Source of the DNA: Streptomyces liangshanensis
GTDB lineage: Bacteria > Actinomycetota > Actinomycetes > Streptomycetales > Streptomycetaceae
Assembly (NCBI RefSeq): GCF_011694815.1
Contig: NZ_CP050177.1
Span: 7,571,501 to 7,635,500 of the forward strand
Direction of reading: 5' to 3'
Length of the DNA: 64,000 bases
The stretch's first letter is position 1. Each line of letters begins with the position of its first letter. The notes below the pieces were generated by a model. That model had not been told where the DNA came from, made no database searches, and saw only the letters and a program-made list of their open reading frames with translations. A program made the position numbers and the translations under genes. This document shows, in pieces, positions 1 to 64,000 of this stretch.

Positions 1-1
1 C

Positions 2-901
2 ACTGGCACCATCCGCAAGGAGAGCGGCGAGGGCGGCGGGAGCGCCGCCCCCGACCCGTACACCCCCTCGGCGCGGCGCCTGGAGCGCGAGCGCTTCAAG
101 CGCGCCCGGGCCCGCCGCGCCACCGCCGTCGCCGCCCTCTCCACCCTCGTGACCGGCGCGGTCCTGTTCGTCGTCATCACCGGCTCGCCCGGCTGGCAGC
201 GCACCCGCGAGACGTTCTTCAGCGCCGAGTACGCCCGCATGGCGCTGCCGGACGTCCTCGACGGACTGCTCCTCAACCTGAAGCTGCTGGCGATCTGCGG
301 CGTCTGCGTGCTGCTGCTCGGCATGCTGCTCGCGATCGCCCGCACGCTGCGCGGCCCGGTCTTCTTCCCCGTCCGCGCGCTGGCCACCGCGTACACCGAC
401 TTCTTCCGCGGGCTGCCCCTGATCATCTGCCTGCTGATGGTCGTCTTCGGCGTGCCGGCCCTCCGGCTCCAGGGCGTCACCAACGACCCGGTGGTGCTCG
501 GCGGCGCCGCGCTCGTCCTGACCTACTCCGCGTACGTCGCCGAGGTCTTCCGGGCGGGCATCGAGTCCGTGCACCCCTCGCAGCGCGCCGCCGCCCGCTC
601 CCTCGGCCTGTCCGGCGCCCAGACCCTGCGGTACGTGGTGCTCCCGCAGGCGGTACGGCGGGTGGTCCCCCCGCTCCTCAACGACCTCGTCTCGCTCCAG
701 AAGGACACGGGCCTCGTGTCCATCGCCGGCGCGGTCGACGCCGTCTACGCGGCGCAGATCATCGCCGGGAAGTACTTCAACTACACGCCGTACGTCGTCG
801 CCGGCCTCGTCTTCGTCGCACTGACGATCCCGATGACCCGCTTCACCGACTGGGTCACGGCCCGGATGGACCGCAGGCGCGCGCAGGGAGGGACCGTATG
901 A
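2..901 (+). CDS. Polar amino-acid ABC transporter permease (5' end outside window)
   Basis: Membrane permease subunit of a polar amino-acid importer (HisM/GlnP type), working with the ATPase encoded immediately downstream. The frame is open from base 2. The residues before the first in-window GTG (149) read as real protein, with an Arg/Lys-rich cytoplasmic stretch before the first hydrophobic segment, so the true start lies upstream of the window. Several membrane segments follow. The EAA-type loop that docks on the ATPase (AARSLGLSG ... VVLPQA) lies near bases 590-655. The stop overlaps the next start as ATGA, indicating translational coupling. No binding-protein gene is in view. The family is clear; the substrate cannot be read from the sequence. 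Confidence 0.9.
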   Translation, partial: TGTIRKESGEGGGSAAPDPYTPSARRLERERFKRARARRATAVAALSTLVTGAVLFVVITGSPGWQRTRETFFSAEYARMALPDVLDGLLLNLKLLAICGVCVLLLGMLLAIARTLRGPVFFPVRALATAYTDFFRGLPLIICLLMVVFGVPALRLQGVTNDPVVLGGAALVLTYSAYVAEVFRAGIESVHPSQRAAARSLGLSGAQTLRYVVLPQAVRRVVPPLLNDLVSLQKDTGLVSIAGAVDAVYAAQIIAGKYFNYTPYVVAGLVFVALTIPMTRFTDWVTARMDRRRAQGGTV

Positions 902-1692
902 CGGCCGACCAGGCCCACGGCCAGGCTCAGGACCAGGCTCACGACACGCCCGTGCTGCGGCTGGAGTCCGTGCGCAAGACCTTCGGCCGGGACCGCGTCA
1001 TCCTGCGGGACGTCAGCCTGGAGGTCCCGCAGCACACCGTCACCGCGCTGATCGGCGCCTCCGGATCCGGCAAGTCGACGCTGCTGCGCTGCGCCAACCT
1101 GCTGGAGGAGATCGACGACGGGGCGATCTTCCTCGACGGCGAGGAGATCACCGACCCGAGGACCGACCCGGACGCGGTGCGCCGCCGCATCGGCGTCGTC
1201 TTCCAGGCGTACAACCTCTTCCCGCACATGACGGTCCTCCAGAACGTCACCCTCGCCCCCCGCCGCGTCCTCGGCGTGGAGCGCGCCGAGGCGGAGGCGG
1301 CCGCGCGCGAACTCCTCGCCCGGCTCGGCCTCGCCGACAAGGCGGGGGAGTACCCGGACCGCCTCAGCGGCGGCCAGCAGCAGCGCGCGGCGATCGTCAG
1401 GGCGCTGGCGGTACGGCCCCGGCTGCTGCTCCTCGACGAGATCACGGCCGCGCTCGACCCCGAGCTGGTCGGCGAGGTGCTGTCGGTCGTACGGGACCTC
1501 AAGGGCGAGGGCATGACGATGGTCCTGGCCACCCACGAGATGGGCTTCGCCCGGGAGGTCGCGGACCAGGTGTGCTTCCTGGACGACGGCGTGGTGCTGG
1601 AACGCGGCACCCCGTCCGAGGTCTTCGGCACCCCCCGCGAGGAGCGCACCCGGCAGTTCCTGCGCCGGATCGTGGAGGCGGGCCGGCTCTGA
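898..1692 (+). CDS. Polar amino-acid ABC transporter ATP-binding protein
   Basis: ATPase subunit (264 aa, GlnQ/HisP class) that powers the importer whose permease ends at 901. Walker A is GASGSGKST at about residues 53-61. The signature LSGGQQQRA and the Walker B segment ending in LLLLDE follow, then the D-loop and the switch histidine in ATHEMG. The Walker B tail reads DEITAALD where many relatives have DEPTSALD, a substitution common in this subfamily. The gene is coupled to the permease by an ATGA overlap. It converges on the NRPS gene, whose stop lies only 19 bases away, and I see no clear terminator between them. Confidence 0.93.
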   Translation: MTADQAHGQAQDQAHDTPVLRLESVRKTFGRDRVILRDVSLEVPQHTVTALIGASGSGKSTLLRCANLLEEIDDGAIFLDGEEITDPRTDPDAVRRRIGVVFQAYNLFPHMTVLQNVTLAPRRVLGVERAEAEAAARELLARLGLADKAGEYPDRLSGGQQQRAAIVRALAVRPRLLLLDEITAALDPELVGEVLSVVRDLKGEGMTMVLATHEMGFAREVADQVCFLDDGVVLERGTPSEVFGTPREERTRQFLRRIVEAGRL

Positions 1693-1711
1693 GGGGACGG
1701 TCCACGATTAC

Positions 1712-4700
1712 CTATGCGGTCCCGTCTCGGTCCTCGGTCGTGGACAGCCAGTCGGAAATCGAGTCCCACAGCAGGGAGAGCATGGGGGGATCGGCCATGT
1801 CGTCGTGAGAACAGGGCAGTCGCGACTCGCTGATATGGCCGGACGTATAGGGCTGCCACATGAAACGGCCCGAACCGTCGTCGAGTTCGTCCGACGAGAC
1901 GAACAGGACATCGCCGTGGAATCTCCGAGGGCGGTGCTTCACGTAGATGCGGGTGTTGTTCGCGATGATCCGCGCCCTGACCTCGGCCTCTTCCTCCGAG
2001 ATCTCCTTCCGGAAGTATTCCGGGAGCCCGGCGAGATCATGGAGAGAGGGCGCCTCGTCAAGTTCCGCCGATTCCTCCGCCGCTCCCTGCGCCGCTTTCT
2101 CCGCCGAATCGAGCGTGTCGATGGGGGCAGGCGCGTAGCCACCCATGATGACGAGCGCCACGTGCTGGCCGTCCTCCTGTAGTTGTACGGCCATCTCCTG
2201 CGCCACGCGGCCTCCCATGGACCAGCCCAGCAGGTGATAGGGACCGGACGGTTGTACTGTGCGCAGCTCTCTGACGTATTCCTCCGCCATTTCCCGGATG
2301 GACCCCGGCAACCCGCCCGAGGCGTCGGCATCTCGCGCCTGAAGGCCGTACAAGGGGATGCCGGCAGGCACGAATCCCGCCAGAGGGGCGAAACACCAAC
2401 TCAACCCGGATCGCGGATGGACACAGAACAGGGGTGGCCGGTTCCCGTGCGTCCTGATGGGGAGAAGCGTGCGCAGCGAGTCCCGCGTCGCGGGGAGGCT
2501 CAGACGATGTGCCAGTCCGGCGACACTGGGTGCTTGCATCAGCATCTGGACGGATACGTCGACCCTCATGACCGAGCGAATCCGGCTCACCAGCCTGACC
2601 GCCAGAAGTGAATGGCCACCGCATTCGAAGAAGTTGTCCTCGACGCCGAGGTGAGGCACGTTCAGTTCCTCGGCGAAGATCCCGCACAGGATTTCCTCCT
2701 GGACCGTGGCCGGCCCCCGGCCGCCGTCGGCCGGGCGGGGATCCGGGGCGGGGAGCGCCGTGCGGTCGAGCTTGCCGTTCGGTGTCAGAGGGAGGGCTTT
2801 CAGGACCACCAGGGCGGACGGCACCATGTGCTCGGGAAGCGTCGCGCCGAGGTGGGTGCGCAGGGTGGCGGTGTCGACGGCGTTCGACCGATGGGGGGTG
2901 GGGACGAGGTAGCCGACGAGGCGTTTGTCCCCGGGGAGGTCCTCGCGTAGGACCACCGCTGCCTGGGCCACGTCCGGGTGGGCGGTGAGCGCGGCTTCGA
3001 TCTCGCCCGGTTCGATACGGAAGCCACGGATCTTGACCTGGTCGTCGGTACGGCCCAGGTATTCCAGTTGTCCGTCGGTGTTCCAGCGGGCGAGGTCGCC
3101 GGTGCGGTACATCCGCTCGCCCGGACCTCCGAACGGGTTGGCGACGAACCGCTGCGCGGTCAGCCCCGGCCGGGCGTGATACCCGCGCGCCAGTTGGGCG
3201 CCGGAGACGTACAACTCACCCGCGACACCGACCGGTACGGGCCGCAACGCCGCGTCCAGGACGTAGACCTGGGTGTTCCACACCGGACGGCCGATCGGCG
3301 CCGCACCCCGGGGCCATGCCTCCGGGTCCGTCGGGAGTGTGTACGCGGTGACCACGTGGGTCTCGGACGGACCGTAGTGGTTGTGCAGTACGGTCCCGGC
3401 CGTCCCGCACAGGTCACGGACCCGGTCATTGAGCACAAGGGCCTCGCCGGCCTGGGAGACATGGCGCAGGCACGGCAGATCCGTGCCCCGTTCCGCCCGT
3501 GCCTCGCCCAGTGCCTCCACCATCAGGTGGGGGGCGTACAACTCGGTCGCCTTCTGCTCCCTCAACCACACCACGAACTCCTCCGGGTCGCGCCGGATCT
3601 CTTCGTCGGGTATCACCAGGGTCCTGCCGTCCAGGAGAGTCGAAAGGATCTCCTGGGCCGAGACGTCGAAGCTGATCGCGGTGAACTGGGCGACCCGCGA
3701 TCCGTCCTCGGCGGGGATCGCGGAAGCGTGCCAGGACATCAGGTTGACCAGCGCGCCACACGACATCACCACCCCCTTGGGACGGCCGGTCGAGCCGGAG
3801 GTGTAGATCAGGTACGCGGGGTGCTTCGGCAGCAGCGGACCGGTCCGCTCCTCGTCGCCGGGAGCGCCGGCCGGCAGTGCGCCGACTTCGGCGACAACCA
3901 CGGGGTCGTCCAGCAGGAGCGTGGGCCCGGCGGCCAGGCGGTCGGCGACCTCTGTGGTGGTCAGCGTCAGGGAGGGGACGGCGTCGGCCAGCATGAAGGC
4001 GATCCGCTCGGCCGGATACCGGGGATCGATCGGCAGGTAACCGGCGCCCGACTTGAGCACCGCCAGCAGACCGACGATCAGGTCCACCGAGCGGGGCACG
4101 GCCAGCCCCACGATGCACTCGGGACCGATACCGCGCCGGATCAGCAACCGGGCAAGCCGGTTCGCACGCTGGTCGAGCTGCGCGTAAGTCACCTCATCGC
4201 CACCGAAGACCACCGCGACCGCATCAGGATGCTTCGCGACCCGGGCCTGGAACAGCTCGGGCAGCGCCGCCGCGGGCACCTCCCGGACGGTCTCGTTCCA
4301 CCCCGCCACCACCTGGTGCCGCTCCGTCGCCGACAACACGTCCACCCCGCTGACCCGCTGGTGCGGTTCCCCGGTGACCGTGTCCAGGACGCGGACGAAC
4401 CGGTCGGCCAGGGTCTCGACCGTTTCCGCGTCGAACAGGTCGAGGGCGTAGTCGATTCCGCCGTGCAGACCGGCGGGGCGATTGCCGGTGTGGGCGTCGG
4501 CGTCGGTGTGGAAGGTTTCGCTCAGGCTGAGGAACAGGTCGAATTTGGCGGCCGGTTCGCCGGTGGGCAGCGATTCGGTGTGAATGCCGGGCAGGTCCAG
4601 TACCGCCGGGGCGTTGTTCTGCAAGGCGAACATGACTTGGAAGAGTGGGTGGCGGGCCATGGAGCGGGCGGGTGCGAGGTCTTCGACCAGTCGCTCGAAG

Positions 4701-5679
4701 GGCACGTCTTGATGCGCGAAGGCGGCGAGGCTGTTGTCTCGGATCTGTTCCAGCAGGCCGGCGAAGGACGGGTCGTCGGACAGGTCGGTCCGTATCACGA
4801 GGGTGTTGACGAAGAATCCGACGACGTCGTTCAGTGCTTCGTCGGTGCGTCCGGCGACCGGGGTCCCTACGGGAATGTCGTTGCCCGCGCCCATCCGGGA
4901 CAGCAGTACCGCCAACGCGGCCTGGAGCACCATGAACACAGTGACGCCCTGGGCGCGGGCCAGTTCGGCGACCCGGGCATGCACCTCGGCCGGGACGCGG
5001 ACGTCCACCCGGCCGCCGCGATGGGAGGCCACTGTCGGCCGTGGCCGGTCGAACGGCAGCACCAGCTCCTGCGGTATCCCGTCCAAAGCCTTGCGCCAGT
5101 AGCCCAGTTGCTCGTTCAGGAGGCTGTCCGGGTCGGTGTCCGCGCCGAGCAGCTCGCGCTGCCACAGGGTGTAGTCCGCGTACTGCACCGCCAACGGCTC
5201 CCACACGGGTATCCGGCCCGAGGACCGTGCCGCGTATGCGAGCGACACATCTCGCGCCAGCGGTCCCATCGACCATCCGTCACCGGCGATGTGATGCACC
5301 ACCATCACCAGTACGGACTCACGCGGTCCCACCCGCAGCAGCCACGCCCGTAGAGGAAGCTCAGCCGCCAGATCGAACGCATGACCCGCCAGCCCGGCAA
5401 TCGCCGCTGCCAGATCCTCCTGCTCCACCTCGACCACCGGCAGATCAAAAGAGGAAGGTGGGGGAAGGATCTGCTGATACGTTCTGCCCTCCTCGGCCGG
5501 GAAGACCGTCCGCAGCACCTCGTGCCGACCCACCACATCACCCAGCGCCGTCCGCAACGCCTCGACGTCGAGGTCACCGCTCAGCCGCAGAGCCAACGGG
5601 ATGTTGTAGGTCGCCGACGGACCTTCCAACTCGCCCAGGAACCAGAGCCGTTGCTGTGCGAAGGAGACCGGTGTCTCCT
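1712..5679 (-). other. NRPS module 5 (C-A-T-TE), predicted Pro-like, release thioesterase
   Basis: An LCL-type C domain (His codons 5291-5296) precedes an A domain from a different lineage than the other four. Its core begins FDVSAQ and the YGPSETHVV block follows. The pocket reads D-V-Q-L-S-A-H-V-V, close to proline codes (D-V-Q-L-I-A-H-V-V) with Ser at 299, so proline or a substituted proline is likely. The T-domain serine codon is at 2609-2611. The TE (about 1715-2500) begins LFCVHPRSG and has GWSMG with its Ser codon at 2219-2221. Its EntF-like sequence allows hydrolysis or cyclisation, for example onto the module 1 Ser hydroxyl. Confidence 0.75.
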
Positions 5680-8600
5680 CGGGGCGCGTCATCGCCGCCA
5701 GCGCCGGACGTGCAGTACCCGAATCGGTCAGCCGTCGCGCGAGTCCGGCCACGGTCGGCGCCTCGAACAGCGCCCGCATCGCGACCTCCACCCCCAGATC
5801 CGTCCGGATCCTGTTGGTCAGCTGGACCGCGAGCAGTGAGTGGCCGCCGAGCGCGAAGAAGTTGTCGTCCACGCCGACGCCGGGCAGGCCCAGGACTTCG
5901 GCGAACACCGAGCACAAGATCTCTTCGCGCGCGGTGGCGGGCCCCCGGCCACTGTCGGTCGGCCGGTAGTCCGGAGCGGGCAGGGCCCTGCGGTCCAGCT
6001 TGCCGTTCACCGTCAGTGGCAGAGCGTCCAGCACCACCAGCGCGGACGGCACCATGTACTCCGGCAGCACCGCGCCAAGACGACCGCGCAGCGCGGCACC
6101 GTCCACCGGAGGAGTGGTGCCACCGCGGGGGACGAGATAGCCGACCAGACGTTTGTCCCCGGGATGGTCCTCGCGTACCGTCACCGCTGCCTGGGCCACC
6201 GACGGATGCGCGGTGAGCGTGGCCTCGATCTCACCCAACTCGATACGGAACCCACGGACCTTCACCTGGTCGTCCGTACGGCCCAGGAAGTCCAGGACAC
6301 CGTCCGGCCGCCATTTCGCCAGGTCGCCGGTACGGTACATCCGCTCGCCCGGACCTCCGAACGGGTTCGCGACGAACCGCTGCGCGGTCAGCTCCGGCCG
6401 GTTGAGGTAGCCACGGGCCAGCCCTGCGCCCGCGATGTACAACTCACCCGCCACCCCGGGCGGCACCGGTCGCAAGGCCGCGTCCAGTACATAGAGCTGG
6501 GTGTTGGCGATGGGGCTGCCGATGGGCGGTGTGCTGAGTTCGTCGGGGGAGAGGGGGTCGGTGGTGGTGGCGCAGACGGTGGATTCCGTCGGTCCGTAGG
6601 CATTGACGAGACGGCGGCCGGCGGCCCAACGGGTCGCCAGGTCACCGCTGAGGGCCTCACCGGCGGTGACGAGGGTGGTGATCGACGGCAGGCTGTCCGG
6701 TTCCAGGAGAGCCAGCACGGCGGGAGGCAGGGTGGCGTGGGTGACCGACCGTTCCGCGATCAGGCGGACGAGCGCCGGGCCCGGCAGCAGGTCGTGCGAT
6801 GCGGCTGTGACGAGGCGGGCGCCGTTGCACAGGGCCATCACCGTCTCCCAGATCGCCGCGTCGAAGCTCGCCGAGGCGAACTGGAGCACCCGGCTGCCTG
6901 CTGTGATCGCGAATTCCTCCGACTGCGCGGCGGCCAGGGTCGGCAGTCCTCGGTGGGTGACGGTCACACCCTTCGGTCGTCCGGTGGAGCCGGAGGTGTA
7001 GATCACGTAGGCGGGGTGGGCGGGCAGCAGGGCGGTGTGGCGTTCGGCGTCGGTGGGATTGGTCTCCTGGATGTCCGCGAGAGCGGTGACGGTCCTGGTG
7101 GCGTCGACAGCCACGTACGGCGGATGGCCGTCGGTGAGGCGGGAGGCCAGGTCCGTGCTGGTGAGCACCAGCAGGGGCTGGGCGTCGGTGAGAACGTAGG
7201 CGATCCGCTCGGCGGGGTGGTCCGGGTCGACGGGTACGTACGCGCCACCGGCCTTGGTCACCGCGATGAGGGCGACGACGAGGTCGACGGAGCGGTGCAT
7301 CATGACCGCCACCGGCGACTCGGGTCCTACGCCCCGGTCGATCAGGAGGCGGGCGAGGCGGTTGGCCCGGGCGTTGAGTTCCGCGTAACTGACTTCCCCC
7401 TCCTCGAAGACGACAGCGACCGCGTCCGGCGTACGGGAGGCCTGTGCCTGGAACAGCTCGGGCAGCGTTACGGCGGGCACGTCGCGGGCGGTGTCGTTCC
7501 ACTCGGCCAGGACCCGCTCCCGCTCCCCGGGACCGAGGACGTCCACCGCGCCGATCTGCTGGTGCGGTGCTGTTTCCAGTGCGGAGACGACGCCTTCGGC
7601 CGCCGTATGGACCAGGCCGCACAGTGCTTCCCCCGACACAGGGTCGGCGACCTGCACGGTGAGGGTGAATCCGTCACTGGCGTCGTCCACGCTCAGTGCG
7701 ATCGGATAGTTCGTCCGCTCCTGGTCGTACAGCACCGCGATGCCGTCGAGGCCGTGGTCCGTCCCCGGCTCGGCGCTCCTGGAATGCCGGTAGTTGAAGA
7801 GTGAGGTGAACAGCGGGGTGTCCGCGGTGATACCGCTGGCCTGCCGGGCCAGTTTCAAAGGCGCGTGCTCATGGACGAGCAGGTCCGCCAGCTGGTTCTG
7901 CACGGACCGGACCGTGTCCCCCACTTCCGCGTCCCGAGTCCGCACCCGTACCGGCAGGGAGTTGATGAACAGGCCGAGAACGCGGTCCGCGCCGCTTCCC
8001 GCGGCCATGCGGCCGAACAGGACCGTGCCGAAGACGACGTCGTCCCGGCCCGTGGTGGCCGCCAGAACCCGCGCCCACACGACATGCAGGACCGTGGCCG
8101 GGCTCACGCCCAGTCGGCGTGACCGGTCGCGCAGCCGCCGTGCGAGTTCCGTATCCATGACCCGACGGAACTCCGTCACTCCGGTTCCGTCGCCACGGAC
8201 GTCGAGCAGGCCGAACGGCGCCGTCGGCTCGGTCACGTCCCCCAGGAGGGTGGAGAAGTACCTCCGGTGTTCCTCCTGCGCCACCCGAAGGCGGGCCTGG
8301 GCAACGAAGTTCCGGAACGGCAGAGGCGCCGGCAGGGTGTCCTCACGGCCCTCGACGAACGAGCGCACCTCCTCCAGCAGCATGTCCAGTGTGGTGTGGT
8401 CCGAGATCAGGTGATGGGCCTGGACGAGCCCGAGCCACTGACCCTTCACCGGACCGGCCGCCGTGTACACGCGGATCAGCGGCGCCCGGCCGATGTCCAT
8501 CGACGCGGGGCACGCGGCCAGCATCCGGCCGGTCACCTCATCGTCAGGGCCCCCGGGCAGATCGACGCCTTCCACCGGGATCGCGACGTGGCGTACCACC

Positions 8601-11600
8601 ACCTGGACCGGTTCGCGCAGCCCTTCCCACACGACGGCGGTCCGCAGGATGTCATGCCGGTCGACGACCTTCTGAAGTGCCTCCAGGAACCTGTCGAGCC
8701 GCTGCCGGGAGTCGAACCCCAACAGCACCGGCAGCACATACACATCGGTTCCGTCACCGGAGTCATCCATCAGGTGATGGAAGAGGATCCCTTCCTGGAG
8801 CGGAGCCAGCGGGTAGACGTCGGCCACGTTGCCCGCCCCGCCGGGAATCCGGGCCACGATCCGGTCGATCTCCTCCTGGGTCAGGTCCACCAGGGGAAGC
8901 AGGTCGGGAGAGAGGGCGACGGCGTCGTGCGGAATCCGGTTCTCCGGCACCGCCACCTCGGCCCGGCCCTCCGACGCGGCCAGTCCGGCAGCGGTCGGCG
9001 CCGCGAACAACGACCGTACGTCAACGGATATCCCCCGGCCGCGCAGCAGCTCCACCACCCGTACCGCGAGCAGTGAGTGGCCGCCGAGTTCGAATAAGTT
9101 GTCGTCCACGCCGACGGTGGGCAGGCCCAGGACTTCGGCGAACACCCCGCACAGGATCTCCTCCTGCACGGTGGCCGGCCCCCGGCCGCCGTCGGTCCGC
9201 CGGTGCTCCGGTGCGGGCAGGGCCTTGCGGTCCAGCTTCCCGTTCGCCGTCAGCGGCAGGGCGTCCAGCACCACCAGGGCGGACGGCACCATGTACTCGG
9301 GGAGTGTCAGGCCGAGGTGGGTGCGCAGGGCGGCGGCGTCGACCGTGCGTGTGCGACTGTGGGCGGGGACGAGGTAGCCGACGAGGCGTCGGTCGCCGGG
9401 GTGGTCCTCACGTACCGTCACCGCTGCCTGGGCGACGTCCGGGTGGGTCAGCAGTGCGGCTTCGATCTCGCCCGGTTCGATACGGAACCCGCGGATTTTC
9501 ACCTGGTCGTCGGTACGGCCCAGGTATTCCAGTTGTCCGTCGGTGTTCCAGCGGGCGAGGTCGCCGGTGCGGTACATCCGCTCGCCCGGACCTCCGAACG
9601 GGTTGGCGACGAACCGCTGTGCGGTCAGTCCCGGCCGGGCGTGGTAGCCACGGGCCAGGCCCGCGCCGGAGACGTACAACTCACCTGCGACACCCACCGG
9701 CACCGGCCGCAACGCCGCGTCCAGAACGTAGACCCGGCTGTTGGGGACGGGCGTGCCGATGCGTGGTGTGTGGTGTGCGTGGGGCGAGAGGGGCGCGGTG
9801 GTGGTGGCGCAGACGGTGGATTCCGTCGGTCCGTAGGCGTTGACGAGCCGGCGCCCGGCGGCCCAGCGGTTGGCCAGGTGCTGGTTCAGGGCTTCGCCGC
9901 CGGTGACGAGGGTCGTGATCGACGGCAGACTGTCCGGTTCCAGGAGGGCCAGTACGGCCGGGGGCAGGAGTGCGTGGGTGACCGACCGCTCCGCTACGAG
10001 GCGGACGAGCGCCGGACCCGGGAGCAGGTCGTGCCGCGGGGCCATGACGAGGCAGGCGCCGTTGCACAGGGCCGTCACCGTCTCCCAGATCGCCGCGTCG
10101 AAGCTCGCCGAGGCGAACTGGAGCATCCGGCTGCCCGCCGTGATCGAGAGCTCCTCCGCCTGTGCGGTGGTCAGACTCGGCAGTCCTCGGTGGGTGACGG
10201 TCACGCCCTTGGGCTGTCCGGTCGAGCCGGAGGTGTAGATGACGTAGGCGGGGTGGGCGGGCAGCAGTGGGGCACGGCGTTCGGCGTCGGTGGGGTCGGT
10301 GTGTTCGAGACCCTCCAGTGCGATGGTGGTACGGGGAGCGTCGACGGTCAGGTACGACAGCGCTCCACTGCCGAGGCGGGAGACCAGGCTCGTGCTGGTG
10401 AGTACGAGGACGGGCTGGGCGTCGGTGAGGAGATAGGAGATCCGCTCGGCGGGGTAGTCCGGGTCGACGGGTACGTACGCGCCACCGGCCTTGGCCACCG
10501 CGAGGAGGGCGACGACGAGGTCCACGGAGCGGTGCATCATGACCGCGACCGGCGACTCGGGTCCTACGCCCCGGTCGATCAGGAGGCGGGCGAGGCGGTT
10601 GGCCCGAGCGTTGAGGTCCGCGTACCTGACCTCTACGCCCTGGAAGACCACCGCGACCGCGTCCGGGGTGCGGGCGGCCTGGGTCTGGAACAGCTCCGGC
10701 AGCGTTACGGCGGGCACGTCGCGGGCGGTGTCGTTCCACTCGACCAGGACCCGCCGCCGCTCCGCCGGATCCTGAACCTCGATGGCGGTGACGTGCTGGT
10801 GGGGGTTGCCGCTGACGGCGTCCAGGACACGGAGGAACCGCGCGGCCAGGGTCTCGACCGTCTCCGCGTCGAACAGATCGCGGGCGTAGTCGATACCGCC
10901 GTGCAGACCGGCCGGCCGACTACCGGTGTCGGCGTCGGTGTGGAAGGTCTCGGCCAGGGTGAAGGCGAGGTCGAACTTGGCCACCGGCTCGCCGGCGGGC
11001 AGGAGGGTGGCGTCGACACCAGGCAGGTCCAGCACGGCCTGGGTGTTGTTCTCCAGCGTGAGCATGACTTGGAAGAGTGGGTGGCGGGCCATGGAGCGGG
11101 CGGGTGAGAGGTCTTCGACCAGTCGCTCGAAGGGCACGTCTTGATGCGCGAACGCGGCGAGGCTGTTCTCTCGGACCTGTTCCAGCAGGCCGGCGAAAGG
11201 CGGGTCGTCGGACAGGTCGGTCCGTATCACGAGGGTGTTGACGAAGAATCCGACGACGTCGTTCAGTGCTTCGTCGGTGCGTCCGGCGATCGGGGTCCCT
11301 ACGGGAATGTCGTTGCCCGCGCCCATCCGGGAGAGCAGTACCGCCAACGCGGCCTGGAGCACCATGAACACGGTCACGCCCTGGGCGCGGGCCAGTTCGG
11401 CGACCCGGGCATGCACCTCGGCCGGCACAAGGACGTCCACCCGGCCGCCACGATGGGAGGCCACTGTCGGCCGTGGCCGGTCGAACGGCAGCACCAGCTC
11501 CTGCGGTATCCCGTCCAAAGCCTTGCGCCAGTAGCCCAGTTGCTCGTTGAGCAGGCTGTCCGGGTCGGACTCCCCACCGAGCAACTCGCGCTGCCACAGC

Positions 11601-14600
11601 GTGTAGTCCGCGTACTGCACCGCCAACGGCTCCCACCCGGGCACCCGCCCGGCGGTACGGGTCGTGTACGCGACCGACACGTCACGCGCGAGCGGTCCCA
11701 TCGACCATCCGTCACCGGCGATGTGATGCATGACCATCACCAATACGCACTCATCAGGCCCCACTCGCAGCAGCCACGCCCGCAAAGGAGGCTCAGCGCT
11801 CAAGTCGAAGGCATGACCGGTCAGCCCGGCAACCGCCTCCGTCAGGCCCTCCCGACCCACCTCGACCACCGGCAGATCGAAAGTGGAAGCAGCCGGGGCA
11901 AGAATGCGCTGGTACGGCCTGCCTTCCTCGGCGGGGAAGACCGTCCGCAGCACCTCGTGCCGGGCCACCACGTCACCCAACGCCATCCGCAGCGCTTCGA
12001 CGTCGAGGTCACCGCTCAGCCGCAGAGCCACCGGAACGTTGTACGTGGCCGACGGCCCTTCCCACTCGCCAAGGAACCACAACCGCTGTTGCGCGAACGA
12101 CAACGGCACTCGCTCCGTCCGCTCCACCCGTACCAGCGGTTGCCGCCTCGCGCGGGAGGAGGCCAACCGGCCGGCCAGGGCAGCCGGAGTGGGAGCTTCG
12201 AACAGCGTCCGGATCGGGACCTCGGCTCCGAACACCGACCGGATGCGGCTCACCACCCGTACCGCGAGCAGTGAGTGGCCGCCGAGTGCGAAGAAGTTGT
12301 CGTCCACGCCGACGCTGGGCAGGCCCAGGATCTCGGCGAACGCCGAGCACAGGAGTTCCTCCTGCACCGTCGACGCCTCCCGCCCCCCGTCCGTCGATTG
12401 ATGCTCCGGAGCGGGCAGGGCCCCACGGTCCAGCTTGCCGTTCACCGTCAACGGCAACGCGTCCAGTATCACCAGCGCGGACGGCACCATGTACTCCGGC
12501 AGCACCTCGCCAAGACGAGCGCGCAGCGCGGCTCTGTCCACCGGAGGAGTGGTGCCACCGTGGGGGACGAGGTAGCCGACGAGGCGTTTGTCCCCGGGGT
12601 GGTCCTCGCGTACGACCACCGCTGCCTGGGCCACGTTCGGGTGGGCGGTGAGCGCGGCTTCGATCTCGCCCGGTTCGATACGGAAGCCACGGATCTTGAC
12701 CTGGTCGTCCGTGCGGCCTAGATACTCCAGTTGTCCGTCGGTGTTCCAGCGGGCGAGGTCGCCGGTGCGGTACATCCGCTCGCCCGGACCTCCGAACGGG
12801 TTGGCGACGAACCGCTGCGCGGTCAGCCCCGGCCGGGCGTGATACCCGCGTGCCAGTTGGGCGCCGGAGACGTACAACTCACCCGCCACGCCCACCGGCA
12901 CCGGCCGCAACGCCGCGTCCAGCACGAACGCTCTCATGTTCGGAACGGGGCGGCCGACGGGGACGCCACCCGGCACCTCCGGGTCCCCGGGGCGGACGGT
13001 GAAGATGACACATCCGACGGCCGCCTCGGTCGGACCGTACTCATTGGTGATCAGGACGTCCCGGTGCGCGGACCGCCACCGCGCGAGCTGCTCGCCCGCG
13101 AGACTCTCACCGCCGACGACCAGGTCTCCCCGGGGGAAGGATCCGGCGGGCTCTTCGCACAGCAGACCCAGGTGGCTGGGCGTCACCTTCAGGAAGGTGG
13201 GTGCCGGACCGGCCGGAAGCCCGTCCCGGATGTCCGCGATGTGCAGGGCGCCACCCGAGACCAGCGTGCCGTACAACGGTGTCACGGTCAGGTCGAACGC
13301 GGCCGACGAGTGCAGCACGGTCCGACCACGCAGCCCGGGATACGCGCCGCTCGCCCAGGCGAGGTACGAGCAGACCGCCGCGTGGCTCACCACGACGCCC
13401 TTGGGGCGTCCCGTGGAGCCGGACGTGTAGATCACGTAGGCGGGGTGATCGGGGAGGAGCGGCGCTCCTCGCTCGTGGTCCGTCAGGTTCTCCGCGGCCA
13501 TGGTGGACAGGACCGCCGTGGTGTCCGGGGCATCCGTGAGGACGCGTGTCACACCGTCACCCACCGCGCCCGCCAAGGCCTGGTGTGTGACCAGCAGGGT
13601 GGTGCGGGCGTCGTCGAGCGTGTAGGTGATGCGGTCGGCGGGGTAGGCCGGGTCGATCGGGACGTACGAGGCGCCGGTCTTGACCACGGCGAGGAGCGCG
13701 ACGACGAGGTCGGCGGAGCCGTCCATCATCACCGCCACCCGTTCTTCCGGCCGGGCGCCCCCGCGCACGAGGACGCGGGCCAGCCGGTTGGCGCGGGCGT
13801 TCAACTCCGCGTAGGTCGTCTCGGTGCCGTCGAACACCACCGCCGTCGCGTCGGGGGTACGGGTGACCTGGGCTTCGAACAGGTCGGTCAACGTGGTCGG
13901 TGGAACCTCGTGGGTGGTGCCGTTCCACCCGGACAGGATCAGCTCCCGCTCCGCGCTGTCCAGGACGTCGACCCGGCTGACCGGCACCGTCGGATGCGCG
14001 GTCACCCTCTCCAGGACCAGGAGGAAGCGCTGTGCGATCGCCTCGGCACTCGCCTGATCGAACAGGTCGGTGGCGTAGACGACCAGTCCGGTCAGGCCCG
14101 CCGGGGTGCCATCGTCGGTGATCCGCTCGGCGATCTGGAAGTCCAGGTCGAACTTGGCGGGAAGGACGCCCGGAGGCAGCGCCCCGATGGCCGACCCGGC
14201 CAGGTCGAGCCGCGTTTCGGCGGAGTTCTGGAGGGTGAGCATGATCTGGAACAGCGGATGGCGGGCCATCGAGCGGGTCGGGGCCAGGTCCTCCACCAGC
14301 CGCTCGAACGGCACATCCTGGTGCGTGTAGGCGCCGAGGTCCGTCTCCCGTGTTCTGGCCAGCAGGTCCAAGAAAGTCGGATCGCCGGACAGGTCCGAGC
14401 GCAGGACGAGGGTGTTGACGAAGCACCCCACCAGATCGTCCAGTGCCTCGTCGGTGCGCCCGGCGATCGGGGTGCCGAGGGGAATGTCGTCTCCCGCCCC
14501 CAGCCGGTGCAGCAGGACGGCCAACGCCGCCTGCACCACCATGAACACCGTCACACCCTGCACCCGGGCCAGCTCGGCCAACCCTTGGTGCAGGCGCGCG

Positions 14601-17600
14601 TCCATGGTGAGTGCGACACTGCCACCCCGATGGGAGACGACCGGGGGACGCGACCGGTCGAACGGCAGCGCCAACTCCTCGGGCAGGCCGGCCAGCGCCC
14701 GGCGCCAATAGGCCAGCTGCTCGGTCAGAAGGCTGTCGGGATCGGCTTCGTCACCCAGCAGCTCGCGCTGCCACAGGCTGTAGTCGGCGTACTGCACCGG
14801 CAGTGGCACCCACTCCGGGGGCCGGCCGGCGGATCGGGCCTCGTACGCGGCCGTCAGATCCCGCGTCAGCGGGGCCAGGGACCACCCGTCCCCCGCGATG
14901 TGATGCACCATGATCATCAGGACGTGCTCGTCAGGACCGGTTTCGAACAGCCACGCCCGGAGCGGGATCTCCTGGGCCAGATCGAAGTGGTGCCCCGCGA
15001 TCCGGGTGAGGGCGGCGTGGAGGCCGGCTGCCCGTTCGACCCCGAGGGGGACCACGACGTCTTCGCGCGGCAGGATCCGCTGGCAGGGCTGCCCGTCCAC
15101 CGTCGCGAACACGGTGCGCAGGACCTCGTGCCGGCCGACCACGTCGCACAGGGCCGCCTGGAGAGCGCCGACCTCCACGGGCGCGGTCAGGCGCAGGGCG
15201 GCGGGGATGTTGTACGTGGCCGACGGGCCTTCCCACTCGCCCAGGAACCACAACCGCTGTTGCGCGAACGACAGCGGCGCCCGCTCCGTCGGCTCCGCCC
15301 GTACCAGCGGTGGCCGCCTTGCACCGGAGGAGGCCAGTCGCTCGGCCAGGGCGGCGGGTGTGGGTGCCTCGAACAGCGTCCGGATCGGGACCTCGGCCCC
15401 GAGGACCGATCGGATACGGCTCACGAGCCGGGTGGCGAGCAGTGAGTGCCCGCCCAGTTCGAAGAAGTTGTCCTCGACGCCGACCGTGGGCAGGCCCAGG
15501 ATCTCGGCGAACACCGAGCAGAGGAGTTCCTCCCGCACCGTGGCCGGCCCCCGGCCGCTGTCGGTCGCCCGACGGTCCGGAGCGGGCAGGGCCCTGCGGT
15601 CCAGCTTGCCGTTCACGGTCAACGGCAGCGCGTCCAGCACCACCAGTGCGGACGGCACCATGTGCTCCGGCAGCACACCGCGCACATGCTTCCGTATCGC
15701 GGCGATGTCCGTACCCGCGGAGTTGTTCGCCGGGACGAGGTAGCCGACCAGGCGCTGGTCGCCGGGGTGGTCCTCACGTACGGTCACCGCCGCTTGGGCG
15801 ACGTCCGGGTGCGCGCTCAGCGTCGCCTCGATCTCTCCCAACTCGATCCGGAAGCCCCGGATCTTCACCTGGTCGTCCGTACGGCCCAGATACTCCAGCT
15901 GCCCGTCGGCGTTCCAGCGGGCCAGGTCGCCGGTACGGTACATCCGCTCGCCCCGGCCACCGAACGGGTTGGCGACGAACCGCTGCGCGGTCAGCCCCGG
16001 CCGCCCGAGGTAGCCACGGGCCAGCTGCACCCCGGCCAGGTACAACTCACCCGCGCTGCCCACCGGCACCGGCCGCAGCGCCGCGTCCAGGACATACACC
16101 TGGGTGTTCCACACCGGGCGGCCGATCGGGACACCGCTCCTGCCGGCGTGAGTGTCAGTATCAGCGTCAGTGCCGGTGTCGCTGTCACACGTCCACGCGG
16201 TGACCTCGACCGACGCCTCGGTGGGACCGTAGAGGTTGTGGAGCGGAACGGCCAGCACGTTCCGGAACTGCCCGGCGACCTCGGTGGAGAGTGCTTCACC
16301 ACTACAGAACACAGCTCGCAGGTCGGTACAGGCGCCGGCGTCCGGTTCGTGGAGGAAGACCTGGAGCAAGGACGGGACGAAGTGCGCGATCGTGACACGT
16401 TCGCGCTGGATCAACCCGGCCAGATAGGTGGGATCGCGATGGCCCGAGGGCTTGGCGACCACCAGCGTGGCCCCCTGGAGCAGCGGCCAGAAGAACTCCC
16501 GTACCGACACGTCGAAACCGAAGGGGGTCTTCTGCAACACCCGGTCGGACGCGGTCAGACGGTAGGTGCCCTGCAACCAGGTCAGCCAGTTGACGACACC
16601 CGCGTGAGGTACGGCCACCCCCTTGGGCTGTCCGGTGGAGCCGGAGGTGTAGATGACGTAGGCGGGGTGGGTGGGGAGCAGGGCGGTACGGCGTTCGGCG
16701 TCGGTGGGGCCGGTGTCCTGGATGTCCGCCCGCGCGCCGATGGCCTGTGGCGCGTCGACGGCCACGTACGGCGGGTGGCTGTCGGTGAGGCGGGGGGCGA
16801 GGTCCGTGCTGGTGAGGACGAGGAGGGGTCGGGCGTCGGTGAGGAGGTACGTGACGCGGTCGGCCGGGTAGTCCGGATCGACGGGCACGTACGCGCCACC
16901 GGCCTTGAGCACCGCGAGGAGCGCGACGACGAGGTCCACGGAGCGGTGCATCATGACCGCGACCAGGGATTCGGGTCCCACACCCCGGTCGATCAGCAGC
17001 CGGGCGAGGCGGTTCGCCCGGGCGTCGAGGTCCGCGTAACTGACCTCCACGCCCTCGAAGACCACCGCGACCGCGTCCGGGGTGCGTGCGGCCTGGCTCT
17101 GGAACAGCTCCGGCAGTGTTGCCGCAGGTACCTCACGGGCTGTGTCGTTCCAGTCGGTGAGAACCAGGCGCCGCTCGGAGCGGCTCATCAGCGTGATCTG
17201 GTGCAGTCGCTCCTCCGTGGTGGAACGCGCCATCCAGCCCATCACGTCAAGGAATCGCGCGGCGTGCTCGCGCACCGCTCCCCGGCTGTAGAGATCCGGG
17301 TTGGCGTCCACGACCACGGACATGCTTCCGTCGGACGACCTGTCGTACACCGAGACCGACAGGTCGTTGAAATTGATGCCGCCGAGCCCGTGCGCCGTGC
17401 TGGGGGCGTCGCCGAATCTCAGGCTGTAGTCGAACGAGACGATATTGACCAGCAGAGGGTAGAGCCCGCCGCGCCCCACGAGCTTGAGGTCTCTGAGGAT
17501 GTCCTCGTAGCGGTATCGCTGATGCCGTAAGGCATCTCTCACCCCGCGGGACACCTGCTTCACGAATTCCCTCACCGTGGCCTTCGGCTGCACGGTGAGG

Positions 17601-18496
17601 CGCAGGGGAATAATATTCGCCGTCATTCCCGGGACGTCTCGCAGCGCGGTTTTCCTGCCCATGACAGGGACCCCGAGAATGATGTCCTCCTGCCCCGTCG
17701 CGCGGTGCAGATAGGCGGCGCTCGCGGCGATGGACAGTCCCGAGAGGCTCGTTCCCAGCCGACGGGCGGAGCTTCTGAGTTCCGCGGCGGCCTCGGGCGG
17801 GATGCGGAGCGTGTGACGGGTCAGTTCATTCGGTGTGGTGGACGGCTCCCGGCCGCTCAGGCTGACCGTCCGGGGGCGATCGGAAAGCCGCTCCGTCCAG
17901 TACTCCCGGTCCGCTTCGAATTCCGCGGACGCCCGGTAATCGGCGTCGGCGTCCATCAGTACGGAACTTGAGGGAAGCGTACTGTCCGCGAGGGATTCGC
18001 CGGCCAGCAGTGCCGTGTACACCGCGGCCACCCGGGCGGCTATCCCGGGTCCCGCGAGTCCGTCCGCGATGATGTGGTGTATTCGCTGGTACCAGAAGAA
18101 GTGGTCTTCCCCCACCTTGAACAGCGCCTCGGCGAAGAGTTCGCCGCCCCGGAGATCCGCCGGACGTCGCATGTCCGCCCGCATCCACGTCTCCGCGGCG
18201 GAACGGGGATCTCCCTCACCGCTCACGTCGATCACGTGGAACGGCCAATCGTCCCGCGCGTCGAAACGCTGCTGCGGGAGCAGGTCCGCCGCCCCCTCGA
18301 ATCGCAGATGAAAACAGTCGACTTCCCGGACGACTCTTCGCACGGCCGCTTCGAAGACGCCGGTGTTCACCTCTCCGTGAATCTCTATGTATTCACCCAT
18401 GTTGTAGATCGGATTGTCTGGATTCATTTGCTGCGCGTGCCACACGCCGAGCTGCCCGGCCATCAATTCACGACGGCCGCCATGTGATCCAGACAT
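1712..18496 (-). CDS. Five-module nonribosomal peptide synthetase with dual E/C domain and thioesterase
   Basis: A single 5594-aa assembly line. Order from the N terminus: C1-A1-T1, C2-A2-T2, C3-A3-T3, dual E/C-A4-T4, C5-A5-T5-TE. Condensation His motifs start at residues 140 (HHIIADG), 1198, 2257, 3361 (HHLISDH) and 4401. Phosphopantetheine serines (GGHSL) are at 1018, 2075, 3141, 4220 and 5296. The TE nucleophile is in GWSMG at 5426 and its likely His at 5564. All five A domains keep the NGKLDR lysine. Pocket residues suggest Ser, Asn, Leu-like, Phe and Pro-like. C1 and TE look EntF-like. I chose ATG 18496 because GGGG lies 7 bases before it; TTG 18538 (14 residues longer) and ATG 18463 are alternatives. 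Codons 323 and 3134 are TTA, so translation probably needs bldA tRNA. No MbtH, tailoring or export gene is adjacent. The product is unknown to me. Confidence 0.95.
5680..8959 (-). other. NRPS module 4 (dual E/C-A-T), predicted Phe
   Basis: This module opens with a long linker and the stretch [10 protein letters not shown], followed at 8774-8779 by HHLMDDSGD. That fits the HH[I/L]xxxxGD signature of dual epimerisation/condensation domains. The second His motif HHLISDH (8411-8416) provides condensation. It should flip the module 3 residue from L to D and then join it to the residue loaded here. The A-domain pocket is D-A-W-T-V-A-A-V-C, the phenylalanine code. The T-domain serine codon is at 5837-5839. 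Dual domains are best known from Pseudomonas lipopeptide synthetases. Confidence 0.82.
8960..12109 (-). other. NRPS module 3 (C-A-T), hydrophobic residue, probably Leu-like
   Basis: The LCL-type C domain (HHIAGDG, His codons at 11723-11728) is almost the same as that of module 5. The pocket reads D-A-W-L-V-G-A-V-C. Relative to the Phe code of module 4 it carries Leu instead of Thr at 278 (codon 9968-9970) and Gly instead of Ala at 301. These are the two positions classically changed in GrsA-PheA to shift Phe toward Leu, so an aliphatic residue is favoured, though an aromatic one is not excluded. The T-domain serine codon is at 9074-9076, and a TTA codon sits seven codons before it (9095-9097). 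The downstream dual E/C domain should epimerise this residue. Confidence 0.7.
12110..15289 (-). other. NRPS module 2 (C-A-T), predicted Asn
   Basis: An LCL-type C domain (HHIAGDG near 14900) is followed by an A domain with pocket residues D-L-T-K-V-G-E-V-G. This is essentially the textbook asparagine code; the Glu at 322 favours Asn over Asp. Asn is the most secure of the five predictions together with Phe. The T-domain serine codon is at 12272-12274. The C-terminal part of the A domain (about 12570-12900) is nearly identical in DNA to the same region of modules 3 and 5. Confidence 0.82.
15290..18496 (-). other. NRPS module 1 (C-A-T), predicted Ser, EntF-like initiating C domain
   Basis: The C domain carries HHIIADG and the flanking WYQR and HQRY signatures seen in EntF. 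It sits at the very start of the protein, so it must take an acyl, aryl or aminoacyl group from a partner in trans. Aligning the A4-A5 region to GrsA-PheA gives pocket residues D-V-R-H-F-S-L-V-E. This differs from the EntF serine code (D-V-W-H-F-S-L-V) mainly by Arg instead of Trp at position 239, so Ser is the best guess. The T-domain serine codon is at 15443-15445. A TTA codon lies at 17528-17530 in the C domain. Confidence 0.75.
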
Positions 18497-18553
18497 CTCC
18501 GCACCCCGGTCAACGCTCGCGCTCCGCACCGGGAGCAATCAATTAAGCAATTT

Positions 18554-18565
18554 GACATCAATGTC
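18554..18565. promoter_or_regulatory. Inverted repeat in NRPS leader
   Basis: GACAT-CA-ATGTC has perfect 5-bp arms around a 2-base spacer. It sits between the candidate NRPS promoter and the start codon, where a repressor could act. It is short, so chance occurrence is possible. Confidence 0.25.
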
Positions 18566-18576
18566 GATCAACTTCA

Positions 18577-18605
18577 CTCTCTCAAGCCGAACTGGACACT
18601 GTCAA
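18577..18605 (-). promoter_or_regulatory. Candidate promoter of the NRPS gene
   Basis: On the minus strand a perfect TTGACA (18605-18600) is followed after 17-18 bases by a weak -10 (AGAGAG or GAGAGT). It lies about 80 bases before the preferred ATG in an unusually AT-rich stretch. The -35 is good and the -10 poor, as in activator-dependent promoters. Confidence 0.4.
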
Positions 18606-18757
18606 CGTTCTTGCCGAAGTGGGCATCTAGGTGGTGTTTGGTGTTTGTTTGCGATGGCTGTCCGGTGTTGCGCCATATTTGTCGCCGGTCGACCGCCGGT
18701 CAACAAATCAGGCGTAATGCGGCGGCGCCCCGCGAGGGTTCGTGAGAAGGTTGGGCC

Positions 18758-19294
18758 GTGCTGCTCGAAACCCCCCGGCTCCGCCTGCGCCACTTCCGGG
18801 CCGACGACGTGCCCGCCTTCTCGGCCTACCGGTCCGACCCGGACGTCGCCCGCTACCAGGGCTGGACCGCGCCGGTGCCCGTCGAGGAGGCCGCGGCGCT
18901 CGTCAAGAAGTTCGCCGCCGACGACCCCGCCCTGCCCGGCTGGTTCCAGTACGCGATCGAGCTCAAGGCCGACGGCTGCCTGATCGGCGACGTCGGGGTG
19001 AACCTGCACGAGAACCTGATGCAGGCCGACCTGGGCTTCACGCTCGCCGCCGACCGGCAGGGCCACGGCTACGCCACGGAGGCCGTACGGGCCGTGCTCG
19101 ACGACCTGTTCGCGCGCGGCCTGCGCAGGGTGTCGGCGGAGTGCGACCTCCGCAACACCCGCTCCGCCCACCTGCTGGAACGGGTCGGCTTCCAGCGCGA
19201 GGGCCTGCGTCCCGCGTTCAGCTGGTTCAAGGGCGAGTGGACCGACGACCTGCTCTTCGGCCTCCTCGCGGACCGCCGGCCGCCCTCAGCCTGA
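18758..19294 (+). CDS. GNAT N-acetyltransferase (RimJ/RimL type)
   Basis: A 178-aa GCN5-related acetyltransferase of the class that acetylates protein N termini or small amines using acetyl-CoA. The N terminus has the typical ETPRLRLRHF opening. The acetyl-CoA-binding loop is visible as DRQGHGYATEA around residues 100-112, followed by the Asn-Arg-Ser-Ala segment of motif B. GTG 18758 is preceded by AGAAGG at good spacing. The gene is divergent from the NRPS (261 bases apart) and its last 9 bases overlap the MarR gene tail to tail. The substrate is unknown. A self-resistance role for the NRPS product is conceivable, but nothing in the sequence shows it. Confidence 0.85.
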   Translation: MLLETPRLRLRHFRADDVPAFSAYRSDPDVARYQGWTAPVPVEEAAALVKKFAADDPALPGWFQYAIELKADGCLIGDVGVNLHENLMQADLGFTLAADRQGHGYATEAVRAVLDDLFARGLRRVSAECDLRNTRSAHLLERVGFQREGLRPAFSWFKGEWTDDLLFGLLADRRPPSA

Positions 19295-19759
19295 GCGGTG
19301 CGACGGTACGCCGGGCGGGGACGCGGCCAGCCGGTCGAGCACCTCGATCAGCCCCGGCAGGGCCGCCAGCTCCGCGGGGCTCAGCGTCGTCTCGATGGCG
19401 TACGCCAGCCACGCCTCGCGCCCCTCCATGGCGGCGCGCAGCACGTCCCGCCCCTCGTCCGTGGCCACCACCAGGAACCGGCGGCCGTCGTCGGGGTCGG
19501 GGTGGCGGGTGATGAGCCCGCCCTTCTCCAGCGCGGCCAGCGTCTGCGCCATCGACTGGGGGCGCATGTACTCCGCCGCCGCCAGGTCGCTGGTCGTGGC
19601 GGGCGGCCCGCCGGCCACCCGGTGCAGGGCGGCGAGCTGGCTCCTGGTCCACACCGACGAGCCGGGACCGCCCTCCGCGCGCAACCGTCCCCGCAGCCTG
19701 CCCAGGGCGAGCGACAGGTCCACCGCCGCCCGCGCCGCCTCGTTCCTCCGACCGGTCAT
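19286..19759 (-). CDS. MarR family transcriptional regulator
   Basis: A 157-aa winged-helix regulator that as a dimer would repress nearby or distant genes until a small ligand releases it. The DNA-recognition region is visible as SDLAAAEYMRPQSMAQTLAALEKGG, split over helices 3-4, followed by the wing DPDDGRRFLV. ATG 19759 is preferred because the family begins close to this residue; ATG 19768 would add three residues. No strong ribosome binding site is visible for either. The gene ends in a 9-base tail-to-tail overlap with the GNAT gene, and sthA lies 47 bases upstream on the same strand direction. Confidence 0.88.
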   Translation of the reverse strand: MTGRRNEAARAAVDLSLALGRLRGRLRAEGGPGSSVWTRSQLAALHRVAGGPPATTSDLAAAEYMRPQSMAQTLAALEKGGLITRHPDPDDGRRFLVVATDEGRDVLRAAMEGREAWLAYAIETTLSPAELAALPGLIEVLDRLAASPPGVPSHRSG

Positions 19760-19815
19760 GGGTCGCATCGTACCGCAGACTGCACAGGTAGCCTGAAGAA
19801 CGGGCGGCGGTCCCG

Positions 19816-21219
19816 TCAGCGCTCCATGCGGTCGATCTGCCGGATCTTGTTCGTCACGTCGAGCGCCGCGACCTTGTACGACTCGGCGAGCGTCGGATAG
19901 TTGAACACCGCGTCCACCAGGTAGTCGACCGTCCCGCCGCACCCCATCACGGCCTGGCCGATGTGGATCAGCTCGGTCGCCCCGGAGCCGAAGCAGTGCA
20001 CTCCCAGCAGCCGCCGGTCCCCCGGTGAGACCAGCAGTTTCAGCATGCCGTGCGTGTCGCCGATGATCTGGCCCCTGGCCAGCTCGCGGTAGCGCGAGAC
20101 GCCGACCTCGAACGGCACCTTCTCGTCGGTCAGCTGGTCCTCGGTCTTCCCGATGAAGCTGATCTCCGGAATCGTGTAGATCCCGATCGGCTGGAGGTGG
20201 TGCATCGCGTTCACCGGCTCGTCGCACGCGTGGTACGCGGCGGCGCGGCCCTGCTCCATGGAGGTCGCGGCCAGCGCGGGGAAGCCTATGACGTCCCCGA
20301 CGGCGTAGATGTGCGGCACGGTCGTGCGGTAGTGCTCGTCCACACTGATGCGCCCGCGCTTGTCGGCGCTGAGCCCCGCCTTGTCCAGGTCGAGTTCGTC
20401 CGTCAGCCCCTGGCGCCCCGCCGAGTACATCACCGCGTCGGCGGCTATCTTCTTGCCGCTCTCCAGGACGGTCAGCGTGCCGTGCTCGTGCCGCTCCACC
20501 GCCGCGACCGTCTCGCCGAACCGGAACGTCACGGCCAGGTCCCGCAGGCGGTACTTGAGCGCCTCCACGACCTCGACGTCGCAGAAGTCCAGCATGCCGT
20601 CGCGCTGTTCCACCACGGTGATCTTGCTGCCGAGGGCCGCGAACATGGACGCGTACTCCATGCCGATGACCCCGGCGCCCACGATCACCATGGACCGCGG
20701 CACGTCGGCCATGTTGAGGACGCTGTCCGAGTCCATGACCGTACGGTCGTCGAACTCCACGGTCGAGGGGCGTGCCGGGCGCGTGCCCGTCGCGATGACG
20801 ATGTGGTCGGCGGTCAGCAGCCGGTCCTGGCCCGCGCCGTCCCGTACGGCCACGGTGTGGTCGTCCACGAACCGCCCGGTGCCCGAGAGCAGCGTGATCT
20901 GGTTCCTGGCCAGCTGGTTGCGCACGACGTCGACCTCACGGCTGACCACGTGCTGCGTACGGGCCGTCAGGTCCGCGACGGTGATCTCTTCCTTGAGCCG
21001 GTAGCTCTGGCCGTACAGGTCACGCTGGCTGAGCCCGGTGAGGTAGAGCACCGCCTCGCGCAGGGTCTTGGACGGGACCGTCCCCGTATGGATGGAGACG
21101 CCCCCGACCATGTCGGGGCGGTCGACGATCGCCACCCGGCGACCGAGCTTGGCCGCGGCGATGGCGGCCTTCTGGCCGCCCGGTCCTGATCCGATGACAA
21201 GCATGTCGAAGTCGGGCAC
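19816..21219 (-). CDS. sthA: Soluble pyridine nucleotide transhydrogenase (Si-specific)
   Basis: A 467-aa cytoplasmic flavoprotein that moves reducing equivalents between NADPH and NAD+. The FAD-binding [10 protein letters not shown] is near residues 9-19. The segment [16 protein letters not shown] stands where related dihydrolipoamide dehydrogenases carry the redox cysteine pair; here Thr replaces them, the diagnostic difference of SthA. An NAD(P)-binding [13 protein letters not shown] lies in the middle, and the C-terminal dimerisation domain contains YNYPTLAE-like [11 protein letters not shown]. The length matches the family. The gene reads divergently from the aldo/keto reductase at 21399, with 179 bases between them. 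Confidence 0.93.
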
Positions 21220-21398
21220 GGGAGGAGTCTGTCAGCCGTCCGCGCTTCCCGGAAGGGCGGGTCCGCTGCGCGGGACGGCCCCATCAATCACGGCCGAGGC
21301 CCCGCGACATGGGTACGTTTTGTCCTGCCCCACACCATTCAGCCACCTTCTGTGCGGACATCTCCCCGCCGGTGGCCGAGACGGATCGAGGAACCCCC

Positions 21399-22229
21399 GT
21401 GCCCGCAGTCCCCACCCGTACCCTTAACAACGGCGTCACGATCCCGCAGCTCGGATTCGGCGTCTTCCGGATCCCGCCGGAGCGGACACGCGAGGCGACC
21501 CTCCTCGCCCTGGAGACCGGCTACCGGCACATCGACACCGCCGAGGCCTACGGGAACGAGAAGGAGGTCGGCGAGGCGGTCCGCGCATCCGGCATCGATC
21601 GGAGCGAGATTTTCGTCACCAGCAAGCTCAACGACCGGGCCCACGCCCCCGAGGACGCCCTGCGGGCCTTCGACCGGACCCTGGAGGTCCTGGGCATCGG
21701 CCACCTCGACCTCTTCCTCATCCACTGGCCGATGCCGTCCGTCGGCGACTTCGTGGAGACCTGGCACGCCCTGGAGGAGATGTACCGCGGCGGGCGGGTC
21801 CGGGCGGTCGGCGTCTCCAACTTCCAGCCGCACCACCTGCGCCGGCTGCTCCAGAACAGCGTGATCGTGCCGGCCGTCAACCAGATCGAGGTCCACCCGT
21901 ACCTCACCCAGGACGACGTGCGCGCCTTCAACGCCGAGCACGACATCGCCACCGAGGCCTGGTCCCCGATCGCCAAGGGCAAGGTGCTCGACGACCCCAC
22001 CGTCACGGCCATCGCCCAGCGACTCGGCCGCACCCCGGCCCAGGTGACCCTGCGCTGGCACATCCAGCGCGGCGACATCGTCTTCCCGAAGTCGGTCACC
22101 CGGGCCCGGGTGGAGGAGAACTTCCGGCTCTTCGACTTCACCCTCACCGAGGGAGACATGGCCGAGATCTCGGCCCTCAACCGCGACGAGCGCACGGGCT
22201 TCGACCCCGACCGCTATCCCGACCGCTGA
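21399..22229 (+). CDS. Aldo/keto reductase (AKR5-like)
   Basis: A 276-aa NADPH-dependent carbonyl reductase. The opening TLNNGVTIPQLGFG is typical of the AKR5 group (2,5-diketogluconate reductase-like enzymes). The catalytic tetrad can be seen: Asp and Tyr in HIDTAEAYGNE, Lys in TSKLN and His in LIHWPMP. The NADP-binding tail includes FPKSVTRARVEENF. GTG 21399 is chosen because GAGGA lies at proper distance and family members start here; an upstream in-frame ATG at 21309 would add 30 unlike residues. It stands alone, followed 106 bases later by the DUF475 gene. Confidence 0.9.
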   Translation: MPAVPTRTLNNGVTIPQLGFGVFRIPPERTREATLLALETGYRHIDTAEAYGNEKEVGEAVRASGIDRSEIFVTSKLNDRAHAPEDALRAFDRTLEVLGIGHLDLFLIHWPMPSVGDFVETWHALEEMYRGGRVRAVGVSNFQPHHLRRLLQNSVIVPAVNQIEVHPYLTQDDVRAFNAEHDIATEAWSPIAKGKVLDDPTVTAIAQRLGRTPAQVTLRWHIQRGDIVFPKSVTRARVEENFRLFDFTLTEGDMAEISALNRDERTGFDPDRYPDR

Positions 22230-22335
22230 CCCGGTCCGTCGGCCGCCCCGCCAGGACGGTGTACGGCGCATGATGATTCACTGGGCCGGAGATCCGCGCC
22301 TACGTACACCGATGACAGGGATGATGGGGTAGCCA

Positions 22336-23436
22336 GTGATTCTGAAGACCTTCCGGTGGGCCTTCGTGGTCACCGCGCTCGGCCTGGGGCTGGGGGTCCT
22401 CTACGACGGCGCGAAGGCGCTGGGGATCGTCGCGATCCTGGCGGTGCTGGAGATCTCGCTGTCCTTCGACAACGCGGTGATCAACGCCGGGATCCTGAAG
22501 AAGATGAGCGCCTTCTGGCAGCGGATCTTCCTCACCATCGGTGTGCTGATCGCCGTCTTCGGCATGCGGCTGATCTTTCCCGTCCTGATCGTGTCCATCA
22601 CGGCCAAGATCGGTCCGATCGAGTCCGTACGGCTCGCCCTGGACGACAAGGACCGCTACCAGCAACTGGTCACCGACGCCCACCCGTCGATCGCGGCCTT
22701 CGGCGGCATGTTCCTGCTGATGATCTTCCTCAACTTCATCTTCGAGGACCGCGAGATCAAGTGGCAGGCCTGGCTGGAGCGGCCGCTGGCCAAGCTCGGC
22801 CAGGTCGACATGCTCGCCGTCTGCATCGCGCTCGTCGCCCTGCTCGTCGCGTCCATGACGGTCGCCACCAGCGCCCACCAGCACGGCGGGCACCATGCCG
22901 ACAAGACGTCCACGGTTCTGACCGCCGGGGTCGCCGGCCTCATCACGTACCTGATCGTGGCCGGGCTCTCCAGCTTCTTCGAAGGCAGACTGGAGGAAGA
23001 GGAGGAACGCGAGACGGAGAAGGCCGAGGCGGCCGACCGGGGCCCCTCGGCGGTGGCCGTCACCGGCAAGGCCGCGTTCTTCATGTTCCTCTACCTGGAG
23101 GTCATCGACGCGTCGTTCTCCTTCGACGGGGTCATCGGCGCCTTCGCCATCACCAACGACATCGTCCTGATGGCGCTGGGCCTCGGCATCGGCGCGATGT
23201 ACGTCAGGTCGCTGACGGTCTACCTCGTGCGCAAGGGCACCCTGGACGACTACGTGTACCTGGAGCACGGCGCGCACTACGCGATCGGGGCGCTCGCCGT
23301 CATCCTGATCGTCACCATCCAGTACCAGATCAGCGAACTGATCACCGGCCTCGTCGGCGTCGTACTGATCGGCTGGTCGTTCTGGTCCTCGGTCCGCCGC
23401 AACCGCCGCCTGGCCGACTCCCCGTCCGACGCCTGA
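22336..23436 (+). CDS. DUF475 / TerC-related integral membrane protein
   Basis: A 366-aa polytopic membrane protein of the DUF475 family, related to TerC. It has two homologous halves, each with an acidic motif inside the membrane: SFDNAV near residues 48-53 and SFDGV near residues 263-267. In TerC-like proteins such motifs are thought to bind or move metal ions such as Mn2+ or Ca2+, which is family knowledge rather than visible here. A charged cytoplasmic loop rich in Glu and Lys separates the halves. GTG 22336 has GGGG at proper spacing. A 10-bp GC hairpin lies just after the stop. Confidence 0.86.
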   Translation: MILKTFRWAFVVTALGLGLGVLYDGAKALGIVAILAVLEISLSFDNAVINAGILKKMSAFWQRIFLTIGVLIAVFGMRLIFPVLIVSITAKIGPIESVRLALDDKDRYQQLVTDAHPSIAAFGGMFLLMIFLNFIFEDREIKWQAWLERPLAKLGQVDMLAVCIALVALLVASMTVATSAHQHGGHHADKTSTVLTAGVAGLITYLIVAGLSSFFEGRLEEEEERETEKAEAADRGPSAVAVTGKAAFFMFLYLEVIDASFSFDGVIGAFAITNDIVLMALGLGIGAMYVRSLTVYLVRKGTLDDYVYLEHGAHYAIGALAVILIVTIQYQISELITGLVGVVLIGWSFWSSVRRNRRLADSPSDA

Positions 23437-23443
23437 CCCCGCC

Positions 23444-23467
23444 CCGGGCGGCCGCGGGGCCGCCCGG
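23444..23467. terminator. Bidirectional GC hairpin between convergent genes
   Basis: A perfect 10-bp stem CCGGGCGGCC with a 4-base loop lies between the convergent DUF475 and VOC genes. There is no T tract, as is usual for Streptomyces terminators. Confidence 0.6.
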
Positions 23468-23474
23468 ACCCCGG

Positions 23475-24263
23475 CTAGTGGCCGCTCACCACGGTGAACA
23501 TCCCGCCGTCCGGGTCGCGCAGCGTCGCCTCCCGGCCGGTCGGCGGGGACGACGCGGGAGCGACGACCTCGCCGCCCGCCGCGACGGCGGCGGCCTCGGC
23601 CGCGTCCACGTCCGGCACCCTGAACGAGACCTGCCAGCGCGGCCGGATCCGCGGATCGGGAGCGCTGCCCACCGCCCCGCCGCGCAGCGAGCAGACCGTA
23701 CGCCCGTCGTCCCGCACGTTCACCCGGTCCTCCTCGTAGTGCACGTCGAGGCCCGGTGTCCCGCCCGGCGCCCCCTCCGCGGCCCACTGGAGGACCTGCC
23801 CGTAGAAGATCGCGGCGGCGAAGGCGTCCCGGGTACGCAGCTCCAGCCGCGCGGGGCCCTGCCCCTTCCCGATCGACCAGCCGGGGATGATCCTGCCCTC
23901 CCAGAGGCCGAAGACCGCCCCGTCCGGATCGGCGGCCAGCGCGCCGCGTCCGGTCTTCATGGCGAGCGGACCGACCGCGACGGTGGCGCTCCGCTCCCGG
24001 ACCCGGGACGTGGCCGCGTTCACGTCGTCCACCACGAAGTACGGGGTCCAGGCGACGGCGGTCCGCAGGGTGGACGCGAGAGCGCCGATCCCGGCGACGG
24101 CCTCCCCGTCGACGAGCCCGACGGAGAACTCGTCGCCCAGGGACGTCGAACGGAAGGACCAGCCGAGGACGGCGCGGTAGAACTCCTGGGCGGCGGGGAG
24201 ATCGCGGGCCATCAGACCCACCCAGCAGGGGGATCCGGTGACGGCTTGAGGTGACGCCGACAT
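23475..24263 (-). CDS. VOC (glyoxalase/bleomycin-resistance fold) family protein, tandem domains
   Basis: A 262-aa cytoplasmic protein with two vicinal-oxygen-chelate domains. The first starts at GSPCWVGLMARDLPAAQEFY and the second at about residue 140 (LELRTRDAFAAAIFY). Each domain ends in a DPDG-type turn (AADPDGAVFGLW and LRDPDGGMFTVV), characteristic of the superfamily. Members include glyoxalase I, dioxygenases and drug-binding proteins. Metal ligands are not obvious, so a specific reaction cannot be assigned. ATG 24263 is preferred, with GGAG 12 bases upstream. It is convergent with the DUF475 gene. Confidence 0.85.
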   Translation of the reverse strand: MSASPQAVTGSPCWVGLMARDLPAAQEFYRAVLGWSFRSTSLGDEFSVGLVDGEAVAGIGALASTLRTAVAWTPYFVVDDVNAATSRVRERSATVAVGPLAMKTGRGALAADPDGAVFGLWEGRIIPGWSIGKGQGPARLELRTRDAFAAAIFYGQVLQWAAEGAPGGTPGLDVHYEEDRVNVRDDGRTVCSLRGGAVGSAPDPRIRPRWQVSFRVPDVDAAEAAAVAAGGEVVAPASSPPTGREATLRDPDGGMFTVVSGH

Positions 24264-24408
24264 GACGCTGGTGCGCTCCGTTCGTCCGGGCGGGGACGGA
24301 CCGACCCCGCCCCGACGCATGACCCCACCTTGCCGCCGTACACGCGCTCGCGCATGTGACGCGCCGCAGCCCCGCCGACCCCTTGGAGACGTCCCCGCGG
24401 CATCGCGC

Positions 24409-24696
24409 CTACACCGTCGCGTCGAGATCCGCCGCGTAGTGCGTGAGGGCCCGCCGGTACCGCTGTACGGACGGGTCGCCGCTCGTCGCGGCCAGCAGCT
24501 CCAACAGCGTTCCGGTCGCCTCGCGGTGCGCGCCCGTGTTGTACAGGGCCATCGCCAGGAACGCCCGCAGGGCCCCGTCCTCCGGATAGCGCGCGACGCC
24601 GAGCCGCAGGGTCTCGACGGCCTGCCCGTACCGGCCCAGCACCCGGTAGGTGGACCCGAGCCCCAGCAGGGCACCCCGCCGGTCCTCGTCGTACCG
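24409..24696 (-). pseudogene. 5'-truncated tetratricopeptide (TPR_5-like) gene
   Basis: The frame ending at 24409 encodes a good TPR segment, with RRGALLGLGSTYRVLGRYG and then RAFLAMALYNTG and LLELLAATSGD. Family members known to me are about twice this length (roughly 160 aa), with an N-terminal TPR block before the sequence LLGLGSTYR. Here the homologous frame enters near 24696 without a start codon, and the expected N-terminal half is absent. Only an internal ATG (24642) could start a 77-aa protein. I read it as a decayed or rearranged gene; a short functional version is possible. Confidence 0.5.
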
Positions 24697-24818
24697 CCCC
24701 GGACAACAAGTCGTTCCTGCTCCGCGCGCTCATGGGCGACATGCTCGCACCTCCCGCATTGGGGTGAGCCCAGGTCAGGTCCGTTTCCGGCGGCGCGGGG
24801 CCGGGCACTCAGGCGTGC

Positions 24819-25391
24819 ATGACCCGGGAAAGTGTTTGTGTGAAATATGACGTGACGCGTCTGGTGCTGGTGGGGCTGGTCTCCGGACTGCGCAGCCAGC
24901 TGGGGGTGGCGGCCGTCGCGCTGACCACCGAGCCGGGGGAGAGCGCCCGGCCCGCGTCGCTGTTCGCGGGGGTGTGGGGCAAGCGGGGCGCCGCCGCCGG
25001 GGCCGTCGGCGAGCTGGTGGCGGACAAGCTGCCGTGGACGCCGAGCCGGCTGACCCCCGCCGGGGTCGCGTCCCGGATGGCGTTCGGCGGGTTCGCCGCC
25101 GTGGCCCTCGCCTCGCGCGAACCGGACGGCGCCCCGCCGGTCCTCGCCGCCGCCGTGGGGGCCGCCGCGTCCGCCGTCGGCACCCTGGCCGGCGCGTACT
25201 GGCGCCGCACGGCCGCCGAAGCGGGCCGCCCCGACTGGCCGGCGGCCCTGCTGGAGGACGCCGCCGCCCTCCTGCTGGCCGGCACGGCCGTCGGGCACAC
25301 CGACGCCGCCCGGCGCGCGGTGGCGCGGGCCGGGGGCGCCGCGTCGGGAGCACTCGCGGGCGCGCTCAGCCCATCGCCCGGTCGAGGTTGA
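24819..25391 (+). CDS. DUF4126 membrane protein
   Basis: A protein of about 190 aa of the DUF4126 family, small Gly/Ala-rich membrane proteins of unknown function. The family hallmark at the N terminus is the segment LVSGLRSQLGVAAVA, followed by ELVADKLPWTPSR and GGFAAVALAS. Three or four hydrophobic stretches are visible. The start is uncertain: ATG 24819 is in frame, while GTG 24840 would begin closer to the conserved part. Its 3' end overlaps the GH15 gene by 26 bases tail to tail, an arrangement that leaves no room for a terminator. Confidence 0.75.
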   Translation: MTRESVCVKYDVTRLVLVGLVSGLRSQLGVAAVALTTEPGESARPASLFAGVWGKRGAAAGAVGELVADKLPWTPSRLTPAGVASRMAFGGFAAVALASREPDGAPPVLAAAVGAAASAVGTLAGAYWRRTAAEAGRPDWPAALLEDAAALLLAGTAVGHTDAARRAVARAGGAASGALAGALSPSPGRG

Positions 25392-27318
25392 TCGCCGAGC
25401 TGATCAGCGCGAGATGGGTGAACGCCTGCGGATAGTTGCCCAGGTGTTCACCCGTCAGCCCGATCTGCTCCGCGTACAGCCCGAGGTGGTTGGAGTACGT
25501 GAACATCTTCTCCAGCGACAGCCGCGCCGCCTCCACGTCCCCCGTCCTGACCAGCGCCTCCACCCACCAGAACGAGCAGATCGAGAACGTGCCCTCGGTG
25601 CCGTCGAGACCGTCCGGCGCCTGCTCGGGGTCGTACCGGAACACCAGGCTGTCCACCACCAGCCGGCGCCGGATCGCCTCGACCGTGGAGCGGAAGCGCG
25701 GGTCCACCGGCGAGACGAACTTGACCATCGGCATCAGCAGCAGCGAGGCGTCCAGGATGTTGGCCGGCTGCTGCCCGTCCTCCGCGGAGAGCCGCTGGAC
25801 GAACGTCCGTTCCTCGTCGTTCCAGCCGCGCGCCATGATCTCGTGGTAGATCCGGTCCCGCACCGAGATCCACCGGCCCAGGTCACCGGGCAGCCCCCGG
25901 CGCCGCGCCATCCTGATCATGCGCTCGACCGCGACCCAGCACATCAGCCGCGAGTACGTGTGGTGCTGCTGGCCCGACCGGGTCTCCCAGATCGACTCGT
26001 CGACGGTGTTCCAGTGCTCCAGCAGCCAGTCCAGGACGGCGCAGAGATCGGTCCAGCTCTCGTGCGAGATCCCCGCGCCGTACTTGTCGAACAGGTAGAT
26101 GGAGTCGATCAGCTCGCCGTAGAGGTCCAACTGCCGCTGGCCGCTGGCGTCGTTGCCGGTACGGACCGGGTACGAGCCCCGGTACCCCTCCAGGTGCCCG
26201 AGCACCTCCTCGGGCAGGTGCGGGTGGCCGTCGATCGAGTACATGACCCGCAGCGGCCCCGCCTCCCCGTCCGTCGCGTCCCGCAGCCGCTCGGTCAGCC
26301 AGTCCATGAAGGACTGCGCCTCCTGCGTGAACCCCAGCCGCAGCAGCGCGTACAGCGAGAACGCGGCGTCGCGGATCCACACGTACCGGTAGTCCCAGTT
26401 CCGCACCCCGCCCAACTGCTCGGGAAGCCCCAGCGTCGGCGCGGCGATCACCGCCCCCGACGGTTCGTGGGTGAGCAGCTTCAGGGTCAGCGCCGAGCGG
26501 TGGACCATCTCGCGCCAGCGGCCCGTGTACGTGGACCGGCTCAGCCAGCGGCGCCAGAAGGCCACCGTCGCCATGAACAGCTCCTCGGCCGCCGCCGCCC
26601 CGACCGTGCCCGTGGAGCCCGCGGCGGACCCGTCCGGCCCGGCGGCCCCGGCGGACGTCTCCAGCACGAACAGCGCCGTCTCGCCCTCCGCGAGGACGAA
26701 CTCGCCGTACGCGTCGGCGTCGTCCAGCTCCAGACCGACACTCGCCCGTACGGACACGGCGAGCGCGTCGCTGGTGAACCGCACCCCCTCGGGGATCCGC
26801 TCCGACCGGTGCTCGTCGCGCGCGTAGTTCATCCGAGGCGCGATCCGCGTCGACATCGCCATCCGCCCCCGGATGTTCACCACCCGCCGCACGAGGCGCT
26901 GTTGGTGCTCCGCGTCGTTCTCCCGCAGGATCGGCATGAAGTCCTGGATCTCCACGATCCCGTCCACCGTGAACATACGGGTGATGAGGATGTTGGTGTC
27001 CGGGAAGTAGAACTGGTGCCGGTCCACCACCTCGTACACCGGCGCGATCTCCCAGAACCCGCCGCGCCGGACGTCGAGCAGCGACGCGAACACGCTGGGG
27101 GAGTCGAAGCGGGGCGCGCAGAACCAGTCGACCCGGCCGTCCGTACCCACCAGCGCGGCGGTCCGCAGGTCACCGATCAGACCGTGCTCGGCGATCGGCA
27201 GGTAGTCCTCGCCCCGGCCGCGGGGAGGCTCCGTCCGGCCGTGGGGACGCTCCGCGGAGCGCTGCCCGGCAGCGCTCCGCGGCCGCTGCGCCCCGGTGTC
27301 CTGATCGTCGCGGTTCAT
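25366..27318 (-). CDS. Glycoside hydrolase family 15 protein (trehalase/glucoamylase-like)
   Basis: A 650-aa cytoplasmic GH15 enzyme. The N-terminal domain begins LPIAEHGLIGDLRTAALVG, typical of the bacterial GH15 group that includes the mycobacterial trehalase. The (alpha/alpha)6 barrel contains the substrate-binding segment RNWDYRYVWIRDA near residues 300-312. A likely general acid Glu lies in SIWETRSG, and the late signature GTFSICSFWWVEA contains a second region lining the pocket. No signal peptide is present. ATG 27318 is chosen because the conserved domain starts about 45 residues later; ATG 27354 would add 12 residues. A trehalose or oligosaccharide substrate is inferred from the family. 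Confidence 0.88.
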   Translation of the reverse strand: MNRDDQDTGAQRPRSAAGQRSAERPHGRTEPPRGRGEDYLPIAEHGLIGDLRTAALVGTDGRVDWFCAPRFDSPSVFASLLDVRRGGFWEIAPVYEVVDRHQFYFPDTNILITRMFTVDGIVEIQDFMPILRENDAEHQQRLVRRVVNIRGRMAMSTRIAPRMNYARDEHRSERIPEGVRFTSDALAVSVRASVGLELDDADAYGEFVLAEGETALFVLETSAGAAGPDGSAAGSTGTVGAAAAEELFMATVAFWRRWLSRSTYTGRWREMVHRSALTLKLLTHEPSGAVIAAPTLGLPEQLGGVRNWDYRYVWIRDAAFSLYALLRLGFTQEAQSFMDWLTERLRDATDGEAGPLRVMYSIDGHPHLPEEVLGHLEGYRGSYPVRTGNDASGQRQLDLYGELIDSIYLFDKYGAGISHESWTDLCAVLDWLLEHWNTVDESIWETRSGQQHHTYSRLMCWVAVERMIRMARRRGLPGDLGRWISVRDRIYHEIMARGWNDEERTFVQRLSAEDGQQPANILDASLLLMPMVKFVSPVDPRFRSTVEAIRRRLVVDSLVFRYDPEQAPDGLDGTEGTFSICSFWWVEALVRTGDVEAARLSLEKMFTYSNHLGLYAEQIGLTGEHLGNYPQAFTHLALISSAINLDRAMG

Positions 27319-27403
27319 CCCGTCGAGTCTTGCCCACCGGCCGTGCTCCCGCATGTCGGCGGCGGCCGGCGGGCGCCCCCGGCGAGCCGGGGGCCCGGGT
27401 GGG

Positions 27404-28195
27404 TCAGGGGCGGAGGACGCGCAGGTACGCGACCTCGTACGACATGGTGTTCACGGACGGGTCGGGGGCCGGGTGGTAGGCGCCGGCGCACACGGACAGG
27501 TTCACGATCAGGTAGGCACGCCAGAACCACCCGACGCCCCTGTTGTCGGCGAAGACCCGCCTCCCGTTGACCCACCAGACGACCGAGCGCGTGTTGAACT
27601 CGACCCGCAGGTCGACCCACGCGCCCGGCGCGATCGCCGGGTCCGTGAAGTACCGCTGCGAGCCCCGGACATGGTTGGTCAGCTCCAGCAGGTCCGGGTT
27701 GTCGGGGTGGTACTCGAAGACGTCGATCTCGTTGCCGCCGTCCCGCCACGTCCAGATCGCGGGCCAGGCGCCCATCTCGGCCGGCAGCCGTACCCGCGCC
27801 TCCAGGACGTCGCCCGTCCGGACCATGAACCCGTCCTCGCTGCCCTCCGTGGTGAGCAGCCCCGTGTCCCAGTACCCGTCGCTCCTGCGGGACGCCCGGA
27901 AGACCCCGTCGCGGCTGAACTCCGCGTCGGGCGAGAGGTGGTCGAGCTTGTTGTCCCGGGGATTGGTCGGCCCGCCGCGCGGATAGGCCCACGAGCGGCC
28001 CGCCACCCACTGGTCGAGCGACGAGAAGTCGGCGGTGAACACCGCCGGCGCGCCGGGCCGCGAGGGCACCGGCCCGGTGGGCCCCGGCAGCGCCGGGCCC
28101 TGCGACACCGGGCCGGGCGGCCTGCGCCTCGGTCCCGGCACGCGGCCGAGTTTCTCGGCGAGCCATTCCATGAACGGGGATCCTCGCTGGGCCAT
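27404..28195 (-). CDS. Glycoside hydrolase family 16 protein without signal peptide
   Basis: A 263-aa concanavalin-fold beta-glucanase-like protein. The GH16 catalytic motif ExDxxE is visible as NEIDVFEYH, preceded by WPAIWTW. Family members cut beta-1,3/1,4-glucans, agar or related polymers and are normally secreted. Here the N terminus is basic and Pro-rich with no hydrophobic segment, so export is unexplained. ATG 28195 has AAGGG at good distance; an upstream in-frame start at 28279 adds 28 residues, again without a signal peptide. It may form a unit with the sialidase 119 bases upstream on the same strand. Confidence 0.85.
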   Translation of the reverse strand: MAQRGSPFMEWLAEKLGRVPGPRRRPPGPVSQGPALPGPTGPVPSRPGAPAVFTADFSSLDQWVAGRSWAYPRGGPTNPRDNKLDHLSPDAEFSRDGVFRASRRSDGYWDTGLLTTEGSEDGFMVRTGDVLEARVRLPAEMGAWPAIWTWRDGGNEIDVFEYHPDNPDLLELTNHVRGSQRYFTDPAIAPGAWVDLRVEFNTRSVVWWVNGRRVFADNRGVGWFWRAYLIVNLSVCAGAYHPAPDPSVNTMSYEVAYLRVLRP

Positions 28196-28313
28196 TGCAT
28201 CCCTTTCACCGGTACCGACGGGGCACGGCCCGGGAGCGTCGGGCGCACGGGGGCCGTACGAGTGGTGATGTGTCGTCACTCAAGGTAACGGTACGGTCGC
28301 CGAGCGCGACAGA

Positions 28314-29582
28314 TCAAGAGGGCGGGTCGATCGAGGGCCTGCGAAAGGTCGCGGCAGAGTTCGCGGCAGAGGGTGCGGGAAGGGGAGCGGGGAAGGCGGA
28401 CAGGACGCGGGCCGGCAGCCGGGCGAAGCGGATCGTGTCGTGGAACGTCCGGGGCCCGGTCTCGTACAGCAGCCCCACCGCCCCCGGGCCGGTCCCCACC
28501 AGGTCCGAGTAGCCGGCGCGGTCCTCCGACAGCGTCCACACGGGCCGCCACGACCGCCCGCCGTCACCGCTCGCCCGCACCTGCATCCGCACCCGGGCCC
28601 GCGGATCCGCCGGTCCCGAGTACAACAGCGGCCCCCTGCCCGGCAGTCCGGACACGAGCAGCACGCTGCCCTGGACGACCGGCCCGGTGATCAGGGGCTG
28701 CGGCCGGAACGGTACGGAGAGCGTGCGGCCGCCGTCGGAGCTGTAGGCGTCGGCGCGGGCCTCGTCGGTCCTGCCGCTGTGGTCGCGGGAGTTGACGTAC
28801 ACCAGGCCGTTGGGCAGTTCGGCGAGGGTGCTCTCGTTGAGCTGGACGGGCCCGCCGGCCGAGCCGGCCACATAGCCGACGTGCCAGGTCACCCCGCCGT
28901 CGTCGCTGTAGAGGGAATGCGCGCCGCTGCGTCCCGTACGGCCCGAGGTGTGGTTCGCCGGGATCAGCAGCCGCCCCCGGTGCGGGCCCCGGCGCAGCGC
29001 CACCGCGTGCCCGGGGCCGACCGCGTACCACCGCCAGTGCGCCGGCTTGACCGCGTCGGTGAGGTCACGCTGCGGCGTCCACGTCGCGCCCCCGTCGGCG
29101 CTGCGCTGGACGTACACGCGCCGGGTCGACGCGGGCGCGGCGCCCGTCGTCACCTGGCGGCGGCTCGCCCCGCTGATCGTCCGGCAGCTGAGCAGCACGA
29201 CGTCGCCGCTCGCCGGGTCGATCACCGGCACGGGGTTGCCCGCCGTGTCGGAGCCCGCGTCGGCCACCACCTGGAGCGGCCCCCAGGTGCATCCGCCGTC
29301 GAAGGAGCGCCGCAGGACCAGGTCGATGTCACCGTCGTCGGCGGACGAGCGGCGCCGCCCCTCGGCGAAGGCGAGCAGCGCGCCGCCGGGCAGCTGGAGC
29401 GCGGCGGGGATGCGGAAGGTGAAGTAACCCGACTGCCCGGAGCGGTACGGCACAGAGGCCGCGCACGCGGCGGGCGCCGCGGCCGCGGACGGCAGCTCGG
29501 CGACCGCCGGTCCCGCGGCCAGGGACAGCAGCAGCACCAGGAACCGGCGGCCGGCCCGGGCCCCGGAGGCTCGTACTCTCAT
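28314..29582 (-). CDS. Secreted exo-alpha-sialidase (GH33-like)
   Basis: A 422-aa exported sialidase that would remove terminal sialic acids. A signal peptide covers about the first 40 residues (basic start, a Leu-rich core, then AVA and Ala-rich sequence). The FRIP motif is seen as YFTFRIPA just after it. Five Asp-box repeats of the SxDxGxTW type follow (SFDGGCTW, SADGGATW, SDDGGVTW, SSDGGRTL, SGDGGRSW), consistent with a six-bladed propeller. ATG 29582 has GAGG at 5 bases. The leader contains a hexanucleotide repeat and a palindrome (29612-29628) that may be an operator. Confidence 0.9.
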   Translation of the reverse strand: MRVRASGARAGRRFLVLLLSLAAGPAVAELPSAAAAPAACAASVPYRSGQSGYFTFRIPAALQLPGGALLAFAEGRRRSSADDGDIDLVLRRSFDGGCTWGPLQVVADAGSDTAGNPVPVIDPASGDVVLLSCRTISGASRRQVTTGAAPASTRRVYVQRSADGGATWTPQRDLTDAVKPAHWRWYAVGPGHAVALRRGPHRGRLLIPANHTSGRTGRSGAHSLYSDDGGVTWHVGYVAGSAGGPVQLNESTLAELPNGLVYVNSRDHSGRTDEARADAYSSDGGRTLSVPFRPQPLITGPVVQGSVLLVSGLPGRGPLLYSGPADPRARVRMQVRASGDGGRSWRPVWTLSEDRAGYSDLVGTGPGAVGLLYETGPRTFHDTIRFARLPARVLSAFPAPLPAPSAANSAATFRRPSIDPPS

Positions 29583-29607
29583 CGTGTCCTCGTCCTCGTC
29601 CTCGTCC
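29583..29607. repeat. Hexanucleotide tandem repeat in sialidase leader
   Basis: About four copies of GTCCTC (GAGGAC on the mRNA) lie directly before the sialidase start and supply its ribosome binding site. Copy-number change could alter spacing or strength of translation initiation. Confidence 0.6.
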
Positions 29608-29611
29608 TGAA

Positions 29612-29628
29612 CGGACATGTTCTGTCCG
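29612..29628. promoter_or_regulatory. Inverted repeat upstream of sialidase
   Basis: CGGACA-TGTTC-TGTCCG has 6-bp perfect arms. It lies 30 bases before the sialidase ATG, directly downstream of a TA-rich stretch (TCATATA on the minus strand) that could be the -10. The position fits a repressor operator. Confidence 0.45.
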
Positions 29629-29670
29629 GATATATGAGGTATGACGAGATGAAAGTAGACGGTCGACGGG

Positions 29671-30942
29671 TCAGTCGGCCGTACCGCCACGCACGGCCGG
29701 AGCGGCGGTGAGGGGCGCGCCCGCCGGGGTCGCGGTGTCCTGGGGCGTGGCCGGCTTCGGGCGCTTGCGGCGCGTCAGTGGTCGTTCGATCAGGTAGTAC
29801 GACGCCGTGGCCGCCGCGAAGGAGGCGGCGAGCGTGACGGGGGTGTGCCAGGTGTCGACGCCCAGCTCCGCCAGCAGCCGCCCGAGGGGGTAGTGCCAGA
29901 GATAGAGGGCGTAGCTCAGGTTGCGCCCGACCCAGACGAGCGGCGCGACGGACAGGATCCGGGCCAGCGGGGCGCGCGGCGACAGGTCGAGCGCCGCCAG
30001 GACCGTGGCCGTCAGGACGGCGGTGACCAGGAACCCGACCGTGTAGAGCGGGACGGTCCACGCGCCGGGGTGGGTGCTCGGGAGGTACCGGACGAGAAGC
30101 GCCAGCACCGCCAGCGCGGGCCAGGCCAGCCGCCCCGACCAGCGCCGCAGCGCCGCCAGCCGCCGGTCCTCGGCGTGCAGCCGGGCCACCACGATCGCCA
30201 GGAGCGCCCCGCCGAGCAGCTGGTCCGCCCGGGTGTCGGTGCCGTTGTAGATCCGGTGGGCCGCGGTCGGGTCCCACAGGTACCACCGCCAGAACACCGG
30301 CAGCAGGCACAGGACGGCCGCCGCGATCAGCACCGTCCTCGGCCTGACCCACCGCAGGAGCGCCACCAGGACCGGCGGCCACAGCAGGTAGAACTGCTCC
30401 TCCACCCCCAGCGACCAGGTGTGCGCGAGGAGCGAGGTGTCGCCCGAGTACGCGCCGGGCTGTCCCGCCCGCACGATGTTGACCAGGAACGTGGCGGACA
30501 GCCCGATCGAGGCCCAGGCGTCGTCGAAGCCGGGCAGCCGGGTGGTGAGGGCCAGCACCGCGCACACCGCGCACAGCGCCAGCAGGGCGGGCACCAGCCG
30601 CAGCCAGCGGCGCCGGTAGAACGGGCCCATGGCCACGGTCCCGCTCCGGGCGAACTCGGCCAGCATCAGCCGGGTGATGACAAACCCGCTGATGGTGAAG
30701 AAGACGTCCACGCCGAAGGCGCCGCCGGGCAGCAGGTCGGCGTCCAGGTGGTAGACCATGACCACCGCGACGGCGAGCGCCCGCAGGCCGTCCACCCCGT
30801 CGATCCGCCCGCCCGTCAGCGCGGAGGGGAAGCCGTGTCCGGCCCGGCGCCCGACCCGTACCGGCACCACTCCCAGGGTGCCGCCGGCGCCCGATCTGTC
30901 CGTTCCTGTCCTGGTCGCGGGGGCTGTTCGAGTGCTGTCCAC
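29671..30942 (-). CDS. Membrane O-acyltransferase (acyltransferase 3, OafA/YrhL type)
   Basis: A 423-aa polytopic membrane acyltransferase that would transfer acetyl or another acyl group to a cell-surface sugar or peptide. The N-terminal motif RIDGVDGLRALAV is the family's opening; the probable active His lies in VMVYHLDAD. The segments GVDVFFTISGFVITRLM and HTWSLGVEEQFYLLWP are strongly conserved family hallmarks. About ten hydrophobic helices are visible, ending in a basic, Pro/Ala-rich tail. GTG 30942 is the likely start. It is upstream of the sialidase on the same strand (88 bases) and divergent from the signalling operon at 31137. Confidence 0.9.
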   Translation of the reverse strand: MDSTRTAPATRTGTDRSGAGGTLGVVPVRVGRRAGHGFPSALTGGRIDGVDGLRALAVAVVMVYHLDADLLPGGAFGVDVFFTISGFVITRLMLAEFARSGTVAMGPFYRRRWLRLVPALLALCAVCAVLALTTRLPGFDDAWASIGLSATFLVNIVRAGQPGAYSGDTSLLAHTWSLGVEEQFYLLWPPVLVALLRWVRPRTVLIAAAVLCLLPVFWRWYLWDPTAAHRIYNGTDTRADQLLGGALLAIVVARLHAEDRRLAALRRWSGRLAWPALAVLALLVRYLPSTHPGAWTVPLYTVGFLVTAVLTATVLAALDLSPRAPLARILSVAPLVWVGRNLSYALYLWHYPLGRLLAELGVDTWHTPVTLAASFAAATASYYLIERPLTRRKRPKPATPQDTATPAGAPLTAAPAVRGGTAD

Positions 30943-31136
30943 TCCCAGCCGCTGCCCACAAACCGCCCGCGCACGCGATCCTCATGGAGATCTCAGGCGG
31001 CTTCACGGAAGACTCACAAACGGCGCCGAGGGGGCCCGACGGCGTAATGTGGGGAGTCGATCACGCCGTCGGCCACGACCGGGCGGTGCTTCGCGCGGGA
31101 GCGGCCGGCCGAGCAGACCAGGGGTGGTGCGGTGTC

Positions 31137-32795
31137 ATGGTGAATCCGACGATCTTGACCGTGGACGACGATCCGGCGGTCTCCCGGGCGGTGGCCCGCG
31201 ACATCCGGCGCCGGTACGGCGACCGGTACCGCGTGGTGCGCGCCATCTCGGGAGCGGACGCCCTGGAAGCGCTGCGCGAGATGAAGCTGCGCGGCGAACA
31301 GCTCGCGATCATGCTCGCCGACTACCGCATGCCGCAGATGAACGGCCTGGAGTTCCTCGAAGCGGCGATGGACCTCTTCCCGCGGGCCCGCCGGGTGCTC
31401 CTGACGGCGTACGCGGACACCGGCGCCGCCATCGACGCGATCAACGTGGTCGATCTCGACCACTACCTCCTCAAGCCGTGGAATCCGCCGGAGGAGCACC
31501 TCTACCCGGTGATCGACACGCTGCTCGACGCCTGGCTCGCCACCCCCGACCCGACGGCCACCGAGATCCGCGTGGTGGGACACCGCTGGTCGGCCCCCTC
31601 GTTCGCGGTCCGCGACTTCCTCGCCCGGAACCTGGTCCCGTACCGCTGGCTCCAGGCGGACGAGCCCGAGGGCGCGCGGCTCCTGACCGCCGCCGGGGCC
31701 ACCGCCGCCGACGTGCCGCTGGTCGTCACGTCCGACGGCACCTCGCTGGTGGCGCCCGCCGACGGGGAGCTGGCCGCGCACGTGGGCCTGAGCACGATGC
31801 CCACGTCCGACTTCTACGACCTGGTCGTCGTGGGCGGCGGCCCGGCCGGACTGGGAGCCGCCGTCTACGGCGCCTCCGAGGGGCTGCGTACGGTCCTGGT
31901 CGAGCGCGCCGCGACCGGCGGCCAGGCCGGCCAGAGCAGCCGCATCGAGAACTACCTCGGCTTCCCCGACGGGGTGTCGGGGTCGCAGCTCACCGACCGG
32001 GCCCGCCGCCAGGCGCTCAAGTTCGGCGCCGAGATCCTCAGCACCCGCGAGGTGACCGGCATGGAGGCCGCCGGGTCCGGCCGGGTGCTGCACTTCGGCG
32101 AGGGCGCCTCCATCACCGCGCACACGGTCGTCCTGGCGACCGGCGTCTCGTACCGCAGGCTCGACGCGCCCGGCCTGGAGGAGTTCGCCGGCGCGGGCGT
32201 CTTCTACGGGGCCGCCGTCACCGAGGCGCCCACCTGCCAGGGCGAGGAGGTCTACATGGTCGGCGGCGCCAATTCCGCGGGCCAGGCGGCCGTCCACTTC
32301 TCGCGCTACGCGGACCGGGTCCACATGCTGGTACGAGGCGGCGACCTGAGACGCTCGATGTCCAGCTACCTCATCGACCAGATCGAGGCCATCGACAACA
32401 TCGTCCTGCACCCGTGGACGGAGGTCGTCGACGGCAAGGGCGACGGCCACCTCCAGCAGCTGACGCTCCGCGACACCCGGTCGGGCGCGACCGACACCGT
32501 CAGCACGTCCTGGCTCTTCGTCTTCATCGGCGCCGAGCCGCGCACCGAGTGGCTCGACGGCGTCGTCGTCCGCGACGAGCTGGGCTTCGTGGTCACGGGA
32601 CCCGACCTGATCGCGGGCGGGCAGCGCCCCGCCGACTGGACGCTGCCCCGGGACCCGTACCACCTGGAATGCAGCATTCCAGGGGTCTTCGCCGCCGGTG
32701 ACGTCCGCGCGGCGTCCCTCAAGCGCGTCGCGTCCGCCGTGGGTGACGGCGCGATGGCCATCTCGCTGGTCCACCGCTACATGGAGGCACAGTGA
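31137..32795 (+). CDS. Response regulator receiver fused to thioredoxin-reductase-like flavoprotein
   Basis: A 552-aa two-domain cytoplasmic protein. Residues 1-130 form a receiver domain with the acidic pair at 10-12, the phospho-acceptor Asp62 (LADYRMPQMNG) and the conserved Lys in LLKPW. A thioredoxin-like linker region comes next. From about residue 225 there is an FAD/NAD(P)H-binding TrxR-like half with GGGPAGLGAA and GGANSAGQAA. The CxxC redox pair of true thioredoxin reductases is missing: the region reads FYGAAVTEAPTC. It may therefore sense or oxidise NAD(P)H rather than reduce thioredoxin. ATG 31137 is chosen because the receiver starts at once. The stop overlaps the kinase start (GTGA), implying co-translation and a partnership. 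Confidence 0.88.
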   Translation: MVNPTILTVDDDPAVSRAVARDIRRRYGDRYRVVRAISGADALEALREMKLRGEQLAIMLADYRMPQMNGLEFLEAAMDLFPRARRVLLTAYADTGAAIDAINVVDLDHYLLKPWNPPEEHLYPVIDTLLDAWLATPDPTATEIRVVGHRWSAPSFAVRDFLARNLVPYRWLQADEPEGARLLTAAGATAADVPLVVTSDGTSLVAPADGELAAHVGLSTMPTSDFYDLVVVGGGPAGLGAAVYGASEGLRTVLVERAATGGQAGQSSRIENYLGFPDGVSGSQLTDRARRQALKFGAEILSTREVTGMEAAGSGRVLHFGEGASITAHTVVLATGVSYRRLDAPGLEEFAGAGVFYGAAVTEAPTCQGEEVYMVGGANSAGQAAVHFSRYADRVHMLVRGGDLRRSMSSYLIDQIEAIDNIVLHPWTEVVDGKGDGHLQQLTLRDTRSGATDTVSTSWLFVFIGAEPRTEWLDGVVVRDELGFVVTGPDLIAGGQRPADWTLPRDPYHLECSIPGVFAAGDVRAASLKRVASAVGDGAMAISLVHRYMEAQ

Positions 32796-34285
32796 CCTCT
32801 TCGACTTCTTCCGAGCATTCCCCCGACGAACCGGGCGGTGGCCCCGCCGAGCGGCTGAGCCCGGCGGAACTGCGCACGCTCTTCCTCTTCGAGGCCCTCG
32901 ACGACCGGCAGCTGGCCTGGCTCTCCGAGCGGGGCCGGGTGGAGCGGCGGGACGGCGGCACCGCCGTCTACACCGAAGGCGAGCCCGCCACCTGCTTCTT
33001 CGTCCTGCTGAGCGGCGCGATCACCCTCAACCGGCGGCTGCACGGCGACGACATCGAGGTCACCAGGACCGACCAGCGCGGCGTCTACAGCGGCGCCATG
33101 CAGGCCTACCTCGGCGACCGCGTCGACCAGGTGTACGGCAACACCCTGCGGGCCGTGAGCGACGTGGAGCTGTTCGTCCTGTCGGCGGACGACTTCACCA
33201 CCGCGATCCGGACCTGGTTCCCGATGGCGCTCCACCTGCTGGAGGGCCTGTTCTTCGGCTCCCGCGCGGCCAACATGATCGTGGGGGAGCGGGAGCGGCT
33301 GGTCGCCCTCGGGTCGCTGTCCGCCGGCCTCACCCATGAGCTCAACAACCCGGCCGCGGCGGCCGTGCGGGCCACCGAGGCGCTGCGCGAGCGCGTGGCG
33401 GGGATGCGCCACAAGCTGGCCATGATCGCCGACGGGCGGCTGGACGGTACGCGGCTGCGCGGCCTGGTCGAGCTCCAGGACGCCGCCGTCAAGCAGGCCG
33501 CCGCCGCGACCCCGCTGTCCGCGCTCGCCGCGGCCGACGCGGAGGACGCCCTCGGCGACTGGCTCGACGAACAGGGCGTCAGCAGCGCGTGGGACCTGGC
33601 GCCCGCGCTGGTCGCCGGCGGCATCGGGGTGCCCTGGCTGGCCACGGTCGCCGACGCGGTCGGCGCCGAGCACCTGGAGTCGGCGGTGCGCTGGCTCGCG
33701 TACACCATCGACGCCGAGCTGCTGATGGGCGAGATCGACGACGCGGTGACCCGCGTCTCCGACCTGGTCGGGGCGGCGAAGCAGTACTCCCAGCTGGACC
33801 GGGCGCCCCAGCAGCCCGTCGACGTGCACACCCTGCTCGACGCCACGCTGACCATGCTGCGCGCGAAGATCCCGAGCGAGGTACGGGTGGTCAAGGAGTA
33901 CGACCGCGACCTGCCGCCCGTGCCCGCCTTCGGCGCCGAGCTGAACCAGGTGTGGACCAACCTCATCGACAACGCCGTGTACGCGATGGGCGGGCGCGGC
34001 ACCCTCACCCTGCGCACGTGGGGCGAGGTCGACCGGCTGATCGTGGAGATCGGCGACACGGGGTCCGGGATCCCCGACGAGGTGCGGCCGCGGATCTTCG
34101 AGCCGTTCTTCTCCACCAAGGCGGTGGGTGAGGGAACGGGCCTCGGGCTGGACATCTCGTACCGCATCGTGGTCAACAAGCACCACGGCGACATCCGGGT
34201 GGACTCGCGGCCGGGGGACACCCGGTTCCAGATCTGCCTGCCGATGACCGCCGACCCCGACTGGGACACCTCGGCGTCCCGGTGA
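32792..34285 (+). CDS. Histidine kinase with N-terminal cyclic-nucleotide-binding (Crp-like) domain
   Basis: A 497-aa soluble sensor kinase. Residues 30-150 form a cNMP-binding beta-roll of the Crp/Fnr family. The kinase core has its H box at about residue 183 (GLTHELNNPAAAA), the N box QVWTNLIDNAVYA, the G1 box GDTGSGIP and the G2 box GTGLGL. There is no membrane segment, so it senses a cytoplasmic signal. The cNMP pocket lacks an obvious RxAT-type phosphate cassette, so the ligand may not be cAMP. The gene overlaps the receiver/flavoprotein gene upstream and the GNAT gene downstream by 4 bases each, so the three are one translational unit. Confidence 0.9.
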   Translation: MTSSTSSEHSPDEPGGGPAERLSPAELRTLFLFEALDDRQLAWLSERGRVERRDGGTAVYTEGEPATCFFVLLSGAITLNRRLHGDDIEVTRTDQRGVYSGAMQAYLGDRVDQVYGNTLRAVSDVELFVLSADDFTTAIRTWFPMALHLLEGLFFGSRAANMIVGERERLVALGSLSAGLTHELNNPAAAAVRATEALRERVAGMRHKLAMIADGRLDGTRLRGLVELQDAAVKQAAAATPLSALAAADAEDALGDWLDEQGVSSAWDLAPALVAGGIGVPWLATVADAVGAEHLESAVRWLAYTIDAELLMGEIDDAVTRVSDLVGAAKQYSQLDRAPQQPVDVHTLLDATLTMLRAKIPSEVRVVKEYDRDLPPVPAFGAELNQVWTNLIDNAVYAMGGRGTLTLRTWGEVDRLIVEIGDTGSGIPDEVRPRIFEPFFSTKAVGEGTGLGLDISYRIVVNKHHGDIRVDSRPGDTRFQICLPMTADPDWDTSASR

Positions 34286-34791
34286 CGCGGACCGGGAGGG
34301 CGGGCCCCGTGCGGGGCGGCGACGCCGTGCGGGTCAGGCGGGCGACCGTGCGGGACGCCCGGCGGCTCACCCGGATCGTGCGCTCCTCGGGGGCGTACGA
34401 GGGTCCGTACGCGCCGATGATCGCCGGGTACCGGATCGGCCCCGACTACATCGAGGCGCACGAGGTCTTCGTGGCGGAGGAGGCAGGGGAGGCGGGGAAG
34501 CCGGGGACGCCGGGGCGGGTGCTCGGGTTCTACGCCCTGCTGCTCACCGCCGCCGAACTGGACCTGATGTTCGTCGCCGACGATGCCCAGGGGCGCGGCG
34601 TCGGCCGCCTGCTGGTCGCGCACCTGACGGACCGGGCGCGCGGGGCGGGTCTGAGCGCGGTACGGATCGTGTCGCACCCGCCGTCCGAGGGCTTCTACCT
34701 CAGCGTGGGCGCCCGGCGGACCGGCACCGAGTACGCGCGGCCGCCGGCCGTGATGTGGGACCGCCCCGAGATGATCCTTCCGGTCGCGTGA
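34282..34791 (+). CDS. GNAT N-acetyltransferase
   Basis: A 169-aa acetyltransferase. The conserved acetyl-CoA loop is DDAQGRGVGRLLV around residues 94-106, preceded by the beta strand ELDLMFV. GTG 34282 overlaps the kinase stop, which argues for this start and for coupling to the signalling operon. A start about 13 codons further on would give a more standard N terminus. Its place in the operon suggests acetylation of an operon partner or of a target of the pathway, but that is inference. Confidence 0.85.
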   Translation: MTRTGRAGPVRGGDAVRVRRATVRDARRLTRIVRSSGAYEGPYAPMIAGYRIGPDYIEAHEVFVAEEAGEAGKPGTPGRVLGFYALLLTAAELDLMFVADDAQGRGVGRLLVAHLTDRARGAGLSAVRIVSHPPSEGFYLSVGARRTGTEYARPPAVMWDRPEMILPVA

Positions 34792-34876
34792 CGGACCCGC
34801 GGACAGACTCCTGAACGCGGCGTGGCGCAACTCCCCGGACCTGCGGCCGAGTTCGCCCGGACTGCGTTCGGAAGTA

Positions 34877-34890
34877 TTGGTCCATACCAA
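34877..34890. promoter_or_regulatory. Palindrome resembling DasR/chitinase-type operator
   Basis: TTGGTCCATACCAA has 5-bp arms around a 4-base centre and ends 4 bases before the -35 box of the candidate promoter. Its core TGGTCCATACCA agrees at 10 of 12 positions with TGGTCTAGACCA, the core of DasR sites, and with the TGGTCCAGACCT repeats of Streptomyces chitinase promoters. Confidence 0.5.
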
Positions 34891-34894
34891 GGCC

Positions 34895-34923
34895 TTGACA
34901 TGGGATGGGTTCACTTCTTAAAT
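34895..34923 (+). promoter_or_regulatory. Candidate promoter of the ThuA/ricin gene
   Basis: A perfect TTGACA (34895-34900) is followed after 17 bases by TTAAAT (34918-34923). It would give a leader of about 130 bases before the ATG at 35062. Confidence 0.5.
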
Positions 34924-35061
34924 CACGAGCGAGCCGTGCCGCCCTGTCCTGGGCGGCGCATCCCCCGGCCCTCGTGCCCGCACGCACCTGTCATATACAT
35001 GATAGGTAGCTTCCGGCGCGAGATCACCCCCCATGTCCGCAGAAGAAGGGATCATCCCCGG

Positions 35062-36366
35062 ATGACCACAGACAGGGTCCGCGCGAGAAGCGTCGGTGTC
35101 CGACTCCTCGCGCTCCTCGCCGTACTGCTCGGACTCACCGCCGCCCCCGCCGCCCACGGAGCCGAACAGAAGGCCGCCGCGGCCCCCTACAAGGTGCTGG
35201 CGTTCTACAACGGCACCTGGGACGACGCGCACATCAGCTTCGTACGGGAGGCCAACACCTGGTTCCCCCAGCAGGCCGCCGCCAACAACTTCACGTACAC
35301 GGCGACCAACGACTGGAACCGGCTGAACAGCATCACCAAGGACCAGTACCAGGTGGTCCTGTTCCTGGACGACGCGCCGCAGACCGCGTCCCAGCGGACC
35401 GGGTTCGAACGGTACATGCGCAACGGCGGCGCCTGGATGGGCTTCCACGTCTCCGCGTTCACCACCAACGCGGGCGCCTGGTCCTGGTACTACAACGACT
35501 TCCTCGGCTCCGGGAACTTCAAGTCCAACACCTGGGGACCCACCACGGCGACCATCAAGGTCGACGACCGGACCCACCCCACCACCGTCGGCCTGCCCGG
35601 CACCTTCACCTCCTCGGTCAGCGAGTGGTACAGCTGGACCAACAACCTGCGGACCCGCCCGGGCATCAAGGTCCTCTCCTCGGTCGACCCGGTCAGCTTC
35701 CCGCTCGGCACGGACCCCAACCAGTCCTGGTACAGCGGCGACTACCCGATCACCTGGACGAACACCAACTACAAGATGATCTACGCCAACTTCGGGCACA
35801 ACGCCATGAACTACAGCACGGGTCAGACCCTGTCCTCCACGTTCGGCAGCGCCACCCAGAACCGCTTCGTGCTCGACAGCCTCAAGTGGCTCGGCACGGG
35901 CGAGGGCGGCACGACCACCCCGCCGGGACCGATCGACGAGAACGCCTGGTACTCCCTCGTCAACAGCGGTAACAACCTCTGCGTCGACGCCCGCGCCGCG
36001 GCCACCGCCAACGGCACCGTCATCCAGCAGTACACCTGCAACAGCACCCTGGCCCAGCAGTACCAGGTCCGCGCCACCGACGGCGGGTTCTCCCGCATCG
36101 GCCCGCGCGCCAACGCCGCCCAGGCCATCGACGTCACCAACGTGTCGACCGCCGACAACGCCCCGCTCCAGCTGTGGAGTTACAGCGGCGGCACCAACCA
36201 GCAGTGGCAGGCCGTCGCCGAGACCGGCGGCCGCTTCCACTTCACCGCCCGGCACAGCGGCAAGTGCCTGAGCGCTCCCGACACCGCCACCATCGGGACC
36301 GGTCTGGTCCAGCGCGCCTGCAACGGATCGGCCGCCCAGTCGTTCCAGCTCGTCCAGCAGCCGTAG
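35062..36366 (+). CDS. Secreted ThuA-like protein with C-terminal ricin-type lectin domain
   Basis: A 434-aa exported protein. A signal peptide occupies residues 1-33 (basic start, Leu-rich core, AHGA). Residues 40-290 form a ThuA-like class I glutamine-amidotransferase-fold domain, with MRNGGAWMGFHVSAF where the family has GGG-V-G-H. A Gly/Thr/Pro linker leads to a ricin beta-trefoil (about residues 305-434) with three QxW-like repeats (QQYQV, NQQWQA, AQSFQL) and paired cysteines (NLCVDA, GKCLSA). It probably binds a polysaccharide. ThuA-type enzyme activity is unproven. ATG 35062 is the start that reveals the signal peptide. Confidence 0.85.
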   Translation: MTTDRVRARSVGVRLLALLAVLLGLTAAPAAHGAEQKAAAAPYKVLAFYNGTWDDAHISFVREANTWFPQQAAANNFTYTATNDWNRLNSITKDQYQVVLFLDDAPQTASQRTGFERYMRNGGAWMGFHVSAFTTNAGAWSWYYNDFLGSGNFKSNTWGPTTATIKVDDRTHPTTVGLPGTFTSSVSEWYSWTNNLRTRPGIKVLSSVDPVSFPLGTDPNQSWYSGDYPITWTNTNYKMIYANFGHNAMNYSTGQTLSSTFGSATQNRFVLDSLKWLGTGEGGTTTPPGPIDENAWYSLVNSGNNLCVDARAAATANGTVIQQYTCNSTLAQQYQVRATDGGFSRIGPRANAAQAIDVTNVSTADNAPLQLWSYSGGTNQQWQAVAETGGRFHFTARHSGKCLSAPDTATIGTGLVQRACNGSAAQSFQLVQQP

Positions 36367-36379
36367 CACACCGCACCCC

Positions 36380-36418
36380 TCACGTCCCCGGACCGCTCCG
36401 CGCGGCCCGGGGACGTGA
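36380..36418 (+). terminator. Terminator hairpin after ThuA/ricin gene
   Basis: A 12-bp perfect stem (TCACGTCCCCGG with its complement) and a 15-base loop lie 14 bases after the stop codon. Confidence 0.7.
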
Positions 36419-36573
36419 CGGCGGTACGGATGACTCCATCCGGGCCCATCTGCCCGCCCGCGCGGTGTCGGCGCCGCGCTCGCCCGCCCCGGTGGGGCAG
36501 GTTGCCACTGAGCGCCCGCGCCGGCCCGGCACCGGACCGCTCGCGAGGCGGTCCAACCGGAGGCGGAGGTCGG

Positions 36574-37317
36574 GTGACGACGCAGGCGCGGACCGGCCCG
36601 CTCGCCCCCCGGCGCGGGGGCACCGCACCGTCCGCCACGGTGGTCACCCTGACACTCGTCACCGGCGCGGTCGACACCCTGAGCTTCATGGCCCTCGGCG
36701 ACGTCTTCACCAGCGTGATGACCGCCAACCTCGCCCTGCTCGGCCTCTCCGTGGGATCCGACGACCTCACCCTCACCGGACACGTCGCCGTGGCCCTGGC
36801 CGGGTACACCTGCGGCGTCCTCCTCGGCAGCCGCCTCTCCGCCCCCGGGAAGCCCGCGCAGGCGCCCCAGCGGGCCGCCCTGGCCGTCGAGACCTTGCTC
36901 TTCTGCGGGTTCCTGGCCGGCTGGATCGCCGTGGACGGCAGACCCGCCGGAGGGGCCGAGATGGGGCTCCTGGCCACCGCGGCCGTGGCCATGGGCTGCC
37001 AGAGCGGCATGGTCCGCGTCGTCGGCACCCCGACCATGTCCACCACCTACCTGACCGGCACGCTCACCGGCATCCTCGCCGAACTCGCCACGAAGGGACG
37101 GCTCCAGCGGGCGAACGTGGTCCTGATCGCCGTGCTGCCCGTGGGCGCCGTCCTCAGCGCGATCCTGGTCACCTGGGCCCGCGTCTACGCGCCGGTGCTG
37201 CCCGCCGGCCTGCTCCTGGGCGCGACGCTGCTCTCCTTCGTACCCCCGGGGGAGTCCCTGCCGGAAGCGCACTCCCCGGCCGGCCCCGCCGCCGGGTCTG
37301 GGAAGGTGGACCCATGA
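36574..37317 (+). CDS. DUF1275 (YoaK) membrane protein
   Basis: A 247-aa polytopic membrane protein of the YoaK/DUF1275 family, whose transport or other function is not established. The family signature is at the N terminus: VTGAVDTLSFMALGDVFTSVMTANL, interrupted here only for length, spanning about residues 28-52. A second conserved part is VAMGCQSGMVRV ... TYLTGTLTG. About six hydrophobic helices are visible. GTG 36574 is preceded by a doubled GGAGG. The stop overlaps the ATG of the deformylase gene (ATGA), so the two are coupled. Confidence 0.88.
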   Translation: MTTQARTGPLAPRRGGTAPSATVVTLTLVTGAVDTLSFMALGDVFTSVMTANLALLGLSVGSDDLTLTGHVAVALAGYTCGVLLGSRLSAPGKPAQAPQRAALAVETLLFCGFLAGWIAVDGRPAGGAEMGLLATAAVAMGCQSGMVRVVGTPTMSTTYLTGTLTGILAELATKGRLQRANVVLIAVLPVGAVLSAILVTWARVYAPVLPAGLLLGATLLSFVPPGESLPEAHSPAGPAAGSGKVDP

Positions 37318-37976
37318 TCGACACCACACTGACCGAACTCGTCGACGGACTCCTCGACGGCCCCCTGCCGCTGCCCCTCGTCCACGTCGGCGACCCGGTG
37401 CTGCGCCGCCCCGCCGCACCGTACGAAGGACAGCTCGGCGACGCCCGGCTCCAGCGCCTCGTCGACGCGATGCGCGCCACGATGCACGCCGCCCCCGGCG
37501 TCGGCGTGGCGGCGCCCCAGGTCGGGATCCCGCTGCGGATCGCCGTCGTCGAGGACCCCGCCGAGGTGCCGGAGGAGGTCGGCCGCGCCCGGGGGCGGGT
37601 GCCGCAGCCCTTCCGCGTCCTGGTCAATCCGTCGTACGAACCCGTCGGCGACCGGCGCGTCGGCTTCTACGAGGGCTGCCTCAGCGTCCCCGGTCTCCAG
37701 GCCGTCGTCGCCCGCGCCGCGACGGTCAGGCTGCGCGGACAGGACGAGACGGGGCGGGAGTTCGACGAGGAGTTCTCGGGGTGGCCGGCCAGGATCGTCC
37801 AGCACGAGACGGACCACCTCGGCGGCACGCTCTATCTCGACCTCGCCGAGACCCGCTCCTTCTCCACCACCCCGCACATGATCGACCGCTGGTCGCAGCC
37901 GACGCCCGAAGCGGCCGCGAGGGACCTCGGATTCACCCTGCCCGGCGACGGCGACGGCGACGGCGCCCGCGGCTGA
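37314..37976 (+). CDS. def: Peptide deformylase
   Basis: A 220-aa metalloenzyme that removes the formyl group from nascent proteins. All three motifs are present: GVGVAAPQ near residues 62-69, EGCLS with the metal Cys, and QHETDHLGG supplying both His ligands and the catalytic Glu. The length is slightly above the 180-200 aa of typical deformylases because of N- and C-terminal extensions. Streptomyces usually have several def copies, and an extra one near a biosynthetic gene can give resistance to deformylase inhibitors, but no such cluster is next to it. Translation is coupled to the upstream DUF1275 gene. Confidence 0.93.
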   Translation: MIDTTLTELVDGLLDGPLPLPLVHVGDPVLRRPAAPYEGQLGDARLQRLVDAMRATMHAAPGVGVAAPQVGIPLRIAVVEDPAEVPEEVGRARGRVPQPFRVLVNPSYEPVGDRRVGFYEGCLSVPGLQAVVARAATVRLRGQDETGREFDEEFSGWPARIVQHETDHLGGTLYLDLAETRSFSTTPHMIDRWSQPTPEAAARDLGFTLPGDGDGDGARG

Positions 37977-38006
37977 GGCTGAGGCCGGCGAGCGCCCCTC
38001 CCGTCC

Positions 38007-39047
38007 TCACGCCCCGTCCGGTGTCCCGCCGGGCCACGCCGCCGCCGTGGCGGCGGTCGCCGTCGCCACCGCGGCGAGCCGGTCGTAGTCCAGTGTGTCC
38101 GGTGTGTCCGTGGGCCGGTGGTAGTGGGTGTTGCGGAAGTTCGCGGTGCCGGTGAGCATCAGCGCGGGGATCCGGTGGTTCCAGAACGGCGCGTGGTCGC
38201 TGCGCGACAGGTGCTGGAGGACGGGCAGGGCCAGCCCGGCGGCCGCCCCGAGCGGCCCGTCCGGGCGCGGGTCGCGCAGCAGGACCGCGGGCAGCGAGGG
38301 GGACGCCTCGGCGGCGGCCCGCGCCCACGCGTCCGCGGCCCGGCGGGAGGACGTCCGGTGGATCACCAGGGTGAAGTCGCCCCGGTGGTGGCCCTCGGCG
38401 ACCGCCTCGGCGGCGGCGGGGAAGGCCAGGCCCGCGCCCGGCGGGAGCCGCTGGCTGCCGAGGGCCGAGGAGAAGTAGCCCACGGACTCCAGGCAGATCA
38501 TCCCGGCGACCCGACGGGTGCGCGTCAACTGCCGCACGGCTTCCCGGGACCCGATGAGCCCCACTTCCTCCATGTCGAACAGCATCAGGGTGACGTCCGG
38601 CGGCAGGGGGAGCCCCGCGAGGATCCGCGCGGTCTCCAGGACCACCGCGACCCCCGACGCGTTGTCGTCGGCCCCCGGGCTGTCCAGCACCGTGTCGAGG
38701 TGCGCGCCGACCACGACGGTGGAGCGGCGGGCGGGACCCTCGCCCCGGTCCCGCGACCCCGGCGGCTCGGCGCGCAGGTTGGCGCCCGCCAGCCGCGGGT
38801 GCAGACGGATCTTCAGCGGCATGGCGCGATGCCCCGGCCGGTCGGCCGAACCCCACCGCCACCGCACGTCGAACGGGTCGCGGTGCACGTCCCAGCCGGC
38901 CTCGGTGAGCTGGTCGGTGACGTACTCCTCGGCCCGCTCCATGGCCTGCGGGGCGTGACGGCGGCTGCGCGGCTCCCCGGCCAGCGCGGTCACATGACGG
39001 CGCAGCCGCGCCGGATCGGCCTGAAAGGGGTGCGTGGGCTGTGCCAT
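38007..39047 (-). CDS. M28 family zinc aminopeptidase
   Basis: A 346-aa peptidase of the M28 clan. Zinc ligands can be read as His and Asp in GAHLDTV and GADDNASG, the Glu pair in FDMEEVG, and the late His in SDHAPFW. The conserved Asp after the first His is present. No signal peptide is visible, unlike the secreted Streptomyces aminopeptidases, so it is probably intracellular. ATG 39047 is chosen for its AGGAAGGT at 4 bases; an upstream in-frame ATG (39125) would add 26 residues of unlike composition. It is convergent with the deformylase gene (30 bases apart). Confidence 0.88.
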   Translation of the reverse strand: MAQPTHPFQADPARLRRHVTALAGEPRSRRHAPQAMERAEEYVTDQLTEAGWDVHRDPFDVRWRWGSADRPGHRAMPLKIRLHPRLAGANLRAEPPGSRDRGEGPARRSTVVVGAHLDTVLDSPGADDNASGVAVVLETARILAGLPLPPDVTLMLFDMEEVGLIGSREAVRQLTRTRRVAGMICLESVGYFSSALGSQRLPPGAGLAFPAAAEAVAEGHHRGDFTLVIHRTSSRRAADAWARAAAEASPSLPAVLLRDPRPDGPLGAAAGLALPVLQHLSRSDHAPFWNHRIPALMLTGTANFRNTHYHRPTDTPDTLDYDRLAAVATATAATAAAWPGGTPDGA

Positions 39048-39194
39048 GGGACCTTCCTGCTCCTGGGGGGTGTCCTCACGGGTGCGCGTTCCCCACACGA
39101 TCACATGCTCCCGTCCGCGAGGCACGCTCCCGTGCCGGATGTCGGCCGGGACGGCGCCCGGGCCCGTCGTCCGGAGGACCCGGGCGCCCGCGGG

Positions 39195-39626
39195 TCAGGC
39201 GCTGAACCGGCGGACGTACCGGCGCTGCCAGGGCGTCTCGACCGCGTGCCGGGAGTAGTGCGCGCGTACGTACGCGACCGCTCGGTCCGCCGGCACGCCG
39301 TCGAGGACGGCGAGACAGGCCAGGGCCGTGCCCGTACGACCGCGCCCGCCGCCGCACGCCAGCTCGACGCGCTCTCCCGCCGCCCGCTCCCACACCTCCC
39401 CGAGAACGGCCTTCGCCTCGTGGTGGCTGCTGGGCAGCCGGAAGTCGGGCCAGCGCAACCACCGGGTCTCCCAGGGGACTTCGGGAGGTTCCTTGCCGAG
39501 CAGGTACACCCCGAGGGTGGGAGTGGTGCCGGCCGGGAGCGGGTGGCGCAGGCCGCGTCCCCTGACACGGCGCCCGGACGGAAGGGTGAGGATTCCGGTG
39601 TCGGTGGGCTGCCAGGTGTCGGTCAT
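39195..39626 (-). CDS. Small protein-tyrosine-phosphatase family protein
   Basis: A 143-aa protein with a phosphatase P-loop CGGGRGRTG (C-x5-R) around residues 92-100, the feature of dual-specificity and tyrosine phosphatases. The residue before the Cys is Ala rather than the usual His (LACGGG instead of xHCxxG). A general-acid Asp could be in RWPDFRLP, the WPD-loop equivalent. These traits point to a compact actinobacterial phosphatase group; the substrate is unknown. ATG 39626 is the only start close to the conserved sequence. Confidence 0.75.
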   Translation of the reverse strand: MTDTWQPTDTGILTLPSGRRVRGRGLRHPLPAGTTPTLGVYLLGKEPPEVPWETRWLRWPDFRLPSSHHEAKAVLGEVWERAAGERVELACGGGRGRTGTALACLAVLDGVPADRAVAYVRAHYSRHAVETPWQRRYVRRFSA

Positions 39627-39725
39627 GGACCGACCGTAACGGCCCGGTGCGGGCCACGCAGGTGAATCCGGTACGACAAGACCGTGGCGGCGTGACCCCG
39701 GGGCGCGCGCCGCGTTACAGGGACC

Positions 39726-39965
39726 ATGAACATGCGCCGATTCCTCACCGCAGCCGCCGCCGGCTCCACCCTCCTCGCCGTTGTCGTTCCCGCCGCCCAC
39801 GCCGTCGACCTCGGCGACACCCTGCACGGGGCGGCGCGGACCGCGGGTGCCGCGACCGAGGGGGGCGAACACCGCAGTGACCTCGGTGAGAAGGTGGGCG
39901 CCGCCGAGGGCATCGTGCGGGGCGGGGCCGACGCGGTGCAGTCCGCCAACGACCTGGTCAACTGA
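39726..39965 (+). CDS. Small secreted hypothetical protein
   Basis: A 79-aa protein with a clear signal peptide (MNMRRFLTAAAAG ... AAHAVD, cleavage near residue 27). The mature part of about 52 residues is Gly/Ala/Glu-rich and amphipathic, ending SANDLVN. A second in-frame ATG two codons later could be the start. I do not recognise a family; the composition resembles other small exported Streptomyces proteins. It stands alone between genes on the other strand. Confidence 0.65.
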   Translation: MNMRRFLTAAAAGSTLLAVVVPAAHAVDLGDTLHGAARTAGAATEGGEHRSDLGEKVGAAEGIVRGGADAVQSANDLVN

Positions 39966-40013
39966 GGTCCGCCACCGGGCGTTCCGGCCCGCGCGGGCGG
40001 GCCGGCCGCCATC

Positions 40014-40889
40014 TCAGCCGGTGCGCTGGATCGTGTAGATCGTGTAGACGCCGCACAACGAGCCGGACTGCTGGTTGACGATCGACCAGCCGCTCGGGAT
40101 CCTCGACGGCCCGCAGACCTGCATGACGGTCTGCGTGGTCGGCTTCACGATGGTGTAGACGGTGTACATCCCGCACTGGGTGCCCTGCTGGATCGACGTG
40201 ATGACCCAGCCGTCCGGGACGGCGGAGTGGCCGCAGTCGGTGAGCGAGGTCTGGTCCGTGATCTTCAGGAGCGTGTAGAGCGGGTAGCTTCCGCAGCCGC
40301 CGTTGTTCTGGAGGGCCGTGATGACCCACCCGTCGGGGATGGCCGAGTGGCCGCACGCCTGGATCGTCGTCCGGTCGACGAGCTTGACCACGGTGTAGAC
40401 CGTGTAGACCCCGCACTGGGCGCCCTGCTGGACGGACGTGATGACCCAGCCCGGCGGGATGAACGACTGGCCGCAGTCGGTGACGGTGGTCTGGTCCGTG
40501 ATCCTGAACAGGGTGTACATCGGGTAGAGGCCGCACAGGCCGGAGTTCTGCATGGCGGTGATGACCCACCAGTCGGGGATGGGTGAGTTCGAACAGGCCT
40601 GGATGGTCGTCGAGGTACCCAGTTCGGTGATGGTGCGCGACCCGTACCCGCTGCACCCCGCCGTCGTCTGATTGATGATCACCCAGCCGGTGGGGACGGG
40701 GGTGTAGCCGCAGATCGTCGTGGTGGCGCCCGCTGCCGCTGCCGAGACCGCTGTGGTCGCCGTCGTGGCGCCCGCCTGGGCCGAGGTCCCGGCCGCGACG
40801 GCGGCGGGGGTTCCCGCCAGCGCCGTACCGCCCAGCAGCAGCGCGGCGACCATCAGCCACCGCGTCATGACCCGTCTCACAGTACCCAT
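40014..40889 (-). CDS. Secreted protein of six Cys-rich ~40-residue repeats
   Basis: A 291-aa exported protein. The signal peptide (basic start, then MVAALLLGGTALAG) ends near residue 33 and is followed by a Thr/Ala linker. From about residue 55 to the end there are six tandem repeats of roughly 40 residues with the pattern C-x5-6-P-x-GWVI-x4-Q-x5-CG-x-Y-x2-YT. Each repeat carries two cysteines, so one disulfide per repeat is likely. Repeats 2 and 4 resemble each other most (QAC, LYTLxxITD), as do 3 and 5 (TDCG, VITSxQQG), so a two-repeat block was duplicated. ATG 40889 has AGGAGG at 7 bases. I do not recognise the family. Confidence 0.8.
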   Translation of the reverse strand: MGTVRRVMTRWLMVAALLLGGTALAGTPAAVAAGTSAQAGATTATTAVSAAAAGATTTICGYTPVPTGWVIINQTTAGCSGYGSRTITELGTSTTIQACSNSPIPDWWVITAMQNSGLCGLYPMYTLFRITDQTTVTDCGQSFIPPGWVITSVQQGAQCGVYTVYTVVKLVDRTTIQACGHSAIPDGWVITALQNNGGCGSYPLYTLLKITDQTSLTDCGHSAVPDGWVITSIQQGTQCGMYTVYTIVKPTTQTVMQVCGPSRIPSGWSIVNQQSGSLCGVYTIYTIQRTG

Positions 40890-40917
40890 CCCAATTCCTC
40901 CTGGTAGCACCGGTGTT

Positions 40918-40950
40918 GAGCGCGGCTGAGAGCTTGGCAGAGCCGCGCTC
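40918..40950. terminator. GC hairpin between repeat-protein gene and aminotransferase gene
   Basis: A 10-bp perfect stem (GAGCGCGGCT and its complement) with a 13-base loop lies 29 bases downstream of the aminotransferase stop on the minus strand. There is no T tract. Confidence 0.55.
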
Positions 40951-40978
40951 CCAGCCGCCACCCTTCCGGGCGCCGTCC

Positions 40979-42226
40979 TCAGATCGTGGGCCGCCTCAGG
41001 AAGTCCGCCAGGGCCTCCAGCAGCCGGTCCACGTCCCGGGCGTCGGTGTACGGGGCGAGGCCGGCCCGCAGGCCCCCGGTGTCGCCCAGCCCGAGCCTGC
41101 GGGACGCCTCCAGCGCGTAGAACGAGCCGGAGGGCGCCGTGACCCCCCGCTCCGCCAGGAAGCGGTACGCGTCCTGGGTGTCGCGGCCTTCGAGGGTCAG
41201 CAGGAGGGTCGGTGTCCGGTCCGCGGCCCGCGAGTGCAGCGTGACCGGCGCGAGGCCCGCCAACCCCTCCTCCATCCGCAGCCGCAGCCCCTCCTCGTGC
41301 TCCTCCAGCGCCGCGAACGACCGCTCCAGCCGCTCCCGCCTGCCCTCGGTGCCGGGCGCGGAGGCGGCGGAGTCGGCGGAGGGGCCGCCGTCGGCGAGGT
41401 CCGCCAGGAAGTCCACGGCGGCGCGCACGCCGGCGAGGAACTCGTAGGGCAGCGTGCCCAGTTCGAACCGCTCGGGGACCACGTCCGTGGAAGGCGCCAG
41501 CTTGTCGGGGGCCAGACTCTCCAGCAGCGCGGGCGCGGCCGCCAGCACCCCCAGGTGGGGACCGAGGAACTTGTACGGCGAGCAGACGTAGAAGTCCGCG
41601 CCCAGCGCCTCCACGTCGACGAAGGAGTGCGCCGCGTGATGCACCCCGTCGACGTGGAACAGCGCCCCCCGCGCGTGCGCCAGGCGCGCGAGGGCGGGGA
41701 GGTCGGGCCGGGTGCCGATGAGGTTCGAGGCGCCGGTGACCGCGACCAGCCGGGTGCGCTCCGAGAGCACCGCGGCGATGTCCGCCGGGGACAGCTCGCC
41801 CGTCGCGGGGTCGAAGTCGGCCCATCGCACCGTGGCTCCCACGGCCTGCGCCGCCTGCACCCAGGGGCGGATGTTGGCGTCGTGGTCCAGCCGTGTGACG
41901 ACCACCTCGTCCCCCGGCGCCCAGGTCTTGGCGAGCGTCCGCGCGAAGTCGTACGTGAGCTGCGTGGCGCTGCGGCCGAAGACGACGCCTGCGGGGTCCG
42001 CGCCGAGCAGATCCGCCATCGCCCGCCGGGCCTCGACCACCGTGCGGTCCGCGTTGCGTTCGCCGGCCGTCGCCGCGCCCCGGTTGGACAGCGGGTTCGC
42101 CAGCACCTCGGTGACGGCGTCGATGACCTGGCGCGGCGTCTGCGTACCGGCGGGCCCCTCGAAGTGGGCGCCCCCCGCCTCCAGCGCGGGGAAGTGCGAG
42201 CGGACGGCGTCGATGTCGTACTTCAC
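40979..42226 (-). CDS. Class V aminotransferase / cysteine desulfurase-like PLP enzyme
   Basis: A 415-aa PLP enzyme of the class V fold, closest to the cysteine desulfurase-like subfamily typified by Vibrio VC1184. The start reads RSHFPALEAGGAHFEGPAGTQ. PLP-contacting His and Asp are visible in RLDHDANI and HVDGVHHAAH, and the Schiff-base Lys in VCSPYKFLGPH. The substrate is unknown, and a true desulfurase active-site Cys loop is not obvious. GTG 42226 is chosen because the family starts there (KYDIDAVRS); GAAGAG lies at about 8 bases. Confidence 0.88.
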   Translation of the reverse strand: MKYDIDAVRSHFPALEAGGAHFEGPAGTQTPRQVIDAVTEVLANPLSNRGAATAGERNADRTVVEARRAMADLLGADPAGVVFGRSATQLTYDFARTLAKTWAPGDEVVVTRLDHDANIRPWVQAAQAVGATVRWADFDPATGELSPADIAAVLSERTRLVAVTGASNLIGTRPDLPALARLAHARGALFHVDGVHHAAHSFVDVEALGADFYVCSPYKFLGPHLGVLAAAPALLESLAPDKLAPSTDVVPERFELGTLPYEFLAGVRAAVDFLADLADGGPSADSAASAPGTEGRRERLERSFAALEEHEEGLRLRMEEGLAGLAPVTLHSRAADRTPTLLLTLEGRDTQDAYRFLAERGVTAPSGSFYALEASRRLGLGDTGGLRAGLAPYTDARDVDRLLEALADFLRRPTI

Positions 42227-42447
42227 GGGGCACTCTTCTCTGGTCTTCCGGGGGTCTGGTCTTCCGGGTTCTGTCTCCGGGCAGGCGTTCGCCTGCCGTA
42301 CTCGACATGCTGCTCCCACCGGATGTCAATGCGCGTGACCGGCCACCCACCCGTGTCGGCGGGACGCGTCCCGGGGCCCGTATCCCTGGCCGATCCGCGA
42401 CCGACCCCAACCTTCCCGCGCCGGCGCACGGTTGCTACGGTGCGGCG

Positions 42448-43953
42448 GTGTCTCCCTCTTCACGTGACTCGGCCGCAGGCGCGGGCTGGCACGGTCAGGA
42501 ACCGGGCCAGGAGCCCGGCCACTACCGGAGCCTGATGCCGGAGCGCACCACCCACATCTCCTGGCTGAACCCCGTCACGCTGTGGAAGGCGCGCAACGGC
42601 GTGGTCGCCTCGCTGTTCGGCGACCCGACCGGCGCCGACCGGCAGCGCTGGGTACGCGGACAGCTCGACCGGGGTGTCGCGCCGGACCTCGTGGTCGAGC
42701 GGGACGACCCGGACACCTTCTCGTTCATGCTGCTCGCGGACACCGGCGAGGGCGACGCCCCGCAGTACGCCGTGGTCCCCGGCTTCCTGAAGGTGTCCGA
42801 GGGCACCCGCTTCGCCGTCCTGTCCAGCGACGTGATCTACCCGGTCGGCAGCGGCGACGAGTACGGCCCCAAGTTCTTCCGGCCCTACCAGGACTACCCG
42901 GCCCCGATCTACGCCGTACCGGGCAACCACGACTGGTACGACGGCCTCAACGGATTCATGCGCGTCCTGTGCGACGCCCCCGCCCTGCCGCCCGCCCCGC
43001 GCCCGGCCCCCCTCTCGGCGGGCTGGTGGCGGGCCCTGCTGTGGCGCCGCCCCGGCTCGGTGGACGAGCGACTGCTCGCCGAGGCGCGGCGGTTGCGGTC
43101 CGCCCCGGAGCAGCGGGCCGCCCAGCCGGGACCGTACTGGGCCGTCGACGCGGGCCCGCTGCGGATCATCGGCATCGACACCGGCCTGCTCGGCGACCTC
43201 GACCGGGAACAGGGCGAGTGGCTGCGCCGCGTCTCCGCGGGACCCCGGCCGAAGGTCCTGGTGACCGGTTCGCCGATCTACGTGGACGGCGCGTACAAGC
43301 CGTGTGCGATCGAGGGCGGCGGCACCGTCGACGACATCGTCCGCGACCCCGCCTGCCACTACATAGCGGCGATAGGCGGCGACATCCACAACTACCAGCA
43401 CTACCCGGTCGACGTCGACGGCCGGACCCTCACGTACCTCGTCTCCGGGGGCGGCGGCGCGTTCATGCACGCCACCCACACCATCCCCCGTGTCGCCGTC
43501 GCCGGTGTCACCGAGGACGACTTCCGCTGCTATCCGCTGCGCGGCGACTCCCTGGCGTTCTACAGCAGGCTCTACGGGCGGCGCCTGCGCATGCGGCGCT
43601 TCTTCGAACTCACCGCCGAACAGGCCGCGGCCGTGATCGCCGAGCGCCTCGGCGTGGCACCGACCCGGGAGACCGACGCGCCCGTGACCCGGCGCACCCG
43701 CCTGGTGGCCTCCCTCCTCGGGGTGCCCGGCCGGCCGGACACCGGGCGGCGGTTCCGGCTGCCCGTCCGCAAGATCTACGCGCAGGCCTTCTCGCCCGGC
43801 TCCACGACCTACACCCCGCCGTTCTTCAAGAGCTTCCTCCGGCTGGACGTCACCCCGGACCACCTGCGGATCCGGTGCTTCGCCGCGACCGGCCACCGTA
43901 CGGAGGAACTGGCACCGCCCGTCGAGGACGACTTCACCATCCCCCTGCGCTGA
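42448..43953 (+). CDS. Large metallophosphoesterase family protein
   Basis: A 501-aa calcineurin-fold phosphoesterase. Metal-binding motifs are visible: LLADTGEGD, SSDVIYPVGSGDEY, PGNHDWYDGLNG and GGDIHNYQHY. Between them a Pro/Arg-rich insert of about 60 residues, likely flexible, follows the GNHD motif. The C-terminal region of about 130 residues has no family known to me. No membrane segment is evident. GTG 42448 and ATG 42535 (GGAG at 5 bases) are both possible starts; the shorter protein keeps all motifs. The substrate is unknown. Confidence 0.84.
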   Translation: MSPSSRDSAAGAGWHGQEPGQEPGHYRSLMPERTTHISWLNPVTLWKARNGVVASLFGDPTGADRQRWVRGQLDRGVAPDLVVERDDPDTFSFMLLADTGEGDAPQYAVVPGFLKVSEGTRFAVLSSDVIYPVGSGDEYGPKFFRPYQDYPAPIYAVPGNHDWYDGLNGFMRVLCDAPALPPAPRPAPLSAGWWRALLWRRPGSVDERLLAEARRLRSAPEQRAAQPGPYWAVDAGPLRIIGIDTGLLGDLDREQGEWLRRVSAGPRPKVLVTGSPIYVDGAYKPCAIEGGGTVDDIVRDPACHYIAAIGGDIHNYQHYPVDVDGRTLTYLVSGGGGAFMHATHTIPRVAVAGVTEDDFRCYPLRGDSLAFYSRLYGRRLRMRRFFELTAEQAAAVIAERLGVAPTRETDAPVTRRTRLVASLLGVPGRPDTGRRFRLPVRKIYAQAFSPGSTTYTPPFFKSFLRLDVTPDHLRIRCFAATGHRTEELAPPVEDDFTIPLR

Positions 43954-44270
43954 GCGGGCGTTCCGCCCACGGCCGTCGCGGTCCGCACGCCCGTGCGTTG
44001 ACACCGGGCGCTCCGGACGGTTGTAATGATCCCGGTGTCGGGTGACGTCCGCCGAAGAGCAGTGGGCAGGCGGGCAGTTGGGCGACACCCTTCTTCAAGG
44101 GGCCACGCCATGAGTTCATACTCCGCACCCCGCGACTGACGTCAGCGCCCGCGCGCGACGTCCTCCGTCCCCGCAGTGTGACGTCCGTACGTCCTGCGCG
44201 CATCACGTCGTTCCTCATTCCGTACATCTCGCGCGGAACACCCGCGCCATTCCTGGAGACGCGACAGCGC
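43954..44270. other. Intergenic region with ACGTC motifs and a 9-codon mini-ORF
   Basis: This 317-base stretch has no long gene. It holds a nine-codon ORF (44110-44139) reading MSSYSAPRD, with AAGGGG at 8 bases before its ATG. From 44136 to about 44215 there are five ACGTC pentamers, the first inside the palindrome TGACGTCA that overlaps the mini-ORF stop. It is the leader of the oxidoreductase/hemerythrin gene. I see no clear promoter. Confidence 0.4.
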
Positions 44271-45170
44271 ATGCCCACATCGTTCAACCAGCGGATCATC
44301 GACGAGTTCCGGGCCGGCGGAGGAAAGGTAGGCGGCCCCTTCGAGGGCGGAGACCTCCTCCTGCTCACCACCACCGGCGCCAGGTCGGGCGCCGAACACA
44401 CCGTTCCGCTCGGCTACGTCCGCGACGGCGCGCACCTGCTCGTCGTGGCCTCGGCCGGGGGAGCCCCCCGCCACCCCGCGTGGTACCACAACCTGCTGGC
44501 CCGGCCCCTGGTGCGGGTCGAGGCCGGCGCAGAGGAGTTCGCCGCCCGTGCGGTCCCGGCCGAAGGGGCCGACCGGGACCGGCTGTTCGCACAGGTGGTG
44601 CGTACGGCCCCCGGATACGCCGACTACCAGTCCCGCACCCCGCGGATCCTCCCGGTCGTGGTGCTCCACCGGGCCCAGGCCGCCGCGGCGGAGGGCGCCC
44701 CCGCCGTCCCCACGCTGGCCGACAAGCTCCTGGACGTGCACACCGGTCTCCGCGAACAGGTGCGCGCCCTGTGCGCCGAGGCCGAGGCGTACGTCGCGGA
44801 ACGGGCGGCCCACCGGGGCCCCGGCACACCCCCGGCGCCGGGCCTGGGACTGCAACTGCGCCGCCACTGCGTGGAGTTCTGCTCGTGGCTGGAGTTCCAC
44901 CACACCAGCGAGGACACCCATGTGTTCCCGTCGCTCGCGCGCCACCACCCCCACCTGCGGGGCGTCCTGGACCGGCTCGGCGAGGAACACCGTACGGTCG
45001 CCCGGATCCAGCGCGAACTCCTCGCGCTGCTCGACGGCATCGGCACGGCCGAACCGGCCCTCTTCCTCGCCGCGTTGCGCGACCTGTCCCACCAACTGGG
45101 CGCGCACCTCGACCACGAGGAGGAGATGCTGCTCCCGGCGCTGGCCGAGATCCCCTTCCCACCGGCCTGA
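44271..45170 (+). CDS. F420/flavin-type nitroreductase fused to hemerythrin (HHE) domain
   Basis: A 299-aa two-domain cytoplasmic protein. Residues 1-135 match the deazaflavin-dependent nitroreductase (Ddn-like) split-barrel family: LLLLTTTGARSGAEHTVPLGY and HPAWYHNLLARP. Residues 155-299 form a hemerythrin-like four-helix bundle with iron ligands LRRHC, FHHTSED, GEEHRT and HLDHEEE. Together they suggest an F420H2- or flavin-linked reductase with a di-iron centre for O2, NO or redox sensing. ATG 44271 is preferred, with GGAG 13 bases upstream. Confidence 0.87.
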   Translation: MPTSFNQRIIDEFRAGGGKVGGPFEGGDLLLLTTTGARSGAEHTVPLGYVRDGAHLLVVASAGGAPRHPAWYHNLLARPLVRVEAGAEEFAARAVPAEGADRDRLFAQVVRTAPGYADYQSRTPRILPVVVLHRAQAAAAEGAPAVPTLADKLLDVHTGLREQVRALCAEAEAYVAERAAHRGPGTPPAPGLGLQLRRHCVEFCSWLEFHHTSEDTHVFPSLARHHPHLRGVLDRLGEEHRTVARIQRELLALLDGIGTAEPALFLAALRDLSHQLGAHLDHEEEMLLPALAEIPFPPA

Positions 45171-45177
45171 CCACTCT

Positions 45178-45222
45178 CCCTCGGGCCCCCGCCGGTGACC
45201 GCGGTGACTCCGGGGCCGAGGG
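45178..45222 (+). terminator. Hairpin after the oxidoreductase/hemerythrin gene
   Basis: CCCTCGG pairs with CCGAGGG, and after a one-base bulge CCCC pairs with GGGG, giving an 11-bp interrupted stem a few bases after the stop. There is no T tract. Confidence 0.5.
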
Positions 45223-45285
45223 GGTAGGCGGTGGGGGAGGGGCGCCCCGGCCGGGGGTGTCCCAACGGACAAGGGACAGTCCCCC

Positions 45286-46491
45286 GTGAAGCGAACCCCC
45301 CACCTCCTTGCCGCGGGCGCGGCCGCGCTGCTCCTGACCGGAGCCCAGGCGGCCGCGTCCGCGGCCCCCGTACCCACCGCCACAGCCGCACCCACCGCCG
45401 GACCGTGGACCGGTACCTGGGCCGCGGCGCCGCAGAGCGGCGGCGACACGTTCACGCGGCAGACCGTGCGGCAGATCGTACGGACGAGCATCGCGGGCAC
45501 CTCGGCGCGCGTCCGCCTGTCGAACGCCTTCGGCACCACCCCGCTGACCGTCGAGGACATACATCTGGCGCGGCGCACGTCGGGCTCCTCGGTGTCCGCC
45601 GCCACGGACCGTACGGTGACCTTCGGCGGTCAGCGGACCGTGACCATCCCCGCCGGGGGCTCGGCGGTCAGCGACGAGGTCGCGTTCCCGGTGGCCGCCC
45701 TGTCGGACGTCGCGGTGAGCTTCCACCTCCCCGGGACCACCGGCCCGGCCACCTACCACCAGTCGGGGCTTCAGACGAACTACGTCGCCGCCGGGGACGT
45801 GAGCGGCAACGCGGACCTCGCCAACCCCCGTACGACCAACAGCTATTACTTCCTCTCCGGGCTCGACGTGGTGAACCCGGCCGCCGAGGGCGCGGTGGTC
45901 GCGCTCGGCGCGTCGATCACCGACGGCATCGCCTCCCGCAACGACGCGAACCGGCGCTGGCCCAACGAGCTGGCCGGCAGGCTCGCGGGCGCCGGCCGCA
46001 CGGTCGGTGTGCTCAACCAGGGCATCAGCGGGAACCAACTGCTCACCGACGGCGCCGGGCAGAGCGCCCTCAACCGGTTCGACCGGGACGTGCTCTCCCA
46101 GTCCGGTGTCCGCTGGGTGATCTTCGCCGACAACCCCATCAACGACCTGACGAACACCGATCCCACCGCGGACCGGCTGATCGGCGGGCTCCGGCAGTTG
46201 ATCGCGCGCGCCCACGAACGGGGCGTCAAGTTCCTCTGCTCGACGCTCACTCCGTTCGAGGGGGCGGGCGGCTGGAAGCCGGAGCGGGAGACGAAGCGGG
46301 CCGCCGTGAACAGTTTCGTCCGGAGCGCCGGCAGTGGGTGTGACGGTGTGATCGACCAGGACGCGGCGACACACGACCCCGCGCGGCCGACGACGTTCCG
46401 CGCGCAGTACGACAGCGGAGACCACCTGCACCCCAACGAGGAGGGCCTCCGTGCCATCGCCGGCGCCGTCGATCCGGCCCTGTTGCGATGA
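45286..46491 (+). CDS. Secreted SGNH/GDSL hydrolase
   Basis: A 401-aa exported esterase or lipase of the SGNH superfamily. Signal peptide: MKRTPHLLAAGAAALLLTG and onward, cleaved near residue 27-30. An N-terminal beta-rich region of about 170 residues precedes the catalytic domain. Block I is ALGASITDG with the nucleophile Ser. Block III reads NPIND where GxND is usual, so Gly is replaced by Pro while the oxyanion Asn remains. Block V is SGDHLHPNEEG with the Asp-His pair. GTG 45286 has AAGGGA at 9 bases. The likely substrate is an acylated polysaccharide or lipid. Confidence 0.88.
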   Translation: MKRTPHLLAAGAAALLLTGAQAAASAAPVPTATAAPTAGPWTGTWAAAPQSGGDTFTRQTVRQIVRTSIAGTSARVRLSNAFGTTPLTVEDIHLARRTSGSSVSAATDRTVTFGGQRTVTIPAGGSAVSDEVAFPVAALSDVAVSFHLPGTTGPATYHQSGLQTNYVAAGDVSGNADLANPRTTNSYYFLSGLDVVNPAAEGAVVALGASITDGIASRNDANRRWPNELAGRLAGAGRTVGVLNQGISGNQLLTDGAGQSALNRFDRDVLSQSGVRWVIFADNPINDLTNTDPTADRLIGGLRQLIARAHERGVKFLCSTLTPFEGAGGWKPERETKRAAVNSFVRSAGSGCDGVIDQDAATHDPARPTTFRAQYDSGDHLHPNEEGLRAIAGAVDPALLR

Positions 46492-46512
46492 CCCGGATAA
46501 GGTTCATATAAT
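46483..46512 (+). promoter_or_regulatory. Strong candidate promoter for the small membrane protein gene
   Basis: TTGCGA (46483-46488) and a perfect TATAAT (46507-46512) are spaced by 18 bases. A consensus -10 is rare in this GC context. It overlaps the end of the SGNH hydrolase gene and gives a leader of about 190 bases. Confidence 0.5.
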
Positions 46513-46707
46513 GTGATGCAGGTCACAGGAATAGGAGTGACTGAGCGGGCATGGACCGTTCTCTTCACGAGTTACATACATATGTCTCCGGTTGGGAATC
46601 GGAGGCAAGCGAGCCGCCCTCGGCGTCGATCGACGCCCCGCGACGACCCACTTCCTGGCTTTCATATGCGGTACCGCAAGATGCGGCTACCGAGGAGGTG
46701 TTTCACG

Positions 46708-47127
46708 ATGGCTCTCAGCCCTCGTTTCGCGCTCAACAGCATCGCGCTCATCGCCGGTGCGTTCCTGGCGGTGGTAGCGATGGCCTTCACGGCCTCCGTC
46801 GCCGGCTGGATCGGCTTCGGAGTGTTCACCGGCATCGCCGTCCTGGGGATCGTCGGCGCGGTGTTCGCCCGCAAGGCCGCCGCCAAGGCCGGACACGGCA
46901 TGCTGGCCACGGTCGCCCTGTGGTCGCTGATCGCTTCCCTGGTCTTCTCCGGCACCGTCCTGACCTGGCTGGTGTTCGCCGGTGGAGTCGCGGTGGTGGC
47001 GGTCGCGCTGGGCGACCTGGCCGCACACGAACTGCGCACCGAGCGTGTGGTGCACTCCCTGGAGGTCCGCCGCCCGGCGGAACACACCTCCGACACGCCC
47101 GCGCGGTCCAGCCACATCGCCGCGTGA
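46708..47127 (+). CDS. Small integral membrane protein, unknown function
   Basis: A 139-aa protein with three or four hydrophobic helices (AGAFLAVVAMAF, WIGFGVFTGIAVLGIVG, ATVALWSLIASLVF, WLVFAGGVAVVAVAL), a short basic loop and a charged C-terminal tail of about 35 residues. ATG 46708 is chosen for the excellent GAGGAGGTG 8 bases upstream; longer in-frame starts lack such a site. I do not recognise a characterised family. The strong promoter and long leader suggest conditional, high-level expression. Confidence 0.75.
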   Translation: MALSPRFALNSIALIAGAFLAVVAMAFTASVAGWIGFGVFTGIAVLGIVGAVFARKAAAKAGHGMLATVALWSLIASLVFSGTVLTWLVFAGGVAVVAVALGDLAAHELRTERVVHSLEVRRPAEHTSDTPARSSHIAA

Positions 47128-47163
47128 CGTGGACAGTGACGTCCTGAGGCACTGACACACCGA

Positions 47164-47206
47164 GGAAGCCCACGACCCCGGCCCACCGCCGAGGTCGCGG
47201 GCTTCC
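47164..47206. terminator. Hairpin terminator after small membrane protein gene
   Basis: A 14-bp stem with one mismatch (GGAAGCCCACGACC paired with GGTCGCGGGCTTCC) lies between convergent genes. Confidence 0.7.
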
Positions 47207-47292
47207 CCGCTGTCCGGAGCCCGTACCGTACGGTCCTCGGGCCCGGACGGCCGTCCCGCCGGGGACACGGGCCGCGCCGGACCGGGTACGGA

Positions 47293-48279
47293 CTACCGCG
47301 CCGCGTCCAGCTTCGCCCGCTGCTCCGCCGTCAGCTCCAGGTCCACCGCCGCCAGGCTCTCGTCCAACTGCGCCACCGACGACGCGCCCACCAGCGGGAT
47401 CACCGGGACCTCACCCCCCATCAGCCACGCCAGCACCACCTGGTTCACGGTCGCGCCGGTCTCCCGCGCCACCTCCCCGAGTGCCGCCCGGCGCACCGGC
47501 GTCCCCGCGTGGTCGAAGCCGGGGTCCAGCGGCTTGTCCTCCCGTACGTAACCGCCCGCCAGCAGCGGCGAGTACGCGACCAGCGCGAGGGAAGGCTCGG
47601 CGCGCGCGTAGCTGAGCAGGTCGCCGCCGGCTATCCCCTGACTGCCGTCGGGCGACCGGAGGCTCGGCAGGTCGGTGCGCCGCCGCAGATAGCTGTGGTG
47701 GTACTGGAGGACCTCGTACCCCGGCAGCCCCGCCGCCGCGGCCAGCGCCCGGGCCCGCTCCACCCGCCACGCCCAGTGGTTGCTGACCCCCAGGAGCCCC
47801 ACGGAGCCCTCCGCGACCAGTCCGGCGAACGCCTCCACCGTCTCCTGGAGTGGCACCGACGGGTCCTCGACGTGCGCGTACAGCAGATCCAGCCTCTCGA
47901 CGCCGAGCCGCTCCCGGCTCCGCTCCGCCGACTCCCGGATCACCTTCGCCGAGAGCCCCTCGATGTCCTTGCCGAACGTGCTGGTCGGCGCGTTCGGCCG
48001 GGCCCCGAGCTTCGTGGCGATCACGATCTCGTCCCCCACGCCCCGCTCGCGCCGCCAGCGGCCGAGCAGCGCCTCACTCTCCCCGCCCTGCGTGCCGCCG
48101 ACCCAGAACGCGTAGTTGTTCGACGTGTCGACGAAGGTCCCACCCGCCTCGACGTACCGGTCCAGGAGCGCGAACGACGTCGCCTCGTCCGTGACCGAGC
48201 CGAACAGCATCGCCCCCAGGCTCAGCACACTGACCTCCCGGCGCGTCGCCGGATCCGTGCCGATCGTGCGATACCTCAT
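47293..48279 (-). CDS. Aldo/keto reductase (AKR, YajO/Tas-like)
   Basis: A 328-aa NAD(P)H-dependent oxidoreductase. The catalytic tetrad is visible: Asp and Tyr in FVDTSNNYAFW, Lys in ATKLGA and His in LLYAHVEDPS. The C-terminal segment IPLVGASSVAQLDE is the cofactor-binding signature of this AKR branch, which differs from the shorter AKR5-type reductase at 21399. ATG 48279 is preceded by GAGGGGAC. It is separated by 75 bases from the ABC operon end. The substrate cannot be read from the sequence. Confidence 0.88.
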   Translation of the reverse strand: MRYRTIGTDPATRREVSVLSLGAMLFGSVTDEATSFALLDRYVEAGGTFVDTSNNYAFWVGGTQGGESEALLGRWRRERGVGDEIVIATKLGARPNAPTSTFGKDIEGLSAKVIRESAERSRERLGVERLDLLYAHVEDPSVPLQETVEAFAGLVAEGSVGLLGVSNHWAWRVERARALAAAAGLPGYEVLQYHHSYLRRRTDLPSLRSPDGSQGIAGGDLLSYARAEPSLALVAYSPLLAGGYVREDKPLDPGFDHAGTPVRRAALGEVARETGATVNQVVLAWLMGGEVPVIPLVGASSVAQLDESLAAVDLELTAEQRAKLDAAR

Positions 48280-48353
48280 CCGTCCGTCCCCTCGTACCGC
48301 CCGGCAACTCCGGGCGCCCGGTGGGCAGTCTGGCCGTTGAAGCGCACTCCAAG

Positions 48354-49133
48354 TCAACCCCGGTCGGCCGGCCCCTCCGGCAGCCGCGGCACACTCGCGA
48401 GCAACCGCCGTGTGTACGGGTGAACCGGCGCGCCCAGGACCGCGCGGGTGTCGCCCTGCTCCACGATGCGGCCGTTCTCCAGCACCGCGGTGTGTTCGCA
48501 CAGCGCGGCCACCACCGACAGGTCGTGCGAGACCATCGCGATGGTCAACCCCCGCGATTCCTTGAGCTCTTCGAGCAGATCGACGATCCGCACCCGGGTG
48601 GTGACGTCGAGCGCGCTGACCGGTTCGTCCGCCAGCAGGACCCGGGGGTCGCAGACCGTCGCCCGCGCCAGCGCGATCCGCTGGCGCTGTCCGCCGGAGA
48701 ACTCGTGCGGATAGCGGTCCCCGGTGTCGGCGGGCAGCCCCACCCCCGTCAGCGCCGCCGCCACCCGCTCCTTGGTGCCGGCCCCGGCCAGCCCCAGGGA
48801 GCGCAGCGGCTCCGACACGATGTTCCGCACCCGCTGCCGCGGATCCAGCGAGGAGTACGGGTCCTGGAAGACGCTCTGCACACTGCGCCGGAACGTCCGC
48901 ATCTGCGCCCGGTCCCTGAGCCGCAGGGTCTCCCCGTCGAAGAGGACCTGTCCGGTCGTGGGCCGGGTGAGCCCGAGGAGCAGCCGCAGCATGGTGGTCT
49001 TCCCCGCGCCCGACTCACCCACCAGCGCCACACTGCGGCCGGCCGTGATGTCCAGCGTGATGCCGTGCAGCACGGGAGCGGCGCCGCGGTAGGCGAACCC
49101 CGCCTCCCGGGTCGCGAGGACGGGGGCGTTCAT
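48354..49133 (-). CDS. Oligopeptide/dipeptide ABC transporter ATP-binding protein (DppF type)
   Basis: Second ATPase of the Opp/Dpp-type importer (259 aa). Walker A is GESGAGKTT, the Q-loop SVFQDPYSSLDPR is typical of Opp/Dpp ATPases, the signature is FSGGQRQRI, and Walker B ends in LLADEPVSALD. The C terminus has the family's HPYTRRLLASVP segment. Its ATG overlaps the stop of the preceding ATPase gene by ATGA. It is the last gene of the operon. Confidence 0.93.
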   Translation of the reverse strand: MNAPVLATREAGFAYRGAAPVLHGITLDITAGRSVALVGESGAGKTTMLRLLLGLTRPTTGQVLFDGETLRLRDRAQMRTFRRSVQSVFQDPYSSLDPRQRVRNIVSEPLRSLGLAGAGTKERVAAALTGVGLPADTGDRYPHEFSGGQRQRIALARATVCDPRVLLADEPVSALDVTTRVRIVDLLEELKESRGLTIAMVSHDLSVVAALCEHTAVLENGRIVEQGDTRAVLGAPVHPYTRRLLASVPRLPEGPADRG

Positions 49134-49942
49134 CGCGTGATCCGTTCCAGTGCGTTCTCGAAGGTCCTGGCACTCGCCACCAGCCCCTGTGTGTACGGCT
49201 GCCGGGGGGTGTGCAGGATGTCCGTGGTGGCCCCCGACTCCACCGCCTCCCCGTCCTTCAGGACGACCAGGCGGTCGGTGACCCCGGAGACGACGGCCAG
49301 GTCGTGGCTGACGAACAGCAGCGCCATGTCCTGTTCCGCGATCAGTTCGCCCAGCAGCCGCAGCATCTCGGCCTGGACCGTCACGTCGAGCGCGGTCGTC
49401 GGCTCGTCGGCGATCAGCAGGGCCGGTTCACAGGCCAGGGCCATCGCCAGGGCGACCCGCTGGCGCTGCCCGCCCGAGATCTCGTGCGGGAAGGCCCGCG
49501 CGATCCGCTCCGGCTCCGGCAGCCTGACCCGGTCGAGCGCCGCGGCGACCGCCCGGCGCAGCTCCGCCCCGCGCAGCCCCCGGCGCCGCCGCAGCGGCTC
49601 GGCGATCTGCCGCCCGACCCGCATCAACGGGTCGAGCGCGGTCAGCGGCTCCTGGAACACCACACTCGCGCCCCGCCCGCGCAGCGCGCGCAGGGCGGAC
49701 TCGCCCGCGCCCACCACGTCGGTACGGTCCAGCCCCGGCGCGTCCAGCACGACACTGCCGGACGCGGTGAGCCCGGGCGGCAGCAGTCCCATCAGGGCGA
49801 GGGCGGTCAGGGACTTGCCGGACCCGGACTCGCCGATCAGCCCGAGCCGGCCCCCCGGTTCGACCGTGAACGACAGGTCGGAGACCAGGGCGCGGCCCGA
49901 CTCCGTACGGATGGTGAGGCCCGAGACGTCGAGCAGGCTCAT
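49130..49942 (-). CDS. Oligopeptide/dipeptide ABC transporter ATP-binding protein (DppD type)
   Basis: First ATPase of the importer (270 aa). Walker A GESGSGKSL, Q-loop VVFQEPLTALDP, signature ISGGQRQRV and Walker B LLIADEPTTALD are all present. The last Walker A residue is Leu instead of Thr/Ser, as in many members of this group. ATG 49942 is chosen for AGGAGG at 5-6 bases; it overlaps the permease stop as ATGA. Upstream in-frame sequence to 50242 is antiparallel to nothing real and lacks family similarity. Confidence 0.92.
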   Translation of the reverse strand: MSLLDVSGLTIRTESGRALVSDLSFTVEPGGRLGLIGESGSGKSLTALALMGLLPPGLTASGSVVLDAPGLDRTDVVGAGESALRALRGRGASVVFQEPLTALDPLMRVGRQIAEPLRRRRGLRGAELRRAVAAALDRVRLPEPERIARAFPHEISGGQRQRVALAMALACEPALLIADEPTTALDVTVQAEMLRLLGELIAEQDMALLFVSHDLAVVSGVTDRLVVLKDGEAVESGATTDILHTPRQPYTQGLVASARTFENALERITR

Positions 49943-50817
49943 GCGGTCCTCCTGCGCGTGGGGTCGAGGGTGTCGCGCAGCCCGTCGGCGACCAGGTTGA
50001 CGCCCACGACGAGGGCGACCAGCAGGACACCGGGGGCGATCGCCCCGTACGGCGCGATCGACACCGTCGCCTGCGCCTCCTGGAGCATGCGGCCCCACGA
50101 GGCGTTGGGCGGCGGCGCGCCCAGCCCGAGGAACGACAGGCTGGCCTCCGCCAGCACGGCGAGGCCGAACTGGAGGGCGAGGTTCACGACGAGGGTCGGC
50201 CAGATGTTGGGCAGCACATGACCGGTGACGACGCGGAACCACGACGTACCGGACGTGCGGGAGGCCGTGATGTAGTCCTGGGCCAGCACCCGCTTGACCA
50301 GGATGCGGGTCAGGCGGGCGACGACGGCCGTCATGGCGAGACCGATCGCGAGGATCGCCGAGCCCAGCGACGCCGACCGCGCGGCGACGACCAGCATCGC
50401 CAGCAGCAGGGTGGGGAAGGCGATCAGCACGTCGAGGAAGGCCGAGAACGTGTCGTCCAGCCAGCGCTGGGCGAAACCGGCCGCCAGGCCGACGGCGACC
50501 CCCAGCACCCCGCCGATCGCCACCGCCCCGAGCCCCGACTCCAGCGCGATCCGGGCCCCGATCATCACCTGGGAGAGCAGGTCCCGCCCGAGCTTGTCGG
50601 TGCCGAGCAGATGCGAGGCCCCGGGCCCGGCCAGCCGGGTGCCCGAGGTGTCGTCCAGCGAGTACGGCAGCCAGAAGAAGGACACCACGGCGAGCGCGGC
50701 GATCAGCCCCACCAGCACCCCACCGGTGATCAGGGTCACCGAACGCCGGCGGCGCGGCGCCCGTTCGGCCTTGGGGTGCCCGGTCTCCGGGCGTCCGGCC
50801 AGGGTCTGTTCGGTCAT
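49939..50817 (-). CDS. Oligopeptide/dipeptide ABC transporter permease (DppC type)
   Basis: A 292-aa permease. The N terminus is cytoplasmic and basic, followed by the first helix and the family's periplasmic N-terminal motif (LLGTDKLGRDLLSQVM). The EAA loop is visible as AEASLSFLGLGAPPPNASWG, followed by the last helices. It pairs with the DppB-type protein encoded upstream. Start and stop both overlap neighbouring genes by ATGA. Confidence 0.93.
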   Translation of the reverse strand: MTEQTLAGRPETGHPKAERAPRRRRSVTLITGGVLVGLIAALAVVSFFWLPYSLDDTSGTRLAGPGASHLLGTDKLGRDLLSQVMIGARIALESGLGAVAIGGVLGVAVGLAAGFAQRWLDDTFSAFLDVLIAFPTLLLAMLVVAARSASLGSAILAIGLAMTAVVARLTRILVKRVLAQDYITASRTSGTSWFRVVTGHVLPNIWPTLVVNLALQFGLAVLAEASLSFLGLGAPPPNASWGRMLQEAQATVSIAPYGAIAPGVLLVALVVGVNLVADGLRDTLDPTRRRTA

Positions 50818-51779
50818 GGTTTCCCGCCGGTGAGGGTCGAGCGCAGCCGCGGGTCGATGAGCCGCTGGGCGAGGTCGGCGAGGAACCCGATCACCAGGAC
50901 CGTGAGGGTGGTGACGAACAGCACGCCCTGGATGGTCGGGTAGTCGTGCTGGGCGACGGCCTGCGACAGCATGCTGCCGAGGCCGGGCAGGGCGAAGACC
51001 GTCTCGACGACCACCGCGCCCAGCAGGGTGGAGGCCAGTTCGATGCCCAGGACGGCGACGACCGGTACGGCTCCGTTGCGCAGCCCGTGCCGCCGTATCG
51101 CACCTCCGAACGACGAACCGAGCGCCCGCGCCGTCCTCAGGTAGTCGCTGCCGAGGACGTCCAGCGTCGCCGACCGTACGTACCGGATGAGGGACGCCGA
51201 CATCACCAGGGCGACCGTGACGACCGGCAGGGCCAGTGACCGCAGCGCGCCCGCCGGGTCCGACCAGCCGTCCTGCGGGAAGCCGCCCGCCGGGAGCACG
51301 CCCAGGTGCAGCGAGAACACTGTGATGAGGATCATGCCGACCCAGAACACCGGCACGGCGATCCCCAGTTGCGAGACACCACTCAGGACCAGCCCGTACC
51401 AGGTGTTCGCCCGGTGCGCCGCGACGAAGCCGACGGGCACGGCGATCACCAGCGCCAGCACGAACGCCATCAGGGTCAGGGGTCCGGTGACCTCGATCCG
51501 GGTGGCGATCTCGGGACCCACCGGCAGGGTGCTGACGAAGGAGTTGCCGAGGTCGAACGTGGCCAGGTCGTGCAGCCAGCTCACGAACTGCTGGGGCAGC
51601 GGCTGGTCGGAACCGATCTGGTGCCGGGCCGCCGCCAACTGCTCCGGAGTCGCGCCCACCGACGTCAGCGCGTTCGCGGGGTCACCGGGGAGCAGCCGGA
51701 GCAGCAGGAACAGCACCACACTGGCGAGCAGCAGGGAGGCGACCAGGAACGCCAGCCGCCGCAGCACGTACACGGTCAT
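50814..51779 (-). CDS. Oligopeptide/dipeptide ABC transporter permease (DppB type)
   Basis: A 321-aa permease with the DppB opening (YVLRRLAFLVASLLLASVVLF shortened, residues 4-24), then the motif LPGDPA. The EAA-type loop includes ARALGSSFGGAIRRHGLRNGAVP, and the sequence VVETVFALPGLGSM follows. Six hydrophobic helices are visible. The ATG at 51779 is immediately preceded by a perfect 10-bp hairpin (51781-51810), so its translation or transcription may be throttled relative to the binding-protein gene. Confidence 0.93.
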   Translation of the reverse strand: MTVYVLRRLAFLVASLLLASVVLFLLLRLLPGDPANALTSVGATPEQLAAARHQIGSDQPLPQQFVSWLHDLATFDLGNSFVSTLPVGPEIATRIEVTGPLTLMAFVLALVIAVPVGFVAAHRANTWYGLVLSGVSQLGIAVPVFWVGMILITVFSLHLGVLPAGGFPQDGWSDPAGALRSLALPVVTVALVMSASLIRYVRSATLDVLGSDYLRTARALGSSFGGAIRRHGLRNGAVPVVAVLGIELASTLLGAVVVETVFALPGLGSMLSQAVAQHDYPTIQGVLFVTTLTVLVIGFLADLAQRLIDPRLRSTLTGGKP

Positions 51780-51780
51780 G

Positions 51781-51810
51781 GGCCGGCCGGTCCCGTCGGT
51801 CCGGCCGGCC
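51781..51810 (-). promoter_or_regulatory. Intra-operon hairpin between binding-protein and permease genes
   Basis: GGCCGGCCGG and CCGGCCGGCC pair perfectly over 10 bp around a 10-base loop. The stem ends one base before the permease ATG and starts 22 bases after the binding-protein stop. Such stems raise binding-protein levels over membrane subunits by partial termination or 3' protection. Confidence 0.6.
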
Positions 51811-51831
51811 GCGCCGGATCTCTCCGTAGCA

Positions 51832-53355
51832 TCAGCTCTTCTTGATGTCGTAGGCGTAGAACTGCGAGTTCAGGCCGTTGAGAGGGTAGCCCGAGAGCTT
51901 GGAGGAGGCCACGACGATCTGCGGGTAGAGGTACAGCCAGTCACTCGCCGCGTCCTGGGCGATCCGCTCGTTGACCTTCTTGAGCAGCGCCGTCTGCTGC
52001 GCCGTGGTGTCGGACTGCTCGGCCTGCGTGACCCACTGCGTGACCTGCTTGTTGTCGTAGCCCCAGTAGAAGTCGGGGTTCCCGTACCAGACGACGTCGC
52101 GGTCGTTGACGTGCTCCTGGAGCGTCGCGCTGAAGTCGTGGTTCTGGTAGACCTTCGTGTACCACTGGTCCGGCGTGATCACGTTGATCTTGACGTTGAT
52201 CCCGACCTTGGCCAGCTGCGACTTGATGAACGTGGCGGCGGTGGGGTGCGGGTCGTAGTTCGGGGTGTCGAGGGTGAAGTCGAAGCCCTTGGGGTAGCCC
52301 GCCTCGGCCAGTTCCTTCTTGGCGAGCGCGGGGTCGTACGGGTTGACGTGGGTGAGGTCCTCGTACCAGGGGTCGGTCGGCGGGACCATCGACCCGATCA
52401 GCTTGCCGTAGCCGCCCCAGATCGACTCCAGGAGCTTCTTGTTGTCGATGGCCGAGGTGATGGCCTTGCGCACCTTGGCGTCGTTGAACGGCTTGACGCG
52501 GTCGTTGAAGGCCAGCAGCAGCTTGGTCGTCGAGTTGCCGTTGTTGACCTTGTACGCCGGGTTGGACTTGAACTGGGCGAGCGCGTCGGGGCTCTGCTCG
52601 CTGGTCACCACGTCCACGGCGTTGGTGAGCAGCGCGTTGTTCAGGGCGGTCGCGTCCTTGAAGTAGTGGAAGACCACTTCCTTGTTGGTCGCGGGGGTGC
52701 CCCAGTAGCCGGTGAACCGCGTGAGGCTCAGCGCGGAGCCCCGGGTCCACTTGTCCAGCTTGTACGGTCCCGTCCCGTCCTCCGCCGTCTTCAGGTTCTT
52801 CGCCTGCGCGTTGATGATCCAGACGTAGCTGAGGTTGTAGATGAACGAGATCGACTTGCTCGACAGCGTCACCTTCACGGTGTGCGCGTCGGGCGTCGCG
52901 ATGGACTTGACGACCGTGAGGCTGCTCTTGCGGGCCGACTGGGACTTGGGGCCCGTCACCTTCTCGATGCTGTACTTCACGTCGGCGGAGTCCAGGGCCT
53001 TGCCCGAGTGGAACTTCACGCCGTCGCGGAGTTTGAAGGTGTAGGTCAGACCGTCCGGGGAGACGGTGTAGCTCTGGGCGAGCTGCTTCTCGACCTTGCC
53101 GGAGTCGGTGAGCTTGAACAGGCCCTCGTAGACGTTCCCGTTGAGCGCCTCGGTCACGCCCTGACCGCCGCCGCCCGTGTTGTCGAGGTTCTGCGGTTCG
53201 TACACGGAGCCGACGCCGATGGTCGCGTTCTTGTCGAAGCTTCCGGACGCGGAGCCGCTCTTCTGGCTCGACGTACCACCCCCGCACGCGGTGAGGGCGA
53301 CGGACAGGGCGACCACCAGAGCGCCACCGGCGAGGGGCTTGGACAGAGGTTTCAC
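51832..53355 (-). CDS. Extracellular solute-binding lipoprotein, family 5 (peptide/nickel type)
   Basis: A 507-aa substrate-binding protein for the downstream importer. A lipoprotein signal ends in LTAC (Cys at about residue 24), so it is anchored by lipid outside the membrane. The body has the SBP_bac_5 pattern: VYEGLFKL, GLTYTFKLRDGVKFHSG and FNDAKVRKAITSAID. GTG 53355 has AGGAG at 6-7 bases. Substrate (peptide, nickel chelate or other) cannot be decided from sequence. It lies 141 bases after the DUF1684 gene on the same strand and probably shares its promoter. Confidence 0.93.
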   Translation of the reverse strand: MKPLSKPLAGGALVVALSVALTACGGGTSSQKSGSASGSFDKNATIGVGSVYEPQNLDNTGGGGQGVTEALNGNVYEGLFKLTDSGKVEKQLAQSYTVSPDGLTYTFKLRDGVKFHSGKALDSADVKYSIEKVTGPKSQSARKSSLTVVKSIATPDAHTVKVTLSSKSISFIYNLSYVWIINAQAKNLKTAEDGTGPYKLDKWTRGSALSLTRFTGYWGTPATNKEVVFHYFKDATALNNALLTNAVDVVTSEQSPDALAQFKSNPAYKVNNGNSTTKLLLAFNDRVKPFNDAKVRKAITSAIDNKKLLESIWGGYGKLIGSMVPPTDPWYEDLTHVNPYDPALAKKELAEAGYPKGFDFTLDTPNYDPHPTAATFIKSQLAKVGINVKINVITPDQWYTKVYQNHDFSATLQEHVNDRDVVWYGNPDFYWGYDNKQVTQWVTQAEQSDTTAQQTALLKKVNERIAQDAASDWLYLYPQIVVASSKLSGYPLNGLNSQFYAYDIKKS

Positions 53356-53496
53356 TTGGTTCTCCTGAGAGGCGGCCGCCGGAGGTCTGGCGGAGGCACG
53401 GGTGCGTGCGTGCTTCGGTGCGCGCGTGCGGGGTTCATGGGGTGGGGGTCGCGGGGCGGGGGGCCTTCGCGGTGGTACGGGACGGGCGGGGCCGGG

Positions 53497-54228
53497 TCAG
53501 CCGACCGTGTGGCCGTCGCGGAAGACCGGGAGCTTCTCGCCCGCCCTGACGGGCAGGTGGAACCGGTTCTGCGGGGGCGGCAGCGGACAGTTGTACTGCG
53601 CGGAGAATCCGCACGGCGGGACGAAGGCCCGGTTGAAGTCCAGTGTGACGCTCTCGCCGCCGTCCTCACGCGGGACGAACAGGAAGCGGCCCGAGCCGTA
53701 GGTCTCCACCCCGTTGGTCGGGTCCCCGAAGACGAGGAGCAGGGTGCCCTCGTCGTCGAAGGCGGACAGCGTGTAGTCCACGCCGTCGAGCGTGAGGCTG
53801 ATGTCACCGGGGACGATCATGCCCCGGCTGCCCCCGTTGTCCCGGATGTACTCGAAGGGGATCAGCCGGTCGGCGGCGACCGGGGTGAAGGTGGCCCGCG
53901 TCACCCACGCCGGGTCGTACGCGTAGGTGTCGATGTGCGAGAAGTGCTCGATCGCGGGGGAGCGGGCGTCCCAGAAGCGCAGGCCCTGCTCGGGCTCCCC
54001 GGTGAGGATGTCTGCCCGTTCCAGCGTCGTCACCTGGAGGTGCGGGGGCAGCCCGGCCCGCTCGGCCCCGGGGTCGGGCTCCGTACCCGCGGGCAGCCAC
54101 CGGGTCTCGACCAGGGCGAGGTTGCCGGTGGGCGCCGTGACGGACGCGGCCCGCGCGGCGCGCCACGCGTTCCAGTCGTCCGACGCGGGGTCGGTGGCCG
54201 GCGCCGAGGCACTCGACGGGAGGGACAT
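53497..54228 (-). CDS. DUF1684 domain protein
   Basis: A 243-aa cytoplasmic protein of the DUF1684 family, whose function is not established. Conserved features are the segment ETYGSGRFLFVP, LDFNRAFVPPCGFSAQYNCPLPPPQNRF with several conserved Cys and Pro residues (about residues 190-217), and a C-terminal VRAGEK. ATG 54228 is preferred; a GTG at 54267 would add 13 residues but lies inside the palindrome at 54253-54268. The gene heads the ABC importer operon, so a link to metabolism of the imported compound is plausible. Confidence 0.8.
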   Translation of the reverse strand: MSLPSSASAPATDPASDDWNAWRAARAASVTAPTGNLALVETRWLPAGTEPDPGAERAGLPPHLQVTTLERADILTGEPEQGLRFWDARSPAIEHFSHIDTYAYDPAWVTRATFTPVAADRLIPFEYIRDNGGSRGMIVPGDISLTLDGVDYTLSAFDDEGTLLLVFGDPTNGVETYGSGRFLFVPREDGGESVTLDFNRAFVPPCGFSAQYNCPLPPPQNRFHLPVRAGEKLPVFRDGHTVG

Positions 54229-54252
54229 GCTGACTCGATTCAACGGCGAGGA

Positions 54253-54268
54253 TGTGTGCTTGCACACA
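54253..54268. promoter_or_regulatory. Perfect palindrome upstream of DUF1684-ABC operon
   Basis: TGTGTGC-TT-GCACACA has perfect 7-bp arms. It ends 25 bases before the ATG at 54228, a classic place for a repressor operator. The TGC-N2-GCA centre resembles LacI/GntR-type operators. No regulator gene is adjacent. Confidence 0.55.
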
Positions 54269-54812
54269 CGTCTCGAAGGGTGAGATGAGGAGGGCCGGGC
54301 CCTGGTGCGAACCGGCGTGGTGAGAAGCGGAACGGCCCTGTTCCGTGCGGTGCGACGGAGGGGCGGGCGGCTCTGCTCGTGTCCACTCCGTGGGACATGG
54401 GTCCGGCCGGGGCGGCGGCGCGGGCCACGGGGGAGTGGCGGCGCGGCCGAAGGGAGCCCGGGGGGACCGGTCAGGCGGCGGAGCGGCTACAGAGAGCGCT
54501 CGCGACGCGGAGGAGGTCCACGTGGGCTCGGCCGACGAGGTGCAGGGAGCGGAACACGGGGCAAGATTCGCACACGCTTTCCCGGGGGTCAAACAAACCA
54601 AACCGGATGCTTCATCAGAAGTCGACCCGACGTGTTCCAGCCACCCGCGCGCCGCGATGTGCGCGACGAACATCACCCCGATCACGAACGTCCGCGTCTC
54701 CGTCCACGAGCGCGACCACGGCCACGGCCACGGACTCCGACTCCGACTCGGGCGGCGGTCCTCCGCCGTGGGAGCGGGCATCGCGTCGGCGTCGGGATAC
54801 GGTGCTGAAGTG
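54269..54812. other. Divergent intergenic region with low-complexity repeats
   Basis: About 540 bases with no convincing gene between divergent operons. It contains a patch of lower GC (54585-54625) with TTTGACC on the minus strand that could be a -35 of the DUF1684 operon, and a run of short tandem repeats at about 54713-54755 (three CCACGG-like then three ACTCCG-like units). Frames crossing it give His-Gly and Arg-Leu runs unlike the downstream protein. Confidence 0.4.
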
Positions 54813-56222
54813 GTGATCAGCGGAGCGGGGACAGAAGCGGGGACGGCGGTGCTGCTCGCGGCGGCGCCCGCGGGCAAGGGGCGTCTGGTCGACGCGGCGT
54901 CGGTCCTGCCGGCGCTCGCGACCGTGGCCCCCGGCACCCTGACGGGCACGTCGACGGCGACCGTGATCGAGCTGGCCGACCCGCTGGACCCCCAGACCGT
55001 CCTGACCCGGATCCGCGCGGCGGCCACCACGGCCGGGCCGCTGTTCCTCTACATCGCGGGGCAGCTCCAACTGGACCACAAGCAGAACCTGTTCCACCTG
55101 GCCCTGGCCCGTACGTCCCCGGCGACCCTCCGCTACACCGGCCTTCCCTGGCACTGGCTGACCGGCGAACTCAAGCTCCGCAGGCCCGGCACCACCACCG
55201 TGGTGGTCGACCTGGTGGCCGACGCGGAGGCCTGGCGGCAGGTCACCACCGAGGGGATCGGGCTCGGCCACGGCACCCGCCTGTACGGACGCGTGGTCCC
55301 GGCCCCGCCCCGCCGCAAGGTCCTCACCCCGGCGTACCTCGCGGCGTGCGCGGCGATCTGGCGCAGCGGCATGCGCCCCACCCTCCCCCACCTGCACGAA
55401 CAGGCAACGTCCCGCTCCACCACCCCAGAAGCCCTCTTCCTGTCACTCGACCCCGCACCAGTGCCCACACCGCCGGACCCGGCCGGGACCGCCCGGCCAG
55501 CGCCGACCGACCGGACCGGAGACCCAGGGGCCACCATCGTCCCGGCCGCCCCGGCGGCATCCGGCGGTTCTGCCAGGTCGGCGTCCGCCGGCCGGTCACG
55601 AAGCCAGGGGTCCGCCACCCGGCCGGCCGGCCACGAGGCGTCCGCCGCACCCGGCACTCCCGCGCTGCCCGCCGGCTACACCTCAACCGCCCCCGCCCCA
55701 CCCCCGCCCGCCGCCAGGTCTGCGCCTGTCCGTCGCGCCCCGGCGAAGAGCAACCGGCCGTTGGCCTGGGGGCCGGCCGAGCCCAAGCCCGTCCCGCCCG
55801 AGAACCGCCCGGCCGGCGAGGCCGACCCGCATCCGGCGATCCTCGCCGCCGCCCGCGAGGGCCGGCACGCCGAGGCGGCGTCGATCGCGGCCACCTGGGA
55901 GAGCGCCGCCCTCCGTACGTACGGACCCGGCTCGGCGCAGGCGATCCACTGGCTGGAGGTACGGGCCGACCTCGCCCGCCTCGCCGAGGACGCCGCCCGC
56001 AGCTGCGAGCTCTGGATGGCGGCCGCCCAGGCCCGCCTCGCGCGCGGCGAGGCCGCGGACGACAAGGACGTCGAGGCGAGCGTCGACCGCGCCCACCACC
56101 AGTGGGAGCAACTCGACGACCCCGTACGCGCCCGCTCCCTCGCCCCCGCGCTCACCGCGCTGCGCCGCGCGGTGCCGGGCCGCAAGGACGGGGCCCTTCA
56201 GGCGATCCAGCGGCGCATCTGA
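54813..56222 (+). CDS. Uncharacterised protein with Pro/Ala-rich middle and helical repeat C terminus
   Basis: A 469-aa protein of unknown function that looks conserved in Streptomyces. Residues 1-190 form a globular part (SGAGTEAGTAVLLAAAPAG, then FLYIAGQLQLDHKQ, then YTGLPWHWLTGELK). A stretch of about 140 residues is rich in Pro, Ala, Ser and Thr and probably disordered. The last 140 residues are helical and Ala/Arg-rich (AREGRHAEAASIAATWE, RSCELWMAAAQARL), like a TPR-type tail. GTG 54813 or GTG 54810 is the likely start, since sequence before them is low complexity. The first part has the feel of a caspase-like effector-associated domain, but I could not see a His-Cys dyad. Confidence 0.7.
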   Translation: MISGAGTEAGTAVLLAAAPAGKGRLVDAASVLPALATVAPGTLTGTSTATVIELADPLDPQTVLTRIRAAATTAGPLFLYIAGQLQLDHKQNLFHLALARTSPATLRYTGLPWHWLTGELKLRRPGTTTVVVDLVADAEAWRQVTTEGIGLGHGTRLYGRVVPAPPRRKVLTPAYLAACAAIWRSGMRPTLPHLHEQATSRSTTPEALFLSLDPAPVPTPPDPAGTARPAPTDRTGDPGATIVPAAPAASGGSARSASAGRSRSQGSATRPAGHEASAAPGTPALPAGYTSTAPAPPPPAARSAPVRRAPAKSNRPLAWGPAEPKPVPPENRPAGEADPHPAILAAAREGRHAEAASIAATWESAALRTYGPGSAQAIHWLEVRADLARLAEDAARSCELWMAAAQARLARGEAADDKDVEASVDRAHHQWEQLDDPVRARSLAPALTALRRAVPGRKDGALQAIQRRI

Positions 56223-56280
56223 CCCCGGCGGGGACCGGCGGGACGAGACCTCGCCGTACCCCGGCCGGCCTCCCCGCGCC

Positions 56281-56991
56281 TCAGTCGTCCGCCCGATCCT
56301 GCGCCCGGTCCTCCGCCTTGGCCGCCTTGGCCTCCTCGCCCTTCTCCGCCTCGTCGTGCCCCTCCTCCGTCCGCCGCCGTCGGCGCCGTACGACATGCCG
56401 TACCACCAACGCCGCGATCAACACCCCGAGCCCGATCAGCACATAGGTCTGGTAGCGCGAGATCTCGTCGTAGATCGGCCCGATGTTCGTGCCCGCCGTG
56501 TAGCCCAGCCCCGCCCACAACCCCACCCACAACACCGCGCCCAGGCTGTTGAACGCGAGGAACCGCAGCCACGGCATCCCCGTCGTCCCGGCGATGATCC
56601 CGTTGGCCTGGCGCAACCCCTCCACGAAGCGGGCGATCGTCACGACCTTCCCGCCGTTGCGGGTGAAGAAGTCCTCGGCGCGGCCGAACCGCTCCGGGGT
56701 GAGGAAGATGTACCGCCCCCACCGGTGGACGAACGCCCGCCCGCCGGTCCGGCCGATCACGTACCCGATGTTGTCCCCGACGATCGCGGCCGCCACGGCG
56801 ATGACCGCGATGGCGAAGATGTTGAGCTGCCCCGCCCCCGCGTAGACCGCCGCCGCGATCAGGATCGTCTCGCCGGGCGCCGGGACGCCGAAGTCCTCGA
56901 CGAGGATCAGCAGGCCGACCGCCAGATAGCCGTAGTGGTCGAGCAGCGGGGCCAGATACGCGAGCGGGCCGGGCAGGGAAGGTGAAGCCAT
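56281..56991 (-). CDS. DedA family membrane protein
   Basis: A 236-aa DedA (SNARE-associated/VTT) protein, a family tied to lipid flipping and membrane homeostasis. Seen are the motif VEDFGVPAPGETILIAAA near residues 30-47, the segment GDNIGYVIGRTGG, and KVVTIARFVEGLRQANGIIAG, the conserved F/G-R signature. A Glu/Lys/Ala-rich charged tail of about 35 residues follows the last helix. ATG 56991 has no strong ribosome site. It is convergent with the gene ending at 56222 (58 bases apart). Confidence 0.9.
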   Translation of the reverse strand: MASPSLPGPLAYLAPLLDHYGYLAVGLLILVEDFGVPAPGETILIAAAVYAGAGQLNIFAIAVIAVAAAIVGDNIGYVIGRTGGRAFVHRWGRYIFLTPERFGRAEDFFTRNGGKVVTIARFVEGLRQANGIIAGTTGMPWLRFLAFNSLGAVLWVGLWAGLGYTAGTNIGPIYDEISRYQTYVLIGLGVLIAALVVRHVVRRRRRRTEEGHDEAEKGEEAKAAKAEDRAQDRADD

Positions 56992-57133
56992 GAACCCATC
57001 TTGCTCTTCCGCCCCACGAACCCACCGCACCCCACCCGCGCGCCACCCCACCCGAGCCCCACCGCGGCGCACCCGCGCGCCACCGCACCCCGCCCCATCG
57101 CGGCGGACAGTCCCCGCACGCCCCCTTCCCGCG

Positions 57134-57152
57134 CGGTACCAATCAGGTACCG
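57134..57152. promoter_or_regulatory. Perfect inverted repeat before the toxin-antitoxin-like pair
   Basis: CGGTACC-AATCA-GGTACCG has 7-bp arms and a 5-base centre and ends 7 bases before the antitoxin ATG. No ribosome site fits between them. It is a natural candidate for antitoxin autoregulation. Confidence 0.6.
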
Positions 57153-57159
57153 TGAACCC

Positions 57160-57402
57160 ATGCCTTCTCTGAACGTGTCCTTCACCGACGAGGAACTCGA
57201 ACATGTCCGGGTCGCCGCGGCAGCCGAGGGCAAGAGCCTGAAGCAGTACCTGCACGACCTCGGCGTCCGCGAGCACCAGCGCAGGACGTTCGTCACCGGC
57301 GCGCTCGACTGGGGCGACAAGCTGCGCGGCCAGTTCGACGAGGCCTTCCCCGAGGAGATCCCCGCCGAGCAGCGCCCCGGATACGGGGCAAGTGCCGCCT
57401 GA
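57160..57402 (+). CDS. Small antitoxin-like protein (partner of Fic-like toxin)
   Basis: An 80-aa acidic protein. The N-terminal part (SLNVSFTDEELEHVRVAAAAEG) looks like a ribbon-helix-helix DNA-binding arm, and the C-terminal part (GALDWGDKLRGQFDEAFPEE) a toxin-binding segment. The stop overlaps the next ATG by one base (TGATG), so the pair is translated together. A perfect inverted repeat lies just upstream. Small size, gene order and acidic tail are classic antitoxin traits; neutralising activity is inferred. Confidence 0.7.
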   Translation: MPSLNVSFTDEELEHVRVAAAAEGKSLKQYLHDLGVREHQRRTFVTGALDWGDKLRGQFDEAFPEEIPAEQRPGYGASAA

Positions 57403-57776
57403 TGCTCCTGTACGTGGATGTGCCCTGGCTGCTCGACGTCCAGGAGGGGGCGGTCCCCGAGGACGTGTCGATAGCCGACTACTCCGCGCTCGTCGCCGCC
57501 GTCGCCCGGCACCGGACGAAGCTGCCGACCCTCGCCGCCTCCGACCCCGACGCGGCGTGGCGGGCGGCCGCCCTGCTCCACACCATCGTGCGGCTGGAGT
57601 CGCTGCCCCAGCGCAACAGCTGGTTCGCGGCGCTCGTCGCCGCCCAGTACATGGGCCAGTCGGGCGAGGGCATCGACCCGCCGTACGGCGCCCTGCCCGA
57701 GCTGGTCCGCAAGATCCAGACCGGCGGGGTGACCCTCTACGACGTCGCCGAGCAGCTCCGCCTCTGGCGCATATGA
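57402..57776 (+). CDS. Fic/Doc-like toxin-component family protein with degenerate active site
   Basis: A 124-aa cytoplasmic protein that belongs to a Streptomyces family annotated as Fic-type toxin components. The helical core LLHTIVRLESLPQRNSWFAALVAAQYM matches the region of the Fic motif HxFxxGNxR, but only the Asn is retained: His, Gly and Arg of the motif are replaced (ESLPQRNSW). AMP or phosphate transfer by the usual chemistry is therefore doubtful. The C terminus (VTLYDVAEQLRLWRI) is strongly conserved in relatives known to me. Its start is coupled to the antitoxin-like gene. Confidence 0.65.
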   Translation: MLLYVDVPWLLDVQEGAVPEDVSIADYSALVAAVARHRTKLPTLAASDPDAAWRAAALLHTIVRLESLPQRNSWFAALVAAQYMGQSGEGIDPPYGALPELVRKIQTGGVTLYDVAEQLRLWRI

Positions 57777-57856
57777 CGGCGCGGGTACGGGCCCGGCCCC
57801 CGCCGCGTCCCGAGCGCCGTGCGAGGCCCCGCTACCGGTCGTGACAGGATGTCCGT

Positions 57857-58363
57857 ATGCCTAGCAACATTTACTTCGACATCACCATCCAGGATGAGGC
57901 CGCGGGAAGGATCGTCTTCAAGCTGTACGACGACGTCGTACCGAAGACGGCCAGGAACTTCCGGGAGCTGGCCACCGGCGAGCACGGCTTCGGCTACGCG
58001 GGCTCGCCCTTCCACCGGGTCATCCCGGACTTCATGCTTCAGGGAGGCGACTTCACCCGGGGCGACGGCACGGGCGGCAAGAGCATCTACGGCGAGAAGT
58101 TCGCCGACGAGGGCTTCACCCTCACGCACGACCGGCCGTTCCTGCTGTCCATGGCGAACGCCGGCCCGAACAGCAACGGCTCGCAGTTCTTCATCACCAC
58201 GGTGAAGACGCCGTGGCTGGACGGCAAGCACGTCGTCTTCGGCGAGGTCGTCGAGGGCGAGGACCTGGTCAAGAAGATCGAGTCCCTGGGTTCCCGCTCC
58301 GGAGCCACCCGCGCCAGCATCGCCGTCTCGGCGTCCGGCGTCGTCGACGAGGCCGGCAAGTAG
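57857..58363 (+). CDS. Peptidyl-prolyl cis-trans isomerase, eukaryote-like cyclophilin A
   Basis: A 168-aa cytoplasmic cyclophilin that speeds prolyl bond isomerisation. It is unusually close to eukaryotic cyclophilin [23 protein letters not shown] covers the active Arg, Phe and Gln, then [17 protein letters not shown], and [12 protein letters not shown] containing the Trp needed for cyclosporin binding. Typical bacterial PpiA proteins lack that Trp. No signal peptide is present. Relatives of this type are known in Streptomyces (for example in S. chrysomallus). A strong terminator hairpin follows. Confidence 0.94.
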
Positions 58364-58385
58364 TCCTCCCCGCCTCTCAGCCCCT

Positions 58386-58441
58386 GATCCGCCCCTGCCC
58401 GCCGACCGGTGACCGTCGGCGGCGCGGGGGCGGATCGTTTT
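58386..58441 (+). terminator. Intrinsic terminator after cyclophilin gene
   Basis: GATCCGCCCC and GGGGCGGATC close a long imperfect stem whose inner part is GCCGAC/GTCGGC, followed directly by GTTTTG. This is the best rho-independent terminator in the window. Confidence 0.8.
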
Positions 58442-58641
58442 GTCACCGGCACCCGCACCCGCCCCGCACCCGCTCCCGCGCCCCCATCCGCCTCCCCGGC
58501 GTCTTGATCATGTCGGGGTTGTCGGAGTGCTGTCGGCGTTGTGTCCCGGAGCCGTAACCGGCTGAGGAGGCCGAGTCCCGCCCTCGTACCCCGTGGTGAC
58601 CGCTCCGGACGTCCCGGGGCGTCCGACCACGGGAGACACGC

Positions 58642-59667
58642 ATGTTGAACCACCGCGCCAAGCTGATCGCCGCCACCGCCGTCGCCGCCGGAGCGATGCT
58701 CCTCACGGCCTGCCAGGGCGACGACACCGGCGCCGCGGGTACGGCCGGGGCCTCGACGGCCGCGCCGGGCGGGCACGGACACACGGGCGCGCCGGCGGCC
58801 GACGTGATCGGCAAGTACGACCCCGTCGACCGGAGCGGCGCCGTCTTCTTCGCCTCCGTGCTCAACGGCGCCAACGAGGTGCCCACCCAGGGCGGCCCGG
58901 CGGTCGGGGACAAGGACGGGCACGCGATCGCCCTGATGCGCGTCCAGGGCGACGAGGTCTCCTTCGCCTTCACCTGGAAGGGCATCGGCACCCCCACGGC
59001 GGGACACATCCACCAGGGCGGCGCGGGCACCAACGGCGACGTGAAGATCCCGTTCTTCACCGAGAAGCTGCCCGGCGGCCGCGACTCCGTCTACGGCACC
59101 GTCAAGGTCACCGACGCGGCGCTGCTCAAGAGCCTCACGTCCGACCCCGGACAGTTCTACTTCAACCTCCACACCGCCGAGTTCCCCGGCGGCGCCGTCC
59201 GAGGCCAGGTCCACCAGCTGCCCCTGCCGATGAACCTCCCCGAGGCCTTCCAGGGCAACAGCCTCCACTCCGTCGTCACGGGCGCCCAGATCTACGCCTG
59301 CACCAAGCAGCCGGGCGGCGACTGGAAGTTCACCCAGGACAACGTGAAGGCGACGCTCGACGGCAACATCGCCCACTCCTTCCAGAAGTCCGGCCCCACC
59401 GGCCCGCCGCAGTGGATCGCCCCCGACCACTCGGCCGTCACGGGCAAGGTGCTCCGCAAAATCCCGAACGGTGACGGCAACATCCCCGAACTGGTCCTCG
59501 CGGCAACCCAGTCGGGCACCCCCGGCGGCGAATTCTCCGCCACGAAGCTGGTGTTGCGCCTGAACACCCGAGGAGGCGTCGCCCCGACCGGCACCTGCGA
59601 CCCCACCACCCACCCCCAGGCGTCCGTGCCCTACACGGCCGACTACCTGTTCCTCGGCGCCAAGTGA
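58642..59667 (+). CDS. CHRD-DUF3455 lipoprotein
   Basis: A 341-aa exported lipoprotein. The signal ends in LLTAC (Cys at about residue 24). Residues 70-195 form a CHRD domain (LNGANEVPTQGGPAVG, HIHQGGAGTNG, NLHTAEFPGGAVRGQV), a fold first defined in chordin and of unknown bacterial role. Residues 200-341 match DUF3455 (GAQIYACTKQPGGDWKF, GPPQWIAPDHSAVTG). Both halves are His- and Asp-containing beta-rich domains, and extracellular binding is likely. A second, GC-rich hairpin follows the stop. Confidence 0.87.
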   Translation: MLNHRAKLIAATAVAAGAMLLTACQGDDTGAAGTAGASTAAPGGHGHTGAPAADVIGKYDPVDRSGAVFFASVLNGANEVPTQGGPAVGDKDGHAIALMRVQGDEVSFAFTWKGIGTPTAGHIHQGGAGTNGDVKIPFFTEKLPGGRDSVYGTVKVTDAALLKSLTSDPGQFYFNLHTAEFPGGAVRGQVHQLPLPMNLPEAFQGNSLHSVVTGAQIYACTKQPGGDWKFTQDNVKATLDGNIAHSFQKSGPTGPPQWIAPDHSAVTGKVLRKIPNGDGNIPELVLAATQSGTPGGEFSATKLVLRLNTRGGVAPTGTCDPTTHPQASVPYTADYLFLGAK

Positions 59668-59709
59668 GGCGCGTCACCACCGCATAGAACCCGTCTGACA
59701 ACGGAGCGC

Positions 59710-59740
59710 CGGGGGGCCGGCCCTGAACACCGGCCCCCCG
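59710..59740 (+). terminator. Hairpin terminator after CHRD gene
   Basis: A perfect 11-bp GC stem (CGGGGGGCCGG with complement) and a 9-base loop lie 42 bases after the stop. Confidence 0.65.
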
Positions 59741-59891
59741 CAGCCCAGTTGGATGCTCCGCCGCAAAGGGAATGCGCGAGGCGTCCGACGCATTCCCCAG
59801 TATCAGGATGAACTCAAGATCCCCGGGGACCGTTGAATTCGTCAGGGGGCAACAGCGGGCGACCGGAGCCCCGCGCCACGAGAGGAAGAGC

Positions 59892-61040
59892 ATGACCACG
59901 AGTGCACGCAGGGTAGTTGTTGTCGGCGGCGGCTACGCGGGGATCAAACTGGCGCGCGGACTGGACGAGACTGCCCAGGTGACACTGATCGACCTGAAGG
60001 AGGCGTTCTTCCACCGCATCGCCTCCCTCCGGGCCAGCACGGATCCCACCTGGACGCACGCTCCGTTCATCCCGTACAACCACCTCCTCGACCATGGGCA
60101 GGTGCTGCTCGACAAGGTCGTGGGCATCAGGACGGCGGAGAGGGAGGTGGTCCTCGCGACGGGCGACGTCCTCGCCTACGACGTGCTGGTCATCGCCACG
60201 GGCGCCGACTACCAGGAACCGGCGCGTTTCACAGGCACCACGGTCGAGGACGCGGCGAGAGCGTTCCGGTCCCACCAGCAGCGCGCGGTGCGGGCCAGGA
60301 GCGCGTTGGTCATCGGCGGCGGACCGTCCGGGGTGGAGCTGAGTGCCGAACTGCGCAGGGCCAACCCCGGGGCCACGGTCACCCTCGCCCACTCCGGGCC
60401 CCATCTGCTGGCCGACCACCACAGCGCGCGCCCGGGGCGCCGGGCGCAGGCCTGGCTGGAGGCGCACGACGTGCGGGTCCAGCTCAACACCCTCGTCTCT
60501 TCCGCAGGCGGCGGACCGAGTCGGCTCCAGGACCAGGCGGGCAACTCCGTGGGGGCCGATCTCGTCTTCTGGACCACCGGCACCACCCCGAACACGCTGT
60601 GGCTTCGCCTGTGCGGTCTCGGCGGCTGGCTGACCCCGAGCGGCCACGTGAAGGTGGACGACCACCTGAGGGTGGTGGGGCAGCGTGACGTCTTCGCCAT
60701 CGGCGACGTCAACGACGTGGCGGAGGCCAAGGTCACCCCGTCCGCCCTGGCGCAGGGAGACGCCGCCGTACACAACATCCAGGAGTACTTCGCGCGCGGG
60801 TCCAAGCACGGCGGCGAGGCGCGACCGTACCGTCCCGCCCCGGTCCGGATCCACTCCGTGCCGTTCGGCCCTGAGGCAGGTCTCACGGTCCTGCCGTTCC
60901 ACGGAAGGGACGCCGCCGTGCTCGGCAGCCGGGTCACGGTGACGGTGAAGAGCAAAAGCCTGATGCTGCCTCATGTGCGCGGGCTCCTGAAGAGCCCCCA
61001 TCACGGGGATCTCCCGCACGAGGAGAGCGTCCACTCCTGA
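59892..61040 (+). CDS. FAD-dependent oxidoreductase, FSP1/AIFM2- and NDH-2-like
   Basis: A 382-aa pyridine-nucleotide-disulfide-fold oxidoreductase without redox cysteines. The FAD site is VVVGGGYAGIKLAR at residues 9-22, the NAD(P)H site IGGGPSGVELSAE near residue 140, and the second FAD signature FAIGDVND near residue 270. The overall pattern is close to the AIFM2/FSP1 and type II NADH dehydrogenase group that reduces quinones. No membrane anchor is obvious. ATG 59892 has GAGGAAGAG just upstream, deciding against the earlier in-frame start at 59772. Confidence 0.85.
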   Translation: MTTSARRVVVVGGGYAGIKLARGLDETAQVTLIDLKEAFFHRIASLRASTDPTWTHAPFIPYNHLLDHGQVLLDKVVGIRTAEREVVLATGDVLAYDVLVIATGADYQEPARFTGTTVEDAARAFRSHQQRAVRARSALVIGGGPSGVELSAELRRANPGATVTLAHSGPHLLADHHSARPGRRAQAWLEAHDVRVQLNTLVSSAGGGPSRLQDQAGNSVGADLVFWTTGTTPNTLWLRLCGLGGWLTPSGHVKVDDHLRVVGQRDVFAIGDVNDVAEAKVTPSALAQGDAAVHNIQEYFARGSKHGGEARPYRPAPVRIHSVPFGPEAGLTVLPFHGRDAAVLGSRVTVTVKSKSLMLPHVRGLLKSPHHGDLPHEESVHS

Positions 61041-61181
61041 TCGGGGGCCGGACGCGGGTGCGCGCGGGGGCACCGTCCCCGCGGCTGTTCGTGCCGTGTC
61101 TCCAGGGGAAGCGGGGCGGCGGCGCGCCCATGTCCGTGCCCGGCGCGAAGCCCGGTGGAGCCCGGCCCGCATGATGATCGC

Positions 61182-62696
61182 ATGACGGACGCATACGTGA
61201 GCGGTACGGAGACGGCCTGGCGCGCGCTCGGGGGCGACCCCGGACTCCTCTCCCGGGTCTCGGTCGTGGCACGGGAGCAGGCGCTGCCGGCGCGGCTTCC
61301 GGTACGGGAACTGGCCCGCGCCTGCGTGGCGGTCTGCGCCCTCGCCGCGGCCGAGCTCGCCTCGGCGCGTACCGGACGGGACGTGCCCGCCGTACGCGTC
61401 GACGACGGCGCCGTCGCCACGGCCTTCGTCAGCGAGCGGCACCTGCGCGTGGACGGCCGGGCGCCCGTCAACTTTGCCGAGCTGTCGCGCTTCTGGCGTA
61501 CCGCGGACGGCTGGGTCCGTACCCACGCCAACTACCCGCACCACCGCGCCCGCCTGCTGTCCGCGCTCGGCCTCGCGGAGGGGACCGCCTCGGTCGAACG
61601 GGTGGCGGCGATCCTCGCCGAGCGGCCCTCACGGGAGGTGGAGGACGAGGTGTTCGCGGCCGGGGGACTGGCCGTCGCGCTGCGCACCGCGCGGGAGTGG
61701 TCCGCCCACCCGCAGAGCGCCGCCGTGGCCGCCCGCCCGCTGCTCGACCTGCTGCCGATCGACGCCGCACGCCCGGCCCCGTCCGTCCGCCGCCTGCCGC
61801 CGCTCGGGAGCGACCCGCTGCTGCCCGCGGCCGGCGTACGAGTCCTCGACCTGACCCGCGTCATCGCCGGACCCGTGGCCACGAGGACCCTCGCGCTGCT
61901 CGGCGCCGACGTCCTGCGCGTGGACCCACCGGGCCTGCCCGAACTGCCCGACCAGCACACCGACACGGGCTTCGGGAAACGCTCGACGCGCCTCGACCTC
62001 GCCGACACCCGCGACCGCGCCGCCTTCGAGGAGTTGCTGACCATGGCCGACGTCGTGGTCAGCGGCTACCGGCCGGGCGCCCTGGACCGCTTCGGCCTCG
62101 CCCCGGAGGCCCTCGCCGAACGCCGGCCGGGACTGGTCGTCGCCCAGCTGTCGGCCTGGGGCGACACGGGGCCGTGGGCCGGCCGGCGCGGGTTCGACAG
62201 CCTCGTCCAGGTCGCGACCGGGATCGCGGTGGAGGAGGGCTCCGCCGAACGGCCTGGCGCCCTCCCGGCGCAGGCGCTGGACCACGGTACGGGCTACCTG
62301 CTCGCCGCCGCGGTGCTCAGGGCCCTCACCGAACAGCTCGGCGGGGCGGGCGCGTTGTGCGTACGGCCGGTCCTGGCCCGCACGGCCCACTGGCTCCTGC
62401 ACGACCTGCGCGACGCGGGCGATCTGCGCGACACCGGCGACCCGCATGACCCGCGCGACCTCCCCCCGGCCGCCGCCCAGCCGCGAGACGCCCGACCCCC
62501 CGCCCCGTACGACCCGGATCACGCCTCCCAGTGGCTCACCGAGACGGACAGCCCGCTCGGCCGACTCCGGTACGCCGAGCCGCCGGTCACCCTCGACGGC
62601 GGCCCCCAGGACTGGGCCCGGCCGCCGGGGCCCTCGGGTACGGACGACCCGGTGTGGCGCGCGAGCGCTCAGGGCCGCGCCGGCGGCGACAGGTAG
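61182..62696 (+). CDS. CoA-transferase family III protein
   Basis: A 504-aa enzyme of the formyl-CoA/carnitine CoA-transferase family, moving CoA between carboxylic acids. The diagnostic segment is VRVLDLTRVIAGPVATRTLALLGADV, shortened here, at about residues 223-248. The region VVVSGYRPGALDRFGL follows, and the probable catalytic Asp is in ALDHGTGYLLAA. An N-terminal extension of about 200 residues and a C-terminal tail of imperfect Asp/Arg/Gly repeats (LRDAGDLRDTGD) are unusual. GTG 61155 would add nine residues. The 3' end overlaps the next gene by 28 bases tail to tail. Confidence 0.85.
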   Translation: MTDAYVSGTETAWRALGGDPGLLSRVSVVAREQALPARLPVRELARACVAVCALAAAELASARTGRDVPAVRVDDGAVATAFVSERHLRVDGRAPVNFAELSRFWRTADGWVRTHANYPHHRARLLSALGLAEGTASVERVAAILAERPSREVEDEVFAAGGLAVALRTAREWSAHPQSAAVAARPLLDLLPIDAARPAPSVRRLPPLGSDPLLPAAGVRVLDLTRVIAGPVATRTLALLGADVLRVDPPGLPELPDQHTDTGFGKRSTRLDLADTRDRAAFEELLTMADVVVSGYRPGALDRFGLAPEALAERRPGLVVAQLSAWGDTGPWAGRRGFDSLVQVATGIAVEEGSAERPGALPAQALDHGTGYLLAAAVLRALTEQLGGAGALCVRPVLARTAHWLLHDLRDAGDLRDTGDPHDPRDLPPAAAQPRDARPPAPYDPDHASQWLTETDSPLGRLRYAEPPVTLDGGPQDWARPPGPSGTDDPVWRASAQGRAGGDR

Positions 62697-64000
62697 ACGC
62701 GCGACGCGGCCTGCCCCGGCAGCGCCGGCAGCGGAGCCGACCGCCACCCCCGCGCGTACCCGGGCACGGGCCTGCCCGGGGCCACCAGCACCCCCAACGG
62801 CTGCCGCGCGGCCAGCTCCAGCAGACCCGCACGCGAGATGCTGCCGTCGTGACCGGCGAGCTGCCGCGACGAGCAGCCCGCCTGGAAGCCGATCCGCACG
62901 GACTCGTTCCCGGTCACCGTGCACGGCGGCCGGACCCCCTGGCGGTGCAGCTCGGCGGAGATCCGGGCCAGCGCCTCCCGGGTGGCGCGGCTGCGCGACA
63001 CGAGCCGGTCCGCCGTCACGTACTGCGACACCCCGTGGGTCAGCAGGACCACGGCGATCACCGCGACGGCCATCGGCCGCAGCACCGGCCGCGCCGTCGT
63101 GACGAACCGACAGAGGCAGAACGCGACCGGCAGCGCGAGCAGCGCGTACGTCGGCAGCAGGAACCGCGCCGCCGCGTAGTCGATCGTCAGCAGGTACGGC
63201 AGCGCGAGGACCAGCCCCGTGAGGGCCGGCAGGAGCACGACGGCCCGCAGCGGGGTGCGCGCGGCCGCCCGCACCCCGCCGGCCGCGAGAACGGGCAGGG
63301 CGAACCACCACAGCGCGGTGGCCGGGTCGCGCCACCGCATGTCGCACGGCCGGCACAGCGACCGCCCCTCCAGCGCCCGCAGTTGGTGACCGAAGGCGGG
63401 ATGCCAGCCCAGGCCGCCCTGGATCTCACCGGCACGGTGCAACCGGGCGGCGAGCCCGCCGTACGACACGTACGCCTCGACCACCCACGCGGAGGCCCCG
63501 GCGGCCGCGCCCGCGGCCAGGATCACCAGGACGGCCGGGCGGCGCCAGGACCGTACGCACAGCGCGGCCACCGCGAGCGGCGCGACCAGCCAGCACGCGT
63601 CGGTGGGGCGCATCAGCGCCGCCACCGCGACCGCGCAGCCCAGCCCGACCCGCGCCGCGCGGTCCCCGGGGTCCAGCACGGCGCGCAGGAAGCAGCCGGT
63701 CGCCCCGAGCGCCGCGAACGCGACCCACAGGTTGGGCATGACCTGGGGTCCGTAGAAGAGCGTGATCCACAGCGTCGCGAACAGCGCCCCGGCGAGCGCG
63801 ACCACCGGGACCGGCAGCAGCCGCCGCCACACCTGGAGCCCCAGGAACAGCGCGCCGCCGGACAGCAGGGCGAGGTAGCCGCGCAGCACGTCCACCGACG
63901 TGGTGAACGCGGCCACGGGCGCCACCAGGAAGCTGATGCCACGGGCGCGCGGCGCGCTGAAGAACGCCGCGGGCGCCTGCGGGCTCACCTGGCTGACGTA
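62669..64000 (-). CDS. Polytopic membrane glycosyltransferase-like protein (5' end outside window)
   Basis: A multispanning membrane protein with the look of GT39/GT87-type lipid-linked glycosyltransferases. At least eight hydrophobic helices are visible across about 440 residues. A motif near the start (FFSAPRARG ... FLVAP) and the later LPTYALLALP are typical. The frame is open to the window end: the residues before GTG 63988 (YVSQ) look like the conserved luminal loop of this family, so the start lies beyond base 64000. The last 110 residues form a soluble extracytoplasmic part (TGNESVRIGFQAGCSSRQL). Its function is inferred from topology only. Confidence 0.75.
   Translation of the reverse strand, partial: YVSQVSPQAPAAFFSAPRARGISFLVAPVAAFTTSVDVLRGYLALLSGGALFLGLQVWRRLLPVPVVALAGALFATLWITLFYGPQVMPNLWVAFAALGATGCFLRAVLDPGDRAARVGLGCAVAVAALMRPTDACWLVAPLAVAALCVRSWRRPAVLVILAAGAAAGASAWVVEAYVSYGGLAARLHRAGEIQGGLGWHPAFGHQLRALEGRSLCRPCDMRWRDPATALWWFALPVLAAGGVRAAARTPLRAVVLLPALTGLVLALPYLLTIDYAAARFLLPTYALLALPVAFCLCRFVTTARPVLRPMAVAVIAVVLLTHGVSQYVTADRLVSRSRATREALARISAELHRQGVRPPCTVTGNESVRIGFQAGCSSRQLAGHDGSISRAGLLELAARQPLGVLVAPGRPVPGYARGWRSAPLPALPGQAASRVYLSPPARP

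Follow-up and report, generated by a model that had tools for sequence, protein, structure and literature searches.

A single minus-strand gene in the window (the whole 64,000-nucleotide stretch of Streptomyces liangshanensis DNA that was analyzed) quite likely encodes a self-sufficient lipopeptide synthetase, a nonribosomal peptide synthetase (NRPS) with an RzmA-like start and a type I releasing thioesterase (TE) at its end. Its product is probably a lipopentapeptide or the Ser lactone of one. In the proposed mechanism, the first condensation domain (C1) would take a fatty acyl group, as acyl-CoA or acyl-ACP, from primary metabolism and join it to Ser on carrier domain T1. Asn, Leu, Phe, and Pro would follow in sequence, with C4 flipping Leu to D while coupling it to Phe, and the TE would free acyl-Ser-Asn-D-Leu-Phe-Pro either as a lactone between the Ser oxygen and the Pro carbonyl or as a free acid. 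The gene, its leader, and usually an MbtH partner would form a cassette whose chromosomal position varies within Streptomyces; this strain lacks the cognate MbtH, and the role would fall to one of the five MbtH proteins encoded elsewhere in its genome. One gene (plus MbtH) points to a specific product to seek and is easy to express.

On the minus strand, positions 1712-18496 lie in a single open frame (18538-1712, 5608 codons ahead of the stop), whereas the plus-strand reading is interrupted by stops. The ATG at 18496 starts an NRPS of 5594 aa, bearing out the single protein of this length given in the preliminary description, which names no strand. The complete five-module line with a release TE that it reported also holds: the local domain scan finds condensation, adenylation, and carrier domains (C-A-T) repeated five times in order, with the TE last, as in modular NRPSs of the (C-A-T)n-TE kind. 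Pfam, run on the protein split into two halves, finds Condensation (2+3), AMP-binding_C (3+2), and PP-binding (3+2 stretches) and one Thioesterase; AMP-binding is counted 3+3 because the cut fell inside A3. In motif scans, HHxxxDG is present in C1, C2, C3, and C5, C4 has two His motifs, the carrier domains carry five GGHS motifs, and the TE nucleophile motif reads GWSMGG. The features are:

18497..18650, minus strand: conserved leader (promoter region) of the NRPS gene, aligned in 11 copies, far end approximate
1712..18496, minus strand: five-module NRPS, 5594 aa, (C-A-T)x5-TE, from frame, Pfam, domain scan, and motifs
17177..18496, minus strand: C1, starter (Cs) condensation domain, from C-domain tree, starter tree, and solved-structure match
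18065-18067 and 18050-18052, minus strand: C1 gate residues Ala144 and Gly149, from alignment to the RzmA gate
15560..17041, minus strand: A1, pocket code DVRHFSLVE(K), Ser-like, Lys517 assumed rather than extracted
15335..15559, minus strand: T1 carrier domain, from domain scan and motif
13970..15319, minus strand: C2, LCL-type condensation domain, from C-domain tree
12389..13816, minus strand: A2, pocket code DLTKVGEVG(K), presumably Asn
12164..12388, minus strand: T2 carrier domain, from domain scan and motif
10775..12148, minus strand: C3, LCL-type condensation domain, from C-domain tree
9191..10627, minus strand: A3, pocket code DAWLVGAVC(K), Leu, with Leu278 at 9968-9970 and Gly301 at 9899-9901
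8969..9190, minus strand: T3 carrier domain, from domain scan and motif
7601..8854, minus strand: C4, dual C/E domain, from C-domain tree and elongated His motif
8779 downwards and 8416 downwards, minus strand: C4 His motifs, elongated HHLMDDSGD and HHLISDH, respectively
5954..7390, minus strand: A4, pocket code DAWTVAAVC(K), Phe, with Thr278 at 6731-6733 and Ala301 at 6662-6664
5729..5953, minus strand: T4 carrier domain, from domain scan and motif
4334..5713, minus strand: C5, LCL-type condensation domain, paired with C3 in the C-domain tree
2726..4189, minus strand: A5, pocket code DVQYSAHVV(K), presumably Pro or Pro-like
2501..2725, minus strand: T5 carrier domain, from domain scan and motif
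1715..2488, minus strand: TE release domain, nucleophile Ser at 2219-2221, from Pfam, motif, and alignments
2141-2143 and 1889-1891, minus strand: in the TE, Gly at the usual acid position and the candidate acid Asp (residue 5536), respectively

Pocket codes and the dual C/E type of C4 support the order proposed earlier (Ser, Asn, a Leu-like D-residue, Phe, and a Pro-like residue), read here as Ser-like, Asn, Leu (made D), Phe, and Pro, and these are the residues predicted to be loaded. The Ser A domain of EntF (enterobactin) is close to A1 in the pocket region, but the Ser at A1 may be wrong because its code departs from that of EntF, DVWHFSLVD(K), at two positions (Arg239 for Trp and Glu331 for Asp). 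The codes of A2 and A5 we take to be those of Asn and of Pro or a Pro-like residue. For the A4 code, an excerpt of PMC9866976 gives Phe as the prediction. Domain order, codes, and the placement of starter and dual C/E domains are as listed, and the gene is conserved in orthologs. Ortholog codes are the same at extracted positions save for Val or Ile at 299 (A3/A4) and Ser or Ala at 299 (one A5), where the extracting motif script mis-anchored A5 of G225 and left A2 of G223 incomplete. Because 10 further orthologs share identical A-domain codes wherever readable (6 of the 10 in part only), the architecture is far beyond chance. In a context tree of 80 C domains, C4 falls among dual C/E-type domains and C2, C3, and C5 among LCL-type domains. 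C4 follows a T domain, the NRPS has no E domain, and C4 carries the elongated His motif HH[I/L]xxxxGD of arthrofactin and other dual C/E NRPSs, which supports the prediction that C4 makes Leu D. Unlike arthrofactin-type NRPSs, this one has a single dual C/E domain and a single rather than tandem TE.

A3 (Leu) and A4 (Phe) undergo apparent gene conversion. In eight genes (those of G223, LBL, and SID3212 were left aside), 216 of 464 ungapped columns show some within-gene difference between A3 and A4, yet only 3 of the 464 differ consistently, and two of these are code positions 278 (L/T) and 301 (G/A). The A3/A4 tree pairs the domains within a gene in five of eight cases (G225, 100; G160, 100; G301, 99; G069, 97; and this copy, whose 97 is the opposite side of the G069 split), with no such pairing in G128, G122, and G417. 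GrsA-PheA has a Phe code, as does A4, and its engineered switch to Leu uses positions 278 and 301, where A3 differs from A4: according to part of PMC10590383, T278M/A301G prefers Leu, and variants in which T278L/A301G is part of three or four changes respond to Leu while still responding to Phe. In contrast to engineered PheA, A3 and A4 are a natural pair in one gene, seemingly kept distinct through gene conversion, and would represent two residues guarded by nature to hold Leu and Phe apart. The kind of enzyme is ordinary; its evolutionary record of building-block retention is unusually clear. In the G069 ortholog, C2/C3 recombination has eliminated the Asn module; the resulting four-module NRPS shows a module taken out in frame by nature, with the C2/C3 junction mapped, which is of use for NRPS engineering.

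Eleven copies of the gene are known, this one included, and the broadly shared unit is an ∼150-bp leader, the NRPS gene, and an MbtH gene. The TTGACAGTGTCC block of the leader starts 109 bases before the ATG, at 18605, and is recognizable in 9 of 11 copies, being replaced in G122 and CHD11. An MbtH gene lies beside all nine of nine other orthologs and is absent beside this copy, and activity of the enzyme in this strain could therefore be low; five MbtH genes are located elsewhere in the genome, the best of them 55% identical. This copy and that of SID3212 have upstream genes in common and therefore occupy the same chromosomal place. Other upstream matches pair G069 and G128 each with S. phaeochromogenes, G128 with LBL, and LBL with S. 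griseoaurantiacus; downstream matches are weak (G069 with G225, and G128 with this copy at 32%). Matches of the flanking DNA to 61 genomes are separate conserved genes in scattered places and do not bear on an empty site. Across related Streptomyces, the NRPS gene sits in varied chromosomal settings. A tblastn search of 567 plasmid records with the C1 end found no ortholog, the best place in each being <60% identical.

The need for a starter group, expected in the preliminary description, is supported by C1 being of starter type. The C-domain phylogeny proposed there groups C1 with N-terminal C domains (the context tree above), and in a starter tree (38 sequences, midpoint-rooted, no supports printed) RzmA lies beside the C1 clade, with EntF, ObiF1, and CDA outside. 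C1 is 37.0% identical to RzmA-Cs (277 bits) versus 25.5% to EntF (150 bits), and RzmA-Cs (7c1h/7c1k) is its top solved-structure match. C1 is thereby N-terminal, in the starter clade, and nearest to known Cs domains, as is characteristic of lipoinitiating Cs domains. RzmA (rhizomide) and HolA (holrhizin) likewise start with a Cs domain, but the NRPS here has other residues, another module order, and comes from a different phylum. It also differs at the gate: Met143 and Arg148 of RzmA are Ala and Gly in eight of eight orthologs, and Tyr138 is Ile, Met, Val, or Leu. Shortening the side chain at 148 of RzmA, or introducing Y138A/M143A/R148G, lengthens the acyl group to C8–C16 (a section of PMC7804268), and the Ala/Gly gate of C1 suggests a cap from a medium-length or long fatty acid, predicted to be C8 or longer. 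The gate is not decisive because Gly148 is common among 26 other starter domains of unknown substrate (11 have it, and 2 have both Ala143 and Gly148), and its residues do not distinguish a fatty acyl from some other bulky acyl group. Glu36 was dropped as a candidate tunnel-narrowing residue, since 22 of the 26 also have it.

Among other caps, an aryl group is improbable; C1 would then be EntF-like and accept an aryl acid, 2,3-dihydroxybenzoate (DHB) or some other, from a carrier encoded elsewhere in the genome. C1 does carry a WYQR-HHxxxDG neighborhood, as EntF does, ObiF1, which we take to load dihydroxybenzoate, is its next-best solved match after RzmA, and a DHB-AMP-ligase-like enzyme (486–752 bits) is encoded in five of eight ortholog-bearing genomes. 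However, C1 is less similar to EntF than to RzmA-Cs, the 50 neighboring ORFs scanned with Pfam include no AMP-ligase or ketosynthase family, and three of the eight genomes (G000, which is this genome, G301, and G160) have no DHB-AMP-ligase-like match above background (227 bits). In this genome, the best match is 226.7 bits against a cut-off of 723.55; the survey covered the DHB-AMP-ligase family alone. Because of the three genomes, a DHB-type cap is disfavored and was set aside, as was a cinnamoyl cap, given that the 50 ORFs include no ketosynthase family, as type II PKS genes for a cinnamoyl group would. Of the "acylated or arylated" product first described, the acylated side is therefore favored. 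It is highly improbable that C1 is vestigial or fed an amino acid by a separate protein, yielding an uncapped or peptide-capped product without lipid. The same 50 ORFs include no acyl-activating enzyme or ACP, but neither ACP nor ligase gene is described for the RzmA and HolA clusters in the PMC7804268 section. In addition, HHxxxDG of C1 is intact and C1 is conserved (72–84% in seven orthologs) about like the whole gene (74–82% to this copy).

The favored fatty-acylated product leaves two release outcomes, of which a linear acid is one. Calculated [M+H]+ values for acyl-Ser-Asn-Leu-Phe-Pro as lactone and free acid are 685.39 and 703.40 with C8, 713.42 and 731.43 with C10, 741.45 and 759.47 with C12, 769.49 and 787.50 with C14, and 797.52 and 815.53 with C16, and the four-module G069 product would be lighter by 114.04. 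That the TE hydrolyzes rather than cyclizes, giving a linear lipopentapeptide acid, is plausible though somewhat doubtful. The TE is 38.5% identical across 239 positions to 7crn, the closest solved TE, which we infer to be Skyxy-TE (skyllamycin) from residue numbering and its S97A copy, 7dxo. It keeps Pro31, Trp96, Ser97, and His254 (Skyxy numbering) and differs at Asp124, Gln125, and Phe202: all 10 TE-bearing orthologs that were read lack both the catalytic Asp at its usual position and the Gln of Skyxy, no Gln or Glu125 of the Skyxy epimerizing type lies near the catalytic Ser, and Phe202, called crucial for macrocyclization in part of PMC9321520, is Tyr in six of six aligned TEs. Cyclization is not assured for these reasons, yet Skyxy-TE is macrolactonizing and a Ser hydroxyl is on hand at position 1 of the predicted peptide. 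Cinnamoyl genes, as for skyllamycin, were not seen among the scanned neighbors. It is unlikely that the gene, acquired horizontally and now without its MbtH partner, is silent or decaying and goes unused here. Besides the missing partner, it has two TTA codons and a third-position GC of 0.858 versus a median of 0.957 in 40 other window genes (range 0.89–0.977), a reference set biased because the gene caller favors high third-position GC. Of 17 other NRPS-bearing frames in this genome, 11 have values of 0.927–0.959 and six, read stop-to-stop with probably non-coding padding, 0.73–0.88. But low third-position GC is common to five of five orthologs computed (0.809–0.845), the frame, catalytic motifs, and leader are all intact, and the five other MbtH genes are present.

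The orphan status proposed earlier is supported by genome context and by the open papers searched, in which no product has the order Ser-Asn-D-Leu-Phe-Pro. The acyldepsipeptide (enopeptin/A54556) core is a five-residue Ser-to-(Me)Pro lactone; it differs from the predicted peptide in its middle residues and in having acyl-Phe outside the ring. As described in a portion of PMC9581180, WAP-8294A lipodepsipeptides (Lysobacter) share a fatty acyl on a Ser-Asn start and an MbtH gene in the cluster but have twelve residues (Ser-Asn-Ser-Gly-...), two NRPSs, and no Leu-Phe-Pro end, whereas burrioglumins and burriogladiodins (Burkholderia) are lipopeptides with (Val/Leu)-Phe-Pro near the end but seven or eight residues, a Dhb-Pro start, and no Ser-Asn. 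A tentative joint reading, which we hold somewhat short of probable, is of a mobile, self-contained lipopeptide cassette with only the leader and MbtH as regular companions. Gene conversion would keep overwriting the twin A domains while selection keeps or restores 278/301 each time, the TE acid would have moved to a later position (SSDEL), and the lipodepsipentapeptide would constitute a novel scaffold, of which one species would have a natural four-residue variant. In this joint reading, 278/301 are kept despite gene conversion and the D-Leu-Phe pair would therefore be under selection.

An amino-acid ABC transporter occupies 2-1692, and its binding protein lies immediately beyond the left edge of the window. 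The transporter was rejected as a pathway part, having no counterpart at the NRPS end of other orthologs; ABC ATPases near other orthologs are 54% (G223), 34% (G225), and 32% (G128) identical. Close copies of the transporter (82–85% DNA identity) occur in genomes with no detected ortholog, such as G028 and G018, and it looks like an ordinary amino-acid uptake system.

The minus strand at 1712-18496 is a single open frame in the translated span, and the plus strand over the same bases is interrupted by stops. From the ATG at 18496, the NRPS has 5594 aa. In a Pfam search of the protein, given as two halves cut inside A3, the families found are those of condensation, adenylation and carrier domains, plus a single thioesterase. 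A domain scan built locally orders five C-A-T modules along the protein, with the TE C-terminal to them (Pfam), and catalytic motifs read as intact. These results uphold the preliminary description of a single 5594-aa protein carrying a complete assembly line with a TE. The gene also has two TTA codons (1712-18496, minus strand; codons 323 and 3134; 0-3 among six copies), which are typical of bldA-dependent genes in Streptomyces.

Pocket letters of the five A domains were taken via motif anchors with no trained predictor, and the tenth residue was assumed to be Lys.

Pocket codes of the A domains, taken via motif anchors
A1: DVRHFSLVE
A2: DLTKVGEVG
A3: DAWLVGAVC
A4: DAWTVAAVC
A5: DVQYSAHVV

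Because the code of A1 matches that of EntF from E. coli K-12 except for W239R and D331E, A1 is likely, but not certain, to select Ser. The code of A2 we take to be that of Asn, and A5 presumably selects Pro. The lunaemycin paper, in the portion available, predicts the code of A4 as Phe (PMC9866976). Two positions separate the codes of A3 and A4: at 278 A3 has Leu and A4 Thr, and at 301 A3 has Gly and A4 Ala. According to the accessible part of one engineering study, GrsA-PheA carrying T278M/A301G prefers Leu, and PheA variants with T278L/A301G plus further changes gain a Leu response while the Phe response remains (PMC10590383). By analogy with this engineering at 278 and 301, Leu is the best reading of A3. 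The order Ser, Asn, Leu-like, Phe and Pro-like that had been read from the pockets is thus supported by the codes, with Asn and Pro as presumed assignments and Ser keeping its reservation.

Positions 278 and 301 are also conspicuous across the eight genes in which A3 and A4 were compared (the window's copy and those of Streptomyces genomes G301, G069, G128, G122, G225, G417 and G160). In 216 of 464 ungapped columns, A3 and A4 differ in at least one gene, but a fixed difference in all eight genes is seen at just three: 278, 301 and one Tyr/Phe position. A tree uniting all A3 domains is rejected (delta lnL 238.9; AU p 0.0008). A3 and A4 pair within the gene with support of 97-100 in five of eight genes (G225, G160, G301, G069 and the window's copy); those of G128, G122 and G417 are not paired in the same tree. 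Four-fold-site divergence between A3 and A4 within a gene is 0.129-0.156 for G301, G069, G128 and G225 and 0.24-0.26 for the window's copy and G122; A3-A3 or A4-A4 differences between genes are 0.216-0.365 (five comparisons). Gene conversion is already described in assembly lines (PMC9205934 and PMC4256081, in the parts available). The distinctive point here is that specificity positions 278 and 301 outlast A3/A4 gene conversion.

A tree was built from 80 C-type domains, its groups named by context and known types, with few true references and one record (L070/L092) entered twice. In it, C1 groups with N-terminal starter domains, C4 with dual C/E-type domains, and C2, C3 and C5 with ordinary domains. 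The placement of C1 fits the earlier expectation of a starter group on the first C domain. Among solved structures, C1 best matches the lipoinitiation starter domain RzmA-Cs (277 bits, 37.0% identity); values are 193 bits and 33.3% for ObiF1, 179 bits and 32.0% for CDA synthetase, and 150 bits and 25.5% for EntF. In RzmA-Cs, a smaller residue at 148 plus Y138A and M143A shifts the acyl chain from C2 up to C14-C16, according to the available text (PMC7804268). In all eight orthologs, position 148 is Gly and position 143 is Ala, with I, M, V or L at 138. Gly148 occurs in 11 of 26 other starter domains, all of unknown substrate, and two of the 26 have both Gly148 and Ala143. This analogy favours an acyl chain of medium or greater length, and another bulky acyl group would fit too. 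Of the first eight genomes in which the gene was found, those of the window (G000), G301 and G160 have no DHB-AMP-ligase-like match above 227 bits; matches in the other five are at least 486 bits, and one exceeds the curated cut-off of 723.55.

C4 has the motifs HHLMDDSGD and HHLISDH. The first follows the elongated His pattern HH[I/L]xxxxGD of dual C/E domains, as in arthrofactin synthetases, and C4 is predicted to turn the Leu at position 3 into its D form. The best solved match of the TE is 7crn, which we take to be the skyllamycin thioesterase, Skyxy-TE, from residue numbering and the S97A partner 7dxo. Skyxy-TE epimerises and macrolactonises (PMC9321520 and PMC11735501, as far as available). 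The TE of the NRPS keeps its Ser, His, Trp96 and Pro31 but, unlike Skyxy-TE, lacks Asp124 and Gln125 and has Tyr at Phe202. IMGGYAPAP replaces the Asp124/Gln125 region in all ten TE-bearing copies read, and given this replacement, C-terminal epimerisation by the TE would not be expected. A candidate acid lies downstream (SSDEL in nine copies, SSEEL in one). Release as a Ser lactone is plausible and release as a free acid is possible.

No product with the order Ser-Asn-D-Leu-Phe-Pro was found in the accessible portions of the open-access literature, in agreement with the earlier claim that no characterised Streptomyces peptide is known with this order. The nearest compounds in the accessible part of the papers are WAP-8294A, starting with acyl-Ser-Asn, and the burrioglumins and burriogladiodins, containing (Val/Leu)-Phe-Pro (PMC9581180). 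The NRPS is therefore of a known kind, Cs-initiated lipopeptide synthetases, with a predicted product not found reported in that literature.

The G069 ortholog (L045-L046, G069:C1:140894-154495; 4533 aa, 9.6-Mb contig) lacks residues ~1247-2310 of the window's protein and has no Asn A domain. Its joined C domain is C2-like to alignment position ~200-240 and C3-like beyond, as expected if the Asn module had been lost in frame through C2/C3 recombination. Less probably, its absence reflects a collapsed repeat in the assembly.

C1 matches at E 1e-90 or better occur in 120 of 392 genomes of the genus, and identity is at least 72% in eight (own genome included in both counts), with the next among the matches listed at 49% or less. 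In the species-genome collection, a scan by sequence pattern found 16 loci, of which six are 72-86% identical, all Streptomyces. Three of these, G122 (GESEQ-35), G160 (CHD11) and G223 (S. griseoaurantiacus JCM 4763), were already found; the scan added Streptomyces sp. LBL, SID3212 and S. phaeochromogenes, and 11 distinct NRPS copies are known. The comparison of flanks covered 1.1 to 12 kb of upstream sequence for 11 copies and 15 kb of downstream sequence for six. Upstream genes are common to the window and SID3212, and the NRPS cassette therefore seems to occupy the same place in both; other pairs have a few scattered matches. The only broadly shared flanking features are a ~150-base leader (9/11) and an MbtH gene directly 3' of the NRPS, present in all nine other orthologs with a readable 3' end. 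An adjacent MbtH gene is absent at the window's NRPS, and the best of the genome's five is 55% identical.

The window comprises bases 7571501-7635500 of a 7,716,784-base single contig, and the NRPS gene is therefore ~127 kb from its right end; across five chromosome-sized contigs, the distance to the contig end is 0.13-1.15 Mb. Third-position GC of the NRPS is 0.858; 40 other genes in the window, called by a gene caller biased to high values, have a median of 0.957. Horizontal arrival of the gene would fit.

Other genes in and beside the window
2-1692 (+), with the binding protein just left of the window (L009:19118-19999, +): ABC system for amino-acid uptake, which also has a permease and an ATPase
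18758-19294 (+): GNAT acetyltransferase gene, in the region upstream of the NRPS common with SID3212 over its 1.1 kb
25366-27354: trehalase-like GH15 protein
28314-29690: BNR-repeat protein
34822-36366 (+): protein joining a ThuA domain to ricin-type lectin repeats
47293-53355 (-): genes of an oligopeptide ABC transporter (two ATPases, two permeases and a binding protein), then aldo/keto reductase

The amino-acid ABC system is convergent with the NRPS and ends 20 bases from its stop, where orthologs hold MbtH; similar copies are present in other Streptomyces.
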